Source of the DNA: Flavobacteriaceae bacterium
GTDB taxonomy: Bacteria; Bacteroidota; Bacteroidia; Flavobacteriales; Flavobacteriaceae
Reading direction: 5' to 3'
DNA length: 64,000 nt
NCBI GenBank assembly: GCA_027082925.1
Contig: JALWTD010000017.1
Location: 310,001 to 374,000, forward strand
Shown here: one piece after another, positions 1-64,000 of the stretch
Layout of the letters: each line of letters begins with the position of its first letter
Position numbering within the stretch: position 1 is the stretch's first letter
The notes under the pieces: model-generated
What the model was told of the DNA's origin: nothing
Databases searched by the model: none
Seen by the model: the letters and a program-made list of their open reading frames with translations, nothing else
Translations under genes and position numbers: made by a program

Positions 1-1
1 T

Positions 2-385
2 GAACTAAATGAATATTTAGCGAAAATGATGCGTCAACTAAAAGAATATCAAATAGATATAGAAGAAATACATCATACCAAAAAACTTGACAAACCCAGT
101 GGAACTGCTATAACTTTAGCTGAAGGAATTATTAAAAACTCAACTAAAAATAAATGGGTGTTAGACAAGACAGCTACACCCAATGAAATCCCTATAACTG
201 CTAAAAGAATTGAAAATGTTCCCGGAACACACACTGTACAATACAATTCTAATATAGACTGTATAGAAATTAAACACACTGCACATAGTAGAGATGGTTT
301 TGCTATAGGAGCAATTATTGCGGCAGAATGGCTAGTAAATAAAACAGGAGTCTATACCATGAAAGATGTTTTAGACTTAAATTAA
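2..385 (+). CDS. dapB: 4-hydroxy-tetrahydrodipicolinate reductase, C-terminal part (truncated by window edge)
   Basis: This is the C-terminal half of the enzyme that reduces 4-hydroxy-tetrahydrodipicolinate with NAD(P)H in the lysine/meso-diaminopimelate pathway. The reading frame is open from base 2, so the true start lies left of the window. The family signature EIHHTKKLDKPSGTA is visible; it contains the His pair and Lys of the catalytic and substrate-binding site. Near the C-terminus, HTAHSRDGFAIGAI matches the family's end. It lies 19 bp upstream of lepB on the same strand, an order common in Flavobacteriaceae. The family assignment is secure; only the Rossmann N-terminus is missing. Confidence 0.95.
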   Translation, partial: ELNEYLAKMMRQLKEYQIDIEEIHHTKKLDKPSGTAITLAEGIIKNSTKNKWVLDKTATPNEIPITAKRIENVPGTHTVQYNSNIDCIEIKHTAHSRDGFAIGAIIAAEWLVNKTGVYTMKDVLDLN

Positions 386-404
386 ACTTAAAAAATATTA
401 TATT

Positions 405-1946
405 ATGACAATGTTAGAGTGGTTTTTCTTTTTTTTAATAATTCAAATAGTTCATTTTGCAGGAACTTGGAAATTATACAAAAAAGCAGGAAGAAAATCG
501 TGGGAAGCAATAATACCTATATACAATGCTGTTGTATTAATGCAAATAATTAGCAGACCTAAATGGTGGGTAATTTTATTATTTATACCTGTTATAAACT
601 TGTTAATGTTTCCCGTAATTTGGGTTGAAACAATAAGAAGTTTTGGTAAAAACACAACTGTAGACACCTTTCTAGTTATTTTTACACTAGGTTTTTACAC
701 CTACTATGTGAATTACGCTTTAGACGTTAACTATATTGAAGATAGAAGTTTAAAACCTAGAACCGAACTAGGAGAATGGGTAAGTTCTGTTGTATTTGCT
801 ATTGTTGCGGCTACACTTGTTCACACCTACATTATGCAACCATATACCATTCCTACCTCATCGTTGGAAAAATCGTTATTAGTTGGTGATTTTCTTTTTG
901 TAAGTAAGTTTCATTACGGAGCCAGAATTCCAATGACAACCATTGCTGCACCAATGGTACATGACTCATTACCTCTAATTAAAGCCAAATCGTATTTAAA
1001 AAAACCTCAACTACCTTATTTTAGACTTCCGGGGTTTCAAAAAATAAAACGTAACGAAATTGTTGTTTTTAGTTGGCCTGCCGATACTGTTCGCTTCTTT
1101 AGAGACAAATCGGGAATACACGTAGATAAACCTATAGATAAAAAATCTAACTATGTAAAACGCTGTGTAGGAATACCTGGAGACTCGTTAGAAATTATAA
1201 ATGGGTATATTTATATAAACGGTAAAAGAACAAAACTTCCGGATAGAACAAAAACACAGTACTTTCACCGTGTAATAGTAAAAGATGGCTTTAACCCAAA
1301 CAGCTTAATTAACAGGTATGGCTCTACTGAACTAGGAGGTGGCCAAAATGGAGAATACTTTGTAAACCTAACCGATGAAAATGCACGAAAACTAAAAAAC
1401 AATCCGCTTGTAAAAAGTGTTGTCAAAGAAATCTCGCCTAAAGGGAATTTTAACAAAGCGATTTTTCCACACAACAAACAGTATCCGTGGTCTATTGATA
1501 ACTACGGACCAATATACATTCCCGAGGAAGGTAAAACCGTAGCACTTAATACAAAATCACTTCCGTTTTATAAAAGAATTATTGAAGAATACGAACACAA
1601 TAATTTAACTGTAAACGGAGATGAAATTTATATCAACGGAAAACTTGCTACAAGTTATACTTTTAAGCAAAACTATTACTGGATGATGGGTGATAACAGA
1701 CAAAATTCTGAAGATGCACGCTATTGGGGATACGTTCCTTTTGACCATATTGTAGGAAAACCTGTTTTTATATTCTTTAGTTGGGATAGCAATGCACAAG
1801 GTATCGCAAATAAAATAAGATGGGAGCGTGTATTTACTACAGTTCACGGCTCAGGAAAACCGGTTTCGTATTTAAATTACTTTTTAGCCTTTTTAGCACT
1901 TTGGTACGGCTTTAGTGTGTATCGAAAACGTAAAAGAGAAGAATAA
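405..1946 (+). CDS. lepB: Signal peptidase I with N-terminal DUF5684-like membrane domain
   Basis: This S26-family peptidase removes signal peptides from exported proteins at the inner membrane. It has 513 residues, much longer than the roughly 320-residue E. coli enzyme. Residues 1-105 form several hydrophobic segments resembling DUF5684. The catalytic core follows: the Ser in IPTSSLEKSL (about S153) and the Lys in NYVKRCVGIPGD (about K252), with the conserved MMGDNRQNSEDARYWG box near residue 430. The region between the Lys box and the GDNR box carries a long insertion typical of Bacteroidota signal peptidases. A C-terminal hydrophobic segment is also present. It sits between dapB and the WbqC-like gene. 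Confidence 0.93.
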   Translation: MTMLEWFFFFLIIQIVHFAGTWKLYKKAGRKSWEAIIPIYNAVVLMQIISRPKWWVILLFIPVINLLMFPVIWVETIRSFGKNTTVDTFLVIFTLGFYTYYVNYALDVNYIEDRSLKPRTELGEWVSSVVFAIVAATLVHTYIMQPYTIPTSSLEKSLLVGDFLFVSKFHYGARIPMTTIAAPMVHDSLPLIKAKSYLKKPQLPYFRLPGFQKIKRNEIVVFSWPADTVRFFRDKSGIHVDKPIDKKSNYVKRCVGIPGDSLEIINGYIYINGKRTKLPDRTKTQYFHRVIVKDGFNPNSLINRYGSTELGGGQNGEYFVNLTDENARKLKNNPLVKSVVKEISPKGNFNKAIFPHNKQYPWSIDNYGPIYIPEEGKTVALNTKSLPFYKRIIEEYEHNNLTVNGDEIYINGKLATSYTFKQNYYWMMGDNRQNSEDARYWGYVPFDHIVGKPVFIFFSWDSNAQGIANKIRWERVFTTVHGSGKPVSYLNYFLAFLALWYGFSVYRKRKREE

Positions 1947-1963
1947 AGTTTGCCAAAAAAGAA

Positions 1964-2584
1964 ATGATTGTACTTCAACCAACATACTTTGCTCCAATAA
2001 TTCAATACGTAGCTATTGCAAAGAGCAAAAGCATTCTTTTTGAGGTAGAAGATAACTTTCAGAAGCAAACATATAGAAACAGATGTTATATTTATACCGA
2101 TAAAGGAAAACATTTATTAAACATTCCTATACAACACAGTAAAAAAGGAAAACAAAAAACAAAAGAAGTAAAAATTGATTATAAGTACGATTGGAATAAA
2201 CTTCATTTAAAAACACTTCAAACAGCCTATAGCTCCTCTCCTTTTTTTGAGTTTTACATAGATGATTTGCTACCTGTATTTGAAAAGAGATATACGTTTC
2301 TATTAGATTTAAATTTAACATGTCATCAAATAATTATGGATGCACTTCAGTTAAACATACCTACGCAACTAACAGAACAGTACTTTACGCAAAGTAGCAA
2401 TGCTGTACTAGATTTAAGAAATTTAGCCATTGCTAAATCTAACAATACCTATCGGCTAGAAAGATATATTCAAGTTTTTTATCAAAAGCATGGCTTTCTA
2501 AGCAATTTAAGCATTTTAGATTTGCTTTTTATGGAAGGTCCTAACGCACTAAATTATTTAGAAAATCAACCCATAAAATTCTAA
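1964..2584 (+). CDS. WbqC-like family protein
   Basis: This 206-residue soluble protein matches the WbqC-like family, whose members often lie near surface-polysaccharide genes. The biochemical role is not established. The family's N-terminus is recognisable (MIVLQPTYFAPIIQY), followed by the conserved K-W-K-L-H-L-K-T-Q-Y pattern around residues 70-90. It starts 17 bp after lepB and is probably cotranscribed with it. No signal peptide or membrane segment is visible. I am confident of the family but infer no specific reaction. Confidence 0.85.
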   Translation: MIVLQPTYFAPIIQYVAIAKSKSILFEVEDNFQKQTYRNRCYIYTDKGKHLLNIPIQHSKKGKQKTKEVKIDYKYDWNKLHLKTLQTAYSSSPFFEFYIDDLLPVFEKRYTFLLDLNLTCHQIIMDALQLNIPTQLTEQYFTQSSNAVLDLRNLAIAKSNNTYRLERYIQVFYQKHGFLSNLSILDLLFMEGPNALNYLENQPIKF

Positions 2585-2607
2585 TTATTTACTTCATCTG
2601 AAATTAT

Positions 2608-2645
2608 TTAATTAATAAAAGACTTTTTCATCTTTTATTAATTAA
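2608..2645. terminator. AT-rich perfect hairpin between the WbqC-like gene and ric
   Basis: A perfect 15-bp inverted repeat (left arm TTAATTAATAAAAGA, right arm its exact complement) encloses an 8-base loop. It is followed by ATTTTC on the plus strand. It most likely ends the dapB-lepB-wbqC transcript. It also sits just upstream of the putative ric -7 element, so an operator role is possible. Confidence 0.5.
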
Positions 2646-2651
2646 TTTTCG

Positions 2652-2659
2652 TATATTCG
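2652..2659 (+). promoter_or_regulatory. Putative -7 promoter element of ric
   Basis: TATATTCG differs by one base from the Bacteroidota -7 consensus TAnnTTTG and lies 21 bp before the ric start. The same extended motif, TAyATTCGTTAT, occurs before the M14 peptidase gene at 5476. No clear -33 TTTG is seen. Confidence 0.4.
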
Positions 2660-2680
2660 TTATCCCAATTTTAGACTTCA

Positions 2681-3361
2681 ATGATTGACTTTAAAGAAAA
2701 AACAATTGCAGAAATTGTAAGTTCCGATATTAGTGCTGCAAGCATTTTTAAAAAACACCAAATTGATTTTTGTTGTGGAGGAAACAAAACAATTGCAACA
2801 GCTTGTGAAGAAGCAAATATTGATGTAAGCTTAATTATTAACGATTTAGCTAATTCTAAAAAAAATAGTGCCATACCTCAGCTAAACTTTAACAAGTGGA
2901 ATAAAGATTTTTTAATTGACTATATTGTAAATGTGCATCATACCTATATTAGACAAAATATAGATATTGTGAATGAATTTGGTCAAAAAGTAGCTTCTGT
3001 TCACGGAGAACATGCTCCTGAAACCATTAAAATTTCAGCGCTTTTCTCTAAATTAACTGAAGATTTAAAAACTCACTTGGAAAAAGAGGAAAAAATTGTT
3101 TTCCCGGCCATTAAAGCAAAATTAGCTGATAGTAATTACCTATTTGACACAGAAGTGATTCACTTATTAGAAGATGAGCACGATAATGCAGGGACTATTG
3201 TTAAAGAAATTCAAAAACTTAGCAATAATTTTACCCCTCCCGAATGGGCTTGTAGTACATATAAAGCCTTCTATTTTAAATTGGATGAATTTATAAATGA
3301 TTTATTTCAACACATCCATTTAGAAAATAACATTTTATTTTCGAAATTTAGGAATAATTAA
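2681..3361 (+). CDS. ric: Iron-sulfur cluster repair di-iron protein (RIC/ScdA/YtfE family)
   Basis: This cytosolic protein restores Fe-S clusters damaged by nitric oxide or oxidants. It has 226 residues. The N-terminal ScdA_N-type domain (about 1-65) contains the DFCCGG motif. A hemerythrin-like domain follows, whose His and Glu ligands of the di-iron centre are visible in VHHTYIRQN, LEKEEKIVFP, LEDEHDNAG and HIHLENNILF. It is transcribed alone, between a hairpin upstream and a bidirectional terminator downstream. Homologues are usually induced by NO or oxygen limitation, which fits the other low-oxygen genes in this window, but no matching operator is evident here. Confidence 0.93.
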   Translation: MIDFKEKTIAEIVSSDISAASIFKKHQIDFCCGGNKTIATACEEANIDVSLIINDLANSKKNSAIPQLNFNKWNKDFLIDYIVNVHHTYIRQNIDIVNEFGQKVASVHGEHAPETIKISALFSKLTEDLKTHLEKEEKIVFPAIKAKLADSNYLFDTEVIHLLEDEHDNAGTIVKEIQKLSNNFTPPEWACSTYKAFYFKLDEFINDLFQHIHLENNILFSKFRNN

Positions 3362-3377
3362 GAAAGCCCAAAGATTA

Positions 3378-3410
3378 AAAATCCCTTAACAGTGTTGTTA
3401 AGGGATTTTT
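3378..3410. terminator. Bidirectional intrinsic terminator between ric and ettA
   Basis: The stem AATCCCTTAAC pairs with GTTAAGGGATT around a short AGTGTT loop, flanked by A-rich sequence on the left and TTTTTAG on the right. It can therefore stop both the ric (plus) and ettA (minus) transcripts. Confidence 0.85.
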
Positions 3411-3422
3411 AGTTTTACAAAA

Positions 3423-5114
3423 CTATCTAATTAGTTTTTTGTACTTAATACGCTTAGGCATAATATCAGCTCCTAATCGTTTTTTCTTATTCTCTTCGTA
3501 TTCAGAAAAAGAACCTTCAAAGAAATACACTTGCGAATCTCCTTCAAATGCTAAAATGTGTGTACATATTCTATCTAAAAACCAACGGTCATGACTTATA
3601 ACTACAGCACATCCTGCAAAATTTTCCAACCCTTCTTCTAGTGCACGTAAGGTGTTAACATCCAAATCATTTGTTGGCTCATCTAGTAATAATACATTTC
3701 CTTCTTCACGCAAGGTCATTGCTAAATGAAGTCTATTTCGCTCTCCTCCCGATAACGTATTTACTTTTTTATTTTGTTCACTTCCTGAAAAATTAAAACG
3801 ACTCAAATAGGCACGAGAATTTACTTGTCTTCCTCCCATCATTATCAATTCTTGCTCATCAGAAAAATTCTGCCATATGGTTTTTTCCGGATCAATATTA
3901 GAATGGCTTTGGTCTACATAGGCTATTTTAGCAGTTTCTCCAACTATAAACTCTCCTTTATCAGGTTTTTCTTCACCCATAATCATTCTAAAAATAGTTG
4001 TTTTTCCTGCTCCATTTGGGCCAATAATTCCAACAATACCGGCTTGAGGTAAATTAAACTCTAAGTTTTCATATAGTAACTTATCTCCGTAAGCTTTTGC
4101 TACCCCTTTAGATTCAATAACGTTGGTTCCTAAACGAGGTCCGTTAGGAATGTATATTTCTAACTTTTCATCAAGTACACGCTGATCTTGACTCATTAAT
4201 TTGTCGTAATTAGATAAACGAGCTTTAGATTTTGCGTGGCGTCCCTTTGGTGCCATACGCACCCACTCTAGCTCTCTTTCTAATATTTTTTGACGTTTTG
4301 AAGCCTGTTTAGACTCTTGAGCTAAACGCTTAGATTTTTGGTCTAACCAAGAAGAATAATTTCCTTTCCAAGGAATTCCTTCTCCTCTATCCAATTCTAA
4401 AATCCATCCTGCAACATTATCTAAAAAGTAACGATCGTGAGTTACTGCTATTACTGTTCCTTTATATTGCTGTAAATGATGCTCGAGCCAGTGAACAGAC
4501 TCTGCATCTAAATGGTTTGTAGGCTCATCTAATAAAAGTACATCGGGCTCTTGAAGTAATAATCGGCAAAGAGCAACTCTTCTGCGTTCTCCTCCCGATA
4601 AATTTTTAATAGGAGTATCTCCTTCAGGAGTACGCAACGCATCCATTGCTATTTCTAATTTGGTATCTAGTTCCCAAGCATTAGATGCATCAATTTTATC
4701 TTGGAGTTCGGCTTGTTTTGCCATTAACTTCTCCATTTTGTCGGCATCAGAATATACTTCTTCTAAGCCAAACATATCGTTTATTTTATTGTATTCATCA
4801 AGAATAGCAACCGTTTCAGCAACACCTTCTTTAACAACTTCCAACACCGTTTTAGAATCGTCTAATATAGGTTCTTGAGATAGGTATCCAACAGTATAAT
4901 TTGGAGAAAATACGACATCGCCTTGATAGTTTTTCTCAATTCCGGCTATAATTTTTAAGAGCGTAGATTTTCCAGAGCCATTAAGTCCTAAAATCCCTAT
5001 TTTTGCTCCGTAAAAAAAACTTAGGTAAATGTTTTTTAAAACCGGTTTATTTGCTCCTTGGTAAGTTTTGGTAACTCCAGACATGGAGAAAATTACCTTT
5101 TTATCATCTGACAT
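3423..5114 (-). CDS. ettA: Energy-dependent translational throttle protein, ABC-F ATPase
   Basis: This is an ABC-F protein that binds the ribosomal E site and gates entry into elongation according to the ATP/ADP ratio. The 563 residues carry two nucleotide-binding domains and no membrane segments. Walker A motifs GLNGSGKST and GPNGAGKTT and signatures LSGGERRR and LSGGERNR are visible, each followed by LLLDEPTN. The linker between the domains holds the charged motif region around WVRMAPKGRHAKSKARL, which is characteristic of EttA rather than Uup or YheS. The ATG at 5114 gives the usual N-terminus. Confidence 0.95.
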   Translation of the reverse strand: MSDDKKVIFSMSGVTKTYQGANKPVLKNIYLSFFYGAKIGILGLNGSGKSTLLKIIAGIEKNYQGDVVFSPNYTVGYLSQEPILDDSKTVLEVVKEGVAETVAILDEYNKINDMFGLEEVYSDADKMEKLMAKQAELQDKIDASNAWELDTKLEIAMDALRTPEGDTPIKNLSGGERRRVALCRLLLQEPDVLLLDEPTNHLDAESVHWLEHHLQQYKGTVIAVTHDRYFLDNVAGWILELDRGEGIPWKGNYSSWLDQKSKRLAQESKQASKRQKILERELEWVRMAPKGRHAKSKARLSNYDKLMSQDQRVLDEKLEIYIPNGPRLGTNVIESKGVAKAYGDKLLYENLEFNLPQAGIVGIIGPNGAGKTTIFRMIMGEEKPDKGEFIVGETAKIAYVDQSHSNIDPEKTIWQNFSDEQELIMMGGRQVNSRAYLSRFNFSGSEQNKKVNTLSGGERNRLHLAMTLREEGNVLLLDEPTNDLDVNTLRALEEGLENFAGCAVVISHDRWFLDRICTHILAFEGDSQVYFFEGSFSEYEENKKKRLGADIMPKRIKYKKLIR

Positions 5115-5144
5115 TTTTTATAAGTTTAGTAGGTTGTAAATAAT

Positions 5145-5327
5145 TTAAACGCGTCCTTTTAAAGCATTAAATACCCACGCATTTGCAAAAAATCCAACAC
5201 CTACCGATGCAAATCCCCAGCCAGCAACATCGTCGTATCTAAAGACTCCAAGCGCTATTAAAATAAGCCCCATAAGTATCATTATAAATGTTGCCCAAGC
5301 CAAAACTGTATTTTTATTCATTGCCAT
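5145..5327 (-). CDS. Small two-helix membrane protein of a conserved flavobacterial family
   Basis: About 60 residues with two hydrophobic helices: NTVLAWATFIMILMGLILIAL and a Gly-rich second helix ending FNALKGRV. I start it at the ATG at 5327 (or the ATG two codons on), because the upstream in-frame residues are polar and look like leader sequence. The pattern resembles the conserved but uncharacterised CAL67264-type flavobacterial membrane proteins. It lies 30 bp upstream of ettA on the same strand and could be in its operon. Function unknown. Confidence 0.7.
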   Translation of the reverse strand: MAMNKNTVLAWATFIMILMGLILIALGVFRYDDVAGWGFASVGVGFFANAWVFNALKGRV

Positions 5328-5475
5328 AATATCGTTTGTTATTGTTAGTTTATGTAAATGGTTATAACGCAAATATCGTAATTTTTAAGATTTTAACACA
5401 ATAAAACAATCATTATATTATTCTATTAATGGTACTTATATTTCAACAAAATTAAAATGAAACTTAATATTTTTG

Positions 5476-5483
5476 TACATTCG
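5476..5483 (+). promoter_or_regulatory. Putative -7 promoter element of the M14 peptidase gene
   Basis: TACATTCG (one mismatch to TAnnTTTG) lies 28 bp before the chosen ATG. A perfect TAnnTTTG match, TATTTTTG, lies immediately upstream at 5468-5475. Either could be the -7 box. A -33 box is not obvious. Confidence 0.4.
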
Positions 5484-5511
5484 TTATTCTAAACTATTTT
5501 ACTTTATTAAA

Positions 5512-6762
5512 ATGAAATTATCCATTCAAAAGTTAGCCTCTAAATTCATTTTTTATTTTTTAATAACTGCCTTTATTACAAGCTGTGCCTCAGTAAGTCA
5601 TATTAAAGTAGAGAAACCTGTAGATACACACAGCAAAAAAATATTTCTCCAACCCAAAAAAGTATACAATATTGGCGATTTAGGAATTAGCTTTAGTAAC
5701 AAGTTTGACGGAGCTCGATTAAATAATGTAGTGAAGGTAAACGACAGCACCTTTCAAGTTTGGAGTTATCCTGAAAATATTCCAATTAACAGTAGTGCTC
5801 ACTATGCATTTAAAGTATGGTCAGAAACACCCAAAACTATTTATTTAGACTTTAAATATCCTGAAAAATACAGTCATAGATATATTCCTAAGATTAAAAC
5901 CGAAACGACTTCTTGGAAACCTATAGCTGCTGAAAATATTATTAAAAACGATTCATTATCGTTTGTTATTAAATTACCTGTAACTAAATCTCCTACAACC
6001 GTTGCCGCTCAAGAAATTATCAATTCTACAATAACTACAAATTGGTACAATAATCTTGCTCATTCGCATCGTGATTTAATTCATTATTCTGAAGTAGGAA
6101 AATCGGTTCTTGGGAAAGTAATTCCTATGCTCGATTTGTACAAAGGTGACTATAAAAATAAAGAGATTGTAGTGTTACTAACCAGACAACATCCTCCCGA
6201 AGTTTCTGGGTTTATGGCTTTTCAAAGTTTTTTTGAAAGATTGTTAGAAGATGACGAACTCACAAAAACTTTCTTTTCTAAATACAGAGTTGTTGTTTTT
6301 CCTATTTTAAATCCTGATGGCGTTGATTTAGGACACTGGAGACACAATGCAAATGGCATAGATTTAAACAGAGATTGGGCTTATTACAGACAACCTGAAG
6401 TTAAATCGGTTACCAAAGCCATTGTTAAAGCTTCAAAAAAAGGAAAAGGTGCTATTATTTTAGGTATTGACTTCCATTCAACTCAAGAAGATTTATACTA
6501 TACGAGTCATACCATTGAAGGAACAACTATTCCAAACTTTTACGACGATTGGTTTGAAGCAATAGACTCTGAATTTCCTGATTACAAACCCAACGAAATT
6601 AGAGACGACAGTAAAATGCCTGTATCTAAAGGATGGTTTTTAAAAATGTTTAATGCCACTGCTATTACCTACGAAATTGGTGATGAAACACCTCGCGATT
6701 TCGTAAAACAAAAAGCAATAGTTGCAGCTACCGAAATGATGAAAATTTTAAATAAAAGATAA
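5512..6762 (+). CDS. M14-family zinc carboxypeptidase, predicted lipoprotein
   Basis: This is a predicted periplasmic or surface metallocarboxypeptidase. The ATG at 5512 is preferred over an upstream TTG because it gives a clean lipoprotein signal: a hydrophobic stretch ends in ITSC, the lipidated Cys being about residue 25. The catalytic zinc motif HxxE is in TRQHPPEVSGF and the third zinc ligand is the His in GIDFHSTQED. The substrate-binding Arg/Asn pair is in NGIDLNRDW, and the catalytic Glu is probably in TYEIGDETPRDF. A beta-rich N-terminal region (about 30-170) precedes the peptidase domain, as in cell-wall or peptide-trimming M14 enzymes of Bacteroidota. The substrate is unknown. Confidence 0.88.
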   Translation: MKLSIQKLASKFIFYFLITAFITSCASVSHIKVEKPVDTHSKKIFLQPKKVYNIGDLGISFSNKFDGARLNNVVKVNDSTFQVWSYPENIPINSSAHYAFKVWSETPKTIYLDFKYPEKYSHRYIPKIKTETTSWKPIAAENIIKNDSLSFVIKLPVTKSPTTVAAQEIINSTITTNWYNNLAHSHRDLIHYSEVGKSVLGKVIPMLDLYKGDYKNKEIVVLLTRQHPPEVSGFMAFQSFFERLLEDDELTKTFFSKYRVVVFPILNPDGVDLGHWRHNANGIDLNRDWAYYRQPEVKSVTKAIVKASKKGKGAIILGIDFHSTQEDLYYTSHTIEGTTIPNFYDDWFEAIDSEFPDYKPNEIRDDSKMPVSKGWFLKMFNATAITYEIGDETPRDFVKQKAIVAATEMMKILNKR

Positions 6763-6805
6763 CTTAGCTCAATATATCTTTTTTACCATAATTAACAATA
6801 TTACA

Positions 6806-8434
6806 ATGAATATTAACTTCAATAAAAACGAAGATTTTAACAAACTTAAAAGCACAGAATTAAAAAGAAAGCTTTTAAAAGTTTACAAAGGTGGTGGAGA
6901 TAAAAGAATAGAAAAACACAAAGCTAAAGGAAAACTTACTGCCCGAGAACGTATAAATTATTTGTTTGATAAAAATACCGATACCATTGAAATTGGTGCA
7001 TTTGCAGGTGAAGATATGTATCAAGAACACGGTGGATGCCCCTCAGGAGGTGTCGTTGTAAAAATAGGTTACATTAAAGGAAAGCAATGTATTGTAGTGG
7101 CAAACGACGCCACAGTAAAAGCTGGTGCTTGGTTTCCTATTACCGGTAAAAAAAACTTAAGAGCTCAAGAAATAGCTATTGAAAATAATCTTCCTATCAT
7201 TTATCTAGTTGACAGTGCCGGTGTTTACCTGCCACTACAAGATGAAATTTTCCCCGACAAAGAACACTTTGGGCGTATTTTTAGAAATAATGCCATTATG
7301 AGTAGTCAAGGAATTACTCAAATTGCTGCGGTTATGGGAAGCTGTGTTGCCGGAGGTGCTTATTTACCTATTATGAGCGATGAAGCGCTTATTGTTGATA
7401 AAACAGGAAGTATTTTTTTAGCCGGAAGCTACTTGGTAAAAGCTGCTATTGGAGAAAGTATCGATAACGAAACTCTTGGAGGTGCAAGTACACATTGCGA
7501 AATTAGCGGTGTAACAGATTATAAAGCTTCTGATGATTATGATGCGCTTGATAAAATTAAACATATTGTTGATAAAATTGGCGATTTTGATAAAGCCGGC
7601 TTTAATAGAACCAAGCCAAAACCTCCTACTGAAAATGTTGATGATATTTTTGGTATTTTACCTATTTCAAGAACCGACCAGTACGACATGCTTGAAATTA
7701 TAAAGCGTATAGTTGATAATTCTGAAATTGACGAGTACAAAAAAGACTACGGTAAAACTTTAATCTGCGGCTACGCACGAATTGATGGTTGGGCAGTAGG
7801 AATTATTGCAAATCAAAGAAAAGTTGTTAAAAACGGTAAAAAAGAAATGCAATTTGGCGGAGTTATCTATTCTGATTCTGCAGATAAAGCCACTCGATTT
7901 ATAGCAAACTGCAATCAGAAAAAAATTCCGCTTATTTTCTTACAAGATGTTACCGGATTTATGGTTGGAAGCAAAAGCGAACATGGCGGAATTATAAAAG
8001 ATGGTGCTAAAATGGTGAACGCCGTTAGTAACTCGGTAGTTCCAAAGTTTACAATTATTATTGGTAATTCTTACGGAGCCGGAAACTACGCCATGTGTGG
8101 AAAAGCATACGATCCAAGGTTAATTGTTGCTTGGCCTTCAGCAAGACTCGCCGTTATGGGTGGAGAACAAGCAGCAAAAGTACTCCTGCAAATAGAAACG
8201 GCCTCGCTAAAGAAAAAAGGAGAAACCATTTCAGAAAAAAAAGAAAAAGAAATTTTAAAATCGATACAAAATAGGTACGATGCTCAAACATCTCCATATT
8301 ATGCAGCGGCAAGATTATGGACAGATGCAGTAATAAATCCGTTAGACACAAGAAAATGGATTTCTATGGGAATTGATGCTGCCAACCACGCTCCAATAAA
8401 AAAACAATTTAATTTAGGACTTATTCAGGTTTAA
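6806..8434 (+). CDS. Acyl-CoA carboxylase carboxyltransferase (beta) subunit, methylcrotonyl-CoA type
   Basis: This subunit transfers carboxyl groups from carboxybiotin to an acyl-CoA. The 542-residue length and the motifs ANDATVKAGAWFP, LVDSAGVYLPLQDEIFPD, FGRIFRNNAIMS and MGSCVAGGAYLPIMSDE match methylcrotonyl-CoA carboxylase beta subunits better than the propionyl-CoA type. The C-terminal half contains the second crotonase-like domain with GNSYGAGNYAMCGKAYDP. No biotin carboxylase or biotin carrier subunit is encoded nearby, so its partner must be elsewhere. Leucine degradation is the most likely pathway; substrate range cannot be read from sequence. Confidence 0.85.
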   Translation: MNINFNKNEDFNKLKSTELKRKLLKVYKGGGDKRIEKHKAKGKLTARERINYLFDKNTDTIEIGAFAGEDMYQEHGGCPSGGVVVKIGYIKGKQCIVVANDATVKAGAWFPITGKKNLRAQEIAIENNLPIIYLVDSAGVYLPLQDEIFPDKEHFGRIFRNNAIMSSQGITQIAAVMGSCVAGGAYLPIMSDEALIVDKTGSIFLAGSYLVKAAIGESIDNETLGGASTHCEISGVTDYKASDDYDALDKIKHIVDKIGDFDKAGFNRTKPKPPTENVDDIFGILPISRTDQYDMLEIIKRIVDNSEIDEYKKDYGKTLICGYARIDGWAVGIIANQRKVVKNGKKEMQFGGVIYSDSADKATRFIANCNQKKIPLIFLQDVTGFMVGSKSEHGGIIKDGAKMVNAVSNSVVPKFTIIIGNSYGAGNYAMCGKAYDPRLIVAWPSARLAVMGGEQAAKVLLQIETASLKKKGETISEKKEKEILKSIQNRYDAQTSPYYAAARLWTDAVINPLDTRKWISMGIDAANHAPIKKQFNLGLIQV

Positions 8435-8435
8435 A

Positions 8436-8467
8436 ATTGTAAAAAAATATTGGAATAATTACATTTG
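8436..8467 (+). promoter_or_regulatory. Promoter of yebC
   Basis: ATTG (8436-8439), a 20-bp spacer and TACATTTG (8460-8467) match the Bacteroidota consensus TTTG-N17-23-TAnnTTTG with one mismatch. The predicted transcription start, about 8474, leaves a leader of about 18 bases. Confidence 0.6.
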
Positions 8468-8491
8468 CAACACTAAAAATAAAACTTAATT

Positions 8492-9208
8492 ATGGGAAGA
8501 GCCTTTGAATTTAGAAAAGCTAGAAAAATGAAACGTTGGTCTGCTATGGCAAAAACCTTTACCAAAATAGGTAAAGACATTGTTATGGCTGTAAAAGAAG
8601 GAGGTCCAAACCCCGAAACAAACTCGCGTTTAAGAGCTGTAATTCAAAATGCAAAGGCTGCAAATATGCCTAAAGACAATGTAGAACGAGCTATAAAAAA
8701 AGCAACCGATAAAGACACTGCTAATTTTAAAGAAGTTTTATTTGAAGGATACGCACCTCATGGAATTGCTGTGGTTGTTGAAACAGCTACCGACAATAAC
8801 AATAGAACTGTAGCTAACGTACGAGCTGCCTTTAATAAATGTAATGGAAACTTAGGAACTTCTGGATCTGTTATTTTTATGTTTGACCATACGTGTAATT
8901 TTAGAATTAAAGCCGAAGATTTAAAAATTGATTTAGAAGAATTTGAATTAGAACTAATTGATTTTGATGTTGAAGAAGTATTTGAAGATGAAGATGGTAT
9001 TTTAATTTATGCTCCTTTTGAGCAATTTGGAGCTATTCAAAAATATTTAGAAGAGCAAAATTTAGAAATTCTTTCTTCTGGTTTTGAACGAATTCCTACA
9101 ACAACGACTAAGCTTTCTGAAGAACAACAAGCCGATGTTGAAAAATTATTAGAACGATTGGAAGAAGAAGATGATGTACAAAATGTATATCACTCTATGG
9201 AAATGTAG
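8492..9208 (+). CDS. yebC: YebC/PmpR (TACO1) family protein
   Basis: A 238-residue cytosolic protein of the YebC family, known as a DNA-binding regulator in some bacteria and as a translation factor that relieves ribosome stalling (TACO1, YebC2) in others. The family start MGRAFEFRKARKMKRWSAMAK is replaced at one or two sites but recognisable. GGPNPETNSRLR, NMPKDNVERAIKKA and EGYAPHGIAVVVE are typical. It has its own promoter, and its stop lies 1 bp from the end of the convergent menE. Confidence 0.93.
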   Translation: MGRAFEFRKARKMKRWSAMAKTFTKIGKDIVMAVKEGGPNPETNSRLRAVIQNAKAANMPKDNVERAIKKATDKDTANFKEVLFEGYAPHGIAVVVETATDNNNRTVANVRAAFNKCNGNLGTSGSVIFMFDHTCNFRIKAEDLKIDLEEFELELIDFDVEEVFEDEDGILIYAPFEQFGAIQKYLEEQNLEILSSGFERIPTTTTKLSEEQQADVEKLLERLEEEDDVQNVYHSMEM

Positions 9209-9209
9209 T

Positions 9210-10298
9210 TTATTTTAAACACGCTTGTAGTGTTTCTTTTCGCTTTACTTTTTTAGTATCGGTTTCCATAAACTTTTCTATGGTGTACACTTCTCTAGGA
9301 ACTTCAAATTTAGAGAGTGTTGTTTCCGATTTTATTTTAGTTTGAAGCTGTTGCACGTTAATATCGTTACCTGAACTTTCAATAACCAAAACCAATTTTT
9401 CGCCTAAAACTTTATCGGGAACTCCAATTACAAAAAATTGAGTATTTGCAAAAAAAGATGCTAGCTTTTGCTCAATTTGCTCAGGGTGCAATTTTACACC
9501 TCCGGAGTTAATAACATTATCGTACCTTCCTAACCACTTAAATGTGGTGTTAGAAACAAGCTCAACAACATCATTTGTAACAATCTTATTTTCCGAAATT
9601 TTAGGAGCATCTATTACCAAGCAACCTCTGCTATCTTGAGAAATAGCAACAAAAGGCAACACGGTATAATTGGCGTGTATACACTCCTGGTTATTTGAGA
9701 ATCCATTTAACTTTTTAACAGCAATATGCGTAATTGTTTCAGTCATTCCATAGGTAGCAAACACATTTGTTTTACAGTTTTCTAGTTTTGATAACAAGGT
9801 GTTTGAAATAACACCTCCTCCAACAATAAGTGTTTTTATATTGTTTATTTTATCGAATGAATGGTATAATTGCATAGGTACCATTGCAGAAAAATCGTAC
9901 AACTTATCTATTGTTTTTAAAGGCGTTGAAGAAGGTGCAACAACATCTATATTCCAACCCAATGTTAAGGCTCTCACCAGCATCATTTTTCCGGAAATAT
10001 GTTGTGTAGAAAGACATAGTAATGCCGATGTGTTTTCTAACAAATTAAAATAGTTCCCTGTAGCCAAGGCACTATTAATCATATGTTTTTTTTGAAGTTT
10101 TATTTTTTTAGGTACTCCTGTAGATCCCGAAGTAAAAACCTCTATAAACAACTCATTATCAAACCATTCTTCCAAAAAATTAGAGATTTCATTTGAAATT
10201 TCTTTCGAATAAGATATCAATCCGGAAACCGTATTAAATGAATTACCTTGAAGCTTAAATTTAGGATGGTACAATCTATTTTCGTTTTGTGTGTTCAT
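9210..10298 (-). CDS. menE: o-Succinylbenzoate--CoA ligase-type AMP-binding protein
   Basis: MenE activates o-succinylbenzoate with ATP and CoA in menaquinone synthesis. At 362 residues it is the compact form usual in Flavobacteriaceae. The AMP-binding P-loop TSGSTGVPKKIKL lies at about residues 55-68, ATYGMTE follows near 180, and WLGRYDNVINSGGVKLHPEQIE marks the hinge and C-terminal domain. It is the last gene of a leftward cluster menC-CPBP-menE with intergenic gaps of 2-3 bp, so cotranscription is nearly certain. Its neighbour menC makes its substrate. Confidence 0.92.
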   Translation of the reverse strand: MNTQNENRLYHPKFKLQGNSFNTVSGLISYSKEISNEISNFLEEWFDNELFIEVFTSGSTGVPKKIKLQKKHMINSALATGNYFNLLENTSALLCLSTQHISGKMMLVRALTLGWNIDVVAPSSTPLKTIDKLYDFSAMVPMQLYHSFDKINNIKTLIVGGGVISNTLLSKLENCKTNVFATYGMTETITHIAVKKLNGFSNNQECIHANYTVLPFVAISQDSRGCLVIDAPKISENKIVTNDVVELVSNTTFKWLGRYDNVINSGGVKLHPEQIEQKLASFFANTQFFVIGVPDKVLGEKLVLVIESSGNDINVQQLQTKIKSETTLSKFEVPREVYTIEKFMETDTKKVKRKETLQACLK

Positions 10299-10300
10299 AA

Positions 10301-11260
10301 TTAAGCTATAAACTCATCTTCATTTAAAACTATTGGCTTTTGAACCTTTCCAAGCAATTTTTCTTTCCAATTTTTCCAATGATATTTTTTTGAAAAAATA
10401 AATAACACTAAAGGGTATAACACAAAAACCGGCACAAACATTTGCCATCCTAAAGAAGGTTCAGAAACATCAACCAGCAATGCATCTGTTTGAAAAACGG
10501 TCCAATTTGTAGTTACAAAAATAGCCGCAATAATATTATTTGCCGCATGAAATCCTAAAGACAACTCTGTACCTTCATCCATCAATGTAAAAATTCCAAG
10601 TACAAGTCCGGTTCCTATGTAATATATCATACTCATCCAACCTAATTTTTCTACCTCTGGATTTAAACCGTGTAACAATCCGAAGATTATAGATGTTAAT
10701 AGCAACGCTACTACCGATTTTTTAAACCATGTTCCAAATCCTTGCATTAAATAACCTCTAAATAGCAATTCTTCCATACTGGTTTGTATAGGTAAAAATA
10801 AAAATGCTACCGCTACCAGTGTAAAAAAAGATTTGGGTTTAAAATTCCATACATAATTTTCAGGAAATAATGCGTAATCTATTCCTATCATTGCAACTCC
10901 TATTAATGCCCAAACAATAAAGGCATAAAAAAATCGATTCCAATCAACCTTTTCTCTGCTTGTAATTAAGGTTACTATTTTACGTTTATGAATGGTTTTT
11001 ACTCCTAAAAACAATGCTAATAATCCTCCTAAAAAAGTTAAAATAATAAGAAACAAGTACAGGTTAGCGTCCATTCCAAGTGTGGCAAAATTATCGATTG
11101 CCGAAGTTGTAAACTCATTAAAATCTTTTGCGTAATAATAGGCTGTGGCTATTAAAGGAATAACACCTAAAAACTGCCACCCAAACAGTAGAATAAGTAT
11201 GGTTATTAAATAAGTCCACCACTCGTTATTTCCTTTATATGCCTGTTGAATAAATTTCAT
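10301..11260 (-). CDS. CPBP-family intramembrane metalloprotease
   Basis: A 319-residue polytopic membrane protein with about eight hydrophobic segments. The CPBP (Abi/CAAX protease) motifs are present: EELLFRGYL, the second-motif His in FGLLHGLNPE, and HAANN in the last motif. These provide the putative metal ligands of a glutamate-dependent intramembrane protease. It is sandwiched between menC and menE with 2-3 bp gaps, an arrangement seen across Flavobacteriaceae. Whether it has any role in menaquinone metabolism is unknown. Confidence 0.88.
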   Translation of the reverse strand: MKFIQQAYKGNNEWWTYLITILILLFGWQFLGVIPLIATAYYYAKDFNEFTTSAIDNFATLGMDANLYLFLIILTFLGGLLALFLGVKTIHKRKIVTLITSREKVDWNRFFYAFIVWALIGVAMIGIDYALFPENYVWNFKPKSFFTLVAVAFLFLPIQTSMEELLFRGYLMQGFGTWFKKSVVALLLTSIIFGLLHGLNPEVEKLGWMSMIYYIGTGLVLGIFTLMDEGTELSLGFHAANNIIAAIFVTTNWTVFQTDALLVDVSEPSLGWQMFVPVFVLYPLVLFIFSKKYHWKNWKEKLLGKVQKPIVLNEDEFIA

Positions 11261-11263
11261 TCT

Positions 11264-12301
11264 TTAAAATATTTTAAAATACCATTTTTTAGTATTGTTA
11301 TAGTGTAAGCATCCTTGATTAACCTCCAAAGGACTTTCAATATTATTTGTGAACAAACTTCCTGTACCTAAACCCTGAGGTAATTTATTTTGTAGCGTAT
11401 AAGTCCATTGAGCTATTGCATTTAACCCTACATTACTTTCAAGAGCCGAAGTAATCCACCAGTCAATGTGTTGTTTTTTAGCAATATTAATCCATTGCTC
11501 GCTTCCGTTAAATCCACCAACCAAACTCGGTTTTAATATTATAAATTGTGGATTTATTGTTTGTAGTAATTTTTCCTTTTTTGTTACATCAAAAGCACCT
11601 ATCAATTCTTCATCTAAGGCTATAGGTAATGGAGATTTTAAACACAATTCAGCCATTTCGTAAACCAAACCTTGTTTTATTGGTTGCTCAATAGAATGAA
11701 TATTAAAATTTGACAACCTCTTTAATTTTTCTAGTGCTTCAGAAGGAGAAAAAGCTCCATTTGCATCAACGCGTAACGTAATTTCTTCAGAAGAAAAATT
11801 GGCTCTAATGCTCTTAAGTAAGTCTAGTTCTGTCTCAAAATCAATTGCTCCAATTTTCATTTTAATGGTAGAGAAACCTGCTTTAATTTTGGCTTCTATC
11901 TGCTCTTTCATAAACCCTTTATCGCCCATCCAAATTAGGCCGTTTATTTGAATACTATCTTTAGAATTGGTAAAATTAGAAGGGAACAGTACAAATTTTT
12001 CTTTAGACTGAATGGATAAAAGAGCTTGTTCTAAACCAAATTGAATAGAAGGAAATTCAGCCAACTCATTTAGTAAATATACCTGATTTAAATTAATATT
12101 ATCGCAAAGCCATTTTAATTTTTCTTCATAATCCGGTCTATCATCAGCACTAAGCCCTCTAAAAACAGCACATTCTCCTACTCCGGTTCTTTCTCCGTCA
12201 ATCAATTGCAAAAAATACGTTTCTTTGGTATGCAAAACACCTCTAGAAGTACCGCTTGCTTGTTTAAAATTAAGTATGTATTTAGAATATCTTGCTCTCA
12301 T
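11264..12301 (-). CDS. menC: o-Succinylbenzoate synthase (enolase superfamily)
   Basis: MenC dehydrates SHCHC to o-succinylbenzoate in menaquinone synthesis. The 345-residue enolase-superfamily fold shows the catalytic KMKIG lysine (about 148-152), metal ligands in LRVDANGAF, IEQPI and LDEEL, and the second Lys in ILKPSLVGG. It heads the menC-CPBP-menE operon and is divergent from the sterol-desaturase gene 52 bp away. That short gap must hold both promoters. Confidence 0.93.
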   Translation of the reverse strand: MRARYSKYILNFKQASGTSRGVLHTKETYFLQLIDGERTGVGECAVFRGLSADDRPDYEEKLKWLCDNINLNQVYLLNELAEFPSIQFGLEQALLSIQSKEKFVLFPSNFTNSKDSIQINGLIWMGDKGFMKEQIEAKIKAGFSTIKMKIGAIDFETELDLLKSIRANFSSEEITLRVDANGAFSPSEALEKLKRLSNFNIHSIEQPIKQGLVYEMAELCLKSPLPIALDEELIGAFDVTKKEKLLQTINPQFIILKPSLVGGFNGSEQWINIAKKQHIDWWITSALESNVGLNAIAQWTYTLQNKLPQGLGTGSLFTNNIESPLEVNQGCLHYNNTKKWYFKIF

Positions 12302-12353
12302 GTTATTTCCAAAATTGAAAGGTACAAATATTTAAATTTTTATTTTATATTAG

Positions 12354-13268
12354 ATGAAAATATTAGTTAAAATGGAAGTTCCACAAATACCAAATTTAAT
12401 TTTATACGCTATTCCTTTTTTTATAGCAACGGTTATTATTGAAGGTTTTTCTGTTAAAAAAAGAGAAGCAGAAAATTATGATTTAAAAGACACGCTAGCG
12501 TCAATATTTATGGGTATTGGAAACACCCTTATAGGTTTTGCCAGCAAATTGGTGGTTGTTTCTGTTATTACATTTATTTATGAAAAATATAGAATTGCTA
12601 CAATTCCTTTTGTTTGGTGGGCTTGGATTTTAATTTTAATTGCCGAGGATTTTTGTTATTATTGGTTTCATAGAATTAGTCACGAAAACCGCTTCTTTTG
12701 GGCTTCGCACGTGGTGCATCACTCTTCTAAAAAATACAACCTAAGCACAGCCTTGAGACAAACTTGGACCGGAGGTTTTTTTGGTTTTGTTTTTTATTTA
12801 ATATTACCGTTTATTGGTTTTCATCCGCTAATGATAATAACGCAAATGAGTATTAGTTTACTGTATCAATATTGGATTCATACCGAACTAATTCACAAAA
12901 TGCCAAATTGGTTTGAAGCTATTTTTAATACTCCGTCGCATCATCGAGTTCATCACGGTTCTAACCCTATTTATTTAGACAGAAACCATGCCGGTATTTT
13001 AATTATTTGGGACAAGTTATTTGGAACCTTTCAACCTGAATTAACCGACGAAAAAGTAGTGTACGGTTTAACATCAAATATAAACACCTATAATCCTATA
13101 AAAATAGCTTTCCATGAATGGGTTGCTGTGTTTACCGATTTTTTTACTTCAAAAACATCGCTATTAAATAAGTTCAAATATTTTATAAAAGCTCCAGGGT
13201 GGAGACATGACGGAACCGGCCTATCATCAAATGATTTAAAGCAAGAATGGCTACAGAAACAAAAATAA
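12354..13268 (+). CDS. Sterol desaturase/fatty acid hydroxylase family membrane protein
   Basis: This is a di-iron integral-membrane oxygenase family member of 304 residues. The diagnostic histidine clusters are HRISH, HVVHH and HHRVHHG, in that order, separated by hydrophobic segments, as in the FA_hydroxylase superfamily. The substrate cannot be inferred; bacterial relatives hydroxylate lipids or carotenoids. The first ATG (12354) is used, but the ATG six codons on at 12372 gives an equally good start. It converges on the MBL-fold hydrolase with a 1-bp gap. Confidence 0.85.
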   Translation: MKILVKMEVPQIPNLILYAIPFFIATVIIEGFSVKKREAENYDLKDTLASIFMGIGNTLIGFASKLVVVSVITFIYEKYRIATIPFVWWAWILILIAEDFCYYWFHRISHENRFFWASHVVHHSSKKYNLSTALRQTWTGGFFGFVFYLILPFIGFHPLMIITQMSISLLYQYWIHTELIHKMPNWFEAIFNTPSHHRVHHGSNPIYLDRNHAGILIIWDKLFGTFQPELTDEKVVYGLTSNINTYNPIKIAFHEWVAVFTDFFTSKTSLLNKFKYFIKAPGWRHDGTGLSSNDLKQEWLQKQK

Positions 13269-13269
13269 T

Positions 13270-13950
13270 TTACAATTTAATATTGCCTCCTATAGGCAGT
13301 AAATAAAGTTCTTTTTTTGCTTTAGAGAACTGTTGTATTGCTTCTTTATGGTTAATTTTAATATAGCCAAAAGTATCAAAATGATACCCTAACACTTTAT
13401 GACAATTTAAAAACATACTTGCTTTAACAGCTTCTTTAACACCCATTGTAAAATTATCGCCAACAGGTAAAACGGCCAAATCCAATTCTCCTATGGTGGT
13501 TGGAATTAATTTCATATCGTAAGTAAGAGCTGTATCTCCCGCTATATAAATTCTATGATGAGCTGTTTCTATAACAAAGCCGCCCGGCTGACCTCCATAA
13601 GAGCCATCGGGAAAGGAACTAGAGTGAATGGCATTTGTATAATGTACTGTTCCAAAATCAAAATTCCATTTACCTCCGTGATTCATTGGGTGACCTTCTA
13701 TTCCTTTATCGGCAAAATAGGTTACTATTTCATAATTTGAAATAATTTTGGCACCTGTATTTTTTGCAATTAGTTCTACATCTAAAATATGATCTTGGTG
13801 TGCATGAGTTATTAAAATATAATCTGCTTGTAATTTGTTTACATTTATTTTTGATGCCAATTCATTTCCTGTAATAAACGGGTCTACCAAAAGTGTTTTA
13901 TCTCTTGTTTCTATGCTAAGTGTTGCGTGTCCTAAATATGTAATTTTCAT
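13270..13950 (-). CDS. UPF0173-type metal-dependent hydrolase, MBL fold
   Basis: A 226-residue metallo-beta-lactamase-fold hydrolase. I place the start at the ATG at 13950, giving MKITYLGHATLSIE, the usual family N-terminus; the upstream in-frame extension from TTG is not conserved in type. The metal-binding HAHQDH motif lies at about residues 54-59, with further ligands in HSSSFPDG, AGDTALTYD and YHFDTFG. The physiological substrate of this UPF0173-like family is unknown. Confidence 0.9.
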   Translation of the reverse strand: MKITYLGHATLSIETRDKTLLVDPFITGNELASKINVNKLQADYILITHAHQDHILDVELIAKNTGAKIISNYEIVTYFADKGIEGHPMNHGGKWNFDFGTVHYTNAIHSSSFPDGSYGGQPGGFVIETAHHRIYIAGDTALTYDMKLIPTTIGELDLAVLPVGDNFTMGVKEAVKASMFLNCHKVLGYHFDTFGYIKINHKEAIQQFSKAKKELYLLPIGGNIKL

Positions 13951-14002
13951 GGTGAAGTGTGTTGGTTTTATATACTGCAATTTAATAATTTAACAGCATT
14001 CC

Positions 14003-14038
14003 AAAAAATAACCACGGATGAATTTTATCCGTGGTTAT
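14003..14038 (-). terminator. Intrinsic terminator of the copper-receptor operon
   Basis: A 12-bp perfect stem (ATAACCACGGAT with its complement) surrounds a 7-base loop. On the minus strand the hairpin is followed by a run of seven Ts, so it ends transcription of the leftward TonB/BNR operon. Confidence 0.85.
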
Positions 14039-14079
14039 CTCAAACAAACTAACAAACAAACTAAGTAAATTCTAAGGTT

Positions 14080-16347
14080 TTAGAATTTATACTTAATATA
14101 TGTCGTGAAATTTCTTCCCGGCTCGTAAATTCTTCCTGATAAGGTATTTGAATTTTGATATGAGAAGTTTAAGTGTTCATAGTAAGCCTTGTCAAAAATA
14201 TTTAACACCGCGGCTCCTATAGATAGTCCTGTGTATGGTTCAAAACCTACTCGTAAATCAAGTGTTCCAAATCCTGGTGTTTTTTCTTCCATGAATGTAG
14301 TTGAAATACGATCTTGCGCTGCTACCAGTCTTGAGCTTACCAAAACCCAATAGTTATTTCCTTCATATTTAGCTCCTAAATTTGCCTTAAACGGAGGAAT
14401 ATGAGGAAGAGGCTCGTCAAAATCTTTATTTTGAGCACGTGTATAAGATACGTCAGATGTAAATGAAAGTTTTTCTGATGCCTTTACATTAAAAGTAAAC
14501 TCAAATCCGGTTTGAGTAGCCTTGTCTACATTTATAAATTGTTTTGCCACAACAGGTGGCGTTGTTGGCATATACACTCTTGGAATATCTGTTACAACGG
14601 CAGTAATATAATCGGTTAAGAACGAGTGGAAAAATGTTGCACCAATAGTTATGGTTTCAAAATTTTTCAAGAAAGACAGTTCAATTTGATTGTTCACTTC
14701 AGGTTTTAAGTTAGGGTTTCCAACATATTCATATGGATCAACTCCTACATTAAAGTGATTGATATAACGCTCTACCATTGATGCTGTTCTTACACCTCTA
14801 CCTAACGCAAGTTGCGTTTGAAAACCGTTTTTATGATATTTAATAGAAATATTGGCACTTACATTTGTTTCTGTTTCATCTTGTATAGAACCACCATATA
14901 GTGCTTCAAAATCTGCAGCAGGGTCGTCTAACGAAGTTGCTATAAAGTCTGCTCTTATTCCGGTTGTTAAAGTGGTGTACGCTGCTATTTTAAATTTTCC
15001 TTCTGCAAATACACCTATATCATCTAAGTTTGCATCTTGCCAAACTTTATCGTAAAAAGTCATAGGTTCAGGAAGCATTACACCATTCATCATTTTAACA
15101 ATTCGAGTTCTATTTCCTTTTCTATCAATAATATTGGCATCAATACCTGTATAAATTCTAGCATGGTCTGAAGGACTAAATACCAATTCTGCTTTTCCAC
15201 CATAAGTCCAAGACTCTACAGGAGTTCTAGAATCAACCATCATAAATGTTGGTCGTCCTTCGTTTGTCATCAAATGGTCTACATACGAATAAAATACCTT
15301 AAACGTAAAACTGTTTATTTTTTCTGAAAGCTCATTTATTTTGTAGTCTATTCCTGCTAAGTAACTATCATCATAAGGAGAGTCCATTGGCAATCCGGCA
15401 TGGTCTATATCTCTACTAAAAGATTGTCTCCAGCTAAATTGTAAACGTTGATTTTCTTTTGGGTTTACGCCTAGTTTAATAGAATAATCTGTTGTTCTAA
15501 AAGAAGATGGTACTTCTGTTCCATTTCCATCGGTATAATCTCCAAAATCTCGATACGAGCCGTTGAAATTTACATCTATTTTTTTTCCAACATACACTAC
15601 CGATGCTCCACTTACTAAATTATTTCCATTTGTTTCATATCCACCTTCAGCACTTCCATGCACGCCTAATTTGCTTCTATCAGGAGTTTTTGTAACCAAG
15701 TTAATAATTCCTCCAAAATTTTGTCCAAAACGTACTGTAAAAGGACCTTTTACTATTTCTATTTTTTCTACCTCTTCAGGAATTACGTGCGTAGTAATTG
15801 GATCCATTCTGTTTGGACACGCATTTAAAACTTTCATACCGCCATCGTATTGCACATTTAATTGTTCGTATTTAAACGAACGGAATACAGGCTCAGAAGC
15901 ATATGCTCCTTTTTTAGTGATTCCAAAACCTTTGATATCTCTAAACAATCCTCCAACACTTCTTGGCTGACTAATTTTTTTTGAGGTATCATTAATTTCT
16001 GTCGATTGCGAAATGTCTTGTAACGGATTTGCAGATACAATAATTTCATTTAAACTTATTGGAGCCGGCTGAAGTGAAATTATTTGCTGGTTTTGAATCG
16101 TAACAAGTAGTGTTTTGTAACTCATATGAGTCACTTCTATTTGATCTCCCAAAGCTGCTTTTATAGAAAATGCTCCATTTTTATCGGTAACGGTATACTC
16201 ATTGCTTTTTAGTACTCTAATAGTTGCCATTTCTATTGGAGTATTGGTATTCTCCTCTACAACTTTCCCTTTCATAATTGTTGATTGTGCAAATGCTACT
16301 GTTATAAATAGCATAAGTACAATACTTGAAATTATTCTTTTTTTCAT
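14080..16347 (-). CDS. TonB-dependent outer-membrane receptor, OprC/NosA-like (probable copper uptake)
   Basis: A 755-residue outer-membrane TonB-dependent transporter. A signal peptide (1-20, ending AFAQ) is followed by a carboxypeptidase-like beta domain (about 25-95), a plug domain (about 110-220) and a beta-barrel ending in F. The plug contains LNACPNRMDP, with Cys177 and Met181 forming a CxxxM motif. The barrel contains DHLM, with His358 and Met360 forming HxM. CxxxM plus HxM is the copper-binding set described for Pseudomonas OprC, a paralogue of NosA. This makes copper the best-supported substrate. It is the last gene of a four-gene leftward cluster and has its own terminator downstream. 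Confidence 0.85.
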   Translation of the reverse strand: MKKRIISSIVLMLFITVAFAQSTIMKGKVVEENTNTPIEMATIRVLKSNEYTVTDKNGAFSIKAALGDQIEVTHMSYKTLLVTIQNQQIISLQPAPISLNEIIVSANPLQDISQSTEINDTSKKISQPRSVGGLFRDIKGFGITKKGAYASEPVFRSFKYEQLNVQYDGGMKVLNACPNRMDPITTHVIPEEVEKIEIVKGPFTVRFGQNFGGIINLVTKTPDRSKLGVHGSAEGGYETNGNNLVSGASVVYVGKKIDVNFNGSYRDFGDYTDGNGTEVPSSFRTTDYSIKLGVNPKENQRLQFSWRQSFSRDIDHAGLPMDSPYDDSYLAGIDYKINELSEKINSFTFKVFYSYVDHLMTNEGRPTFMMVDSRTPVESWTYGGKAELVFSPSDHARIYTGIDANIIDRKGNRTRIVKMMNGVMLPEPMTFYDKVWQDANLDDIGVFAEGKFKIAAYTTLTTGIRADFIATSLDDPAADFEALYGGSIQDETETNVSANISIKYHKNGFQTQLALGRGVRTASMVERYINHFNVGVDPYEYVGNPNLKPEVNNQIELSFLKNFETITIGATFFHSFLTDYITAVVTDIPRVYMPTTPPVVAKQFINVDKATQTGFEFTFNVKASEKLSFTSDVSYTRAQNKDFDEPLPHIPPFKANLGAKYEGNNYWVLVSSRLVAAQDRISTTFMEEKTPGFGTLDLRVGFEPYTGLSIGAAVLNIFDKAYYEHLNFSYQNSNTLSGRIYEPGRNFTTYIKYKF

Positions 16348-16357
16348 GGTGTGTCTT

Positions 16358-17593
16358 TTATAAGTTAATTTGTTTATACATTATTTTTGATTTGTTCTTA
16401 TCTACATTTACCCAAGCAATTAACAGCGAATTATCACCTAGTTTGGTAATTACCGCATGATTATTTACTGAATTGTAAGGGCTTATTATTTTGTTTAATT
16501 CGGTTCCGTCTTTTTTAATAACATGAAGGACTATATTGTTAAATGTTTGCCCTTCTACTTTGTAATAATCTTCATAAACAATGTAAAAATTACCATTTGG
16601 TAAAGCTGTCATTTGAGGATGACGGCCAACCGTTGTTATTAGTAATTTACTCTCTGGCAATAGCATTTCATCTGAAAGATTTTTAAAAAATATACCTGCA
16701 CCAGAATCGGCACCTGTAAACCAAGTAACTGCCAAATCTTTTAAATTATTCGCAAAAGAAGGTCCTGTGTGAGGGCAACCATCTATTTTCCAATTATCTA
16801 TCCCCATACGTACCGGAGTAGAAAAAGAGGCTCCATTGTCTGTTGAGCTTACGCTATACATATCTCTAATAGAGCCTTCTGTAATATTTCTATACCCTAT
16901 GTGAATAGAATTGTCGGGACTTACAAATAAATCTGTTCTACAACATTGGCAAGTAGATCCAGCAATAGGTTTTTCATCAAAAAAGCCTAAACTTCCTTTT
17001 GTTTTTGCAAAAAACAAGGTGCTTCCATTTTTATCTTTCTCTATTTTTCTACTATCTAGCCAGCATAAGCCTAGCTCACCATCAGGTAACAACGCTACAT
17101 CATAAAAACTTTGACTCATTGCTCCTTCTACCTGAACTAGCTTTCTTTTTACCGACCAGCTTTTACCATTATCTTCAGAAGTAGCGTAATAAATGTTTCC
17201 TGCAAATCTATTTTTAGGATCTGAAACCTTTATTCTAAAAATAGCATAAAGCACTCCTGAAGCCGTTTTGGCAATTTTTGCCATAGATTCATGGTGTGGT
17301 TGTAAACCGAGCGAAGAGGTAACAGTTATTGTTTTTCCAAATTTATTAGTTGCCGTATTAAACACTTTATATTTTAACACATTGGTTTTAGCCGAATCAA
17401 CTTCTTCTGACCAATTGAGCAAAATATTATCTTCACTATCTAGATTAAAATAAGCACCCATTGCATTATAATCTGTGTCTGTTACTGCAATTGGTGACTC
17501 AAACAACGTGTTTTGAACTTGAACTTGATTATGTTCTTTTTTATCGCACGATACTACAAGTAAAAAACTTATTACTACTACTATTTTTTTCAT
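16358..17593 (-). CDS. BNR-repeat (sialidase-like fold) lipoprotein with Cys/His motifs
   Basis: A 411-residue predicted lipoprotein: the short signal peptide ends VVSC with the lipidated Cys at residue 16. The rest looks like a beta-propeller with BNR/Asp-box repeats (SEDNGKSWS, SSTDNGASFS). Unlike true sialidases it carries clustered metal-ligand residues: HH at 100-101, CQCC at 215-218 and CPH at 273-275. No sialidase Arg triad is apparent. It lies between two TonB receptor genes with gaps of 1 and 10 bp. The context suggests a surface or periplasmic metal-handling (copper) partner; a direct enzymatic role is not supported. Confidence 0.7.
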   Translation of the reverse strand: MKKIVVVISFLLVVSCDKKEHNQVQVQNTLFESPIAVTDTDYNAMGAYFNLDSEDNILLNWSEEVDSAKTNVLKYKVFNTATNKFGKTITVTSSLGLQPHHESMAKIAKTASGVLYAIFRIKVSDPKNRFAGNIYYATSEDNGKSWSVKRKLVQVEGAMSQSFYDVALLPDGELGLCWLDSRKIEKDKNGSTLFFAKTKGSLGFFDEKPIAGSTCQCCRTDLFVSPDNSIHIGYRNITEGSIRDMYSVSSTDNGASFSTPVRMGIDNWKIDGCPHTGPSFANNLKDLAVTWFTGADSGAGIFFKNLSDEMLLPESKLLITTVGRHPQMTALPNGNFYIVYEDYYKVEGQTFNNIVLHVIKKDGTELNKIISPYNSVNNHAVITKLGDNSLLIAWVNVDKNKSKIMYKQINL

Positions 17594-17594
17594 C

Positions 17595-19904
17595 TTAAAA
17601 TAAATTTATTTCCAGTCCTAAATTGAATGTTCTAGGATTTCCCGGAGTATATGTTGTACTTCCCCAATCTGTAGAAGCCTTTGTTGCATAAAGTTTGTCT
17701 GCAATATTTAGTATGTTAACCCATAAATTCCAGTGTCCTTTTTTATAACCAACTCTAGTGTTAAACACATCGTATCCTTCGTAAGTTGTTGTGTTTGCAT
17801 CATCGGTAAAATAACTTCCAACATGTTGCCATTCAACACTTACTCTTAAGCCTTTAATAGCACTAGGTGTATATTTAATTTCTGCATTGTTTACCCAATC
17901 AGGTGCTCCTTTCATTTCATTACCACTATAGTCTGTTGTCGCTTCACCATCAACTATTTTTGTGACAAAATCTATGTAATAATGTTTTGAATATGATCCG
18001 CTAAATCTTAAACTAAGGTTTGTTACCGGTTTTAATTTTAATAAATATTCAACACCATAGTGTTCTGTTTCTCCCACATTTCTGTTTTCTCTAATTCTAA
18101 CAGCGCCATCTTGTACTGTTACGCTTGTTACCTCATCTTTTCCTCTTAGATAATAGGCTGCTACATCTACATATAATTTATTGTTGAATAGTTTTAACCA
18201 ACTACCTACTTCGTAATTATTAAATTTTGAAGGGTCTAATAACGGAACATCTGTGTTTCTATATAGTTCTCCAACACTAGGAGGTAAAAATCCATTGCTG
18301 TAGTTAGCATAGGTTCCTATTTGATTATTTACCTTATAAATAGCACCTAATCTTGGTGTAACTGCCGAAAATGTACTTTTTGTGTTTGGAGCTTTATAGT
18401 CTGAGGCATCTACTCCCAAACGATTTACAAAATCGTAATTAAACTGGTCTACACGTAATCCTGCACTTAATTTGAAATTATCAGATACTTGATATTCTCC
18501 AGATAAATAACCGCCAATGTTAAACAAATCAACTGCATAATTTGAAAGATAGTTTCCTGTAAGGGAGTAACTCTCGTACATTCCATCAATATTTCTATAT
18601 ACACTTGTTTCTAAGGCTTCATAGGTGTTAGGACTATAATCTAAACTAGAACCTATGCTCAACTTTCCTTTTGAAAAATTAATATTGTGTTGGGCTACAA
18701 AACCGTAACTATTAAAACTATTGTCATTCACTTGTCCCGGTGTATAGCTATCAAATGCCGCATCACTATCTATACGATATGACGGGTTTTGTTTCATTGA
18801 ATTGTCTCTGTAAATAAGTGTTAGAGAGGTGTTATTTTTTTCGTTCCAAACGTGTTTTAATGTGGAATTAAAACGCAATGCTCTTGAATCTCTATATGTA
18901 AACGTGTGATATGAGGTATAATCTTTATTTATAAATTTCGTCTCATCTAAACTACCGCTCATCTCACTAAAATATTTGATGTATGTAAGCGTATTGCTCA
19001 AGGAAGTTTTATCAGAAAATTGATGTGTTAACTTAAAAGTAATGGCATCTTTATCATAATCTCCGTAAGCTCTAATACCATCTTTTATTTGTGATTTATA
19101 TCCGCTTACATAGATGCCTGTTTTACCTACTGTTGTAGTCACTTTTGTATCCATTCTTAAGTACCCTTGATCGTTTCCTCTTATAGAAAAACTTCCCGTA
19201 GGCATTGCAGTTGGATTTGCTGTAAAAAAGTTAATAGCACCCCCTATTGCTTCACTTCCGTAAAGAGATGAGTATGGACCTCTAATTATTTCAATATTGT
19301 TTATAGCTGCCATATTCAACTCTAACAAAGCATTGTGGTTAAATACTCCTGTTGGACGAATAGGAATTCCGTCTTCTAAATACAAAAACAGGCTTTTTGT
19401 TGAAATTGGTTGACGAATTGCCATCATGTGTTGCTCGTTTCCTAAATCAACCATTAACACACCTGGTGTTTGGTTTAAAACTTGGTCTAGGCTTGATGGC
19501 TTAATAACATCTAATGTTTCAGCAGATACTGTTGAGATAGCTACCGGTACATCTTGTCGTCGTTGTTGTGTTCTTGAAGCTGAAACGACAACCTCCTCCA
19601 ATCTATTTTCCTCACTTTTGAGAAAAATAACATATTTTTTTTGGTTTGCTTTAATTTTTTGATGCTTGTAGCCTATAAAAGACACCAAAATATAATCTGA
19701 TGTTTTTATGTTTTTTAATGTAAATTCTCCTAATTCATTTGTTGTTGTCCCTCTTTGGGTATTTTCTATTAAAATGGTTGCGCCAAAAATTGGCTCTTTT
19801 GTGATATTATCTATTACTTTACCTACAATAGTGATTTCTTGGGCATATGACAATGCCACTACAAATACTAGTACTAGACTAGCAAATACAGTCTTATTAT
19901 TCAT
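17595..19904 (-). CDS. TonB-dependent receptor with carboxypeptidase-like N-terminal domain
   Basis: A 769-residue outer-membrane transporter. It has a signal peptide ending SYAQ (about 21), a CarbopepD_reg-like domain (about 24-105), a plug domain beginning near RLEEVVVSASRTQQRRQDVP, and a barrel ending LGLEINLF. IEIIRGPYSSLYGSEAIGGAINFFT is the conserved plug end. The OprC-type CxxxM motif is absent, so its substrate may differ from that of the neighbouring receptor. It lies 1 bp upstream of the BNR lipoprotein, so the two probably act together. A 192-bp gap separates it from the small Cys protein upstream. Confidence 0.88.
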   Translation of the reverse strand: MNNKTVFASLVLVFVVALSYAQEITIVGKVIDNITKEPIFGATILIENTQRGTTTNELGEFTLKNIKTSDYILVSFIGYKHQKIKANQKKYVIFLKSEENRLEEVVVSASRTQQRRQDVPVAISTVSAETLDVIKPSSLDQVLNQTPGVLMVDLGNEQHMMAIRQPISTKSLFLYLEDGIPIRPTGVFNHNALLELNMAAINNIEIIRGPYSSLYGSEAIGGAINFFTANPTAMPTGSFSIRGNDQGYLRMDTKVTTTVGKTGIYVSGYKSQIKDGIRAYGDYDKDAITFKLTHQFSDKTSLSNTLTYIKYFSEMSGSLDETKFINKDYTSYHTFTYRDSRALRFNSTLKHVWNEKNNTSLTLIYRDNSMKQNPSYRIDSDAAFDSYTPGQVNDNSFNSYGFVAQHNINFSKGKLSIGSSLDYSPNTYEALETSVYRNIDGMYESYSLTGNYLSNYAVDLFNIGGYLSGEYQVSDNFKLSAGLRVDQFNYDFVNRLGVDASDYKAPNTKSTFSAVTPRLGAIYKVNNQIGTYANYSNGFLPPSVGELYRNTDVPLLDPSKFNNYEVGSWLKLFNNKLYVDVAAYYLRGKDEVTSVTVQDGAVRIRENRNVGETEHYGVEYLLKLKPVTNLSLRFSGSYSKHYYIDFVTKIVDGEATTDYSGNEMKGAPDWVNNAEIKYTPSAIKGLRVSVEWQHVGSYFTDDANTTTYEGYDVFNTRVGYKKGHWNLWVNILNIADKLYATKASTDWGSTTYTPGNPRTFNLGLEINLF

Positions 19905-20096
19905 TGAATAAATTTTTGAACCTAACCGCTCTTATTTTAGCGATTACAGCATTATTAGTTATTAATATTTACAGGAAGGAAACCTAGGCATATTGAATAC
20001 CTTAGATAAAGGTTACTAAACAATATACAACACATCCAAAGTTGTACGTTGGTACAAATCCGGTGTTTTAAAAAGGTTTCAATAAAAAAGGGAGAA
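19905..20096. other. 192-bp leader between the small Cys-rich protein gene and the TonB receptor gene
   Basis: No convincing gene, tRNA or known riboswitch consensus is visible. A Cys-containing 68-codon frame on the minus strand overlaps the 3' end of the upstream gene in another frame and looks spurious. The interval may hold an internal promoter or a leader for the receptor gene. Confidence 0.4.
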
Positions 20097-20474
20097 TTAT
20101 GCTTGTGGAGGTTGCAAAATTGAAAACAGGTACTCTTGCTCCGATTCTTGAACAATAACACGTATACTGTTTGTATTATCTTGAAAAGGTTTAAGCTTAT
20201 AACTAAAATTGTCTAGCGTACTAATAGGATAGTCTTTAAAACTTATTGAAGGTATTGTAGATTTGTGGTCGTGAGTGTCTCCATTTACCTTTTTTAATTG
20301 TTTTTCGAGGTAACACTTCCCATTACACTCCAAATAAGGTTTATCTCTATTTTCACAAAGTACCGCTGCAATATATTCGTAATTTGCATAGTATTCAATC
20401 AATGGAACAAGTGGACGTACCATTGCCAAAAGGTATAAGAGGTAAAAAAATATGCCTAAAATTTGGTTTCTCAC
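20097..20474 (-). CDS. Small Cys-containing membrane-anchored protein of unknown function
   Basis: A 125-residue protein starting with GTG. One hydrophobic helix (about 4-28) is followed by a conserved-looking segment with Cys40, Cys50 and Cys54 (LCENRDKPYLECNGKCYLEKQL) and then HDH at 68-70. The three Cys plus His pattern could bind a metal, most likely copper given the downstream OprC-like receptor. I recognise this as a type of short protein often found beside TonB receptor genes in Flavobacteriaceae, but no function has been assigned. It leads the leftward cluster and has its own candidate -7 box. Confidence 0.65.
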   Translation of the reverse strand: MRNQILGIFFYLLYLLAMVRPLVPLIEYYANYEYIAAVLCENRDKPYLECNGKCYLEKQLKKVNGDTHDHKSTIPSISFKDYPISTLDNFSYKLKPFQDNTNSIRVIVQESEQEYLFSILQPPQA

Positions 20475-20494
20475 ACTATGCTTATTTTACAGGA

Positions 20495-20502
20495 CAAATT
20501 TA
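20495..20502 (-). promoter_or_regulatory. Putative -7 element of the copper-type operon
   Basis: On the minus strand TAAATTTG is a perfect match to TAnnTTTG, 21 bp before the GTG start of the small Cys protein. A -33 box is unclear. It lies in the 58-bp gap after menA. Confidence 0.45.
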
Positions 20503-20532
20503 TCTTTTTTATTTTATTTTGAAAAGAAAAAA

Positions 20533-21426
20533 CTATAAAATTTGTCCTATTCCAAATAAAAACGCAAACAAAAAAGTACTTAGAGCTACTTTTTTAAGTT
20601 CTGCGTCTAATAATTTAAAATCTTTATTTTTAGAAACTACCCAAATGTGTTTTATAAATGGAATAAAAGATAAGAATACTATTAATTGATATGCACTTTT
20701 ATAATGAAGTACAACATACCAAACAGAAGATAGCATTCCTAGTAATAAAATAACGTAATGGTATTGTTTTGCAAATGTAGCTCCCAGTTTAACAACCAGT
20801 GTTTTTTTATTTGATAAGGCATCTGATTTTTGGTCTCTCATATTGTTTAAATTTAATACAGCAACACTAAACAAACCTATGCTTATTGCAGGAAGAAAAA
20901 CAGCTAATTCTAATTTTTTTGTATACAAAAAATATGTACCGCAAACGCTTAACAGCCCAAAAAAGAGAAACACAAAAACATCTCCCAATCCGTTATATCC
21001 GTAAGCTTTTTTACCAACAGTATATTTAATTGCCGCAACAATACTTGCTATTCCTAAAATAAAAAACACTACCGAATACAAAAAATGATCTTTCCCAAAA
21101 GAAAAGTATATTAATAAAAGAGCGACTATTATTGTTATAAATGAAGTAATTTTAATAGCATGTAGCATTTGCTCTGGAGTAATTTGCCCACTTTGTATCG
21201 CCCGCTCAGGACCAATTCTATTATTATTATCTGTCCCTTTTACACCATCTCCATAATCATTTGCAAAATTTGATACAATTTGAAATCCAATAGTAGTAAG
21301 CAATGCCAATAAGCATATTTTTATGTCAAAGCTTCCTTTAGAGGCTGCTAAAAAAGAACCTGCAATAATTCCCGACAAAGATAATGGCAATGTACGCAGT
21401 CTCGCTGCTTTAATCCAGTGTTTCAC
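20533..21426 (-). CDS. menA: 1,4-Dihydroxy-2-naphthoate polyprenyltransferase
   Basis: MenA prenylates DHNA in the inner membrane to make demethylmenaquinone. The 297 residues contain about nine hydrophobic segments. The UbiA-superfamily Asp-rich motif appears as NDYGDGVKGTDNNNRIGPERA (about 55-75), which binds prenyl diphosphate through Mg2+; the second motif is NMRDQKSD. The start is GTG, giving MKHWIKAARLRTLPLS, the normal family N-terminus. It is separated from menC/menE by about 9 kb. Confidence 0.94.
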   Translation of the reverse strand: MKHWIKAARLRTLPLSLSGIIAGSFLAASKGSFDIKICLLALLTTIGFQIVSNFANDYGDGVKGTDNNNRIGPERAIQSGQITPEQMLHAIKITSFITIIVALLLIYFSFGKDHFLYSVVFFILGIASIVAAIKYTVGKKAYGYNGLGDVFVFLFFGLLSVCGTYFLYTKKLELAVFLPAISIGLFSVAVLNLNNMRDQKSDALSNKKTLVVKLGATFAKQYHYVILLLGMLSSVWYVVLHYKSAYQLIVFLSFIPFIKHIWVVSKNKDFKLLDAELKKVALSTFLFAFLFGIGQIL

Positions 21427-21449
21427 TACTCTCTACTTTTTCGAAAACA

Positions 21450-22229
21450 CTAAAGGTCTTCAGCATTTGCTATAAGTTCTGCAATATCTAAAACTTCTAT
21501 TTCATTTTCCTTTTCTGTTGCCTTTACACCATCTGTAATCATTGTATTACAAAATGGACAACCCGTTGCTATAATATTTGGTTGTGTTTCAATAGCTTCT
21601 TCGGTACGTTCTATAAAAATTTCTTTATCACCTTTTTCAGCTTCTTTAAACATTTGAGCACCTCCTGCGCCACAACACAATCCGTTTGTTTTACAACGCT
21701 TCATCTCAACCAATTCTGCATCTAGTTTTTTAATAAGATCTCTTGGTGCTTCATAAACATCATTGGCTCTTCCTAAATAACATGGGTCGTGAAACGTAAT
21801 TCGTTTTCCTTCAAACTTTCCTCCTTCAATCGTAATTTTACCTTGATCTAACAATGATTTTAGAAGTTCTGTATGATGAACTACTTGGTAAGTTCCTCCA
21901 AGCTCAGGATACTCATTTTTTAAAGTGTTAAAGCAGTGCGGGCAAGCAGTTACTATTTTTTTTACCTCATAAGCATTTAGCACTTCAATATTTGTCATTG
22001 CTTGCATTTGAAATAAAAATTCGTTTCCTGCTCGTTTTGCAGGGTCACCGGTACAGCTTTCTTCTGTTCCTAAAACTGCAAATTCTACATTTGCTTTGTT
22101 TAAAATTTTTACAAAAGCTTTGGTTATTTTTTTTGCTCTATCATCAAAACTACCGGCACATCCAACCCAAAACAAAACCTCAGGTTGTTTTCCTTGTGCC
22201 ATCATTTCGGCCATTGTTGGTACATTCAT
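21450..22229 (-). CDS. CCG-domain (Fe-S)-binding protein, HdrB/LutA-like
   Basis: A 259-residue protein with two Cys-rich CCG domains, each of the CX31-39CCX35-36CXXC type found in heterodisulfide reductase HdrB, GlpC and LutA. Visible Cys clusters include WVGCAGSFD, TACPHCFNTL, CKTNGLCCGAGGAQM and ATGCPFCNTM. These bind a noncubane or [4Fe-4S] cluster. It is two genes downstream of a membrane Fe-S protein (22719-24041) that resembles HdrC/HdrE-type partners. Together they probably form a membrane electron-transfer complex whose substrate is unknown. Confidence 0.85.
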   Translation of the reverse strand: MNVPTMAEMMAQGKQPEVLFWVGCAGSFDDRAKKITKAFVKILNKANVEFAVLGTEESCTGDPAKRAGNEFLFQMQAMTNIEVLNAYEVKKIVTACPHCFNTLKNEYPELGGTYQVVHHTELLKSLLDQGKITIEGGKFEGKRITFHDPCYLGRANDVYEAPRDLIKKLDAELVEMKRCKTNGLCCGAGGAQMFKEAEKGDKEIFIERTEEAIETQPNIIATGCPFCNTMITDGVKATEKENEIEVLDIAELIANAEDL

Positions 22230-22249
22230 CCTAAAATATTTTAATTTAA

Positions 22250-22696
22250 TTACTTGTGGTTTCCGTCATCAAAAACCTCAATTGTAACTTCTTTTTCTAC
22301 TAAATCAGTAAACTTTCCTCTATATCTTGTAGCTTTAACTAAGTGATTATCTATCCAATGGTAATTTCCTCCTCTTGGTTTTCCCATAAGTAGGCTATGG
22401 TATTTAAATCCGTGTTTTTTAAGCCACGTTTCTGTATATGCTCTGTGTTCTTCTGTTCGAGAGGTAAAAAAGCAAATTACATGACCTTCATCATACCATT
22501 TATTAAGCGTTCTTAAAGCGTCGGGATATACTTTTGCTGTAAGCATACGCTCTGGTTCTTCATTTGGAATATCGTCACAAATTGTTCCATCAATATCTAT
22601 CAAATAATTTTTAATTCCTTCAGGTAAAATTGGACTAATGTGTAATCCTCCCTCTACTTTATCATGCAACAGTTTTTCTACGTCTTCTTTTTTCAT
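22250..22696 (-). CDS. Small HAD-superfamily hydrolase
   Basis: A 148-residue HAD-like protein. Motif I is IDIDGTICDD (about 33-42), with the nucleophile and acid Asp residues in DxDxT. The motif II candidate is FFTSRTEEHR, and an acidic pair occurs near KFTDLVEKE or VFDDGN. Homologues in flavobacterial genomes lie inside the same Fe-S protein cluster and are sometimes labelled phosphoheptose isomerase without support. It sits 20-23 bp from each Fe-S gene. The substrate is unknown. Confidence 0.75.
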   Translation of the reverse strand: MKKEDVEKLLHDKVEGGLHISPILPEGIKNYLIDIDGTICDDIPNEEPERMLTAKVYPDALRTLNKWYDEGHVICFFTSRTEEHRAYTETWLKKHGFKYHSLLMGKPRGGNYHWIDNHLVKATRYRGKFTDLVEKEVTIEVFDDGNHK

Positions 22697-22718
22697 TATT
22701 AAAGGTTTAGTGTTATTT

Positions 22719-24041
22719 CTATTCGTCTTTCCAATTTAATCTATCCATTTGATTGTATTGCCATGGAGCTCCATTATTTTCAATATTGGTCATCATCATA
22801 TTTAGTTCTTGAGGTGCCGCCGACTGTTCCATGACTAAGTATCGGCGCAAATCAATAATAATTGACAATGGATCTATATTTACCGGACATTCTTCTACGC
22901 ACGCATTACAACTAGTACACGCCCAAATTTCTTCAGGAGAAATATAATCGTTTAACAATTGTTTTCCGTCTTCAACAAAAGCACCGTTTTTATCTATATT
23001 AGCACCTACTTCTTCTAACCTATCTCTTGTTTTCATCATAATAGCTCTTGGAGATAGTTCTTTACCTGTTTGGTTTGCCGGACATGAAGAAGTACATCGA
23101 CCACACTCTGTACAGGTGTAAGCATTCATTAGCTGTACCCAGTTTAAATCGGTTACGTCACTAGCACCAAATTTATCAGGAACATCTTCATTTGCTGTTT
23201 CTGGAGCTGCTGCAAAAGGGTCTGCATTTGGATCAAGCATCATTTTTACCTCATTGGTTACCGCTTCTAGGTTGTTAAATTTTCCTTTCGGATTTAAATT
23301 GGCAAAATAAGTGTTTGGAAATGCTAATAAAATATGTAAGTGTTTAGAATAGTATAGGTAATTTAAAAAGATAAAAATTCCTATTATGTGTAGCCACCAA
23401 GCACCGCGTTCTAACAATACTAAAGTATGAATATCTTGAGGTAACCAAGCTGCTATAAAATGACTGATTGGAAAGTTACCGGCTTTTATATAATGCTCGG
23501 CACCTAGTTGTTGTAAGCTATAGTCTGATGCGTTCATTATTAAAAACAAACTCATTAGCACCATTTCAAAGTATAAAATATACAATGCATCATTCTTAGG
23601 CCAACCCTTCATTTCTTTATTCCAAAAACGAGGAATTTGTAATATCATACGGCGTGTCCAAAAAATAATAACTGAAATTAACACTAAAAAAGCTAAAATC
23701 TCAAAAGCTCCTATTAAAACATCGTATATGCTACCTGCAACAGATAAAACCCTGTGTGTACCAAAAAGTCCATCTATAATTATTTCAATAACTTCTATAT
23801 TAATAATAATAAATCCTACATACACAATAACGTGTAATATTCCTGCTACCGGACGCTTTACCATTTTTGACTGTCCCAAGGCAATCATTGCCATATTTTT
23901 CCATCTTTCAGAAGGATTGTCATTACGGTCAATGTCTTTTCCTAATTTAATATTTCGAATTATTTTTTGGATGTTTTTAACAAAAAAACCAATTCCTACA
24001 AGTAGTAAAGCTGCAAATAATATATTATCAATATAGTCCAT
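22719..24041 (-). CDS. Membrane-anchored dicluster Fe-S protein (HdrE/HdrC- or NarI-like fusion)
   Basis: A 440-residue protein in two parts. Residues 1-270 hold about five or six transmembrane helices resembling the cytochrome b-like membrane subunits of Hdr/Dsr complexes. The C-terminal part carries two [4Fe-4S] motifs, CTECGRCTSSCP (about 315-326) and CTSCNACVEECP (about 378-389). The combination suggests menaquinone-linked electron transfer to the CCG-domain protein encoded downstream. It lies in a leftward run amidase-MlaD-FeS-HAD-CCG, a recurrent flavobacterial order. Confidence 0.83.
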   Translation of the reverse strand: MDYIDNILFAALLLVGIGFFVKNIQKIIRNIKLGKDIDRNDNPSERWKNMAMIALGQSKMVKRPVAGILHVIVYVGFIIINIEVIEIIIDGLFGTHRVLSVAGSIYDVLIGAFEILAFLVLISVIIFWTRRMILQIPRFWNKEMKGWPKNDALYILYFEMVLMSLFLIMNASDYSLQQLGAEHYIKAGNFPISHFIAAWLPQDIHTLVLLERGAWWLHIIGIFIFLNYLYYSKHLHILLAFPNTYFANLNPKGKFNNLEAVTNEVKMMLDPNADPFAAAPETANEDVPDKFGASDVTDLNWVQLMNAYTCTECGRCTSSCPANQTGKELSPRAIMMKTRDRLEEVGANIDKNGAFVEDGKQLLNDYISPEEIWACTSCNACVEECPVNIDPLSIIIDLRRYLVMEQSAAPQELNMMMTNIENNGAPWQYNQMDRLNWKDE

Positions 24042-24082
24042 AATATTCTTAATAGATGATTTTAATTACATTCATCAAGTTG

Positions 24083-25036
24083 TTAATTTTCTTTTTCAGG
24101 CTTATATCCTTTATCTTTTTTTCCGAATAATGAAAAATGAACAAATCGTTTAGGATGAAGTTTCATTTCTCTTAATAGTTCTTCCAATTCTTTTGATGCA
24201 TTGGTTAGGTTTTCATACATTCCTTCGTCTTTCAGTAACTTCCCTAACGAACCGTCTCCTGCTTCTACTCCTGCCAAAATTTTATTTAGATTGGTAACTG
24301 TTGTTTCTAAATTTTTAACAGTGGTTACTAAATTTGATTTTACCAAAGAATCGGACAAAATTGCCAAATTTCCTGTCATTGTTTCTACATTATCAAGTGT
24401 ATTGGCTAGTTTTATTTCGTTCTTTTTAAGAAGTACGTCAACCGATTCTGAAATATTTTTGAAATTTTTAATGGTTTCATTTAAATGTGTAATACTAGAC
24501 TTTATATTATTTCTACTTTTAGCATTAATGATATCTTTTAGTCCTGCCATTAAAGAATCGGCACTTACTATCACATTTTCTACTTTTGCTTGAAGTGGAT
24601 TTAATTTTTCTGAAACCGATGAGAATATATCCGATTCTATTTCTCCTTTTAGAAAATCTCCAGACTTTGCTATTTCTCCTTCGTATGAAGGAACTATAGC
24701 TAGTGATTTACCGCCCATTAAACTTGTATTGTATATTTTAGCAATGCTTTTTTTTGAAAATTCAAAATCGTTTTCTACACTAAATTCGACAATAAGATTT
24801 CCTCTTTTTTTCTTGTCTTTAGAAAATTCGATATTGATTACTTTTCCAACATTAACGCCGTTTATGGTAACAGCACTTGAGGTAGTAAGCCCTTGAACAT
24901 TGGCGTATTCTGTTTTAAATGTACGAAGAGGACCATCAAACAAATTAAGTCCTTTCATATAATTATATCCCCAAATAAATAGGACTATAATTAAAATTGC
25001 TACAATTCCTGTTTTTAATTCTCTTGTTATTTTCAA
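24083..25036 (-). CDS. MlaD/MCE-domain lipid transport protein
   Basis: A 317-residue MCE protein of the type that ferries phospholipids between membranes. One N-terminal transmembrane helix (about 9-27) anchors it to the inner membrane facing the periplasm. The MCE domain follows at about 35-115 (YANVQGLTTSSAVTINGVNVGKV). The remainder is predicted coiled coil and helical, typical of the C-terminal region of these hexamers. MlaE/MlaF-type ABC genes are not adjacent. It starts 56 bp downstream of the amidase gene. Confidence 0.88.
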   Translation of the reverse strand: MKITRELKTGIVAILIIVLFIWGYNYMKGLNLFDGPLRTFKTEYANVQGLTTSSAVTINGVNVGKVINIEFSKDKKKRGNLIVEFSVENDFEFSKKSIAKIYNTSLMGGKSLAIVPSYEGEIAKSGDFLKGEIESDIFSSVSEKLNPLQAKVENVIVSADSLMAGLKDIINAKSRNNIKSSITHLNETIKNFKNISESVDVLLKKNEIKLANTLDNVETMTGNLAILSDSLVKSNLVTTVKNLETTVTNLNKILAGVEAGDGSLGKLLKDEGMYENLTNASKELEELLREMKLHPKRFVHFSLFGKKDKGYKPEKEN

Positions 25037-25092
25037 AACATACTATTTTATAGTAGCAATATTACTAATTATTTTTGTGAGTAATAAACAAA

Positions 25093-26217
25093 CTAGCTAC
25101 GATTTTTTAAAACATTTGTTACAGATATTCTTTTTCCATTTTTAAATGCTACTATAAATGCTGAAGTGTAACCTTTTGATTTTGCTAGTTGTAGTATTTC
25201 TTTTATTTTAGTGTAGTTTGAAGTTGAGCCAATATAATATTTATAGGTTTTTCCTATTTTTATTCTTTCTATATTTTTTAAGCCTTTAAAATTATACGGT
25301 TTTGTGGCTAATTTTCTAGGTCCTGAAGCTATTTGCACCTTAAACTGAACATTTTTATACTTTTTTTGCGGAGTTGTTTTTGGTTTTTGAACAATTACCC
25401 TATCTGGCTCAACCGTATTTAGTTCTAACTGGTGTTTATATTTTAAAATTCCTTCAAAAATAAATTTAGACATTTGCAATTGCCCTTTTTTTGAATTTAA
25501 AAAAGCACTCTCTGATTTGTTAGTTATAAAGCCTGTTTCTACCAAAACACTTGGCATATATGTTTGGTGTAAAACTACAAATCCGGCTTGCTTAACACCT
25601 CTGTTTTTCCGTTTTAATTTATTTGTTAGCATTTCTTGAATAATGCTAGCTAATTGAATACTTTGATCTAAGTATTCTTCTTGTAACAGCGTTAATCCAA
25701 TAATTGATTCCGGAGAATTTGGGTCAAAACCTTTGTAGTTAACTTCATAATTATCTTCTAATAAAATAACCGCATTCTCGGCTTTTGCTACTTCAAAATT
25801 TTGCCTGTTTGCATGTGTTCCAAGCACCCAAGTTTCAGTACCGTATGCTTGTGTGTAGTGTCCGTTACAATGTATAGAAATAAACAAATCTGCATCTGCT
25901 TTATTTGCAATTCTTCCTCGCTCTTTTAATTCAATAAAAACATCCGTTTTTCGGGTATAAATAACTCTAATGTCTTTTTCTTTTTCTAGTAATTTACCTA
26001 TTTGAAGAACTATTTTTAAAGCTATATCTTTCTCTCTTACTTTTTTGTAGCCTATTTTTCCGGGATCTTTCCCTCCATGTCCTGCATCTAAAACAACTAC
26101 AAATTCTTTTTTTTGAGCAAATATTGAAAAGGAATTACAAACACTTAGTATAAAAAACACTAAAATAAAGCTGAATTTCGTTGTAATCTTAATTTTAGAA
26201 AGGAGTTGTGAGTTCAT
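25093..26217 (-). CDS. N-acetylmuramoyl-L-alanine amidase (Amidase_3)
   Basis: A periplasmic zinc amidase that cleaves peptidoglycan between MurNAc and the stem peptide. The ATG at 26217 gives a signal peptide ending around FSIFAQ. Zinc ligands are visible in VLDAGHGGKDPG (His), KAENAVILLEDNY (Glu region) and ISIHCNGHY (His); the catalytic Glu is in VLVETGFITN. A C-terminal basic region (about 290-375) resembles a SPOR-like domain. It is divergent from lptD across about 190 bp. Confidence 0.92.
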   Translation of the reverse strand: MNSQLLSKIKITTKFSFILVFFILSVCNSFSIFAQKKEFVVVLDAGHGGKDPGKIGYKKVREKDIALKIVLQIGKLLEKEKDIRVIYTRKTDVFIELKERGRIANKADADLFISIHCNGHYTQAYGTETWVLGTHANRQNFEVAKAENAVILLEDNYEVNYKGFDPNSPESIIGLTLLQEEYLDQSIQLASIIQEMLTNKLKRKNRGVKQAGFVVLHQTYMPSVLVETGFITNKSESAFLNSKKGQLQMSKFIFEGILKYKHQLELNTVEPDRVIVQKPKTTPQKKYKNVQFKVQIASGPRKLATKPYNFKGLKNIERIKIGKTYKYYIGSTSNYTKIKEILQLAKSKGYTSAFIVAFKNGKRISVTNVLKNRS

Positions 26218-26408
26218 CAATAATTTTAATTATTTTTGGCATCTGTTATTTGGTGGTACAAATATTGAGCCATACATTTACAATCGAATTAACGGTTGAT
26301 TAATCTTAAGCTAATTTAAAAAAACTTATACTATCAGCCCAATTAATATGGTATTTTTTAAAATATTTAGGTATTAAAGCAAACGGTCGTAAAATACATA
26401 TTCTTTTT

Positions 26409-29045
26409 TTGTTGGTTTTGTCTCTAGGCATAATCAGCAAACCTGCTTATTCTCAAGAGATTCGTAAAAGAAATGCTATAAAAATTCCAGTCAAACAAAA
26501 AGATACTACTAAAACACTTATTAATAAAAAAACAGTAAAAAGCGATACACTTACCATTTCTAAAAAAGATAGTGTAGCTCCCACCAAAGAATTTTTAGAG
26601 AGTGTTGTTAAGCATGATGCCGACAGTTTAATTCGACAAGATTTGGCGAACAATAAAATATTTTTGTACAAAAATGCACATATTCATTATACTAATATTG
26701 ATATAAATGCAGGTATTATTATTATTGACAACAATAACAACATTATTATAGCAAAAGGAATTAAAGATAGTGTTGGTGTCTATTCGCAACTACCTGTTTT
26801 TAAGCAAGGCTCTGAAGAATCTACACAAGATTCGCTTGTTTTTAACATTAAAACAAAAAAAGCAAAAATTTGGAACCTTAAAACCGAACAACAAGGAATA
26901 CTTATTAGAAGCGAAGTGAGCAAGAAGCAAAACGATTCTGTTGTTTACATTAAGAATATTAAAATTACCACTTCTCAAAAAGAAAATCCGGATTATTATA
27001 TTGGAATTAAAAAAGCAAAGTTTATTCAAAATAAAAAATTAGTTGCAGGTATGAGCCAGCTGTACATTGCAGATGTACCTACACCAGCTGTTTTACCTTT
27101 TGCATACATTCCGCTAACAAAGGGAAGAGCTTCTGGATTTTTAATGCCTACATGGGGAGAAAATAGCCAACAAGGTTATTTTTTACAAAATGGAGGATAT
27201 TACTTTGTTATAAATGATAATTTTGATTTTGCCTTGCTTGGCGATGTGTACACCAATGGAAGTTGGGGTATTAGAACCGAAACCAGTTATGTTAAACGGT
27301 ATCGGTTTTCCGGAAATTTTAGTTTTAGGTATGAGAATTTAATCAACAGTTTAAGAGGATTTGACGATTATGCAAAAACAACCAATTACAATATTAGATG
27401 GAGTCATAGTCAAGATACAAAAGCAAATCCAAACGCACGTTTTTCAGCTTCGGTAAACCTAGGTAGTAGTAAATATTATAAAGAATCGTATAATGAGTAC
27501 AATAACAATTCTTTTTTAAACAACACTTTAAGTTCTTCTATTTCATATTACAAAAAATTTGTGGGGACACCTTTTAATATGTCGCTGTCTTTTACACACT
27601 CTCAAAATACAAATACACAAGAAATTACCATGACACTTCCGTCTTTACAATTAAATATGGATAGAATTTATCCTTTTGTTGGAAAAAATGGAGCGAAAAA
27701 AAATGCCATTCAAAAAATAGGGCTCAATTATTCTATGCGAGGTGAAAATAGGTTTAATACTACCGATGAATTTTTCTTCAAAAAAGAAATGTTTGATGGT
27801 GCCAAATCTGGAATTCAGCATAATATTGCCCTTAATACAAGTATGAAAGCCTTAAAATACTTTACCTTATCTCCAAATTTAAGCTATAAAGAAGTGTGGT
27901 ATTTTGACAGACTTAAAAAAGTATTTGACGATGTTGAAAATGCTGTTGTTACCGATACTATTAACGGTTTTAACAATTTTAGAGAATACTCTACATCTAT
28001 GTCATTAACCACCACATTGTACGGAATGTTTAAATTTAAAAAGGGGCGTATTGAAGCGATAAGACATGTTATAAGACCTTCAATATCATACAGTTACAGA
28101 CCCGATTTCAGCTTTTACAATGAAGAAGTTCAGCAAAGTGCAGACCCTAATGATATTCTTGAATATTCTCCTTTTGCAAATGGTATCTACGGAACACCCG
28201 GCACTGGAATTTCAAATAGTTTAAATTTTTCGATAAACAACAATATTGAGGCTAAAATACGTCCTAAAGATTCTACTGCAACAGATGCTGAAGCTAAAAA
28301 AGTAATTTTGCTCAACAACTTAAACTTTTCTACCAGCTACAATATGGCGGCCGATTCTTTAAAATGGAGTCCTGTAGGTGTAACTGCCGGAACAAAACTA
28401 TTTGAAAACAAACTTAATATTAATTTAAGAGCAACACTTGACCCATACGCTTTAGATGCAACCGGAAGAAGAATTAACACTTTTAATATTAATAACGGAG
28501 GAAGTTTATTTAGACTAACAAGTGCGGGATTAACTATGAACTATTCGCTGTCTAGTAAAAAGAATAATAAAAAGCAATCTCCGCAACAAAGAAACGATAG
28601 AGCAAACAATTCTGATGGGATTTTTGGTGAAAGCCTAACAGCAAGTAATCAACTTGATACCGAGAGAGATAAAGGCCCTAGTGTAAAAGAAAGTAAACTT
28701 TACTACTCTAAAATTCCTTGGACGTTAAGGCTTGCATATGCGTTAAATTACAGTAATAGCAATAGAGAAAAAGAAATCACTTCAAATTCGCTTATGTTTA
28801 CCGGTGATATAGAATTAACGCCTAAATGGGGTGTAGGATTTTCATCGGGATACGATTTTAAAAATACGGGATTTACATACACTCAACTTCGATTTTCTAG
28901 AGATTTAGATAGCTGGAAGCTGAATTTTAATTGGGTTCCGTTTGGAGACAGACAAACTTATTACTTCTTTATTGGAGTAAAATCATCAATGCTTAGCGAC
29001 TTAAAATACGACAAACGACAAGTTCCAGACAGAGTTTTATTCTAA
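26409..29045 (+). CDS. lptD: LptD-family LPS assembly outer-membrane protein
   Basis: LptD inserts lipopolysaccharide into the outer leaflet of the outer membrane. An N-terminal jellyroll (OstA-like, about 60-230, with repeated short beta strands) precedes a large beta-barrel; total length is about 878 residues. ADVPTPAVLPFAYIPLTKGRASGFLMPTWGE is the recognisable plug-to-barrel transition. The start is doubtful. The only canonical in-frame start is TTG at 26409 or 26412, which cuts into the signal peptide; in-frame sequence upstream encodes GRKIHILFLL. An out-of-frame ATG at 26348 would join this frame if the T6 tract at 26354-26359 had one T fewer. Confidence 0.88.
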   Translation: MLVLSLGIISKPAYSQEIRKRNAIKIPVKQKDTTKTLINKKTVKSDTLTISKKDSVAPTKEFLESVVKHDADSLIRQDLANNKIFLYKNAHIHYTNIDINAGIIIIDNNNNIIIAKGIKDSVGVYSQLPVFKQGSEESTQDSLVFNIKTKKAKIWNLKTEQQGILIRSEVSKKQNDSVVYIKNIKITTSQKENPDYYIGIKKAKFIQNKKLVAGMSQLYIADVPTPAVLPFAYIPLTKGRASGFLMPTWGENSQQGYFLQNGGYYFVINDNFDFALLGDVYTNGSWGIRTETSYVKRYRFSGNFSFRYENLINSLRGFDDYAKTTNYNIRWSHSQDTKANPNARFSASVNLGSSKYYKESYNEYNNNSFLNNTLSSSISYYKKFVGTPFNMSLSFTHSQNTNTQEITMTLPSLQLNMDRIYPFVGKNGAKKNAIQKIGLNYSMRGENRFNTTDEFFFKKEMFDGAKSGIQHNIALNTSMKALKYFTLSPNLSYKEVWYFDRLKKVFDDVENAVVTDTINGFNNFREYSTSMSLTTTLYGMFKFKKGRIEAIRHVIRPSISYSYRPDFSFYNEEVQQSADPNDILEYSPFANGIYGTPGTGISNSLNFSINNNIEAKIRPKDSTATDAEAKKVILLNNLNFSTSYNMAADSLKWSPVGVTAGTKLFENKLNINLRATLDPYALDATGRRINTFNINNGGSLFRLTSAGLTMNYSLSSKKNNKKQSPQQRNDRANNSDGIFGESLTASNQLDTERDKGPSVKESKLYYSKIPWTLRLAYALNYSNSNREKEITSNSLMFTGDIELTPKWGVGFSSGYDFKNTGFTYTQLRFSRDLDSWKLNFNWVPFGDRQTYYFFIGVKSSMLSDLKYDKRQVPDRVLF

Positions 29046-29056
29046 ATTATACCAGT

Positions 29057-29437
29057 ATGAAAAAAATAATTAATACACCTAATGCACCGGCTCCTATAGG
29101 CCCTTATAACCAAGCTGTTTTAGCAGGAAACACATTGTACACATCTGGACAAATTGCCATCAATCCATCAACCGGCAAATTGGTTAATAGTACTATTAAA
29201 GAGGAAACCAAACAGGTTATGGAAAATATGAAAGCTGTACTTCAACAAGCCGGATTTACATTTGAAGATGTGGTAAAAACCTCTATTTTTATTGCCGATA
29301 TGAATGATTTTGCAAAAATTAACGATGTGTATGGCAGCTATTTTAATTCGGAAACAGCTCCGGCAAGAGAAACTGTAGAAGTGGCTAACTTACCTAAGTT
29401 TGTAAACGTAGAAATTTCTATGGTTGCTATTAAATAG
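29057..29437 (+). CDS. ridA: RidA/YjgF family enamine-imine deaminase
   Basis: RidA hydrolyses reactive 2-aminoacrylate and related enamines released by PLP enzymes. The 126-residue protein shows APIGPYNQAV at the start, LYTSGQIA, and the substrate-binding Arg in PARETVEVANLPK near residue 105. It begins 11 bp after lptD on the same strand. Its 3' end overlaps the convergent mgsA by 8 bp. Confidence 0.95.
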   Translation: MKKIINTPNAPAPIGPYNQAVLAGNTLYTSGQIAINPSTGKLVNSTIKEETKQVMENMKAVLQQAGFTFEDVVKTSIFIADMNDFAKINDVYGSYFNSETAPARETVEVANLPKFVNVEISMVAIK

Positions 29438-29792
29438 ATTTTATGAGCAATTCGGCTGTAGCAGGATTTGTTGCAAGCGGAACATCATGAACATCGCATA
29501 AACGCATTAGCATGGCTATATCTGGTTCATGAGGATGTTTATCTAACGGATCTCTAAAAAAGAAAACCATATCGGTTTTTCCTTCGGCCACTCGAGCAGC
29601 TATTTGAGCATCTCCGCCATAAGGCCCCGATAAATATTTTTCTACTTGAAATCCTGACTTTTCAGCATTTTTACCTGTAGTACCTGTGGCTACCAGCGTA
29701 ATGTTTTTTGAAAGAATTAAGGCTTTAAAATCCATTAAAAACTGAATCATTTCAGCTTTTTTACCATCGTGTGCGATAATTGCTATTTCCAT
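29430..29792 (-). CDS. mgsA: Methylglyoxal synthase
   Basis: MgsA converts dihydroxyacetone phosphate to methylglyoxal, a phosphate-releasing bypass of lower glycolysis. The 120-residue protein carries IAHDGKK, the phosphate-binding ATGTTGKN, LSGPYGGDAQIA and FFRDPLDKHPHEPD; the last includes the active-site Asp/His region. It is downstream of pfkA-gap on the same strand but separated by a terminator, so it may be transcribed separately. Confidence 0.96.
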   Translation of the reverse strand: MEIAIIAHDGKKAEMIQFLMDFKALILSKNITLVATGTTGKNAEKSGFQVEKYLSGPYGGDAQIAARVAEGKTDMVFFFRDPLDKHPHEPDIAMLMRLCDVHDVPLATNPATAELLIKSI

Positions 29793-29810
29793 AGTTTAAA
29801 TATATAAAAA

Positions 29811-29829
29811 ATCCCGAATTAATCGGGAT
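29811..29829 (-). terminator. Intrinsic terminator after gap
   Basis: The stem ATCCCGA with TCGGGAT encloses ATTAA; on the minus strand the hairpin is followed by TTTTTTATATA. It lies between the gap stop and the mgsA start. Confidence 0.8.
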
Positions 29830-29839
29830 GTAACATTTT

Positions 29840-31824
<1,985 letters not shown>

Positions 31825-31835
31825 AAGGCGAAAGG

Positions 31836-31843
31836 CAAAATTA
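31836..31843 (-). promoter_or_regulatory. Putative -7 element of pfkA-gap
   Basis: On the minus strand TAATTTTG is a perfect TAnnTTTG match 12 bp before the pfkA ATG, implying a very short leader. A -33 box is not clear. Confidence 0.4.
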
Positions 31844-31907
31844 AAATTATATTTTAAATGGATTTATTTATTTTAATATAATTTAAATGATTATTAATTT
31901 GGTAATA

Positions 31908-32810
31908 CTACCATAAATTTGTTGGGTAAACACCTTTATCTTTTAACTTTTGAATTTCAGAAGTGACATATGCTTTGTCTTGCTTATACGTTACTCCAAA
32001 CCATTGTGCATTTGATTTTAGCACTTCCATAGTAGCAATATTATTAATTATTAAGTAATTTACGGCCAATGGTATAAAAAATTCTGCTTTTGGGTGTTGG
32101 TAATTTTCTTCTAAAAAATCTTCAAATAGCGATGCTGAAAGTTCAAAATATTTTGGTGTAAATCCAAAAAAGTTCATAGAAACAACTGTGTCTTCAGAAA
32201 TAGGCTTTAGCGCTCCATTGTCATCTTTATATTTTAAAACTCCATCTACTTTTTCAATATGTGTGCGTTCTGTTATTCCGGTTAAAAATCCTTTTTCGTT
32301 AACATTACATTCTCCTCTTGAAACAGAGCCATATTCAGAAATTGTATTTTTAAGTACATATCCCATCATATTAAAGTAGTTTGAATCTTTATCTATTTTT
32401 TGAAGTGCTTCTGCTATTACTTCAAAGGCTTCTCTTCCGTAAAAATCATCGGCATTAATAACTGCAAAATTTTCTTTTACAACATCTTTTGCCATTAGCA
32501 ACGCATGTCCTGTTCCCCAAGGTTTTTCTCTGTGGTTGTTTTTATATTTCTCCGGAATATTATCAAGTTCTTGATAAACATATTCAACAGCTATTTTTCC
32601 TTCTAATTTTTTATCAAAAAAAGCTTTAAAATCTTTTTCAATTTCTTTTCTTATGATGAATACAACCTTTCCAAATCCGGCTTGTATTGCATCAAAAATA
32701 GAAAAGTCTAAAATGGTATCTCCTTGAGGTGAAAAGGTATCTAACTGTTTTAACCCTCCGTAGCGACTTCCAATACCTGCCGCTAAAACTACTAACGTTG
32801 GTTTATTCAT
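31908..32810 (-). CDS. Nucleotidyltransferase family (sugar-phosphate NTP transferase fold)
   Basis: A 300-residue GT-A-fold nucleotidyltransferase. The N-terminal signature LAAGIGSRYGGLKQLD binds the nucleotide; WGTGHALLMAKD and VINADDFYG supply further substrate and metal contacts. It is shorter than GlmU and lacks the left-handed helix acyltransferase part. The sugar phosphate it uses cannot be told. Its start overlaps the tamB stop by 8 bp, so the two are translationally coupled or at least cotranscribed. Confidence 0.85.
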   Translation of the reverse strand: MNKPTLVVLAAGIGSRYGGLKQLDTFSPQGDTILDFSIFDAIQAGFGKVVFIIRKEIEKDFKAFFDKKLEGKIAVEYVYQELDNIPEKYKNNHREKPWGTGHALLMAKDVVKENFAVINADDFYGREAFEVIAEALQKIDKDSNYFNMMGYVLKNTISEYGSVSRGECNVNEKGFLTGITERTHIEKVDGVLKYKDDNGALKPISEDTVVSMNFFGFTPKYFELSASLFEDFLEENYQHPKAEFFIPLAVNYLIINNIATMEVLKSNAQWFGVTYKQDKAYVTSEIQKLKDKGVYPTNLW

Positions 32811-35800
32811 TTTTTTTAATTTTATTTTTTTTGAAATATAAAAGTTTTTTATTGATTTGTGTGGAATCTACCTGATTTGTATTTTCGGTAGAATCTTTCT
32901 TTTTTCGTTTTTTTAATCCTATTTTTTCTAACAATTCTTTGCCGTTATCAAAATCTATTTGATAGGTCATACCTACACCTTGGGTATACCCTTCTTCTTC
33001 TTCTGTATATTGAATTTCATTTTGACGATTAAAAATTGAAGATCTAAGCGTGCCTTCTTCATTCATTAAAAACTCAACATTTACCTCGCCTATTACGGTG
33101 GATTGTTCTTTAGAGCCTATTGGCATTCCTAATTTTCCGTTTATTAAAACCCTATCGTTTAATTGGTAATCTAAAGCTATTGCTAATTGATCGTCAATAT
33201 TTAAATTATCAACTTTGTTTTTTTCTCCAACGGTATATACCGGCTTAAATTTAAATCGGTTGTTTCCTTGATTAAAAATATTGTCAAAAGCATTTGAAAG
33301 CAGGTCAAAACCTGTTCCATATAAAGCAGCATCTCTATTTACACTAAAATCACTCTCGTTATAAAAACTTCCAGATACTAATAGTGATAAGAATTGTATG
33401 GTTTTGTTATTGGTATCATTATTATTTAGTTTAAATGCTAACTCTGAGGCTACTGTAGAGCTTGAATTTGGTATTTCTATGTCAAATTCTCTTTGCGAGT
33501 TAAATAATTCTCCAGAAAAACGGGTAATTAAGTCTATTGGTATTTTTCTGTTAGTCGTAATGTTTTCTAACAACGATTTTGGATTGGCCGAAACTCTATA
33601 AATGGCTTCAATATTAATATTTGCAGTAAACGGATCGCCAGACCAAGAAATAATTCCTCCTTTTTTTACTTTAAACGGTTTGTTTATAAAACCGCCATAT
33701 TTAAAATTATAAATTCCGTTATCTACAACAAAATCACCATACATTTCAAATTTATCTTTTGTATCTAATGCTATTTGTAGGTTTCCTACACCACTACCTC
33801 TTAAATAGCTTCCGGTAGCTTTATCTAAAACCATTTCTACTACGGCATCTTTAGTTACTTCCATATTAAAGTTGATAGATAATCCCTTTAATTTTTCTGA
33901 AATAAATGCTTTACGAACCTCTTCTTTATCTTCTTCTTTGGTTTTATTAATAAACCTAATTAGTTGCGATGATTCTACCGTTTTAACATCACTGATAGGA
34001 ATTACAAAATAAGTTCCTTTTTTTGTTTTTCCATTGACGTCAATTACCAACTTATCTGTTGGTCCTTTTATGGCTGCAATACCTTCTAAAAAACCTGTGC
34101 CATAATACAGTGTATTTTCTTTTTCAACCGTATTTAGTACAAGTAAATTATTAGTAGCTATTACTAAGTTTAGCATCCAGTTATCAAAATAAGAATGAGT
34201 AATGCTCCCTGTTAGTCTTCCTCTAGTATTATAAGCCGTATCTTTTAGCATTACGTCTTCAAAAATAAACGATTGATTTTTTAAAGAAATGACACTTGTT
34301 CCCTCAAAGTCAAAATCGACATTGAGGTACGGAAAATACAATCCGGCCTGATCTAAAAATAAATCTCCATCCATTGTTGGATTGCTTAACAAACCTGTGG
34401 CATTTATTGTTCCGTAGGCAAATCCTCTAAAATTAGTTAATACATCTTCTCCTAAAGGGCTAAAGGCATCTAGTTTAAACTCATCAAAATTTATTTCAAC
34501 ATCTAGTGTAGGTTTTTTTGGCGTAAAATCGATACTTCCCAGTGCCGAAAAAGTAATGGTATTCTCTCTTTCCAAAGAAGCGTTTATAGTGTATTTTTTT
34601 ACAGAGTTTTTACCTTCAATATTAATTTTTAAATTGCCTTGATGCGAATTGTTAATTCTAAAATTAGATACAGAAAGATTAGCTGTTGGCTTTACTTGCT
34701 TGTTTAACTGGTTGTAGTTAAGTGTTCCGTTTATAACACCCTCTAAATTTAAACTATCTATTTTAGGAGTAATATTTGCTAATTGGACATTTTTAAAATT
34801 AAATTTTAAATCTTTAGAAATACTATCGTTTAATGTTCCAAAAAATTCAATTTCTTGCTCGTCAGAAACCACGTTAAATGTTTCAAAAATGAGCTCTTTT
34901 ACATTATTTTTAAAAACAACTTTATTTTTATTGTTGTTTGTTGGGTTAATATGCCACTTGTTGTTTTTAAACGTAAAGCTTGATTTTTGAACACCAAAAA
35001 TAGAATGATTTTCTTTATTAATTGTATGGTAAAATGCCAAGTTATACGATTCTGTTTTATTTTTACCTCCCTTAAACTCTGTACGGAAATACAGCGTGTC
35101 ATTTAGCGTTACATTTACCAAATTTAAGTTTGAAATATCATACACTTTTGTTGCTATTTTATCAATAACAAGATGTGTATTAAACAATGGGTTTTTATTA
35201 TCTATTTGCAGGTTTAAGTTTTTAATAACACTGGTATACGCCTTTATTTCAGGAGATTTAACAGTGAGTTTAAGTAAATTTCCATCTGAATTTAATTTTC
35301 CTCTAATTGATGTGTTTGCAGAGAGGGTAACTTCAGGATAAAAAACTTCTATAATTTTATTATATATTTTAAATCTAAAATCTAAATCTTGATTAGGTGT
35401 TACTTCAAAAGGCTCGTAGTTTGTGTATATACTACCCATAGCATTTTGAGCTAATTTTGCCAATTCACCAAATTTAAACTTCCCTACCACACGTCCTTTT
35501 ACAATTTCTGATGAATTTACATTTATAATTCTAACACTATCTACAAAGTTTGAAGTAATATTAAAATCTTTAAAAAAGTAATTGTCTTGTTGGTTGGTAT
35601 ACGATGAGTTTTTAAAATTTACAGTTCCGGTAATATCATCTAGGGTATTTCCTTTAAGGTTTATTTCAATGTCGCCTTTAATGTTAGAAATACTGTCTCT
35701 TTTAAATAAGTTTAGCTTGTTTAAATCGCAATAATCTACTACTGTTTTAAAGTCGAACTTATAGACTTCTGAAGAAAAATCGGCCAAACCATTAAAGTTT

Positions 35801-37224
35801 AATTTAATATTTGGATCATTTACTTCCATTTCACCGTTAAAGTGTTTGTTTTTAATAACACCATTAATAGAAATATTGCTATACGTGTAATTTTTATACT
35901 GATGTTTGTATACTTTTCCTTTTATAGAAGTATTCATATTTTCAATAGTAAACCCTTCACCATCCACATCGGCTTCCATAGAAAGTTTTCCAATTAAAGA
36001 ATCGTTTAAAATTTCGCCCAACTCAAAATCTAACACTTTTATATGCCCTATGTACGAAGCATTATCTATATTATTAATATTTGTAAGTTCTAAATCTGAA
36101 ATTGTAGTTCCAATAGCTGTATTTATGGTTACCTGAGCATTAATTAGCTCTTCGGTAATGTAAGTATCTCCTACAATTGTAAATCTACCTAATTTTTTAA
36201 ATGAAGAAGGTAAGTGATTACCCAATACCTCGGGAAGTAAAATTTTAAGCTGATTGTAATCTGACGTTAGATTTGTTAAGTTTCCTTCTAAAACAAATCC
36301 ATTTTCTAAATTAAACACATTTTTAAAATTGAGTGTTCCGTTTACAATTGCGTTTTCGTCGCTGTGAAGTCGTAAATTTTCAAGTACAAAATTATTAAGT
36401 GTTCCGTTTATTTTTGTAGAAAAATGCAGTTTATCTTTTGAACCAAACTTATTGTAAAATTTTTGCAAGTCTTCAAGAGAAACAGCTGCACTATCTACAA
36501 CAGCATCTAAATGTACTTTATTGTTAAAATCGGAAAAATATTCGCGTTTATACGTAAAATTAATATCTGCTTTAACTACTGAAGTGGCTGTCTCTAATGT
36601 TGTGTTTAAAAACTTCATAAACGATTTTGTATACGTAAAATCGGTAGTTAGTTTTGTTACTTTAATGTTATGTCTTTCCTCAAAACTTATTCCTGTAATT
36701 GTAGTGTACACATTAGGGCCTTTTATTTTAAAAGCTTTGGTGTTTCCGGTAATATTTTTAAAGAATAAAGGGGTTTGGTTCTCTATATTGTCGTCTTCAA
36801 TTTCTACATAACCATTGTAAAAGCTGAGGTTTGTTGCTGTTAATAAAAACGTAGAAGGCTTGTCACTTTTTTTTCCATCATCAAACTTATCTACAAAAAC
36901 AGTTAATGCGTCATCTGTTTCTCCTTTATAAGTTCTCAGGTTTAGCACAAAATCACTCAGTGAAATTTTTCCAAATTCAAGTTTATTATCAATTACATTT
37001 TTATAACTAAAAATAGAAGTGGTTAAATTTCCAACATAAATAAGAGTATCGGCATGATGATTTTTTATAAGTACATCTTTAAGTTGAACATTTCCTAAGA
37101 AAGATAAATCCACTTTTGCAACTTCAATATCAACGTCAAATTCATCTTGTAAAAAAGTAGTTGCTTTTTTCCCCAGCTTTGTTTGAACCGAAGGAAAAGA
37201 GAGTAATAAACTTATTACTGCCAA
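32803..37224 (-). CDS. tamB: TamB-like translocation/assembly protein (DUF490/AsmA-like)
   Basis: A very large envelope protein (at least 1473 residues) that bridges inner and outer membranes and is implicated in lipid transport and outer-membrane assembly. Most of it is repetitive beta structure with many LxG/NxT strand repeats; the C-terminal TamB domain (about 1050-1400) is recognisable from RGTGVGNLQIALDT-type and GGIISWSGDPFTANINIEAIYRV segments. The frame continues upstream of the TTG at 37224 with a strongly hydrophobic stretch (VVRILLILLLILAVIS), which must be the N-terminal anchor. No ATG, GTG or TTG is in frame there, so the true start is unclear. Confidence 0.88.
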   Translation of the reverse strand: MAVISLLLSFPSVQTKLGKKATTFLQDEFDVDIEVAKVDLSFLGNVQLKDVLIKNHHADTLIYVGNLTTSIFSYKNVIDNKLEFGKISLSDFVLNLRTYKGETDDALTVFVDKFDDGKKSDKPSTFLLTATNLSFYNGYVEIEDDNIENQTPLFFKNITGNTKAFKIKGPNVYTTITGISFEERHNIKVTKLTTDFTYTKSFMKFLNTTLETATSVVKADINFTYKREYFSDFNNKVHLDAVVDSAAVSLEDLQKFYNKFGSKDKLHFSTKINGTLNNFVLENLRLHSDENAIVNGTLNFKNVFNLENGFVLEGNLTNLTSDYNQLKILLPEVLGNHLPSSFKKLGRFTIVGDTYITEELINAQVTINTAIGTTISDLELTNINNIDNASYIGHIKVLDFELGEILNDSLIGKLSMEADVDGEGFTIENMNTSIKGKVYKHQYKNYTYSNISINGVIKNKHFNGEMEVNDPNIKLNFNGLADFSSEVYKFDFKTVVDYCDLNKLNLFKRDSISNIKGDIEINLKGNTLDDITGTVNFKNSSYTNQQDNYFFKDFNITSNFVDSVRIINVNSSEIVKGRVVGKFKFGELAKLAQNAMGSIYTNYEPFEVTPNQDLDFRFKIYNKIIEVFYPEVTLSANTSIRGKLNSDGNLLKLTVKSPEIKAYTSVIKNLNLQIDNKNPLFNTHLVIDKIATKVYDISNLNLVNVTLNDTLYFRTEFKGGKNKTESYNLAFYHTINKENHSIFGVQKSSFTFKNNKWHINPTNNNKNKVVFKNNVKELIFETFNVVSDEQEIEFFGTLNDSISKDLKFNFKNVQLANITPKIDSLNLEGVINGTLNYNQLNKQVKPTANLSVSNFRINNSHQGNLKINIEGKNSVKKYTINASLERENTITFSALGSIDFTPKKPTLDVEINFDEFKLDAFSPLGEDVLTNFRGFAYGTINATGLLSNPTMDGDLFLDQAGLYFPYLNVDFDFEGTSVISLKNQSFIFEDVMLKDTAYNTRGRLTGSITHSYFDNWMLNLVIATNNLLVLNTVEKENTLYYGTGFLEGIAAIKGPTDKLVIDVNGKTKKGTYFVIPISDVKTVESSQLIRFINKTKEEDKEEVRKAFISEKLKGLSINFNMEVTKDAVVEMVLDKATGSYLRGSGVGNLQIALDTKDKFEMYGDFVVDNGIYNFKYGGFINKPFKVKKGGIISWSGDPFTANINIEAIYRVSANPKSLLENITTNRKIPIDLITRFSGELFNSQREFDIEIPNSSSTVASELAFKLNNNDTNNKTIQFLSLLVSGSFYNESDFSVNRDAALYGTGFDLLSNAFDNIFNQGNNRFKFKPVYTVGEKNKVDNLNIDDQLAIALDYQLNDRVLINGKLGMPIGSKEQSTVIGEVNVEFLMNEEGTLRSSIFNRQNEIQYTEEEEGYTQGVGMTYQIDFDNGKELLEKIGLKKRKKKDSTENTNQVDSTQINKKLLYFKKNKIKKNE

Positions 37225-37331
37225 AATTAATAACAGAATAAGTAAAATTCTAACTACTATTTTTTTTATTCGTTTGATATCCCCTAAATTTGCTTTTTCT
37301 TTGGCAATTTTCGTGCCTTTATTGTTAATAA

Positions 37332-38366
37332 ATGACTAAAAATAGATCTATATATATTCTCGGTATCGAATCTTCATGTGATGATACTAGCGCCGCTGTT
37401 ATTTGCAACGGAAAAGTATTATCAAATGTTGTAGCCAATCAAGAAATTCATGCCAAATATGGTGGTGTTGTTCCTGAATTGGCTTCTCGTGCACATCAAC
37501 AAAACATTGTTCCTGTAATTCAACAAGCACTTGAGCAAGCAAATATCGGTAAAAAAGACTTAAAAGCCATAGCTTTTACACGCGGACCTGGATTAATGGG
37601 TTCTTTATTGGTTGGAACCTCGTTTTCTAAATCGCTATCACAAGCTTTAAACATTCCGCTAATTGCCGTAAATCATATGCAAGGACACGTACTTGCTCAT
37701 TTTATTGAAGATGAGAATCAGCAAAAACCACCTTTCCCTTTTTTGTGTTTAACTATTAGTGGAGGACATACACAAATTGTAAAAATTAGCTCGTATGCTT
37801 CTATGGAAATTTTAGGTGAAACTATTGATGATGCCGTGGGTGAAGCCTTCGATAAATCGGCTAAAATATTAGGGCTTCCATATCCCGGAGGACCATTTAT
37901 TGACAAATATGCCAAACTTGGAAACCCAACAGCGTTTAAATTTACCAAACCAAAAGTTGACGGACTGAATTTTAGCTTTAGCGGACTTAAAACCGGCATA
38001 CTGTATTTTGTACAAAAAAAAGTTGCTGAAAATCCAGATTTTATAAAAGAAAATTTACACGATATATGTGCTTCTATACAAGCAACTATTATTGATATTT
38101 TAACCGATAAAATGGAAGCAGCTGTTAAGCAAACCGGTATTAAGCATTTTGCCATTGCAGGTGGTGTTAGCGCTAATTCAGGAATTAGAGAAGCTCTTAA
38201 ATCGTTTGAAACTAAATATGGGTGGACTACTTACATTCCTAAATTTGAATATACTACAGACAATGCTGCGATGATTGCTATTGCAGGATATTTTAAATTT
38301 TTAGAAGCTGATTTTTCAACTAAAAATGTAATTGCAACTGCCCGACTAAAAGTTCACGAAAATTAA
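37332..38366 (+). CDS. tsaD: tRNA N6-threonylcarbamoyladenosine transferase subunit
   Basis: TsaD (Kae1/YgjD family) transfers the threonylcarbamoyl group to A37 of ANN-decoding tRNAs. It has 344 residues, the ASKHA fold start GIESSCDDTSAAV, the metal-binding HxxxH in NHMQGHVLAH (about 114-123), SGGHTQIV, and the C-terminal AGGVSANSGIRE and TDNAAMIA motifs. It is divergent from tamB over a region that the tamB frame overlaps, so its promoter must be close to or inside the tamB 5' end. Confidence 0.97.
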   Translation: MTKNRSIYILGIESSCDDTSAAVICNGKVLSNVVANQEIHAKYGGVVPELASRAHQQNIVPVIQQALEQANIGKKDLKAIAFTRGPGLMGSLLVGTSFSKSLSQALNIPLIAVNHMQGHVLAHFIEDENQQKPPFPFLCLTISGGHTQIVKISSYASMEILGETIDDAVGEAFDKSAKILGLPYPGGPFIDKYAKLGNPTAFKFTKPKVDGLNFSFSGLKTGILYFVQKKVAENPDFIKENLHDICASIQATIIDILTDKMEAAVKQTGIKHFAIAGGVSANSGIREALKSFETKYGWTTYIPKFEYTTDNAAMIAIAGYFKFLEADFSTKNVIATARLKVHEN

Positions 38367-38384
38367 CTCGTACAAATATTCAAT

Positions 38385-38424
38385 AAAACTAAAAAAGCCT
38401 TCAAATGAAGGCTTTTTTAGTTTT
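38385..38424. terminator. Strong bidirectional terminator between tsaD and the E2 gene
   Basis: A perfect 18-bp stem (AAAACTAAAAAAGCCTTC with its complement) closes a 4-base AAAT loop. The A-run on one side and T-run on the other let it act in both directions for the convergent genes. Confidence 0.92.
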
Positions 38425-38426
38425 GG

Positions 38427-39743
38427 TTAGAAATCTGAGTTAACATCCCAAGATTCCAAATACTCTTTAACGGCCTTTATAAACATTCCGCCTAAAGCAC
38501 CATTTACTACTCTATGATCGTAAGAATGCGAAATAAACATTTTATGTCTAATACCTATAAAATCTCCTTCTGAAGTTTCAATAACTGCCGGAACTTTACG
38601 AACCGCACCTAAAGCTAAAATAGCCACTTGTGGTTGATTAATAATAGGTGTTCCAAACACGCTACCAAAACTACCTACATTGGTTACGGTATAAGTACCT
38701 CCTTGAATTTCATCAGGTTTTAAACTATTGTTTCTAGCTCTATACGCCAAATCGTTAACAGCTTTAGTCATCCCTATTAAATTTAATTGGTCTGCATTTT
38801 TAATTACAGGAACAATTAAATTTCCGTCAGGTAATGCCGCTGCCATTCCCAAATTAATATTTCCTCTTTTAATAATTTTATCACCATCTACAGCAATGTT
38901 AATCATAGGGAAATCTTTAATAGCCTTTGCTACTGCTTGCATAAAAATTGGCGTAAATGTGATTTTTTCTCCTTCGCGTTTAAAAAATTCATCTTTAATT
39001 CGGTTTCTCCATTTAACAATGTTTGTAACATCAACTTCAATAAAGGATTGTACATGTGCTGAAGTTTGAACCGATTTTATCATATGCTCTGAAATGAGTT
39101 TCCCCATACGAGTCATTTCAATAACTTCATCAGCACCATTTACAGATACCGGCGTTACAGGTTTTGAAGGTGGAGTAACTTTTACAACTGTCTCCTTTTT
39201 AAAGTTAGGATTTTCTATTGGCTTAGGAGCTCCTTTTCGAGTCTCTAAATAAGCTAAAATATCTTCTTTTGTAACTCTGTTATCTTTTCCTGTACCTTTA
39301 ATTGTTTCTAGTTCTTCCATAGTAACACCTTCTGTGGTTGCTATATTTCGAACTAAAGGAGAGTAAAATTTACCTGTTGAAGAAACTTTAGCTATTGATA
39401 CATCTTCTACAATATCTTTAATATCGTTTTCAATTTCTTTAGCTTCAGGAATTATTTCTTCTGTAGTTGTAACTGAACTAGTTTTTTCTGAATTAGTATC
39501 TTCTAACGTTTCAATAACCGCTATTGTTTCTCCTACTTTCACAACAGCATCTACATCAAAAAGAATCTCAACCAAAGTACCTTCTACTTCACTTGGTACT
39601 TCAGAGTCAACCTTATCTGTAGCTATCTCAACAATTGCCTCGTCCATTTCAATGCTATCTCCAACGTTTTTTAACCAAGCTGTTATTGTTGCTTCAGCAA
39701 CACTTTCACCCATTTTAGGAAGTTTTACCTCAAATCTTGCCAT
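38427..39743 (-). CDS. 2-Oxo acid dehydrogenase complex E2 (dihydrolipoyl acyltransferase)
   Basis: This lipoylated acyltransferase core of a 2-oxo acid dehydrogenase complex has 438 residues. A single N-terminal lipoyl domain has Lys44 in ATDKVDSEVPSEV. A peripheral-subunit-binding domain follows (about 125-165, YSPLVRNIATTEGV, then GTGKDNRVTKEDILAYL), and then the catalytic domain (about 210-435). The single lipoyl domain and DKVDSE motif favour the branched-chain type. The active-site motif normally HxxxDG reads HRVVNG here. E1 and E3 genes are not in the window. Confidence 0.9.
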   Translation of the reverse strand: MARFEVKLPKMGESVAEATITAWLKNVGDSIEMDEAIVEIATDKVDSEVPSEVEGTLVEILFDVDAVVKVGETIAVIETLEDTNSEKTSSVTTTEEIIPEAKEIENDIKDIVEDVSIAKVSSTGKFYSPLVRNIATTEGVTMEELETIKGTGKDNRVTKEDILAYLETRKGAPKPIENPNFKKETVVKVTPPSKPVTPVSVNGADEVIEMTRMGKLISEHMIKSVQTSAHVQSFIEVDVTNIVKWRNRIKDEFFKREGEKITFTPIFMQAVAKAIKDFPMINIAVDGDKIIKRGNINLGMAAALPDGNLIVPVIKNADQLNLIGMTKAVNDLAYRARNNSLKPDEIQGGTYTVTNVGSFGSVFGTPIINQPQVAILALGAVRKVPAVIETSEGDFIGIRHKMFISHSYDHRVVNGALGGMFIKAVKEYLESWDVNSDF

Positions 39744-40060
39744 ACATTACATAATTTAAACGTGTGCGAATTTACAAAAAATATGTGCTATTTTTTAAAA
39801 GTTAGTCTCATTATTTAAAAAATAATTTCTTTTTTTATTGACACTTTAACAATTATCCTTCCAATTTACACTCTAAAATTATATTTTAAGTATCATTTTT
39901 AGTGATTTAATGATTTTTATCTAATTTATACACCCTTATTCTACACTTTTCAATTTTTGATAAATATTGTTATGTAACAATTTTTACAGTTTTATGTAAC
40001 ATTAATTGCATTAATTTTCAACTATTTTTATATTGAATGATTATAAACAAGAGTTATTTC

Positions 40061-40108
40061 ACTGATTATCAGTTATTTATATTTTTTTAAATACTGATTT
40101 AAATCAGT
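40061..40108 (+). promoter_or_regulatory. Pair of ACTGAT...ATCAGT inverted repeats (Fnr/Crp-like operator)
   Basis: The distal site (40061-40073) is ACTGAT-T-ATCAGT. The proximal site (40093-40108) is ACTGATTTAAATCAGT, a perfect 16-bp palindrome containing TGAT-N4-ATCA, the core of Fnr/Crp-family boxes. The centres are 33.5 bp apart. The proximal centre (40100.5) is 29.5 bp upstream of the -7 element, which puts it near -41.5 from the predicted transcription start, the standard class II activator position. Confidence 0.65.
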
Positions 40109-40129
40109 GTTTTAGACCTTCCTTCCTTT

Positions 40130-40137
40130 TAAATTTA
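40130..40137 (+). promoter_or_regulatory. -7 element of the Fe-S/NrfD/cytochrome operon
   Basis: TAAATTTA differs from TAnnTTTG only in the last base. No -33 TTTG is present, as expected for an activator-dependent promoter. Confidence 0.5.
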
Positions 40138-40183
40138 TAGTAAAGAATTTAAACACGCTATTTAGTCATCTAAAAGAAAAACT

Positions 40184-40450
40184 ATGAGCCACACTTCTAA
40201 AAAAGAAACAAAAATTAGCCGAAGAGGTATTCTTCCCTTATTAGGAAGCCTGGCACTGCTTCCCTATTTAGGTTTTAGTAAAGATACTGATACTAAAGAA
40301 ACTACTTCAACCGATGAAGAATTTAAAACACTTTTAAAGTCTGATGGTACAACTGTAAAGGTAAAAGTTACAGCTTTAAAAAAATCGAAAGTTCTAAAAA
40401 AGAATGTTTCTAACAAATCACTACTTAGTTGGCTAGGTAGAAAACTATAA
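40184..40450 (+). CDS. Small Tat-signal protein at the head of the Fe-S/NrfD operon
   Basis: An 88-residue protein with a twin-arginine signal, SRRGILPLLGSLALLPYLG (about 12-30), and a mature part of only about 55 residues. The mature segment LLKSDGTTVKVKV resembles LMTTDGHLVEVD in the next gene's Fe-S protein, which also has a Tat signal. It has no Cys and so binds no Fe-S cluster by itself. The gap to the Fe-S gene is 12 bp. It could be a small subunit or a Tat-coexported assembly partner. I know no named family for it. Confidence 0.75.
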   Translation: MSHTSKKETKISRRGILPLLGSLALLPYLGFSKDTDTKETTSTDEEFKTLLKSDGTTVKVKVTALKKSKVLKKNVSNKSLLSWLGRKL

Positions 40451-40462
40451 CCAAAACGAATC

Positions 40463-41419
40463 ATGAAAAACGACAGTAATTCAAGACGTAAATTTTTAAA
40501 CAACGGTCTAAAAGCCGGAATAGCTACTGTTATTGGTGGTATTGGGCTTTCTAAAATGGCCACAAAATTAAATGCCAAAACCGATGGTAAAAAAGTAGAG
40601 TTAATGACTACCGATGGCCATTTGGTAGAGGTTGATGCTAGTGAAATTATAGAAGAAAAAACAACTAATTCTAAAAGTTACACCGTAAGAGAAGGCTTTA
40701 AAAATAAAAAGTTTGTAATGGTGGTAGATTTAGCCAAATGTAAAAATGCATTAAAATGTGTTAGTGCCTGCAATAAACATCACTATATAACAGGTAAAAA
40801 TGCTTGGCTAAAAGTATATAAAATGCAAGAATCTAAAGATACTGCTCCTTACTGGATGCCTACAGCTTGTCAACATTGTGACCAACCTGCTTGTGTTACT
40901 GTTTGTCCGGTTGATGCCACTTTTAAAAGAAGAGACGGAATTGTACTTATTGACAATAATAGATGTATTGGTTGTAGATTTTGTATGGCAGCTTGCCCGT
41001 ACTCTACCAGAGTATTTAATTGGAGTGAACCTGACCAAGGAGATATCACATTAAACTTAAGCATGGAACAAGAAACACAACCTTCACCAGAACACGGAGG
41101 ACTTCCAAGTATAAAAGGAACTGTAGATAAGTGTGATTTTTGCCCTCATGAAATTAAAAAAGGAAAACTACCTCATTGTGTAGCTGCCTGCCCTAACGGT
41201 GTATTTTATTTTGGAGACAAGTATGAAGATACTGTTACAAACGGAGACGAAACACTACGATTTAGTAAATTATTAAAAGATAAATCTGGGTACAGATTAA
41301 TGGAAGGCTTAGGTACAGAACCAAGCGTGTATTATTTACCTCCTGTTGATAGACTCGTTGATTTCGAAAAAGGGTTGAAACAATACGACGAATACCAATC
41401 TGTAAAAAAATCTGAATAA
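40463..41419 (+). CDS. Periplasmic four-cluster Fe-S protein (NrfC/PsrB/QrcC-like)
   Basis: A 318-residue electron-transfer subunit with Tat signal SRRKFLNNGLK, so it should fold in the cytoplasm and act in the periplasm. Four ferredoxin-type Cys groups are visible: C93/C99/C103, C136/C139/C144/C148, C168/C171/C174/C178 and C224/C227/C239/C243. Only 15 Cys are present. The first group reads CxxAxxCxxxC, with Ala96 replacing the usual second Cys, so one site may hold a [3Fe-4S] cluster. It lies 2 bp upstream of the NrfD gene, its likely membrane partner. Confidence 0.9.
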   Translation: MKNDSNSRRKFLNNGLKAGIATVIGGIGLSKMATKLNAKTDGKKVELMTTDGHLVEVDASEIIEEKTTNSKSYTVREGFKNKKFVMVVDLAKCKNALKCVSACNKHHYITGKNAWLKVYKMQESKDTAPYWMPTACQHCDQPACVTVCPVDATFKRRDGIVLIDNNRCIGCRFCMAACPYSTRVFNWSEPDQGDITLNLSMEQETQPSPEHGGLPSIKGTVDKCDFCPHEIKKGKLPHCVAACPNGVFYFGDKYEDTVTNGDETLRFSKLLKDKSGYRLMEGLGTEPSVYYLPPVDRLVDFEKGLKQYDEYQSVKKSE

Positions 41420-41421
41420 TT

Positions 41422-42738
41422 ATGGAAAATTACGATAATCTTCTCAACGATCTAGCACCCAAAAAATTTGGTAAAGTAGGTGTTATTTGGACTTGCTCTT
41501 TAATTGCAATTATTATTGTAGGTATAATCGCTTATATAGATCAACTTATAAAAGGACAAATTGTGACCAATATGCGCGATTACGCTCTTTGGGGTATATA
41601 CATTTCAAACTTTGTGTTTTTTGTTGCCACCAGCTTTGTGGGATCTGTAACCGTAGCCATACTTAGGTTAACAAAAAACAAATGGAGAACACCTCTTGTA
41701 AGAATTGCTGAAATAATTTCATTGGCCGCTATTGCTATGGCAGGAGTTACCATTATGATTGATATGGCTAGACCAGACCGATTGTTAAACCTGTTTATAC
41801 ATGCCAGATTACAATCGCCTATTACATGGGATGTTATAATAATACCAACGTATATTGTTATTAGCTTTTTGCTACTTTATTTTCCATTAATTCCTGATTT
41901 TGCCATCCTAAAAAAACATTTTAAAGATAAAAATCCGGTGTTAAGTAAATGGTACGGAAAACTCTCTTTAAACTGGAAGGGTACTGCAGTACAAAAAGCA
42001 TTGCAAGAAAAATCAATTAGAATTATAGCTTTAATGATTATTCCTGTAGGTTTAATACTACAAACTATTGATGCGTGGCTGTTTTCTACCACTTACCGAA
42101 TTGGGTGGGATAGCACAAATATGGGTCCTTATTTTATTGCAGGTGCTTTTGTTGCCGGTATAGGTGCTTTAGTAACCGTTGTATATATTGTTAGAAGAGC
42201 TTACCATTTAGAAGCATACATCACAGATTTTCATTTTGACAAACTCGGAAAACTTCTTGTATTGGCTTGTTTAACTTATTTGTACTTCAATATCAATGAA
42301 TATTTACTTCCGGCATATACCGTAACAAAAGATGAATCGGTACATTTGAACACTTTGTTTAGCGGAAGCTATTCACCTATTTTTTGGGCTGTTACAATTA
42401 TAGGGCTCATTTTTCCAATACTATTTCTACTTTTCAAAAAAGGAAGAAAGCCGCTACCTATGTTTATTATAGGCTTGGTTGTTGTTTTAGCATCTTGGTG
42501 GAAACGCTATTTAATTGTAACACCAACGCTTTTACATCCATTTTTGCCAATTCAAGGTGTTCCAAAATCTTGGCATCATTATTTTCCAAGCATACATGAG
42601 TGGCTTATTACTTTAGCCACACTAGCAATGGCACTATTAATTATTACACTGTTAGTTCGCTTTTTACCAATAATTCCTATACAAAGAACAGCTGACGAAC
42701 AAGCATTATTAAACAACGAAAAAGATACAAAGTCATGA
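41422..42738 (+). CDS. NrfD/PsrC-type quinol-interacting membrane protein
   Basis: A 438-residue integral membrane protein with about ten hydrophobic helices. It matches the NrfD/PolS family, whose members exchange electrons and protons between menaquinol and a periplasmic Fe-S partner. No haem-ligating pattern is expected in this family. It follows the Fe-S gene with a 2-bp gap and overlaps the next gene by ATGA. The complex probably oxidises menaquinol and hands electrons to the Fe-S protein and then to the cytochrome c encoded downstream. Confidence 0.9.
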   Translation: MENYDNLLNDLAPKKFGKVGVIWTCSLIAIIIVGIIAYIDQLIKGQIVTNMRDYALWGIYISNFVFFVATSFVGSVTVAILRLTKNKWRTPLVRIAEIISLAAIAMAGVTIMIDMARPDRLLNLFIHARLQSPITWDVIIIPTYIVISFLLLYFPLIPDFAILKKHFKDKNPVLSKWYGKLSLNWKGTAVQKALQEKSIRIIALMIIPVGLILQTIDAWLFSTTYRIGWDSTNMGPYFIAGAFVAGIGALVTVVYIVRRAYHLEAYITDFHFDKLGKLLVLACLTYLYFNINEYLLPAYTVTKDESVHLNTLFSGSYSPIFWAVTIIGLIFPILFLLFKKGRKPLPMFIIGLVVVLASWWKRYLIVTPTLLHPFLPIQGVPKSWHHYFPSIHEWLITLATLAMALLIITLLVRFLPIIPIQRTADEQALLNNEKDTKS

Positions 42739-43601
42739 AAAAAAAGTATAACATCCAACTTGTTTTATTGATATTAATTGGGCTTTTCTCTTTTAACAAC
42801 GGACTCTTATACGCTCAAAAGAAAGTTAAGAAAAATAAGGTCCGAATAAAAGCTCAATACATAAATGAAATAAATGGAGATAGATACATTGTTGTAAAAG
42901 CTTCATCAAAAATAAAACGAAAAATACAAAAAATAAACGGTGCCGATTTAACTGTTTACACTATTTTAAATGATGAAAAACATAAATTAGGTCAGGTTAC
43001 AACCAACGTTGAAGGTGAAGGTATTTTTACGTTGAGCAATAAACCTAACTTTAAACCAGATTCAACCGAGACATATACCATACTAGTTGAATTTAAAGGA
43101 AATGAACAATTTAAAAAGGCAAAGAAAAAAATAAAATTTAAAAATGCCTTTATTACAAGTAAGGTTTTTGAGAAAGACAGCATTAACTATATTACTGCAA
43201 TTTTAACCGACCCAAATATAGGTCCGCTTAACGAACAACTTCTTGAAGTTCGAATAAAAAGACTTATAAATCCGCTACCTGTTGGCGAAGGCACTTACAC
43301 AACCGATGAGAGTGGTAGCATTACAGTACCAATAGAAGCTGATGTTCCTGGTGTTGACGGAATTTTAACACTCGAAGTTGTATTAGCTGATAGTGATGAG
43401 TACGGAACTGTAATTTCTCAAGTGAATGCTCCGGTTGGTATTCCAATTGTACACGAAAGTACTTTTGACGAAAGAACCTTATGGTCTCCAAGAAACAAAA
43501 CTCCTCTATTCTTATTAATATTTCCTAACTTATTAATATTTGGAATATGGGGGCTAATTATATATCTAATCTCAAATTTATTTAAAATAACTAAATCGTA
43601 A
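42735..43601 (+). CDS. Periplasmic beta-rich protein with C-terminal membrane anchor
   Basis: A 288-residue protein of unknown function. A signal peptide (about 1-28, ending LLYAQ) is followed by two predicted beta-sandwich domains (about 40-125 and 130-240), and then a C-terminal transmembrane helix, LFLLIFPNLLIFGIWGLIIY. The start overlaps the NrfD stop by 4 bp (ATGA), so it is translationally coupled and most likely an extra subunit or scaffold of the respiratory complex. No cofactor motif is visible. Confidence 0.8.
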   Translation: MKKKYNIQLVLLILIGLFSFNNGLLYAQKKVKKNKVRIKAQYINEINGDRYIVVKASSKIKRKIQKINGADLTVYTILNDEKHKLGQVTTNVEGEGIFTLSNKPNFKPDSTETYTILVEFKGNEQFKKAKKKIKFKNAFITSKVFEKDSINYITAILTDPNIGPLNEQLLEVRIKRLINPLPVGEGTYTTDESGSITVPIEADVPGVDGILTLEVVLADSDEYGTVISQVNAPVGIPIVHESTFDERTLWSPRNKTPLFLLIFPNLLIFGIWGLIIYLISNLFKITKS

Positions 43602-43612
43602 ATTTAAACAAT

Positions 43613-44011
43613 ATGAAAACAATCAAAATTTTAACTCTTATTAGCATTGTATGTTTTGCTTTTTATTCTTTTACTACGCTCGTTCAAGAAGAATGGAAAG
43701 TGCCAGAAAAATATCAAAAAATGAAAAATCCTACAGACCCTAAAGCTGATTTAGCGTATGGTAAATCTCTATACAATAAACATTGTAAATCATGCCACGG
43801 GAAAGAAGGATATGGAGACGGCCCTAAAGCCGATGAACAAGAAGGTGATTTAGGTGATTTTTCTTCAGAAGAATTCCAAGCTCAATCTGATGGAGCTTTA
43901 TTTTACAAAACTTCTTTTGGTAGAAATGATATGCCTGAATACAGAAAGAAAATTCCAGATGACGAAGAAAGATGGCTCATTGTAAATTACTTGAGAACAT
44001 TGGCAGAATAA
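43613..44011 (+). CDS. Class I c-type cytochrome, monohaem
   Basis: A 132-residue periplasmic electron carrier. An N-terminal hydrophobic segment (about 4-25) acts as signal or anchor. The single haem site is CKSCH near residue 60, and the distal Met is probably in RNDMPEYRKKI. It is the last gene of the Tat/Fe-S/NrfD operon, 11 bp after the anchored beta-rich protein. It likely accepts electrons from the complex and passes them to a terminal reductase or oxidase not encoded here. Confidence 0.93.
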   Translation: MKTIKILTLISIVCFAFYSFTTLVQEEWKVPEKYQKMKNPTDPKADLAYGKSLYNKHCKSCHGKEGYGDGPKADEQEGDLGDFSSEEFQAQSDGALFYKTSFGRNDMPEYRKKIPDDEERWLIVNYLRTLAE

Positions 44012-44026
44012 CATTTTAGATATATG

Positions 44027-44063
44027 ATTAAAAAAACCGAACATTGTGTTCGGTTTTTTTAAT
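44027..44063. terminator. Bidirectional terminator between the cytochrome c gene and hemN
   Basis: A perfect 17-bp stem (left arm ATTAAAAAAACCGAACA) closes a 3-base loop, with A- and T-runs on either side. It ends both convergent operons and abuts the hemN stop codon. Confidence 0.92.
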
Positions 44064-45425
44064 TTAAATGGTCATAGAAAAAACGCGTGTGTCGGGTTTA
44101 TTTTTAACCAAACGAAGATCAAACGCCATACAAATATTTCGTACAAACATTCTGCCTTTTTCTTTTACTTTTATTTGATTGCCTACAACTTCAACTAAAT
44201 TATCGGCTATCATTTCATCCAATCTATTTATAATTTCTGCTCTTGTATGCATATCTAAACCTACCTCCCATGAAGTTTCCAAATTACACATCAAATTTAA
44301 AATGTGTTTTCTAATAATTAAATCTGTATTTGTTAGCAAATGTCCTCTAAAAACAGGTAAATTTCCTTGATTTACTCTTTCCGTATATGCTTCAATTGTT
44401 TTTTCATTCTGAGCAAAAGCATACCAAGAATCACTAATAGAAGACATTCCTAACCCAATCATTAATTGCGTTTTTCCCGCTGTATATCCCATAAAATTAC
44501 GATGTAGTTTTTTAGATTCCATCGCCTTATACAAGGCATCTGTTGGTAACGCAAAATGATCCATACCTATTTCAACATAACCATTATCAAAAAACAACTG
44601 TTTTCCTAATTCGTATAAATATCTTTTCTCTTTATCTTTTGGTAAGTCATTTTCATCAAACCCTCGTTGCCCAACACCTTTAATCCAAGGTACGTGAGCG
44701 TAGCTGTAATAGGCAATTCTATCTGGTTTTAATACTACGGTTTTTTTAATGGTATCTCTAATACTTTCTTCGGTTTGAAAAGGCAATCCAAAAATTAAAT
44801 CATGGCTAATAGATTGATAACCTATTTCTTTTGATTGGTTATGTACTTTTTGTACTTGCTCAAAAGATTGTATTCTATGAATTGCTTTTTGTACTACAGA
44901 ATCGTAATCTTGAATTCCAAAACTATTTCTATTTGCTCCCAGGTCAAAAAGTACTTGTAATTGTTCTTTGGAAGTATGGTTTGGATGTCCTTCATAACTA
45001 AAATCAAACTCTTTAAACTTATCTGCTCTTTTAAAAATACCTTCAATAAGCTTGGTCAAGTTTTCAGAAGAAAAAAATGTAGGTGTTCCTCCTCCAAGAT
45101 GAATTTCTCTAATTTTAGGACGTTCATTCAATAAATCACAATACAAATCCCACTCTTTTAAAACAGTTTCTATATAAGGCTGCTCAACTTCATGACGTTT
45201 GGTTATTTTTTTATGACAGGCACAAAACGTACACAAACTTTCGCAAAAAGGTAAGTGAATGTATAAACTTATTCCTTCTTGAGTATTACTTTCTTGAAAA
45301 GATTTAACAACCGTTTTTTTCCAATCGGCAAGTGCAATTCCTTCTTTATCCCAAAAAGGCACTGTTGGGTAACTTGTATATCTTGGTCCGGGGATATTGT
45401 ATTTCTGAATTAATTTTGAATCCAT
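44064..45425 (-). CDS. hemN: Oxygen-independent coproporphyrinogen III oxidase (radical SAM)
   Basis: HemN decarboxylates coproporphyrinogen III to protoporphyrinogen IX without oxygen. It has 453 residues; the radical SAM motif is CESLCTFCAC (C61, C65, C68, with C70 completing the HemN-type CxxxCxxCxC). GGGTPTF follows, and the C-terminal HemN domain is present. It is the last gene of the six-gene leftward heme operon; its ATG overlaps the hemE stop (TAATG). No oxygen-dependent HemF is in the window. Confidence 0.96.
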   Translation of the reverse strand: MDSKLIQKYNIPGPRYTSYPTVPFWDKEGIALADWKKTVVKSFQESNTQEGISLYIHLPFCESLCTFCACHKKITKRHEVEQPYIETVLKEWDLYCDLLNERPKIREIHLGGGTPTFFSSENLTKLIEGIFKRADKFKEFDFSYEGHPNHTSKEQLQVLFDLGANRNSFGIQDYDSVVQKAIHRIQSFEQVQKVHNQSKEIGYQSISHDLIFGLPFQTEESIRDTIKKTVVLKPDRIAYYSYAHVPWIKGVGQRGFDENDLPKDKEKRYLYELGKQLFFDNGYVEIGMDHFALPTDALYKAMESKKLHRNFMGYTAGKTQLMIGLGMSSISDSWYAFAQNEKTIEAYTERVNQGNLPVFRGHLLTNTDLIIRKHILNLMCNLETSWEVGLDMHTRAEIINRLDEMIADNLVEVVGNQIKVKEKGRMFVRNICMAFDLRLVKNKPDTRVFSMTI

Positions 45426-46453
45426 TAGTTATATTCTTTTACAGCATCAATAAATGCTTTTGCATTTTCGATAGGTACGTTTGGTAAAATACCATGACCT
45501 AAATTTACAATGTATTTATCTTTACCAAATTGATTAATCATTTGAGTAACCATTTTTTTAATTTCAGAAGGAGGTGATAACAAACGTGTTGGGTCAAAAT
45601 TACCTTGAAGTGTTATTTTGTTTCCGGTTAATTTTCTTGCCATTTCAGGTGTAATTGTCCAATCTACTCCCAGTGCAGAAGCATTTGAGTTTGCCATTTC
45701 TTCAAGGGCAAACCAACAGCCTTTACCAAAAGCTATTACCGGAGCTTCCTCTTTTAGAGCTTCTATAATTTGGTTAATGTATTTCCAAGAAAATTCTTGA
45801 TAATCTACAGGAGACAACATTCCTCCCCAAGAATCAAATATTTGTACAGCATCAACTCCCGCTTTAACTTTCTCTTTCAAATACGCAATGGTAGTATCGG
45901 TTATTTTTTGCAGTAACGTGTGAGCTACAACAGGCTGAGTAAAACAAAACTCTTTTGCTTTATCAAAAGTTTTTGAGCCTTGACCTTGCACACAGTAACA
46001 AAGAATTGTCCAAGGAGAACCTGCAAATCCTATTAAAGGAATCTCATCATTTAACATTTGTTTGGTGACCTTAATGGCATCCATCACATACCCGAGCGTT
46101 TCTAAAATATCTGGAACCAGTACGGTATCTACATCCTTTTGAGAGCGAATTGGGTTTGGTAACCAAGGTCCAACACCCGGTTTCATTTCTACCTCTATAT
46201 TCATAGCCTGAGGAACAACTAAAATATCAGAAAATAAAATAGCTGCATCCATACCAAATCTACGAATTGGTTGCACTGTTATTTCTGAAGCTAATTCTGG
46301 CGTTCTGCAACGTGTAAAAAAATCGTACTTTTCACGAATTGCAATAAATTCAGGTAAATATCTACCTGCTTGACGCATCATCCAAACAGGAGGTCGTTCA
46401 ACAGTATCTCCTTTTAATGCTCTTAAAAATAAATCGTTTTTAATTTTTGACAT
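45425..46453 (-). CDS. hemE: Uroporphyrinogen decarboxylase
   Basis: HemE removes four carboxyl groups from uroporphyrinogen III to give coproporphyrinogen III. The 342-residue protein contains the N-terminal signature [16 protein letters not shown], the catalytic Asp in [16 protein letters not shown], and [12 protein letters not shown]. The C-terminal [12 protein letters not shown] is standard. It is 2 bp downstream of hemL and overlaps hemN by one base. Confidence 0.97.
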
Positions 46454-46455
46454 CT

Positions 46456-47754
46456 TTAATTTTTAAATTTATCTGCGACTGCTTTCATAGCTATTTTTAT
46501 AGCTTCTTTAACTTTTAGCAAATCTCTTTTACTTAGTTCTGTAGATAAAAACCACGCCTCAAATTGAGACGGTGGTAAAAACACTCCGTGCTCGGTCATT
46601 TTCCAGAAAAATGTTTTAAACTTATTGGTATCACTGGTTTGTGCAGATTCAAAATTGGTTACTTTTTCTTTTGTAAAAAAAGGATTAATCATAGAACCAA
46701 ATCTGTTTACTTGTAAGTCTACGCCATTTTCACGAGCTGCTTCTAGCAAAATTTGCTCAAGACGTTCAGCTGTTTTTTCAAAATCGTTGTACGGATTTTT
46801 CTTTTTTAATTCTTTAAGTGTTGCTATACCACAAGCCATTGCTATAGGGTTTCCAGATAATGTTCCTGCTTGGTACATATCGCCTAAAGGAGCTACCATT
46901 TCCATAATTTCGTTTCTCGCTCCGTATGCGCCTACCGGAAAACCACCACCAACAACTTTACCTAAACAGGTAATATCGGCTTCAATATTTAACAATTCTT
47001 GAGCACCTCCAAATTTTGATCTAAATCCGGTCATTACCTCATCTACAATTAACAAGATTCCTTTTGCTTTTGTTAAAGCTCGTAATTCTTGAATAAACAT
47101 TGAATCTGGTACTACAACTCCCATATTTCCGGCTATTGGTTCAATAATAACCGCAGCAATATCTGTATGTTTTTTTAAGTGATTTTTTACACTATCAATG
47201 TTATTGTATTCTGCAATTAAGGTGTTTCTAACGGCTTCGTCAGGAACTCCTTTGCTTCCGGGTAAACTTAGTGTTGCTAGTCCTGATCCTGCTGCAACAA
47301 GTAATGCATCGGAATGCCCGTGGTAACAACCTGAGAATTTAATAATTTTGTTTTTTCCAGTAAATGCTCTTGCCAAACGAATTGCACTTAGCACTGCTTC
47401 TGTTCCTGAGTTTACAAAACGTACTTTGTCCATACCCGGAAAGGCTTCGCAAACTATTTTTGCTAAAATAATTTCACCTTTTGTAGAAGCACCAAATGTA
47501 TATCCGTTTTTTAGGTATTTTTTAATTGTTTTTTCTACAACACTATTTCTATGCCCTAAAATCATTGGACCGTAAGACAACACAAAATCTATATATTCAT
47601 TTCCATCAACATCGTAAATTTTGCTTCCTTTTGCCTTTTCTATAAAAATAGGTACACCTCCTACCGATTTAAAAGCTCTAACCGGTGAATTTACTGCACC
47701 AACCAAATGTTTTTTTCCTTTGGTGTATAATTCTATTGATTTTTCTAACTTCAT
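46456..47754 (-). CDS. hemL: Glutamate-1-semialdehyde 2,1-aminomutase
   Basis: HemL is a PLP enzyme that makes 5-aminolevulinate in the C5 pathway. The 432 residues carry [35 protein letters not shown], the [11 protein letters not shown] motif with the PLP-contacting Asp, and the Lys in [16 protein letters not shown]. It lies 20 bp after hemB and 2 bp before hemE on the leftward strand. Confidence 0.97.
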
Positions 47755-47774
47755 TTTAATACTTTTCTCTAAAA

Positions 47775-48743
47775 TTATTTTTTGTTTAAAAGTTTAGCTA
47801 CTTCTTTTGCGAAATATGTAATAATAATATCGGCTCCCGCTCTTTTCATTGATAAAAGACTCTCCATCATAACTTTATTTCCGTCAATCCAGCCTTTTTC
47901 AGCAGCCGCTTTAATCATTGCATATTCTCCACTTACATTGTAACAAGCTATGGGTCTGTCAAAATTATTTTTTAAATCTCTGATAATATCTAGATACGAT
48001 AAGGCTGGTTTTACCATTAAAATATCGGCACCTTCTTGGTCGTCAAAAGTAGCTTCTCTTAAACCTTCATCTCTATTTGAAGGATCCATTTGATAGGTTC
48101 TTCGATCTCCAAATGCAGGAGCCGAGTCTGCAGCATCTCTAAAAGGTCCGTAAAATGCCGAAGCATATTTAACCGCATATGACATAATAGGTATATTTTG
48201 AAAACCTGTATTATCTAGTGCTTGACGAATTGTGTCTATCATTCCATCCATCATTCCAGAAGGAGCTACCATATCTACACCTGCCTTAGCATGTGAAATA
48301 ACTTGTTTTGCAATATTGGGAAGTGTAGCATCATTATCAACATCATTGTCATGTATTACTCCGCAATGTCCATGGCTTGTGTATTCGCAAAAACAAACGT
48401 CGGTAATTACGTATAACGAAGGATAATTCTTTTTAATAAACCGAACTGCTTGTTGCATAATTCCGTTATCATTCCATGTTTCTGAACCCTCTTCATCTTT
48501 TTTTGTTGGTATTCCAAAAAGTAAAACTGCGGGGATATCAAGTGCTACAACTTCGTCTAATTCTTTTGAAATTTTATCTAAAGAATACCGCTTAATCCCC
48601 GGCATAGATATAATTTCTGTTTCTATATTTTCGCCTTCTTCTACAAACAACGGATAAATTAAATCGTCAACGGTTAACTTATTTTCACGTACCAATCGAC
48701 GAATGTTTTTGGTTTTACGTAAGCGTCTTGTTCTGTGTATCAT
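47775..48743 (-). CDS. hemB: Delta-aminolevulinic acid dehydratase (porphobilinogen synthase)
   Basis: HemB condenses two 5-aminolevulinate molecules into porphobilinogen. It has 322 residues. The Cys-rich zinc site is [14 protein letters not shown] (C117, C119, C127), marking a zinc-dependent enzyme. The Schiff-base lysines are in [15 protein letters not shown] and [13 protein letters not shown]. Gaps are 11 bp from hemCD and 20 bp to hemL. Confidence 0.97.
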
Positions 48744-48754
48744 AAAATTAAATT

Positions 48755-50323
48755 TTATTTAAAATACTCATTTACGGTTTTTAAAACACTTTCAACTGTT
48801 GCTAACTTAGCTACTTCAACCTGGTCAAAATATTTTTTAGCTTCGTTTGCGGTAGTATCACCTATACAAAAAGCAATACCATTTGTAAAAGTATTTTCTT
48901 TGATATAACTCTCTACACCTGTTGGACTAAAAAACAGAATCCCTTTGTATTTAGAAGCTATTTTTTTTGGTGTTAACAATGTTTTGTAACATTCAACTTC
49001 TGTAAGTTCAACATGGTGTTGTTTTAAAATAACAGGTAAATCATCTCTTCGTTTATTTCCACAGAAAAAAGTTACTGCTGCTACTTTTTCAATAGTTACC
49101 AAGTAATTGGCCAATTTTTTAGCTGTAGTCTCTGAGTGGGTTACTTTTCCTATTTTTTTCTCTATTAGTCGTTTTGTTCTTCGTCCAACACAGTATATGT
49201 TTTTAAAATCCAATGCGGTACTATCAAAGTTATTAAGGAGTGATTCTACCGCATTTTGACTTGTAAACACCACATTTTCAATAGTTTTTTTAACAACTAC
49301 AGGTTTTAAACGATTGCTTCTAATCGTAATAAAATCACTCATATCTAACCCAATATTAGCTGATATCACACTTTTTTGAGCTGCTGATAATACTTTTGTA
49401 GCATACACTTTTATCTCTTTTTCTATAGTTTCGATGTACTGCATTAGTTTTTTACCTCCTCTTTCAAGAATATAATTTGCGGCAAACTCTCCTAAATCAG
49501 ATACATTATCTACAGGAACTGTTTTTTGAAATTCTATTTTATTTTTTCCATCGGGACTAAACAATACGCCTTTAAATTTCAGCTCTTCATTTTTAATGGT
49601 CGCTAAAGCACCTATTGGAGCCGTGCATCCTCCTTCTAAAACTTGTAAAAATTTACGCTCAATAGTAACACATGTTTCTGTTTCTTCATGGTTTAAAAAT
49701 TTACATATTTCTAGAATTTCTGTGTTAGTTTCTAATGCAGCTACCATTACAGCACCTTGTGCCGGCGCAGGAATCATCCAATCTAATTTAATAAAATTGT
49801 CTGGTAATAATTTTATTCGTTTTAGTCCGGCTAATGCAAAAATAGCGCCGTTCCAGTTATTTTCTTCTAACTTCCGCAAACGGGTATTTACATTTCCACG
49901 TAAATCTGTGATTGTATGGTTTGGGTATCGATATAACCATTGTGCTTTTCTTCTCAAACTTCCGGTAGCAATAACAGCCGTACTATTTTCAAAAAACGTT
50001 TCGTCAGATTTTAACACCAATACATCGTTAAAATTACCTCTTTTTAAAACGGCCGCCTGAACAATTCCTTCAGGTAATTGCGTAGGTACATCTTTTAAAG
50101 AGTGTACTGCAATATCAATTTTATCATTTAACAGTGCAATGTCTAAATTTTTAGTAAAAACACCCGTAGTACCAAGTTGATATAAAGGTTTGTTTAAAAC
50201 CTCGTCACCAATAGAGTCTATTTTTACTATTTCCGTTTCATACCCTAAGTGATTTAACTGACTGGCAACTGTATTTGCTTGCCAAAGTGCTAGTTCACTA
50301 GATCTTGTTCCAATTCTAATCAT
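48755..50323 (-). CDS. hemC-hemD: Hydroxymethylbilane synthase / uroporphyrinogen-III synthase fusion
   Basis: A 522-residue bifunctional protein. Residues 1 to about 305 are Hem[24 protein letters not shown], the catalytic Asp region and the dipyrromethane-binding Cys233 in [11 protein letters not shown]. Residues from about 330 to 522 match Hem[38 protein letters not shown] and [11 protein letters not shown]. The fusion would keep unstable hydroxymethylbilane next to the cyclising enzyme. There is no stop or frame change between the halves. It overlaps hemA by 4 bp (ATGA). Confidence 0.93.
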
Positions 50324-51591
50324 TTCGATTCATTCTCATTAAGGTTTAATTCTCTAAAATTAAACATTTTACTAATTACATTTATACTTTGGTCAACTGC
50401 GGTATCTTCTTCTTTCAAATGTTTTACAAACTGTGTTGTGATTTTTTGAATTAAACGAGATGTAACCACCTCTGCATGTTCAACATTAAAGTTTTTAATT
50501 TTTTTAGAATGAAAATTAATTTCGTCTTGCTGAATATGTTGTAACGATTCTTTTAACGCATTTACTGCAGGAATAAATTTTCTATATGCAATCCAATCGT
50601 TAAACTCTGCTCTATACGTGTCTATAATTTTTTCTGCAGCGGGAATTTCATTTCGTCTAGTTTCAATGGTTTTATCTGTAATTTGAGAAAGCTCATCTAC
50701 ATCAACTACCGTAATTCCTTCTAACTGTTTAACGGCTACATCAACATTTTTAGGCATCGATAAATCTACTATAAGCATTTCTTTTCCTTCTGAAATGTGA
50801 ACCGGAGTAATGGTGGGCGAGCTTGCTCCTGTAGAAACAATTAACACATCGGTAGTGCGCAGTTGAGAGGTTAGTTTGGAAAAAGGAAGTACCGATATTT
50901 CGGGGTGCTGTTTACCAAAGGCTAAAGCAGTTTCCATTGTTCTGTTCACTAGAGTTATATGCTTGTTTGATGTGTACTCTAATATATTTTTACAGGTATT
51001 TGTTCCTATTTCTCCTAATCCGTAAACAAGAATATTTTTAGTATTGTACTCCGGAACATTCTCTATAATATACTGAACTGCAGCATAAGCAACAGATGTT
51101 GTACCCGAACTTAATTTTGTGTTATTTTTAACCTCCTTACTTGCGTGTAAAACCAAATTCATCAATCGTTCTAAATAAGCATTTGTAGTTCCCAACTCTT
51201 TTGCTTGTTTAAAAGACTCTTTTAACTGCCCTACAATTTCATAATCGCCTAAAATTTGACTGTCTAAACCTGTACCTATTCTAAACAAATGTTTTACCGC
51301 TTCTTTATTTTTGTACACATTTGATACATTGATAAAATCTTCTACATTTCCGTTTGAATATTTTACAAGTAAGCTAATTAATTCAAAAGGGTGTTTTGCA
51401 AAACCGGTAATCTCTGTTCTATTGCAAGTTGACAATACAAAAATACCATCTATTCCTTTTTCTTTGGCTTCTTTTAACAGTAAAATTTGGTTGTTTTTAG
51501 TGATACTAAAAGTACCTCGTACTTTAACATCTGCCTTTTTATAACTCAACCCTACATTGTATAATTTTGCGGGCATATTTTCTAAACTCAT
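50320..51591 (-). CDS. hemA: Glutamyl-tRNA reductase
   Basis: HemA reduces glutamyl-tRNA(Glu) to glutamate-1-semialdehyde, the first committed and usually regulated step of C5 heme synthesis. I use the ATG at 51591 (MSLENMPAKLYNVGLSYKKADV) rather than an upstream TTG. The catalytic Cys is in VLSTCNRTEITG; the NADPH-binding GLGEIGTNTCKN and the C-terminal dimerisation helix are present; length is about 423 residues. It heads the leftward operon hemA-hemCD-hemB-hemL-hemE-hemN and is divergent from the AraC regulator. Confidence 0.96.
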   Translation of the reverse strand: MSLENMPAKLYNVGLSYKKADVKVRGTFSITKNNQILLLKEAKEKGIDGIFVLSTCNRTEITGFAKHPFELISLLVKYSNGNVEDFINVSNVYKNKEAVKHLFRIGTGLDSQILGDYEIVGQLKESFKQAKELGTTNAYLERLMNLVLHASKEVKNNTKLSSGTTSVAYAAVQYIIENVPEYNTKNILVYGLGEIGTNTCKNILEYTSNKHITLVNRTMETALAFGKQHPEISVLPFSKLTSQLRTTDVLIVSTGASSPTITPVHISEGKEMLIVDLSMPKNVDVAVKQLEGITVVDVDELSQITDKTIETRRNEIPAAEKIIDTYRAEFNDWIAYRKFIPAVNALKESLQHIQQDEINFHSKKIKNFNVEHAEVVTSRLIQKITTQFVKHLKEEDTAVDQSINVISKMFNFRELNLNENESK

Positions 51592-51612
51592 AAAAATAGT
51601 ATTTCCAATAAG

Positions 51613-51684
51613 TATCGACAAAGGTACTCATATATTTTAGCAGAAAATATCGATAAAAGTACTAATACTATCGACAACAGTTAC
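51613..51684. repeat. Three near-identical direct repeats upstream of hemA
   Basis: The repeats are TATCGACAAAGGTACT (51613-51628), TATCGATAAAAGTACT (51648-51663) and TATCGACAACAGTTAC (51669-51684). Their starts are 35 and 21 bp apart; 21 bp is two helical turns. A fourth copy, CATCGACAAAAGTACT, lies inside the AraC gene at 51896-51911. AraC-type regulators usually bind direct repeats, so these are candidate sites for the adjacent regulator controlling hemA. Confidence 0.65.
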
Positions 51685-51766
51685 AATATTCAATTTAGAA
51701 CAAATCTAAATAGTTTTTGTTAACATACTTTTAACAAAAAACCCATTAAATAAAGGGTTTAAAAAT

Positions 51767-51780
51767 ATGATAATTATCAT
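51767..51780. promoter_or_regulatory. ATGATAATTATCAT palindrome upstream of the AraC regulator
   Basis: A perfect 14-bp palindrome containing TGAT-N4-ATCA and followed by TAATAAT. It can be read as an Fnr/Crp-like half of the set seen at 40100 and 54487, or as a Fur-like GATAAT array. Its centre is 51.5 bp upstream of the -7 box, 22 bp (two turns) further than in the other two promoters. Confidence 0.45.
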
Positions 51781-51824
51781 TAATAATATGAAAATATTTG
51801 ATTTCCTTGCATTATTATTTATTG

Positions 51825-51832
51825 TACTTTTG
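51825..51832 (+). promoter_or_regulatory. -7 element of the araC-hemH-hemJ operon
   Basis: TACTTTTG is a perfect TAnnTTTG match; TTTG at 51797-51800 is a -33 candidate 24 bp upstream. The predicted leader is about 28 bases. Confidence 0.55.
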
Positions 51833-51866
51833 CAATAAATAATTTATTAATTCATAAAAATACTTT

Positions 51867-52769
51867 ATGAAGTCTGATTTAAGTAAATATAAAAACATCG
51901 ACAAAAGTACTCAGCTGCTTTTTGACGAAAAAGAGACATTTAAAATACTTCATTTTAACAACTTATCTCATCAAAATACTTTTTTAAAGTACTATTTAGA
52001 GAACAATTGTATTCAACTTTTCTTTTGTAATAAAGGCGAATATATAGCTAGCTTTAATTTTGAACACTGCGCAATAAATATCTCTGAAAATAATTCAAAT
52101 ATGGTGTATTTTAAAGATGAGAAAATGAACATTCTTTTTAATTTACAACCGAAATCTGAAGCCACTATTGTATTAATTTCTATAGAATATTTTCACTCCT
52201 TATTTTCTAACGAAGGGAATTTCTTATTTAACTTCAGTAATTTTAAAGTAGGCAAACCAATTATTGAACCTAGAACTCTTAACCCTTCAATTAAAATAAT
52301 TCTCAACCAACTTATTTCTAAGCAAATTTCTGAAGCACTTAGACCTATTTATATTAAAGGAAAAGTGTACGAATTACTTAGCTACTATTTTAATACAACA
52401 ACCGAAGAAGACAGCAATACCTGTCCTTATATATCTAATGAAGAAACAATTAGTCAAATAAAACACGCTAAACAACTTATTATAAAGGAAATGAACAACC
52501 CTCCTTCTTTAAACGATTTAGCGAAAGAAGTTGGACTCAATATTAAAAAATTAAAAACCGGATTTAAAGAATTTTACGGTGTGCCGGTATATGCGTTTTT
52601 ATTGAATTACAAAATGGAGTTAGCAAAAAAATTATTGATAGAAAAACAATTAAATGTGAATGAAATTGCCTTACAATTAGGGTACAGTGCTTCCAGTCAC
52701 TTTATTGCTGCTTTCAAGAAAAAATATGGAATTACACCAAAACAATTTTCTAAATCGCAAATCTTATGA
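51867..52769 (+). CDS. AraC-family transcriptional regulator (probable heme-gene regulator)
   Basis: A 300-residue regulator. The N-terminal part (about 1-190) shows no named ligand domain but resembles PchR-type sensory regions. The C-terminal AraC DNA-binding domain spans about 205-298: NPPSLNDLAKEVGLNIKKLKTGFKEFYG is the first helix-turn-helix and LNVNEIALQLGYSASSHFIAAFKKKYGITPKQF the second. It shares a 275-bp control region with hemA and overlaps hemH by 4 bp. Position and nearby direct repeats point to control of both heme operons; the effector (iron, heme or a precursor) is inferred, not shown. Confidence 0.88.
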   Translation: MKSDLSKYKNIDKSTQLLFDEKETFKILHFNNLSHQNTFLKYYLENNCIQLFFCNKGEYIASFNFEHCAINISENNSNMVYFKDEKMNILFNLQPKSEATIVLISIEYFHSLFSNEGNFLFNFSNFKVGKPIIEPRTLNPSIKIILNQLISKQISEALRPIYIKGKVYELLSYYFNTTTEEDSNTCPYISNEETISQIKHAKQLIIKEMNNPPSLNDLAKEVGLNIKKLKTGFKEFYGVPVYAFLLNYKMELAKKLLIEKQLNVNEIALQLGYSASSHFIAAFKKKYGITPKQFSKSQIL

Positions 52770-53785
52770 AAGGAGCCTTACTTGTAAATTTAGGATCACC
52801 TAAAAGCACTTCTGTTAGCGATGTTAAAAGTTACTTGAATGAATTTTTAATGGATAAACGTGTTATAGACACTCCGTATCTTTTAAGAGCTTTTCTTGTA
52901 AAAGGGATTATTTTAAATACACGCCCTAAAAAATCGGCAGAAGCCTATCGTAAAATATGGTGGAAAGAAGGTTCTCCTTTAATTGTTTTATCGGAAAGAC
53001 TCACCAAAAAAGTAAATCAAAAAACAACTATTCCTGTTGAGCTTGCAATGCGGTACGGACAACCTTCTATTAAAAATGGTATCCAAAAATTGGCCGATAA
53101 AGGTGTTACCGAAATACTGCTAATACCGCTATATCCACAATTTGCTATGGCTACTACAGAAACTATTACTGTGCTTGCCGAAAAAATTATAAAAAAGCAT
53201 TTTTCGAACATAACCCTCACATACATTTCTCCTTTTTACAACAATGAAGATTACATTAATACCTTAAGTAATAGCATAAATAATACACTTAAAAAGGTGA
53301 AGCCAGACCACTTGTTATTTTCGTACCACGGTATTCCCGAAAGACATATTAAAAAGTCCGATATTACAAAATCACATTGTAAAATAGATGGAAGTTGTTG
53401 TAAATCACCCTCGGCAGCACATAAATATTGTTACCGACATCAATGTTATGAAACAACTAGACTTGTGGCAAAAAAATTAAACCTAAAAGAAGGCGACTAC
53501 AGTGTTTCTTTTCAATCTAGGCTAGGAAAAGATCCTTGGTTACAACCTTACACCGATAAGACCATTGATTTACTCGCTAAAAAAGGTGTTCAAAAATTAG
53601 CTGTAGCAACACCTGCTTTTGTAGCAGATTGCTTAGAAACTTTAGAAGAAATAGGCATCGAAGCCAAACAATCTTTTCACAATAACGGTGGTAAAGACTT
53701 TACAACCATTCCTTGCTTAAACGATAATACAGAATGGGTTGATACACTATCAAATTGGATTAACACCTGGAACAAAAACAACTAA
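52766..53785 (+). CDS. hemH: Ferrochelatase
   Basis: HemH inserts Fe2+ into the porphyrin ring. It has 339 residues; the N-terminal KGALLVNLGSPKS, the iron-binding and catalytic His in FSYHGIPERHIKKSD and the later SFQSRLGKDPWLQPYT are all standard. A Cys-rich stretch (about 205-225: CKIDGSCCKSPSAAHKYCYRHQC) could hold an Fe-S cluster, as in some bacterial ferrochelatases. It starts inside the AraC stop (ATGA) and ends 2 bp before hemJ. Confidence 0.96.
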   Translation: MKGALLVNLGSPKSTSVSDVKSYLNEFLMDKRVIDTPYLLRAFLVKGIILNTRPKKSAEAYRKIWWKEGSPLIVLSERLTKKVNQKTTIPVELAMRYGQPSIKNGIQKLADKGVTEILLIPLYPQFAMATTETITVLAEKIIKKHFSNITLTYISPFYNNEDYINTLSNSINNTLKKVKPDHLLFSYHGIPERHIKKSDITKSHCKIDGSCCKSPSAAHKYCYRHQCYETTRLVAKKLNLKEGDYSVSFQSRLGKDPWLQPYTDKTIDLLAKKGVQKLAVATPAFVADCLETLEEIGIEAKQSFHNNGGKDFTTIPCLNDNTEWVDTLSNWINTWNKNN

Positions 53786-53787
53786 TT

Positions 53788-54339
53788 ATGGAATACTTAT
53801 ACATTAAATCACTTCACATCATATTTGTAACTACTTGGTTTGCCGGATTATTTTATATTATTCGCTTGTTTATCTATTACAAAGAAGCTGAAGACAAACC
53901 AGAAATTGAACGAAAAATTTTACTAAAACAGTATAAGTTAATGATTAAACGACTTTGGTACATTATTACGTGGCCTTCTGCCGTTTTAGCAACCATTTTT
54001 GCCACTTGGCTTCTTGTACTTCAACCGGCTTGGCTTCAAACAAACTGGATGCTTATTAAATTAGGGTTTGTAGCTGCATTATATGCTTACCACTGGAGTT
54101 GTCAGATTATGTACAATCAAATTGAAAATGGCAAATTAAAATATTCTTCGTTTAAACTCCGTATTTGGAACGAGGTTGCAACCATTATTTTATTTGCGTG
54201 TGTATTTTTAGTTGTATTAAAAAATACTTTAGGCTGGGTTTTTGGTGTTTTAGGAATTGTTTTTGTGTCTATTCTACTCATGTTAGGTATAAAATTGTAT
54301 AAAAACATCCGAAAAAAAAATAGCTGGGATAAAAATTAA
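53788..54339 (+). CDS. hemJ: HemJ-type protoporphyrinogen IX oxidase
   Basis: HemJ oxidises protoporphyrinogen IX to protoporphyrin IX in the membrane; it replaces HemG/HemY in many bacteria. The 183-residue protein has about four to five helices. The conserved start KSLHIIFVTTWFAGLFYIIRLFIYY contains the essential His, and KRLWYIITWPSAV holds the conserved Lys-x-Leu/Trp region. It is the last gene of the araC-hemH-hemJ operon and completes the heme pathway in this locus. Confidence 0.9.
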   Translation: MEYLYIKSLHIIFVTTWFAGLFYIIRLFIYYKEAEDKPEIERKILLKQYKLMIKRLWYIITWPSAVLATIFATWLLVLQPAWLQTNWMLIKLGFVAALYAYHWSCQIMYNQIENGKLKYSSFKLRIWNEVATIILFACVFLVVLKNTLGWVFGVLGIVFVSILLMLGIKLYKNIRKKNSWDKN

Positions 54340-54474
54340 ATAATACGATTTATTTAAAATACTTACCGATTTTTTAACAGTCTTTTAAATTAAAATAATT
54401 CACTTTTAATAAAGTTTAAACTATTTGAATTTTAATTAAAAATACAGCATTCTAATAACCACGTACTTAGCTTG

Positions 54475-54500
54475 TTTAGTATGATTTTAATCATACTAAA
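54475..54500 (+). promoter_or_regulatory. 26-bp palindrome (Fnr/Crp-like) upstream of iorA
   Basis: Two perfect 12-bp arms, TTTAGTATGATT and its complement, flank a 2-bp centre at 54487.5 and include TGAT-TTTA-ATCA. It resembles the palindrome at 40093-40108, and its centre is the same 29.5 bp from its -7 element. Confidence 0.65.
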
Positions 54501-54516
54501 ATTACATCTATTGCCT

Positions 54517-54524
54517 TAATTTTA
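54517..54524 (+). promoter_or_regulatory. -7 element of iorA-iorB-acd
   Basis: TAATTTTA differs from TAnnTTTG only in the final base, as in the respiratory-module promoter. No -33 TTTG is evident. The leader would be about 31 bases. Confidence 0.5.
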
Positions 54525-54559
54525 CAGATACCGAAACATATTTTCTAAAATACTTTTTT

Positions 54560-56176
54560 ATGAAAAAATTACTATTAGGCAATGAAGCTCTCGCTCAAGG
54601 AGCTATTGATGCTGGAATATCGGGTGTATACGCCTATCCAGGAACACCCTCAACAGAAATCACAGAATACATTCAACGCTCTAAAACAGCAAAAGAGCTA
54701 AACATACACTCTAAATGGTCTGTCAATGAAAAAACAGCAATGGAGGCCGCTCTAGGAATGTCTTACGCAGGTAAAAGAGCTTTAACTGTAATGAAACATG
54801 TAGGGCTAAATGTAGCTGCCGACGTTTTCATGAACATGTCTGTTTCCGGTATTAACGGAGGACTTGTTGTAGTTGTTGCTGATGACCCTTCAATGCATTC
54901 TTCACAAAACGAACAAGACTCTAGATACTACGGTAAATTTGCTATGATTCCTATACTAGAACCTTCTAACCAACAAGAAGCGTATGAAATTACAAAATAC
55001 GCTTTTGAACTTTCAGAAAAGGTAAGTTTACCGGTATTAATTAGAATGGTAACCAGATTGTCTCACTCCAGAGCCGGTGTTATTACAGGAAATCGATTGA
55101 AACAAAATACCATTAAACTACCTTCAGATAGTAAGCAATTTTCTTTAATACCTATGTTTGCAAGAGCTAGATATAAACATTTGGTAGCCATTCAAAATGA
55201 TTTATTAGATATTTCAGAAAACAGTTATTTCAATCAATTTATAAAAGCACCCAACACCTCAATAGGTATTATTGCTTCGGGTATTGCATATAACTATGTT
55301 ATGGAAAATTTTGAAAGTGGTCAATGTCCATATCCTATTTTAAAAATTTCTCAATATCCAATTCCTAAAAAACCACTAAAAAAATTGTTTGATACTTGTA
55401 AAAAGGTATTGGTTTTAGAAGATGGATATCCTTTTATTGAAGAAGCTATTTCTGACTATTTAGGAGAAAACAGAAGAGTTATTGGTAGACTAAGTGGGGA
55501 TATTGTTCGTGTAGGCGAATTAAACCCAGACAACATAGCTAATGCCTTAGGATTTGATGTGGTTATTGACGAAAGTAAACCTAGCGTTGTTTCAAATAGA
55601 CCTCCTGAACTATGTGTAGGATGTGGCCATAGAGATTTATTTGATGCCATTAACAAACTCAGTAAAGAGATGGGAAGTCAACAAGTTTTTGGTGATATTG
55701 GATGCTATGCTTTAGGCGTTTTACATCCGTACAAAAGTATAAACACGCTTATTGATATGGGAGCTTCTATTACTATGGCAAAAGGAGCTGCAGATGCCGG
55801 AATTCATCCTGCAATTGCTATTATTGGTGATTCTACATTTACACACTCAGGAATGACCGGACTACTAGATGCTGTTATCGAAAAAACACCTATAACCGTT
55901 ATTATTTCGGACAATTCAGCCATTGCAATGACAGGTGCTCAAGATTCTTCAGCTTCAGGTAGACTTCTATCCATTTGTGAAGGTATTGGTGTTGAAAAAG
56001 AGCACATAAAGGTAATTACGCCGCTACATAAAAATTTGGAAGAAAATATAAATACCATTCGAGAAGAACTCAATTACAAAGGCGTTTCTGTTATTGTATC
56101 TCAACGACCTTGTGTGCAACTTCCAAAAGAAAAAAAAGACCGGTTAAAACAACTTAAAAAAGTGACTCTAAATTAA
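54560..56176 (+). CDS. iorA: Indolepyruvate:ferredoxin oxidoreductase alpha subunit, lacking the C-terminal ferredoxin domain
   Basis: IorA is the thiamine-diphosphate subunit that oxidatively decarboxylates aryl pyruvates to aryl-acetyl-CoA. It has 538 residues: an N-terminal pyrimidine-binding domain (GNEALAQGAIDAGISGVYAYPGTPST), a central domain, CVGCGHRDLFDAI with Cys352 and Cys355, and the ThDP-binding IIGDSTFTHSGMTGL (423-435). Typical IorA (600 or more residues) ends with a two-cluster ferredoxin domain. Here the protein stops soon after IVSQRPCVQLPKE and has no CxxCxxC motif. It is first in an operon with iorB and an ADP-forming synthetase. Confidence 0.92.
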   Translation: MKKLLLGNEALAQGAIDAGISGVYAYPGTPSTEITEYIQRSKTAKELNIHSKWSVNEKTAMEAALGMSYAGKRALTVMKHVGLNVAADVFMNMSVSGINGGLVVVVADDPSMHSSQNEQDSRYYGKFAMIPILEPSNQQEAYEITKYAFELSEKVSLPVLIRMVTRLSHSRAGVITGNRLKQNTIKLPSDSKQFSLIPMFARARYKHLVAIQNDLLDISENSYFNQFIKAPNTSIGIIASGIAYNYVMENFESGQCPYPILKISQYPIPKKPLKKLFDTCKKVLVLEDGYPFIEEAISDYLGENRRVIGRLSGDIVRVGELNPDNIANALGFDVVIDESKPSVVSNRPPELCVGCGHRDLFDAINKLSKEMGSQQVFGDIGCYALGVLHPYKSINTLIDMGASITMAKGAADAGIHPAIAIIGDSTFTHSGMTGLLDAVIEKTPITVIISDNSAIAMTGAQDSSASGRLLSICEGIGVEKEHIKVITPLHKNLEENINTIREELNYKGVSVIVSQRPCVQLPKEKKDRLKQLKKVTLN

Positions 56177-56180
56177 TATT

Positions 56181-56777
56181 ATGAAAATAAATATCATACT
56201 AGCAGGTGTGGGCGGACAAGGAATACTAACCATTGCAGCCATACTAGATACTGCGGCATTAAAGAGTAATTTAAATTTAAAACAATCTGAAGTTCACGGA
56301 ATGAGTCAGCGCGGTGGTGCTGTACAATCGCATGTTAGAATTTCTGATACCGAAATATATTCCGATTTAATTCCTCAAGGAAAAGCCGATATGATTATAT
56401 CTGTTGAGCCTATGGAACTATTAAGATATCTCCCTTACCTTAAAAAAGACGGTTTTTTAATTACCGACTCAAATCCGTTTAACAATATTGTAGATTATCC
56501 CAATTTAGAAGCCTTATACAATGAAATAAAATCGCATAAAAATCACATTCTTATCGATGCAAAAAAAATTGCGAAAGACTTAGGAAATTCTAGAGCTACA
56601 AATATTGTGTTACTTGGTGCTGCTTCAGAATTAATTCCTATTAGTGAAGAAAATTTAACAAATGCTATCAAAACGCTTTTTGAACGAAAAGGCGAACGCA
56701 TTGTTACTAAAAACATTGATGCTTTTAACAAAGGTAAAGAGATTGCAAAAGAGCAATTAACAGCCAAAAAAGTTTAA
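56181..56777 (+). CDS. iorB: Indolepyruvate:ferredoxin oxidoreductase beta subunit
   Basis: A 198-residue gamma-type 2-oxoacid oxidoreductase subunit paired with IorA. The family start NIILAGVGGQGILTIAAIL binds CoA and product; SEVHGMSQRGGAVQSHVRIS is the signature of this domain. It starts 4 bp after iorA and is followed 24 bp on by the acyl-CoA synthetase. It binds no Fe-S cluster itself. Confidence 0.95.
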   Translation: MKINIILAGVGGQGILTIAAILDTAALKSNLNLKQSEVHGMSQRGGAVQSHVRISDTEIYSDLIPQGKADMIISVEPMELLRYLPYLKKDGFLITDSNPFNNIVDYPNLEALYNEIKSHKNHILIDAKKIAKDLGNSRATNIVLLGAASELIPISEENLTNAIKTLFERKGERIVTKNIDAFNKGKEIAKEQLTAKKV

Positions 56778-56801
56778 TCTTATAAAACCACAAACAAATA
56801 T

Positions 56802-58859
56802 ATGCTGCACAAAAAATTATTGAATCCCAAAAGCATTGTCGTTGTAGGCGCTTCTAACAACACCGCTACTCCCGGAGGTAGTGTGTTGCAAAATCTGATA
56901 AATTGCGGCTATAAAGGAGTGCTTTACGCTGTAAACCCAAAAGAAACAGAGGTTCAAGGCATTAAGTGTTACCCACACGTAACGGCCATTCCAAATGTAG
57001 ATTTGGCAATTATTGCCATTGCAGCAAAATTTACACTTGAAACAGTGAATGTGTTAACCGAAAATAAAAATACCAAGGGATTTATTATTTTCTCGGCAGG
57101 ATACAGTGAAAAAGATGCCGAAGGAAAAGAATTAGAACAACAAATTGTCAATCAAATTAAACGTGTTAACGGGTCTTTACTTGGGCCAAATAACATCGGT
57201 TTACTAAATAATAACTACGCCGGCGTTTTTACAAAACCTATTCCAAAATTAAATAAAAAAGGAGTCGATTTTATCTCAGGATCAGGTGCAACCGCCGTAT
57301 TTATTATTGAAGCTGCTATAGCAACCGGATTAACCTTTTCTAGCGTTTATTCTGTTGGTAATTCTGCTCAAATTGGTGTTGAAGAAGTACTAGAGCACTT
57401 AGATAAAAGCTACGATTATGAAATAAGCTCTAAGGTAAAGTTGCTTTATATTGAAAGCATTGAAAATCCTAAAAAACTATTAAAACACGCTACTTCCTTA
57501 ACAAAAAAAGGATGCAAAATTATAGCTATTAAAGCCGGAAGCTCGAAAGAAGGAAGCAGAGCTGCAAGTTCTCATACAGGAGCATTAGCCAACTCTGACG
57601 CAGCAGTAGATGCTTTGTTTAAAAAAGCCGGAATTATTAGATGTTACGGAAGAAACGAACTAATTAATACCGCACTTATTTTTATGCATAAAAAATTAGA
57701 AGGGAAAAACATTGCTGTTATAACACACGCCGGAGGACCTGCTGTTATGCTAACAGATATCCTTTCTAAAAACGGACTAAATATTCCGAAAATTAGCGGA
57801 AAAGAAAGTGAAAAATTATTAAACGAATTGTATTTAGGCTCATCGGTATCAAACCCTATCGATTTTTTAGCAACCGGAACTGCAGAACAGCTCGAAATAA
57901 TTATTGATTATTGCGAAACCAAATTCTCTGAAATAGATGCCATGGCTATTATTTTTGGTAGCCCCGGTTTATTTAATGTAAGTGAAGTATACCAAGTTAT
58001 TCATGAAAAAATAAGAAGCTGTAAAAAGCCTATTTATCCCATTTTACCATCGGTAGTAAACGTAGCAACCGAAATTAAAACCTTTATTGCCAAGGGAAAC
58101 TACTGTTTTACCGACGAAGTTATTTTTGGGAAAGCTTTAGCTAAGGCTTACAATAACACTACTAACATTACTACTAACAACCAACCACCAACTATTGATA
58201 CTGAAAATATTAGAACCATTATAGCCAATGCTAAAAACGGTTTTTTACATCCAACCGAAGTTAAAAACATACTGCAGTTTTCAGGTATTCCTGTAGTAAA
58301 TGAATTTGTATGTACTTCAGAAAAGGAAAGCATAAATGCCGCAACAACATTGAGCTACCCTTTGGTAATGAAAGTGGTTGGACCAATACACAAATCGGAT
58401 GTTTCCGGAGTTGTTTTAGCTATTAATTCTGAAAAAATGCTGCTTGAATCTTTTCAAAAGTTAATGGCTATTAAAAACGCTACTTCTGTATTAATACAAC
58501 CTATGAAAAAAGGAACTGAACTTTTTGTAGGAGCTAAAAAAGAAGGGAATTTTGGTCATTTAATTCTATGCGGCCTTGGAGGAATATATATCGAAATTTT
58601 AAAAGATATAAACACTTGTTTAAGTCCGGTTTCTCCTGAAGAGGCGACCGCTATGATTCAAAATTTAAAATCGTACAAACTAATTAAAGGCTACCGCAAC
58701 AAAGAAGGCGTAAATCAAGCTATTTTTACTGATATTATTTTAAAAATATCTGAATTAGTTACTATTGCTCCGGAAATTTCGGAATTAGATTTAAACCCTT
58801 TATTGGGAAATGCTTCTGAAGTTTTTTCTGTTGATGCCAGAATTAAGATTGAAAAATAA
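56802..58859 (+). CDS. ADP-forming acyl-CoA synthetase (acetate--CoA ligase type), alpha-beta fusion
   Basis: This enzyme turns acyl-CoA, ADP and phosphate into acid, CoA and ATP. The 685 residues comprise a CoA-binding domain (1 to about 130, VVVGASNNTATPGGSVLQNL), a ligase-CoA domain with the phosphohistidine region AASSHTGALANSD (about 250-262), and an ATP-grasp domain (about 470-685) with MKVVGPIHKSDVSGVVL and LDLNPLLG. With IorAB upstream it would conserve energy from aryl-acetyl-CoA. Its 3' end overlaps the convergent glycosyltransferase by 17 bp. Confidence 0.9.
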   Translation: MLHKKLLNPKSIVVVGASNNTATPGGSVLQNLINCGYKGVLYAVNPKETEVQGIKCYPHVTAIPNVDLAIIAIAAKFTLETVNVLTENKNTKGFIIFSAGYSEKDAEGKELEQQIVNQIKRVNGSLLGPNNIGLLNNNYAGVFTKPIPKLNKKGVDFISGSGATAVFIIEAAIATGLTFSSVYSVGNSAQIGVEEVLEHLDKSYDYEISSKVKLLYIESIENPKKLLKHATSLTKKGCKIIAIKAGSSKEGSRAASSHTGALANSDAAVDALFKKAGIIRCYGRNELINTALIFMHKKLEGKNIAVITHAGGPAVMLTDILSKNGLNIPKISGKESEKLLNELYLGSSVSNPIDFLATGTAEQLEIIIDYCETKFSEIDAMAIIFGSPGLFNVSEVYQVIHEKIRSCKKPIYPILPSVVNVATEIKTFIAKGNYCFTDEVIFGKALAKAYNNTTNITTNNQPPTIDTENIRTIIANAKNGFLHPTEVKNILQFSGIPVVNEFVCTSEKESINAATTLSYPLVMKVVGPIHKSDVSGVVLAINSEKMLLESFQKLMAIKNATSVLIQPMKKGTELFVGAKKEGNFGHLILCGLGGIYIEILKDINTCLSPVSPEEATAMIQNLKSYKLIKGYRNKEGVNQAIFTDIILKISELVTIAPEISELDLNPLLGNASEVFSVDARIKIEK

Positions 58860-59994
58860 TTATATCTCCTTGCTCAAAAGAAGAGTTACTTCCAATTAAA
58901 AAGTTAGTGTTTTTGGGGTGTATTTTAAAAATAATTTCTTCTGAATGTAGTTGCTGAAGAAAAGTAATAATTTGCTTGTTTGTTAGTATCTCGTTATCTA
59001 AAACAAGCATTTCTATATTACTTTTTTGAATTGTTTCTTTTATTTTTAAAACATCGCTAATAATACAACTTTCAACATAAAAACACATTGTTTCCAAATA
59101 AGATATAATGTGTTTATTACGTCCTAAGTACAGTACATTTTTAATTGACTTTTCTTTCGTAAAAGAATACTTCAACTTAAAAAACTTTAGTGTATACCAA
59201 AAGGAAACTCCAAAATACATTAAAAAATCATATAGTTTAGTTGACTTAAAATGTGTGGCGTAAAAGATCTTCATTGCCTTGTAGAAATGCGTCAAATATT
59301 TCACATCTTTAAGAGTACTTTCTCCTTTATAATGAATAACTTGAGTCAAAGGATAATAGTAATTTTGATATCCTTTTTGTGTTATTTTATAACTCAAATC
59401 AATATCTTCACCATACATAAAATACGCTTCATTAAATCCGTTAACCTCTGTAAAAACAGCATGTTTCATAAACATAAATGCACCTACTAATATTTCTATT
59501 GAGCCCAATTCATCTTCTGATAAATGCGCTGCATAATATTTTCCTATCTGCTTTTTTGAAAAACCTAAAAGCTTATGAAATGATACTTTTGGTGTAGGAA
59601 TACCTCGTTTGCTTTCAGGTAAAAACGCTCCGGTACCATCTATTAATTTAACGCCTAAAGCTCCAATATTTGTTGTTGTTTTTGCAAAATTCAATATTTT
59701 CTCAAGTGTATCTTCAGCAATAACGGTATCCGGATTCAAAATCAAAACAAATTCACCCTTAGCTATTTTTACACCTTGGTTATTTGCCTTTGAAAAACCT
59801 ACATTTATTTTATTTTGAACAAGCGTTACTTCAGGAAATTTAGTAGTAATAAGTTGACAACTATCGTCGTTAGAAGCATTATCTATTACTATTATTTCTG
59901 TTTCAATATTTTTTGAAGCAGCAAGCACACTTAATATACATTGCTCTAAAAAATAGTGCACATTATAGCTAACAATAATAATTGATATATCCAT
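58843..59994 (-). CDS. Glycosyltransferase family 2 protein
   Basis: A 383-residue GT2 enzyme. The GT-A fold begins ISIIIVSYNVHYFLEQC; VIDNASNDDS, GFSKANNQGVKIA and LNPDTVIAEDT contain the nucleotide-sugar and DXD-like acidic residues; FMYGEDIDLSYKI is the catalytic-side motif. It resembles rhamnosyl- or dTDP-sugar transferases. The C-terminal 100 residues are atypical and may form an extra domain. It is 6 bp downstream of recR. Confidence 0.88.
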   Translation of the reverse strand: MDISIIIVSYNVHYFLEQCILSVLAASKNIETEIIVIDNASNDDSCQLITTKFPEVTLVQNKINVGFSKANNQGVKIAKGEFVLILNPDTVIAEDTLEKILNFAKTTTNIGALGVKLIDGTGAFLPESKRGIPTPKVSFHKLLGFSKKQIGKYYAAHLSEDELGSIEILVGAFMFMKHAVFTEVNGFNEAYFMYGEDIDLSYKITQKGYQNYYYPLTQVIHYKGESTLKDVKYLTHFYKAMKIFYATHFKSTKLYDFLMYFGVSFWYTLKFFKLKYSFTKEKSIKNVLYLGRNKHIISYLETMCFYVESCIISDVLKIKETIQKSNIEMLVLDNEILTNKQIITFLQQLHSEEIIFKIHPKNTNFLIGSNSSFEQGDIIIFQS

Positions 59995-60000
59995 TAAAAT

Positions 60001-60612
60001 TTATAGTGAGTTTTCAAAAGGGATTCTATTAACAATACTTCTTCCCAAGGTAACCTCATCTGCATATTCCAACTCATCACCTATTGCAATTCCTCTGGCA
60101 ATTGTAGATGTTTTAACTCCAAACGGTTCTAGCTGTTTAAAAATATAAAAGTTAGTAGTATCTCCTTCAATGGTAGAACTTAAAGCAAAAATAACCTCTT
60201 TAATAGTTCCCTTTTTAATTTTATCTATAAGGCTATCTATTGTCAAATTTTGTGGTCCAACACCTTCAATAGGTGAAATTTTACCCCCCAACACATGATA
60301 CAAACCTTTAAATTGTGCCGTATTTTCTATTGCCATAACATCTCTAACATCTTCTACTACACAAATAATTTCAGAATTTCTATTTGGATTTGAGCAAATT
60401 TCACAAATTTCTACATCAGAAATATTATGACAACTTTTACATAAATTAATATCATCAACCAACATTTTAAGTGCATTGGCTAACTGATGGGTTTGAGAAG
60501 TTGGCTGCTTTAACAAGTGTAAAACCAGCCTAAGTGCAGTTCTTTTTCCTATTCCGGGAAGCTGAGAAACCTCATTTACGGCATTTTCTAAAAGTTTTGA
60601 TGAAAAATTCAT
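60001..60612 (-). CDS. recR: Recombination protein RecR
   Basis: RecR acts with RecO (and RecF) in RecA loading at gaps. The 203-residue protein has the N-terminal helix-hairpin-helix ([16 protein letters not shown]), the four-Cys zinc finger [16 protein letters not shown] (about 57-72), a Toprim domain ([14 protein letters not shown]) and the C-terminal Walker-B-like region. It is followed 6 bp on by the glycosyltransferase. Confidence 0.97.
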
Positions 60613-60616
60613 TTAG

Positions 60617-60624
60617 CAAATGTA
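60617..60624 (-). promoter_or_regulatory. Putative -7 element of recR, very close to the ATG
   Basis: On the minus strand TACATTTG is a perfect TAnnTTTG match ending 4 bp before the recR ATG. Transcription would start at or next to the start codon, giving a leaderless message. Confidence 0.45.
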
Positions 60625-60688
60625 CAATTAGGAAATGAAATTCTCAATATTTTTAGTTTCTTTGTTAGATATTATAACAATTCAATAT

Positions 60689-62134
60689 ATGAAACCATTT
60701 TACATTGTTTTGCTCATTGTAGCATACTTTTTAACACTACTACTTATAGCACACTTTACAGGAAAAAGTGATACTAATGAAACTTTTTTTAAAGCAAATA
60801 AAAAATCGCCGTGGTACTTGGTTGCTTTTGGAATGATTGGCGCTTCGCTCTCTGGAGTTACATTTATTTCGGTACCGGGCTGGGTAGAAGCAAAACAGTT
60901 TTCGTACGTACAAATGGTTTTAGGATATATTGTTGGATATGCCGTAATTGGATTGGTGTTATTACCTTTATATTATAGGCTCAACTTAACTTCAATATAC
61001 ACCTACTTAAAGGATAGGTTTGGGAAATACAGCTACAAAACAGGTGCCTCATTTTTTTTACTTTCAAGGGTTGTAGGCTCTTCATTCAGATTATTCTTGG
61101 TAGCCAATGTGTTACAACTTATTTTATTTGATAGCTATGGAGTTCCTTTTTGGGTAACTGTTATTATTACCATTTTACTTATATGGTTATACACTTTTAA
61201 AGGAGGTATTAAAACAATTGTTTGGACTGATACACTACAAACACTATTTATGCTAATATCGGTAGGTATTTGTATTTATACTATTTCTGATACTTTAAAC
61301 ATTCAAAGTATTTTTACCTACGTTAGTGAAAGTAAGCTATCTAAAGCATTCTTTTTTGACGATATTAAAGCTGGAAATTATTTTTGGAAACAATTTTTTA
61401 CCGGTGCTTTTATTGCTATTGTAATGACTGGATTGGATCAAGATATGATGCAAAAAAATCTTACCTGTAAAACACTTAAAGATGCTCAAAAAAATATGTT
61501 TTGGTTTACCATTGTTTTGGTAATTGTTAATTTTTTCTTTTTAGCTCTAGGTATTTTACTAACCGATTATGCTACTATCCATAATTTAGATGCTCATAAA
61601 GATCAACTTTTTCCTATTGTGGCCATTTTTGGAAATTTAGGCATAGGTGTTTCTCTATTTTTTATTTTAGGCCTTGTAGCTGCAGCTTATTCTAGTGCCG
61701 ATAGTGCGCTAACAGCATTAACAACTTCATTTAGTATTGATATTTTGGAAATTGACCAAAAGAAAAACGAAGTGGATCAAGTAAAAATTAGAAAAAGGGT
61801 ACACATCATTTTTTCATTCGTACTTATTTTCACCATTCTGGTATTTAAATATTTTATTGCTGACGAAAGCGTTATTTCTAAAATATTTCAATTTGCAGGA
61901 TATACCTACGGCCCCCTTTTGGGATTGTACTCATTCGGACTTTTTACACGATTAAAAGTAAAAGATATTGCCGTACCTTTTATTGCTTTAATTGCTCCTT
62001 TACTTACTATTGCTATTAGTTATTATTCAAAAAAATGGTTTGATTTTGACTTTGGCTTTTTTGTATTGATTCTAAATGGTACTCTAACGTTTATTGGGTT
62101 ACTTATTTTCAGTAAGAAACAGTTAAATTTGTAG
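60689..62134 (+). CDS. Sodium:solute symporter family protein
   Basis: A polytopic inner-membrane symporter of the SSF family with about 13 helices and 481 residues from the ATG at 60689, which is preferred over an in-frame ATG 18 codons upstream because it begins directly at the first helix. FKANKKSPWYLVAFGMIGASLSGVTFISVPGW is the conserved first part of the core, and the second sodium-binding region is likely around GLVAAAYSSADSALTALTTSFSIDIL. Substrate is unknown. Confidence 0.88.
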   Translation: MKPFYIVLLIVAYFLTLLLIAHFTGKSDTNETFFKANKKSPWYLVAFGMIGASLSGVTFISVPGWVEAKQFSYVQMVLGYIVGYAVIGLVLLPLYYRLNLTSIYTYLKDRFGKYSYKTGASFFLLSRVVGSSFRLFLVANVLQLILFDSYGVPFWVTVIITILLIWLYTFKGGIKTIVWTDTLQTLFMLISVGICIYTISDTLNIQSIFTYVSESKLSKAFFFDDIKAGNYFWKQFFTGAFIAIVMTGLDQDMMQKNLTCKTLKDAQKNMFWFTIVLVIVNFFFLALGILLTDYATIHNLDAHKDQLFPIVAIFGNLGIGVSLFFILGLVAAAYSSADSALTALTTSFSIDILEIDQKKNEVDQVKIRKRVHIIFSFVLIFTILVFKYFIADESVISKIFQFAGYTYGPLLGLYSFGLFTRLKVKDIAVPFIALIAPLLTIAISYYSKKWFDFDFGFFVLILNGTLTFIGLLIFSKKQLNL

Positions 62135-62135
62135 T

Positions 62136-62783
62136 ATGGAAAAAGATTTAAGCAACTACAGGAGAGTTTACAAAAAAAGTAAACTATCTGAAACTACTAT
62201 CCCTAAAAATCCTATGGAACTGTTTCAAAAATGGTTTTATGAAGTAGATGAATTTGGAGGCGATATAGAACCTAACGCAATGACAATCGCTACCATTGGA
62301 ACAGACAACTACCCAAAAAGCAGAATTGTTTTATTAAAAAAATACACTTGGGAAGGATTTATATTTTATACCAATTACAATAGTGAAAAAGGAAAAGCTA
62401 TTGAGAAAAATCCGCAAGTTTGCTTATCTTTTTTTTGGTACAATCTTGAACGTCAAGTTATTATTAAAGGAAAAGCTGAAAAAATACCTGAAAATTTATC
62501 TGATGGGTATTTTGAATCTAGACCCGATGGAAGTAAAATTGGAGCTTGGGCATCAAACCAAAGTGAAATTGTTCCTTCTCGTCAATTTTTAGATGACAGA
62601 TTACAATTTTTTGAAGATAAATTTAAAAACAGAGAAATACCAAGACCAAAACACTGGGGAGGTTATATTGTAAAACCTATTAGTATAGAATTTTGGCAAG
62701 GGAGACCTAACAGAATGCACGACAGAATTCAATACACCTTACAAGAAAATTTTGAATGGAAAATTGATAGATTAGCCCCATAA
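62136..62783 (+). CDS. pdxH: Pyridoxamine 5'-phosphate oxidase
   Basis: PdxH makes pyridoxal 5'-phosphate from PNP or PMP with FMN. It has 215 residues; SRIVLLKKYTWEGFIFYTNYNSEKGKAIEKNP carries the FMN-binding residues, and the C-terminal WQGRPNRMHDRIQY signature is present. It starts 1 bp after the symporter stop. PLP is used by HemL, but there is no sign of shared regulation. Confidence 0.96.
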   Translation: MEKDLSNYRRVYKKSKLSETTIPKNPMELFQKWFYEVDEFGGDIEPNAMTIATIGTDNYPKSRIVLLKKYTWEGFIFYTNYNSEKGKAIEKNPQVCLSFFWYNLERQVIIKGKAEKIPENLSDGYFESRPDGSKIGAWASNQSEIVPSRQFLDDRLQFFEDKFKNREIPRPKHWGGYIVKPISIEFWQGRPNRMHDRIQYTLQENFEWKIDRLAP

Positions 62784-62797
62784 AATTGTTATATTTG
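62763..62797 (+). promoter_or_regulatory. Promoter of the sixA-like/ppx pair
   Basis: ATTG (62763-62766), a 23-bp spacer and TATATTTG (62790-62797) match the Bacteroidota consensus with one mismatch. The predicted leader is about 15 bases. Confidence 0.55.
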
Positions 62798-62816
62798 AAT
62801 ATCAACCATACTGTAA

Positions 62817-63305
62817 ATGAAAACACTTTATATTGTTAGACATGCAAAATCTTCTTGGGAGTATGAGGACATAAAAGATATTGATCGCCCTTTAAAAAAG
62901 AGAGGAATTAACGATGCTTACCTTATGTCAAGTGTATTACAAAAAAAAATTGCTAGTCCCGATATTTTTATATCTAGTTGTGCAAACAGAGCACTACACA
63001 CTGCGGTAATTTTTAGTTATACATTTAACTATCCGTTAGCCAATTTAAAAATAAGTAAGTCGCTATACAGCTTTAGTGATGGTTACTTAATTAAAACGGT
63101 AAAAGCACTTGATGACGGATTCAATTCTGCCATTATTTTTAGCCATGACCACGGAATAAGCAGCTTCGTAAATAAATTTGGAAGTAAAAAACTTAATCAT
63201 TTTCCAACATGTGGAGTTATTGGAATTCAGTTTGATACCAATCACTGGAAAAATATTAAATCCGGACAAACATTATTCACCGAATTCCCAAAACAGTATA
63301 GATGA
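62817..63305 (+). CDS. SixA-like histidine phosphatase family protein
   Basis: A 162-residue short histidine phosphatase. The catalytic RHG-type motif is VRHAKSSWEYEDI at the N-terminus, followed by DRPLKKRGINDAYLM; the second catalytic His is in FSHDHGISSFV. It is the size of SixA phosphohistidine phosphatases. It overlaps the ppx/gppA gene by 4 bp (ATGA), so the two are coupled. The target is unknown. Confidence 0.9.
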   Translation: MKTLYIVRHAKSSWEYEDIKDIDRPLKKRGINDAYLMSSVLQKKIASPDIFISSCANRALHTAVIFSYTFNYPLANLKISKSLYSFSDGYLIKTVKALDDGFNSAIIFSHDHGISSFVNKFGSKKLNHFPTCGVIGIQFDTNHWKNIKSGQTLFTEFPKQYR

Positions 63306-64000
63306 GAATTGAAAAACTTGCCGCAATTGACATTGGTTCTAATGCCATAAGATTACTTGTAAGTAATGTTATAATTCAAAAAAATAGCGATCCTAATTTT
63401 AAAAAATCGGCACTGGTTCGTGTTCCTGTTAGACTTGGAACCGATGCTTTTATTAAAGGTGAAATTTCTCAAGAAAATGAAAACCGGATGATAAAAGCAA
63501 TGAAAGCGTTTAAATTGCTAATGGAAGTTCACGGCGTTGAAAAATACAGAGCTTGTGCTACTTCAGCTATGAGAGAAGCTGCTAATGGAGAAGAAATTAC
63601 CCATAACATAAAAAAAGAAACCGGCATTGATATTGATATTATTGATGGTAAAGAAGAAGCTGCTATTATTTTTTCTACAGATTTAGGAAATGTTATTCAA
63701 AATGACAAATCGTATTTATATGTAGATGTTGGAGGAGGAAGTACTGAATTTACCGTATTTTCTAACGGAAAAATAATCAATTCAAAATCTTTTAAAATTG
63801 GTACTGTTAGGTTGTTAAACAATAAAAAGATAAGTAAAAACAGTTGGAACGAAATTGAAGACTGGGTAAAAATTAATACAAAAAAATTAAAACATATTTC
63901 GTTAATAGGTTCTGGCGGAAATATTAACAAAATATTTAAACTTTCAGGAAAACCAATTAATAAACCTCTTTCCTTAATTTATATGAAAGCGCACTACAAG
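63302..64000 (+). CDS. ppx: Ppx/GppA exopolyphosphatase family protein, N-terminal part (truncated by window edge)
   Basis: The first 233 codons of a Ppx/GppA phosphatase, open to the window end with no stop. Motifs: AAIDIGSNAIRLLV (phosphate 1), RACATSAMREAANGEE, and YVDVGGGSTEF (phosphate 2), the ASKHA-fold hallmarks of polyphosphate/pppGpp hydrolases. The start ATG lies in the stop of the upstream phosphatase gene. Whether it acts on polyphosphate or pppGpp cannot be told. Confidence 0.92.
   Translation, partial: MRIEKLAAIDIGSNAIRLLVSNVIIQKNSDPNFKKSALVRVPVRLGTDAFIKGEISQENENRMIKAMKAFKLLMEVHGVEKYRACATSAMREAANGEEITHNIKKETGIDIDIIDGKEEAAIIFSTDLGNVIQNDKSYLYVDVGGGSTEFTVFSNGKIINSKSFKIGTVRLLNNKKISKNSWNEIEDWVKINTKKLKHISLIGSGGNINKIFKLSGKPINKPLSLIYMKAHYK

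Follow-up and report, generated by a model that had tools for sequence, protein, structure and literature searches.

Two operons of a Flavobacteriaceae bacterium with a shared promoter layout that points to an Fnr-type class II activator

Two operons in the window, that is, the whole 64-kb stretch of DNA analyzed here, carry a palindrome followed after 23 nt by a TAnnTTT box. It is highly probable that one Fnr-type (Crp/Fnr family) class II activator uses both palindromes as operators and acts on sigma-A promoters devoid of a -33 box. The observation made in the original prediction is confirmed, and its support is now stronger than the letters alone could give. Fnr/Crp-family activators bind TGAT-N4-ATCA-type sites, with the class II position near -41.5. 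The nearest named relatives of the window's genome belong to Lutibacter.

The two promoters and their operons

The features of the window are as follows.

40061..40073, unstranded: extra palindrome ACTGATTATCAGT, TGAT-N1-ATCA and not N4, centre 40067, 33.5 bp upstream of operator 1
40093..40108, unstranded: operator 1, ACTGATTTAAATCAGT, perfect palindrome, centre 40100.5, predicted Fnr-type at predicted -41.5
40130..40137, + strand: -7 box of operon 1, TAAATTTA, sigma-A type TAnnTTTR, predicted -12 to -5
40184..40450, + strand: 88-aa protein of no known family, encoded by the first gene of operon 1; by eye its N terminus resembles a signal peptide
40463..41419, + strand: Fe-S subunit with Pfam 4Fe-4S domains, best NCBIfam match DsrO, below its cut-off
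41422..42738, + strand: NrfD-type membrane subunit, best NCBIfam match DsrP, below its cut-off
42735..43601, + strand: 288-aa protein without credible family match
43613..44011, + strand: cytochrome c, by family match
51768..51779, unstranded: third site, TGATAATTATCA, between hemA (-) and araC-hemH-hemJ (+)
54475..54500, unstranded: operator 2, core TGATTTTAATCA with 12-bp arms, centre 54487.5, predicted Fnr-type at predicted -41.5
54517..54524, + strand: -7 box of operon 2, TAATTTTA, with the offset to the predicted start taken from PMC9723704
54560..56176, + strand: iorA, indolepyruvate ferredoxin oxidoreductase alpha, TIGR03336 match below its cut-off
56181..56777, + strand: iorB, indolepyruvate oxidoreductase beta, NF005324 match above its cut-off
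56802..58859, + strand: acd-like acyl-CoA synthetase (ATP-grasp/CoA-binding type), NCBIfam matches below the respective cut-offs

The original prediction had placed each palindrome centre 29.5 bp before the T of its TAnnTTTA box, which is true at both operons, where 23 nt separate ATCA from the -7 box. The palindrome at 54475-54500 has a 12+2+12 layout around a central TT, and its centre itself is non-palindromic. The spacers agree with the claimed absence of a -33 box: spacer 1 contains no TTG, and the single TTG of spacer 2, 3 nt before the box, is too close to the -7 box to be a -33 box. In the mapped Flavobacterium promoters described in PMC9723704, the sigma-A box lies at -12 to -5; because the TAnnTTTA box spans these positions, the palindrome centres would lie at -41.5, the class II position, and transcription is predicted to start at 40142 (operon 1) and 54529 (operon 2).

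Within the window, TGATTTWAATCA is present at two places, the two operators, against an expected 0.18. The looser pattern TGATN4ATCA gave 4 matches in the window against 1.4 expected and 72 places genome-wide against 50 for the reversed pattern, in line with the earlier caution that the bare proximal site is not rare. Since the bare motif is hardly enriched, the idea that every TGATN4ATCA match is a site was rejected; the special feature is the spacing and not the bare palindrome. A known RNA family was also dismissed as the source of the palindromes, as an Rfam search of the window returned no family above the gathering score.

A fixed spacing in the genome and among relatives

The search for sites and spacing that had been proposed was run genome-wide and in relatives, and a peak at gap 23 was found in both. 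In the own genome, 34 TGATN4ATCA...TAnnTTT pairs have gaps of 15-31, 16 of which have gap 23 (Poisson P about 1e-13, the two sites of the original prediction being among the 16), and the other 16 gap lengths average 1.1 pairs. Among 87 gap-23 sites from four genomes, TTG occurs in at most 6 at any scanned spacer position. The bases right after ATCA are T-rich in these sites (74, 60, 49, and 55% T); the 3' flank is T in 74%, the 5' flank is mixed, and the last base of the -7 box is A in 46 and G in 38.

All 31 genus genomes contain the gap-23 pattern, with 544 matches; the pattern at gap 22 gave 166, and its reversed form, a control that lies below the true background, gave 26. These genomes share ancestry, and the matches are not all independent. 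Across 119 genomes of the order, the peak follows the presence of an Fnr homologue. The 36 genomes with a close homologue had 189 gap-23 matches vs 41.4 (mean of gaps 25-29), a 4.6-fold excess, with no gap-23 match in two of them (G045 and G075), and the 64 genomes without a homologue match had 61 vs 53.4 (1.14-fold). The 15 genomes with a more distant best homologue (1e-50 to 1e-40) had 62 vs 21.6; in 12 of these the match starts no earlier than residue 15 and so leaves out the CxxC. In the four genomes with weak Fnr matches only, 12 vs 3.0 were found, 9 of the 12 in G063, where the site may therefore serve a different member of the family.

The proposed comparison in relatives was favorable at both operons. 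A gap-23 site, strict or with one mismatch, precedes iorA in 27 of 29 close orthologues (at least 76% identity); seven of the 29 do not have the strict site, five of which carry one mismatch. Such a site was found in 22 of 34 more distant orthologues and in none of 17 still more distant ones. At the Fe-S operon, where a homologue of the 88-aa protein is encoded immediately 5' of the Fe-S gene in each of the 12 relatives examined, the strict site and box are present in 6 of 12 close relatives, two more combine the strict site with a TAnnTT box in the corresponding position (by eye), and the strict palindrome is absent in four; none was found at eight more distant matches (L163-L170; upstream DNA is missing at one of them). 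In orthologous promoters the sites were kept although the spacers diverged.

AT-rich DNA is rich in palindromes and TAnnTTT boxes, and TGATN4ATCA alone is mildly enriched (72 vs 50), so that the equal spacing of two sites could be coincidental. However, the gap peak, the conservation despite diverged spacers and the dependence on the Fnr homologue leave chance with a negligible probability, and the spacing statistics have already refuted it.

Another view is that these are repressor or class I sites that lie near -41.5 by accident. In its favor, the third site TGATAATTATCA has a gap of 45 to TACTTTTG, which puts it at about -63.5 from the predicted araC start, a class I-like position, and a conserved site lies about 62 bp before the araC start; as seen from hemA, a site with at most one mismatch is present at -158 to -160 in 21 of the 29 genus loci, the own one among them, and six of these sites are strict. 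Gap 45 is also in moderate excess in 12 genus genomes, with 14 of the 131 matches at gaps of 30-58 to TAnnTTTG boxes and a mean of 4.2 for other gaps. However, gaps 32 (12 matches) and 58 (13) are about as high, many of their entries being one repeated sequence each (by eye), and at least 8 of the 14 gap-45 cases are, by eye, second operators that precede a strict gap-23 site by 22 bp. Tandem operators consequently exist, and a separate class I group was not established. Furthermore, the gap of 23 nt is fixed to within 1 bp and the spacers show no enrichment of TTG, as class II action predicts; a repressor or class I role for the two operators is therefore very improbable.

The candidate regulator and its targets

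The Crp/Fnr gene that was proposed to be sought was found beside cbb3 oxidase genes.

Locus L066, positions 9481-10167 of that locus: Fnr homologue, 228 aa, adjoining cbb3 oxidase genes

This protein matches HTH_Crp_2 with 62.4 bits, above the cut-off. It is one of four HTH_Crp_2 proteins above the family cut-off in the own genome and the only one with an Fnr-like recognition helix and N-terminal cysteines; as the search covered HTH_Crp_2 only, other Crp/Fnr members could have been missed. Equivalents of E. coli C20 and C23 are present in 29 of 30 Fnr homologues (one is truncated), and that of C122 in 30 of 30. Where E. coli FNR has its third ligand (C29), S, N, or T stands in all 29 sequences that have a residue at this position, and an alignment to the A. 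fischeri FNR sequence agrees that the third ligand Cys is missing. The four-cysteine set C20, C23, C29, and C122 of E. coli FNR is thus not complete in the Fnr homologue, which may still work like E. coli FNR; with the third ligand Cys replaced, however, the same cluster need not be what senses O2. An additional Cys at position 53 is invariant in the Fnr homologues. In the recognition helix, for which E. coli FNR has the roles E209-x2-S212-R213, E and R are kept in the aligned homologues and the S212 position is replaced.

Further targets of gap-23 sites in the own genome are the nosZ and nirS clusters, PFOR, a KOR-like enzyme, citrate synthase, PPDK, nuoA, pntA, and cytochrome c assembly, together with further 2-oxoacid:ferredoxin oxidoreductases. 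The start codons of the KOR-like enzyme and pntA are 338 and 287 nt behind their sites, and the leaders would therefore be long. The own cbb3 genes have TGACAATTATCA (one mismatch, gap 23) between ccoI and ccoN, and ccoN of one relative (L286) has a perfect gap-23 site. Because the arrangement recurs before low-oxygen and denitrification genes, both in this genome and in relatives, it is very probable that one regulator of the oxygen type, and of a familiar kind, exerts its control through the palindrome. According to PMC9723704, O2 limitation in Flavobacterium raises cbb3 oxidase and heme synthesis.

An Fnr dimer at -41.5 would touch RNA polymerase in place of the absent -33 contact and thereby turn on the Fe-S/NrfD/cytochrome c operon as well as iorAB-acd. 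Both window operons would join a genome-wide regulon for low oxygen, denitrification, and ferredoxin metabolism. The 228-aa Fnr homologue is the likely activator and may sense the signal via an Fe-S cluster held by C4, C7, C106, and perhaps C53. The sequence, the spacing rule, the conservation, the link to the Fnr homologue, and the kinds of target are observed, whereas we infer binding, activation, the use of the predicted starts, and O2 (perhaps together with NO) as the signal. The original prediction had assigned both operons to a single O2- or NO-responsive regulator; spacing, the Crp/Fnr gene and conservation make one Fnr-type regulator at -41.5 the best reading. That a single regulator acts is the most economical view, and its signal may be O2, NO, or both.

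The sites may instead, or in addition, belong to an NO-responsive (DNR/NnrR-type) Crp/Fnr regulator for which NO from denitrification is the signal. DNR/NnrR regulators use Fnr-like sites, and the promoter layout of the two operons is also present at the nosZ and nirS clusters. We regard this as rather unlikely, since the sole own HTH_Crp_2 regulator with an Fnr-type helix has Fnr-like cysteines and adjoins cbb3 genes, and many targets (nuo, pnt, PFOR, citrate synthase, and cbb3) are of the oxygen type.

In PMC8510549, Flavobacteriales Crp/Fnr homologues are treated as MalR-like and predicted to be carbon-source sensors, a prediction that counts against our best explanation.

A second site class and relation to known systems

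GTGATN4ATCAC sites have gap 22 in 38 of 57 matches and gap 23 in three, and precede sulfur genes; in relatives such a site is found before a YeeE/YedE-type gene, with the own-genome copy flanked by the genes of two CRP-like proteins, L002 and L004. The preferred gap would place the centre at -40.5, 1 bp closer than in the Fnr class. This class weakens the idea of one regulator that uses gaps 22 and 23 freely. The own nqrA site, with gap 22 and without G/C flanks, does not fit a two-class split, and among the matches listed most gap-22 sites have no C after ATCA (by eye).

The window sites could also be bound by a CRP-like protein (L002, L003, or L004) that responds to another signal. All three match HTH_Crp_2 above the cut-off, L003 lies one gene from an SQR-like operon whose promoter has a one-mismatch gap-23 site, and an L003-like gene in the relative G012 has a perfect gap-23 site (L278). 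Their recognition helices, SRVVVSR/SREAVSR, would however presumably fit GTGA and not TGAT half-sites, and GTGATN4ATCAC forms a separate class with gap 22 before sulfur genes, which makes binding of the window sites by these proteins improbable.

With the Fnr-type reading retained for the window, a tentative, quite possibly incorrect, proposal is that the genus runs two Crp/Fnr-family regulons with operators that differ in two linked ways: TGATN4ATCA at -41.5 for low oxygen, denitrification, and ferredoxin enzymes, including both window operons, and GTGATN4ATCAC at -40.5 for sulfur oxidation. The 1-bp shift in distance to the same sigma-A box and the outer base pair might keep the circuits apart, and the first would be read by a flavobacterial Fnr with the rearranged cysteine set C4, C7, C53, and C106.

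E. coli FNR class II promoters have TTGAT-N4-ATCAA centred at -41.5. The promoters described here share with them the TGAT half-site, the N4 spacing, the predicted centre at -41.5, the apparent lack of an upstream core element, and anaerobic-respiration targets, and the regulator shares the C20, C23, and C122 equivalents. In contrast, the outer T/A is not fixed, the helix is TATE-S/T/L-x-IR instead of VETISR, C29 is replaced by S/N/T with an extra invariant Cys 53, and the core promoter is the Bacteroidota TAnnTTTR box instead of TATAAT. FnrL/FixK/ANR-type regulators of Proteobacteria lie beside cco (fix) genes; likewise, the Fnr gene adjoins cbb3 oxidase genes and a site precedes ccoN, but the homologue scores far below the cut-offs of the NCBIfam FnrL and Fnr models, the latter being its best NCBIfam match (219 residues). 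E. coli CRP class II sites are TGTGA-N6-TCACA, and the GTGATN4ATCAC class has this type of core but differs in its preferred gap of 22, centre -40.5, and sulfur targets. The -7 box is that of the Flavobacterium sigma-A promoters (TAnnTTTG, -12 to -5) in PMC9723704, except that it may end in A as well as G and that upstream TTG is not enriched. The main text of PMC9723704 has no occurrence of crp or fnr, and the titles and abstract openings of the open-access papers searched describe neither an Fnr regulon nor -41.5 sites for Flavobacteriia.

Little of gene control in the Bacteroidota has been charted, since their promoters are unlike those of E. coli. The rule of a palindrome, 23 nt, and TAnnTTTR would make the Fnr regulon computable for a large environmental family. 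It would also tie iorAB-acd and an orphan Fe-S/NrfD/cytochrome c complex to the low-oxygen/denitrification program, and the separation of two related regulators by a 1-bp offset becomes testable.

Palindrome spacing and core promoter

The predicted positions of both palindromes and both -7 boxes were borne out by a sequence check, as was the observation that the Fe-S/NrfD/cytochrome c operon (operon 1) and iorAB-acd (operon 2) share one spacing, with 23 nt (the gap) from ATCA to TAnnTTTA at both.

Promoter features of the two operons (transcription starts predicted from the -7 box offset)
40093-40108, operon 1 palindrome, perfect across 16 bp
40130-40137, operon 1 -7 box
40142, operon 1 predicted transcription start, leader of 42 nt
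54475-54500, operon 2 palindrome, 12-bp arms flanking a central TT
54517-54524, operon 2 -7 box
54529, operon 2 predicted transcription start, leader of 31 nt

In the whole window, TGATTTWAATCA is found at two places, the two palindromes, with 0.18 matches expected. The classical class II position for E. coli FNR and CRP is -41.5. According to PMC9723704, the Flavobacterium psychrophilum sigma-A box TAnnTTTG spans -12 to -5, and since the palindrome centre lies 29.5 bp before the first T of the box, it falls at a predicted -41.5.

The original prediction had proposed searching the genome for this arrangement and for a Crp/Fnr gene. The first search (2.47 Mb, 21 contigs; TGATN4ATCA, 15-31 nt, TAnnTTT) returned 34 matches versus 13 for the reversed control, with a peak at gap 23 (16 matches), followed by gap 22 (4) and the remaining gaps combined (14). 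Because the reversed control underestimates the background, gap lengths are better compared with one another. Across 31 genomes of the genus, an even draw from a larger group, there were 544 matches at gap 23, at least two per genome, compared with 166 at gap 22 and 26 for the reversed gap-23 pattern. Among 87 gap-23 sites from four genomes, TTG occurred in at most 6 at any scanned spacer position. ATCA is directly followed by a T-rich stretch, its 3' flank being T in 74% of these sites, and TAnnTTT is followed by A in 46 and by G in 38.

Conservation and the candidate regulator

Conservation of the palindromes in relatives spoke for the prediction. For iorA, GTDB genomes supplied the orthologues, and the best 80 of 259 relatives were all examined. 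At 76% identity or above, 22 of 29 carried the strict gap-23 site (TGATN4ATCA without mismatch) and 5 more a one-mismatch site; at 64-72% identity the site was strict in 20 of 34 and had one mismatch in 2, but below 64% it was present in none of the 17 examined. Spacers have diverged among the more distant iorA relatives. For the Fe-S operon, 12 of 13 listed matches in relatives at 69-78% identity were examined: six had the strict site and box, two (by eye) a palindrome followed at gap 23 by a TAnnTT box, and four lacked a strict palindrome. All 12 possess the 88-aa first gene. No palindrome was found at eight matches of lower identity, one of which had no upstream DNA.

A LacI-operator-like palindrome, CGAAAnCGnTTTCG (or CGAAAACCTTTTCG), occurs upstream of iorA in 8 of the 29 close relatives (loci L070, L071, L089, L091, L092, L095, L096, and L106) and was not found in the window. 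It falls in the spacer between Fnr site and box wherever a strict Fnr site exists, and suggests an additional repressor in those eight relatives.

Four proteins of the genome match HTH_Crp_2, and one of them (L001; locus L066, 9481-10167) combines a CxxC at its N terminus with an Fnr-like helix. Its gene is divergent to a ccoI-like ATPase gene, followed by the ccoNO and ccoG genes; a one-mismatch gap-23 site lies between ccoI and ccoN, and a perfect one is present at ccoN of a relative (L286). In an even draw of 119 genomes from the order, gap-23 matches were set against the average over gaps 25-29.

Gap-23 matches by class of Fnr homologue
Close homologue (E <1e-50), 36 genomes: 189 versus 41.4; two genomes with zero gap-23 matches
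More distant homologue (1e-50 to 1e-40), 15 genomes: 62 versus 21.6
Weak homologues, 4 genomes: 12 versus 3.0
No homologue at 1e-20, 64 genomes: 61 versus 53.4

By this comparison, gap-23 sites track the Fnr homologue, with the qualification that related genomes are non-independent and that one family may have a different N terminus. Among the 15 genomes with more distant homologues, 12 have a match that begins at residue 15 or beyond, which leaves the N-terminal CxxC outside the alignment; such homologues lower overall confidence by a very small step. The original observation holds, as does its reading, in which a single Fnr/Crp-family activator would serve both operons.

In an alignment of 30 Fnr homologues (own plus the 29 best relatives, with the E. 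coli FNR sequence), Cys occupies the positions of E. coli C20 and C23 in 29 sequences (the other is truncated) and that of C122 in all 30. At the C29 position, 29 sequences have S, N, or T and one has a gap, and an extra Cys at position 53 is invariant in all 30. The protein encoded at L066 9481-10167 has invariant Cys 4, 7, 53, and 106 and no Cys at the C29 position. Alignment to an FNR structure sequence gave the same correspondences for C7, C53, and C106 and the same missing third ligand. Judged by sequence, the flavobacterial Fnr is a variant, for which we infer O2 sensing.

Candidate targets of the two site classes and the heme-gene region

Candidate gap-23 targets in the own genome (names backed by Pfam unless stated; with both window operons and the site at C13:74681, the complete list)
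Citrate synthase
PPDK
PNT-family protein (pntA), start codon 287 nt past the site
PFOR
KOR-like 2-oxoacid:ferredoxin oxidoreductase, start codon 338 nt past the site
nuoA, whose true start lies beyond the first in-frame start codon
Gene cluster in which nosZ comes third
Gene cluster encoding a COX1-family protein (norB by inference) and cytochrome cd1 nirS
ResB/CcsA cytochrome c assembly protein
CxxCH protein, lipoproteins, and OmpP1-like protein (sequence appearance only)

The perfect site at C13 (L052, G000:C13:74640-74681, minus strand) has no ORF of at least 60 aa within 420 bp downstream and could drive a small RNA. A gap-24 site lies 298 nt before a FeoB-like gene (named by eye). For three other genomes of the genus, the stretches examined covered 71 of the 77 counted gap-23 matches. 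With names assigned partly by eye, PFOR follows a gap-23 site in each of the four genomes, and pntA, KOR, and IOR each do so in three. Citrate synthase, the gene that opens the nosZ cluster, and SQR-like, Usp-like, and Hsp20-like genes do so in two of the four. At three loci in relatives (L275, L318, and L302), gap-23 sites are densely clustered within about 4-16 kb and precede Usp-like, Hsp20-like, and other small genes (by eye), possibly forming a low-oxygen survival island. In the relative G012 (L278 347), a gap-23 Fnr-type site also lies 40 nt before the ORF of a Crp gene resembling L003, one of the three CRP-like proteins, possibly reflecting a hierarchy of regulators.

A second class, GTGATN4ATCAC (before sulfur genes at loci L324-L353, L056, and L061), has 57 matches in 23 genomes of the genus, 38 of them at gap 22 (measured from ATCA) and 3 at gap 23. 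Downstream genes were inspected at the loci of 30 of these matches. The 22 distinct gap-22 sites there each lie upstream of one of four gene types, encoding an Fe-S/NrfD protein, a SulP transporter, an SQR-like protein, or a YeeE/YedE-type sulfur transporter (Pfam for own representatives). The own YeeE/YedE-type pair is flanked by two CRP-like genes (L067), and the genus-genome search found no GTGATN4ATCAC site at it. CRP-like proteins, L002 or L004 for example, are the probable readers of this class. Two Crp/Fnr members thus seem to share one core promoter, one acting from -41.5 and the other from -40.5. The split by flank and gap has exceptions in own nqrA, with gap 22 and no G/C flanks, and gap-22 matches without the C flank, which are common in the genus.

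A further site (TATGA-N6-TCA, window 51768-51779) lies between hemA and araC-hemH-hemJ. At 21 of 29 genus loci (L239-L267, own included; 6 strict) it sits at -158 to -160 of hemA with no more than one mismatch; a second hemA-side site, about 35 bp away at -121 to -125, is found at 13, and either at 25. An araC-side TAnnTTT box follows 43-45 nt after the site in 19 of the 21 loci, and this position for araC, about -62, resembles class I. Genus-wide, gap 45 is moderately over-represented (14 of 131 matches), in part because some promoters have two operators, the second 22 bp ahead of the one at gap 23. Such tandem operators, with an additional TGATN4ATCA exactly 22 bp upstream (about -63.5 and -41.5), account for at least 8 of the 14 (G148:C3:308759-308823, G148:C6:30096-30160, G012:C2:235299-235363, G019:C2:99705-99769, and others). 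Between the 51768-51779 site and hemA lies an inverted repeat, ATTTAGA-N5-TCTAAAT (window 51693-51711), alike in most of 28 aligned genus loci (by eye), where repeated TACTTTTG-like boxes point toward hemA (also by eye).

Proposed mechanism and significance

At low oxygen, the palindrome at -41.5 would be occupied by an Fnr dimer contacting RNA polymerase and making up for the missing -33 contact, and ferredoxin-dependent iorAB-acd and the Fe-S/NrfD/cytochrome c complex would be made alongside the denitrification and cbb3 genes. In F. psychrophilum, cbb3 oxidase and heme synthesis rise under O2 limitation (PMC9723704). The Fe-S/NrfD/cytochrome c complex is probably coupled to the quinone pool; its NCBIfam matches, to DsrO/DsrP, are below cut-offs, and its operon contains no catalytic subunit. 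A 288-aa protein of the operon (window 42735-43601) is without a credible family match.

An Fnr class II regulon is a familiar kind of system, here with a different core promoter and a variant Fnr, and it is of interest to specialists for a spacing rule exact to 1 bp, for the variant cysteines, and for the content of the regulon.
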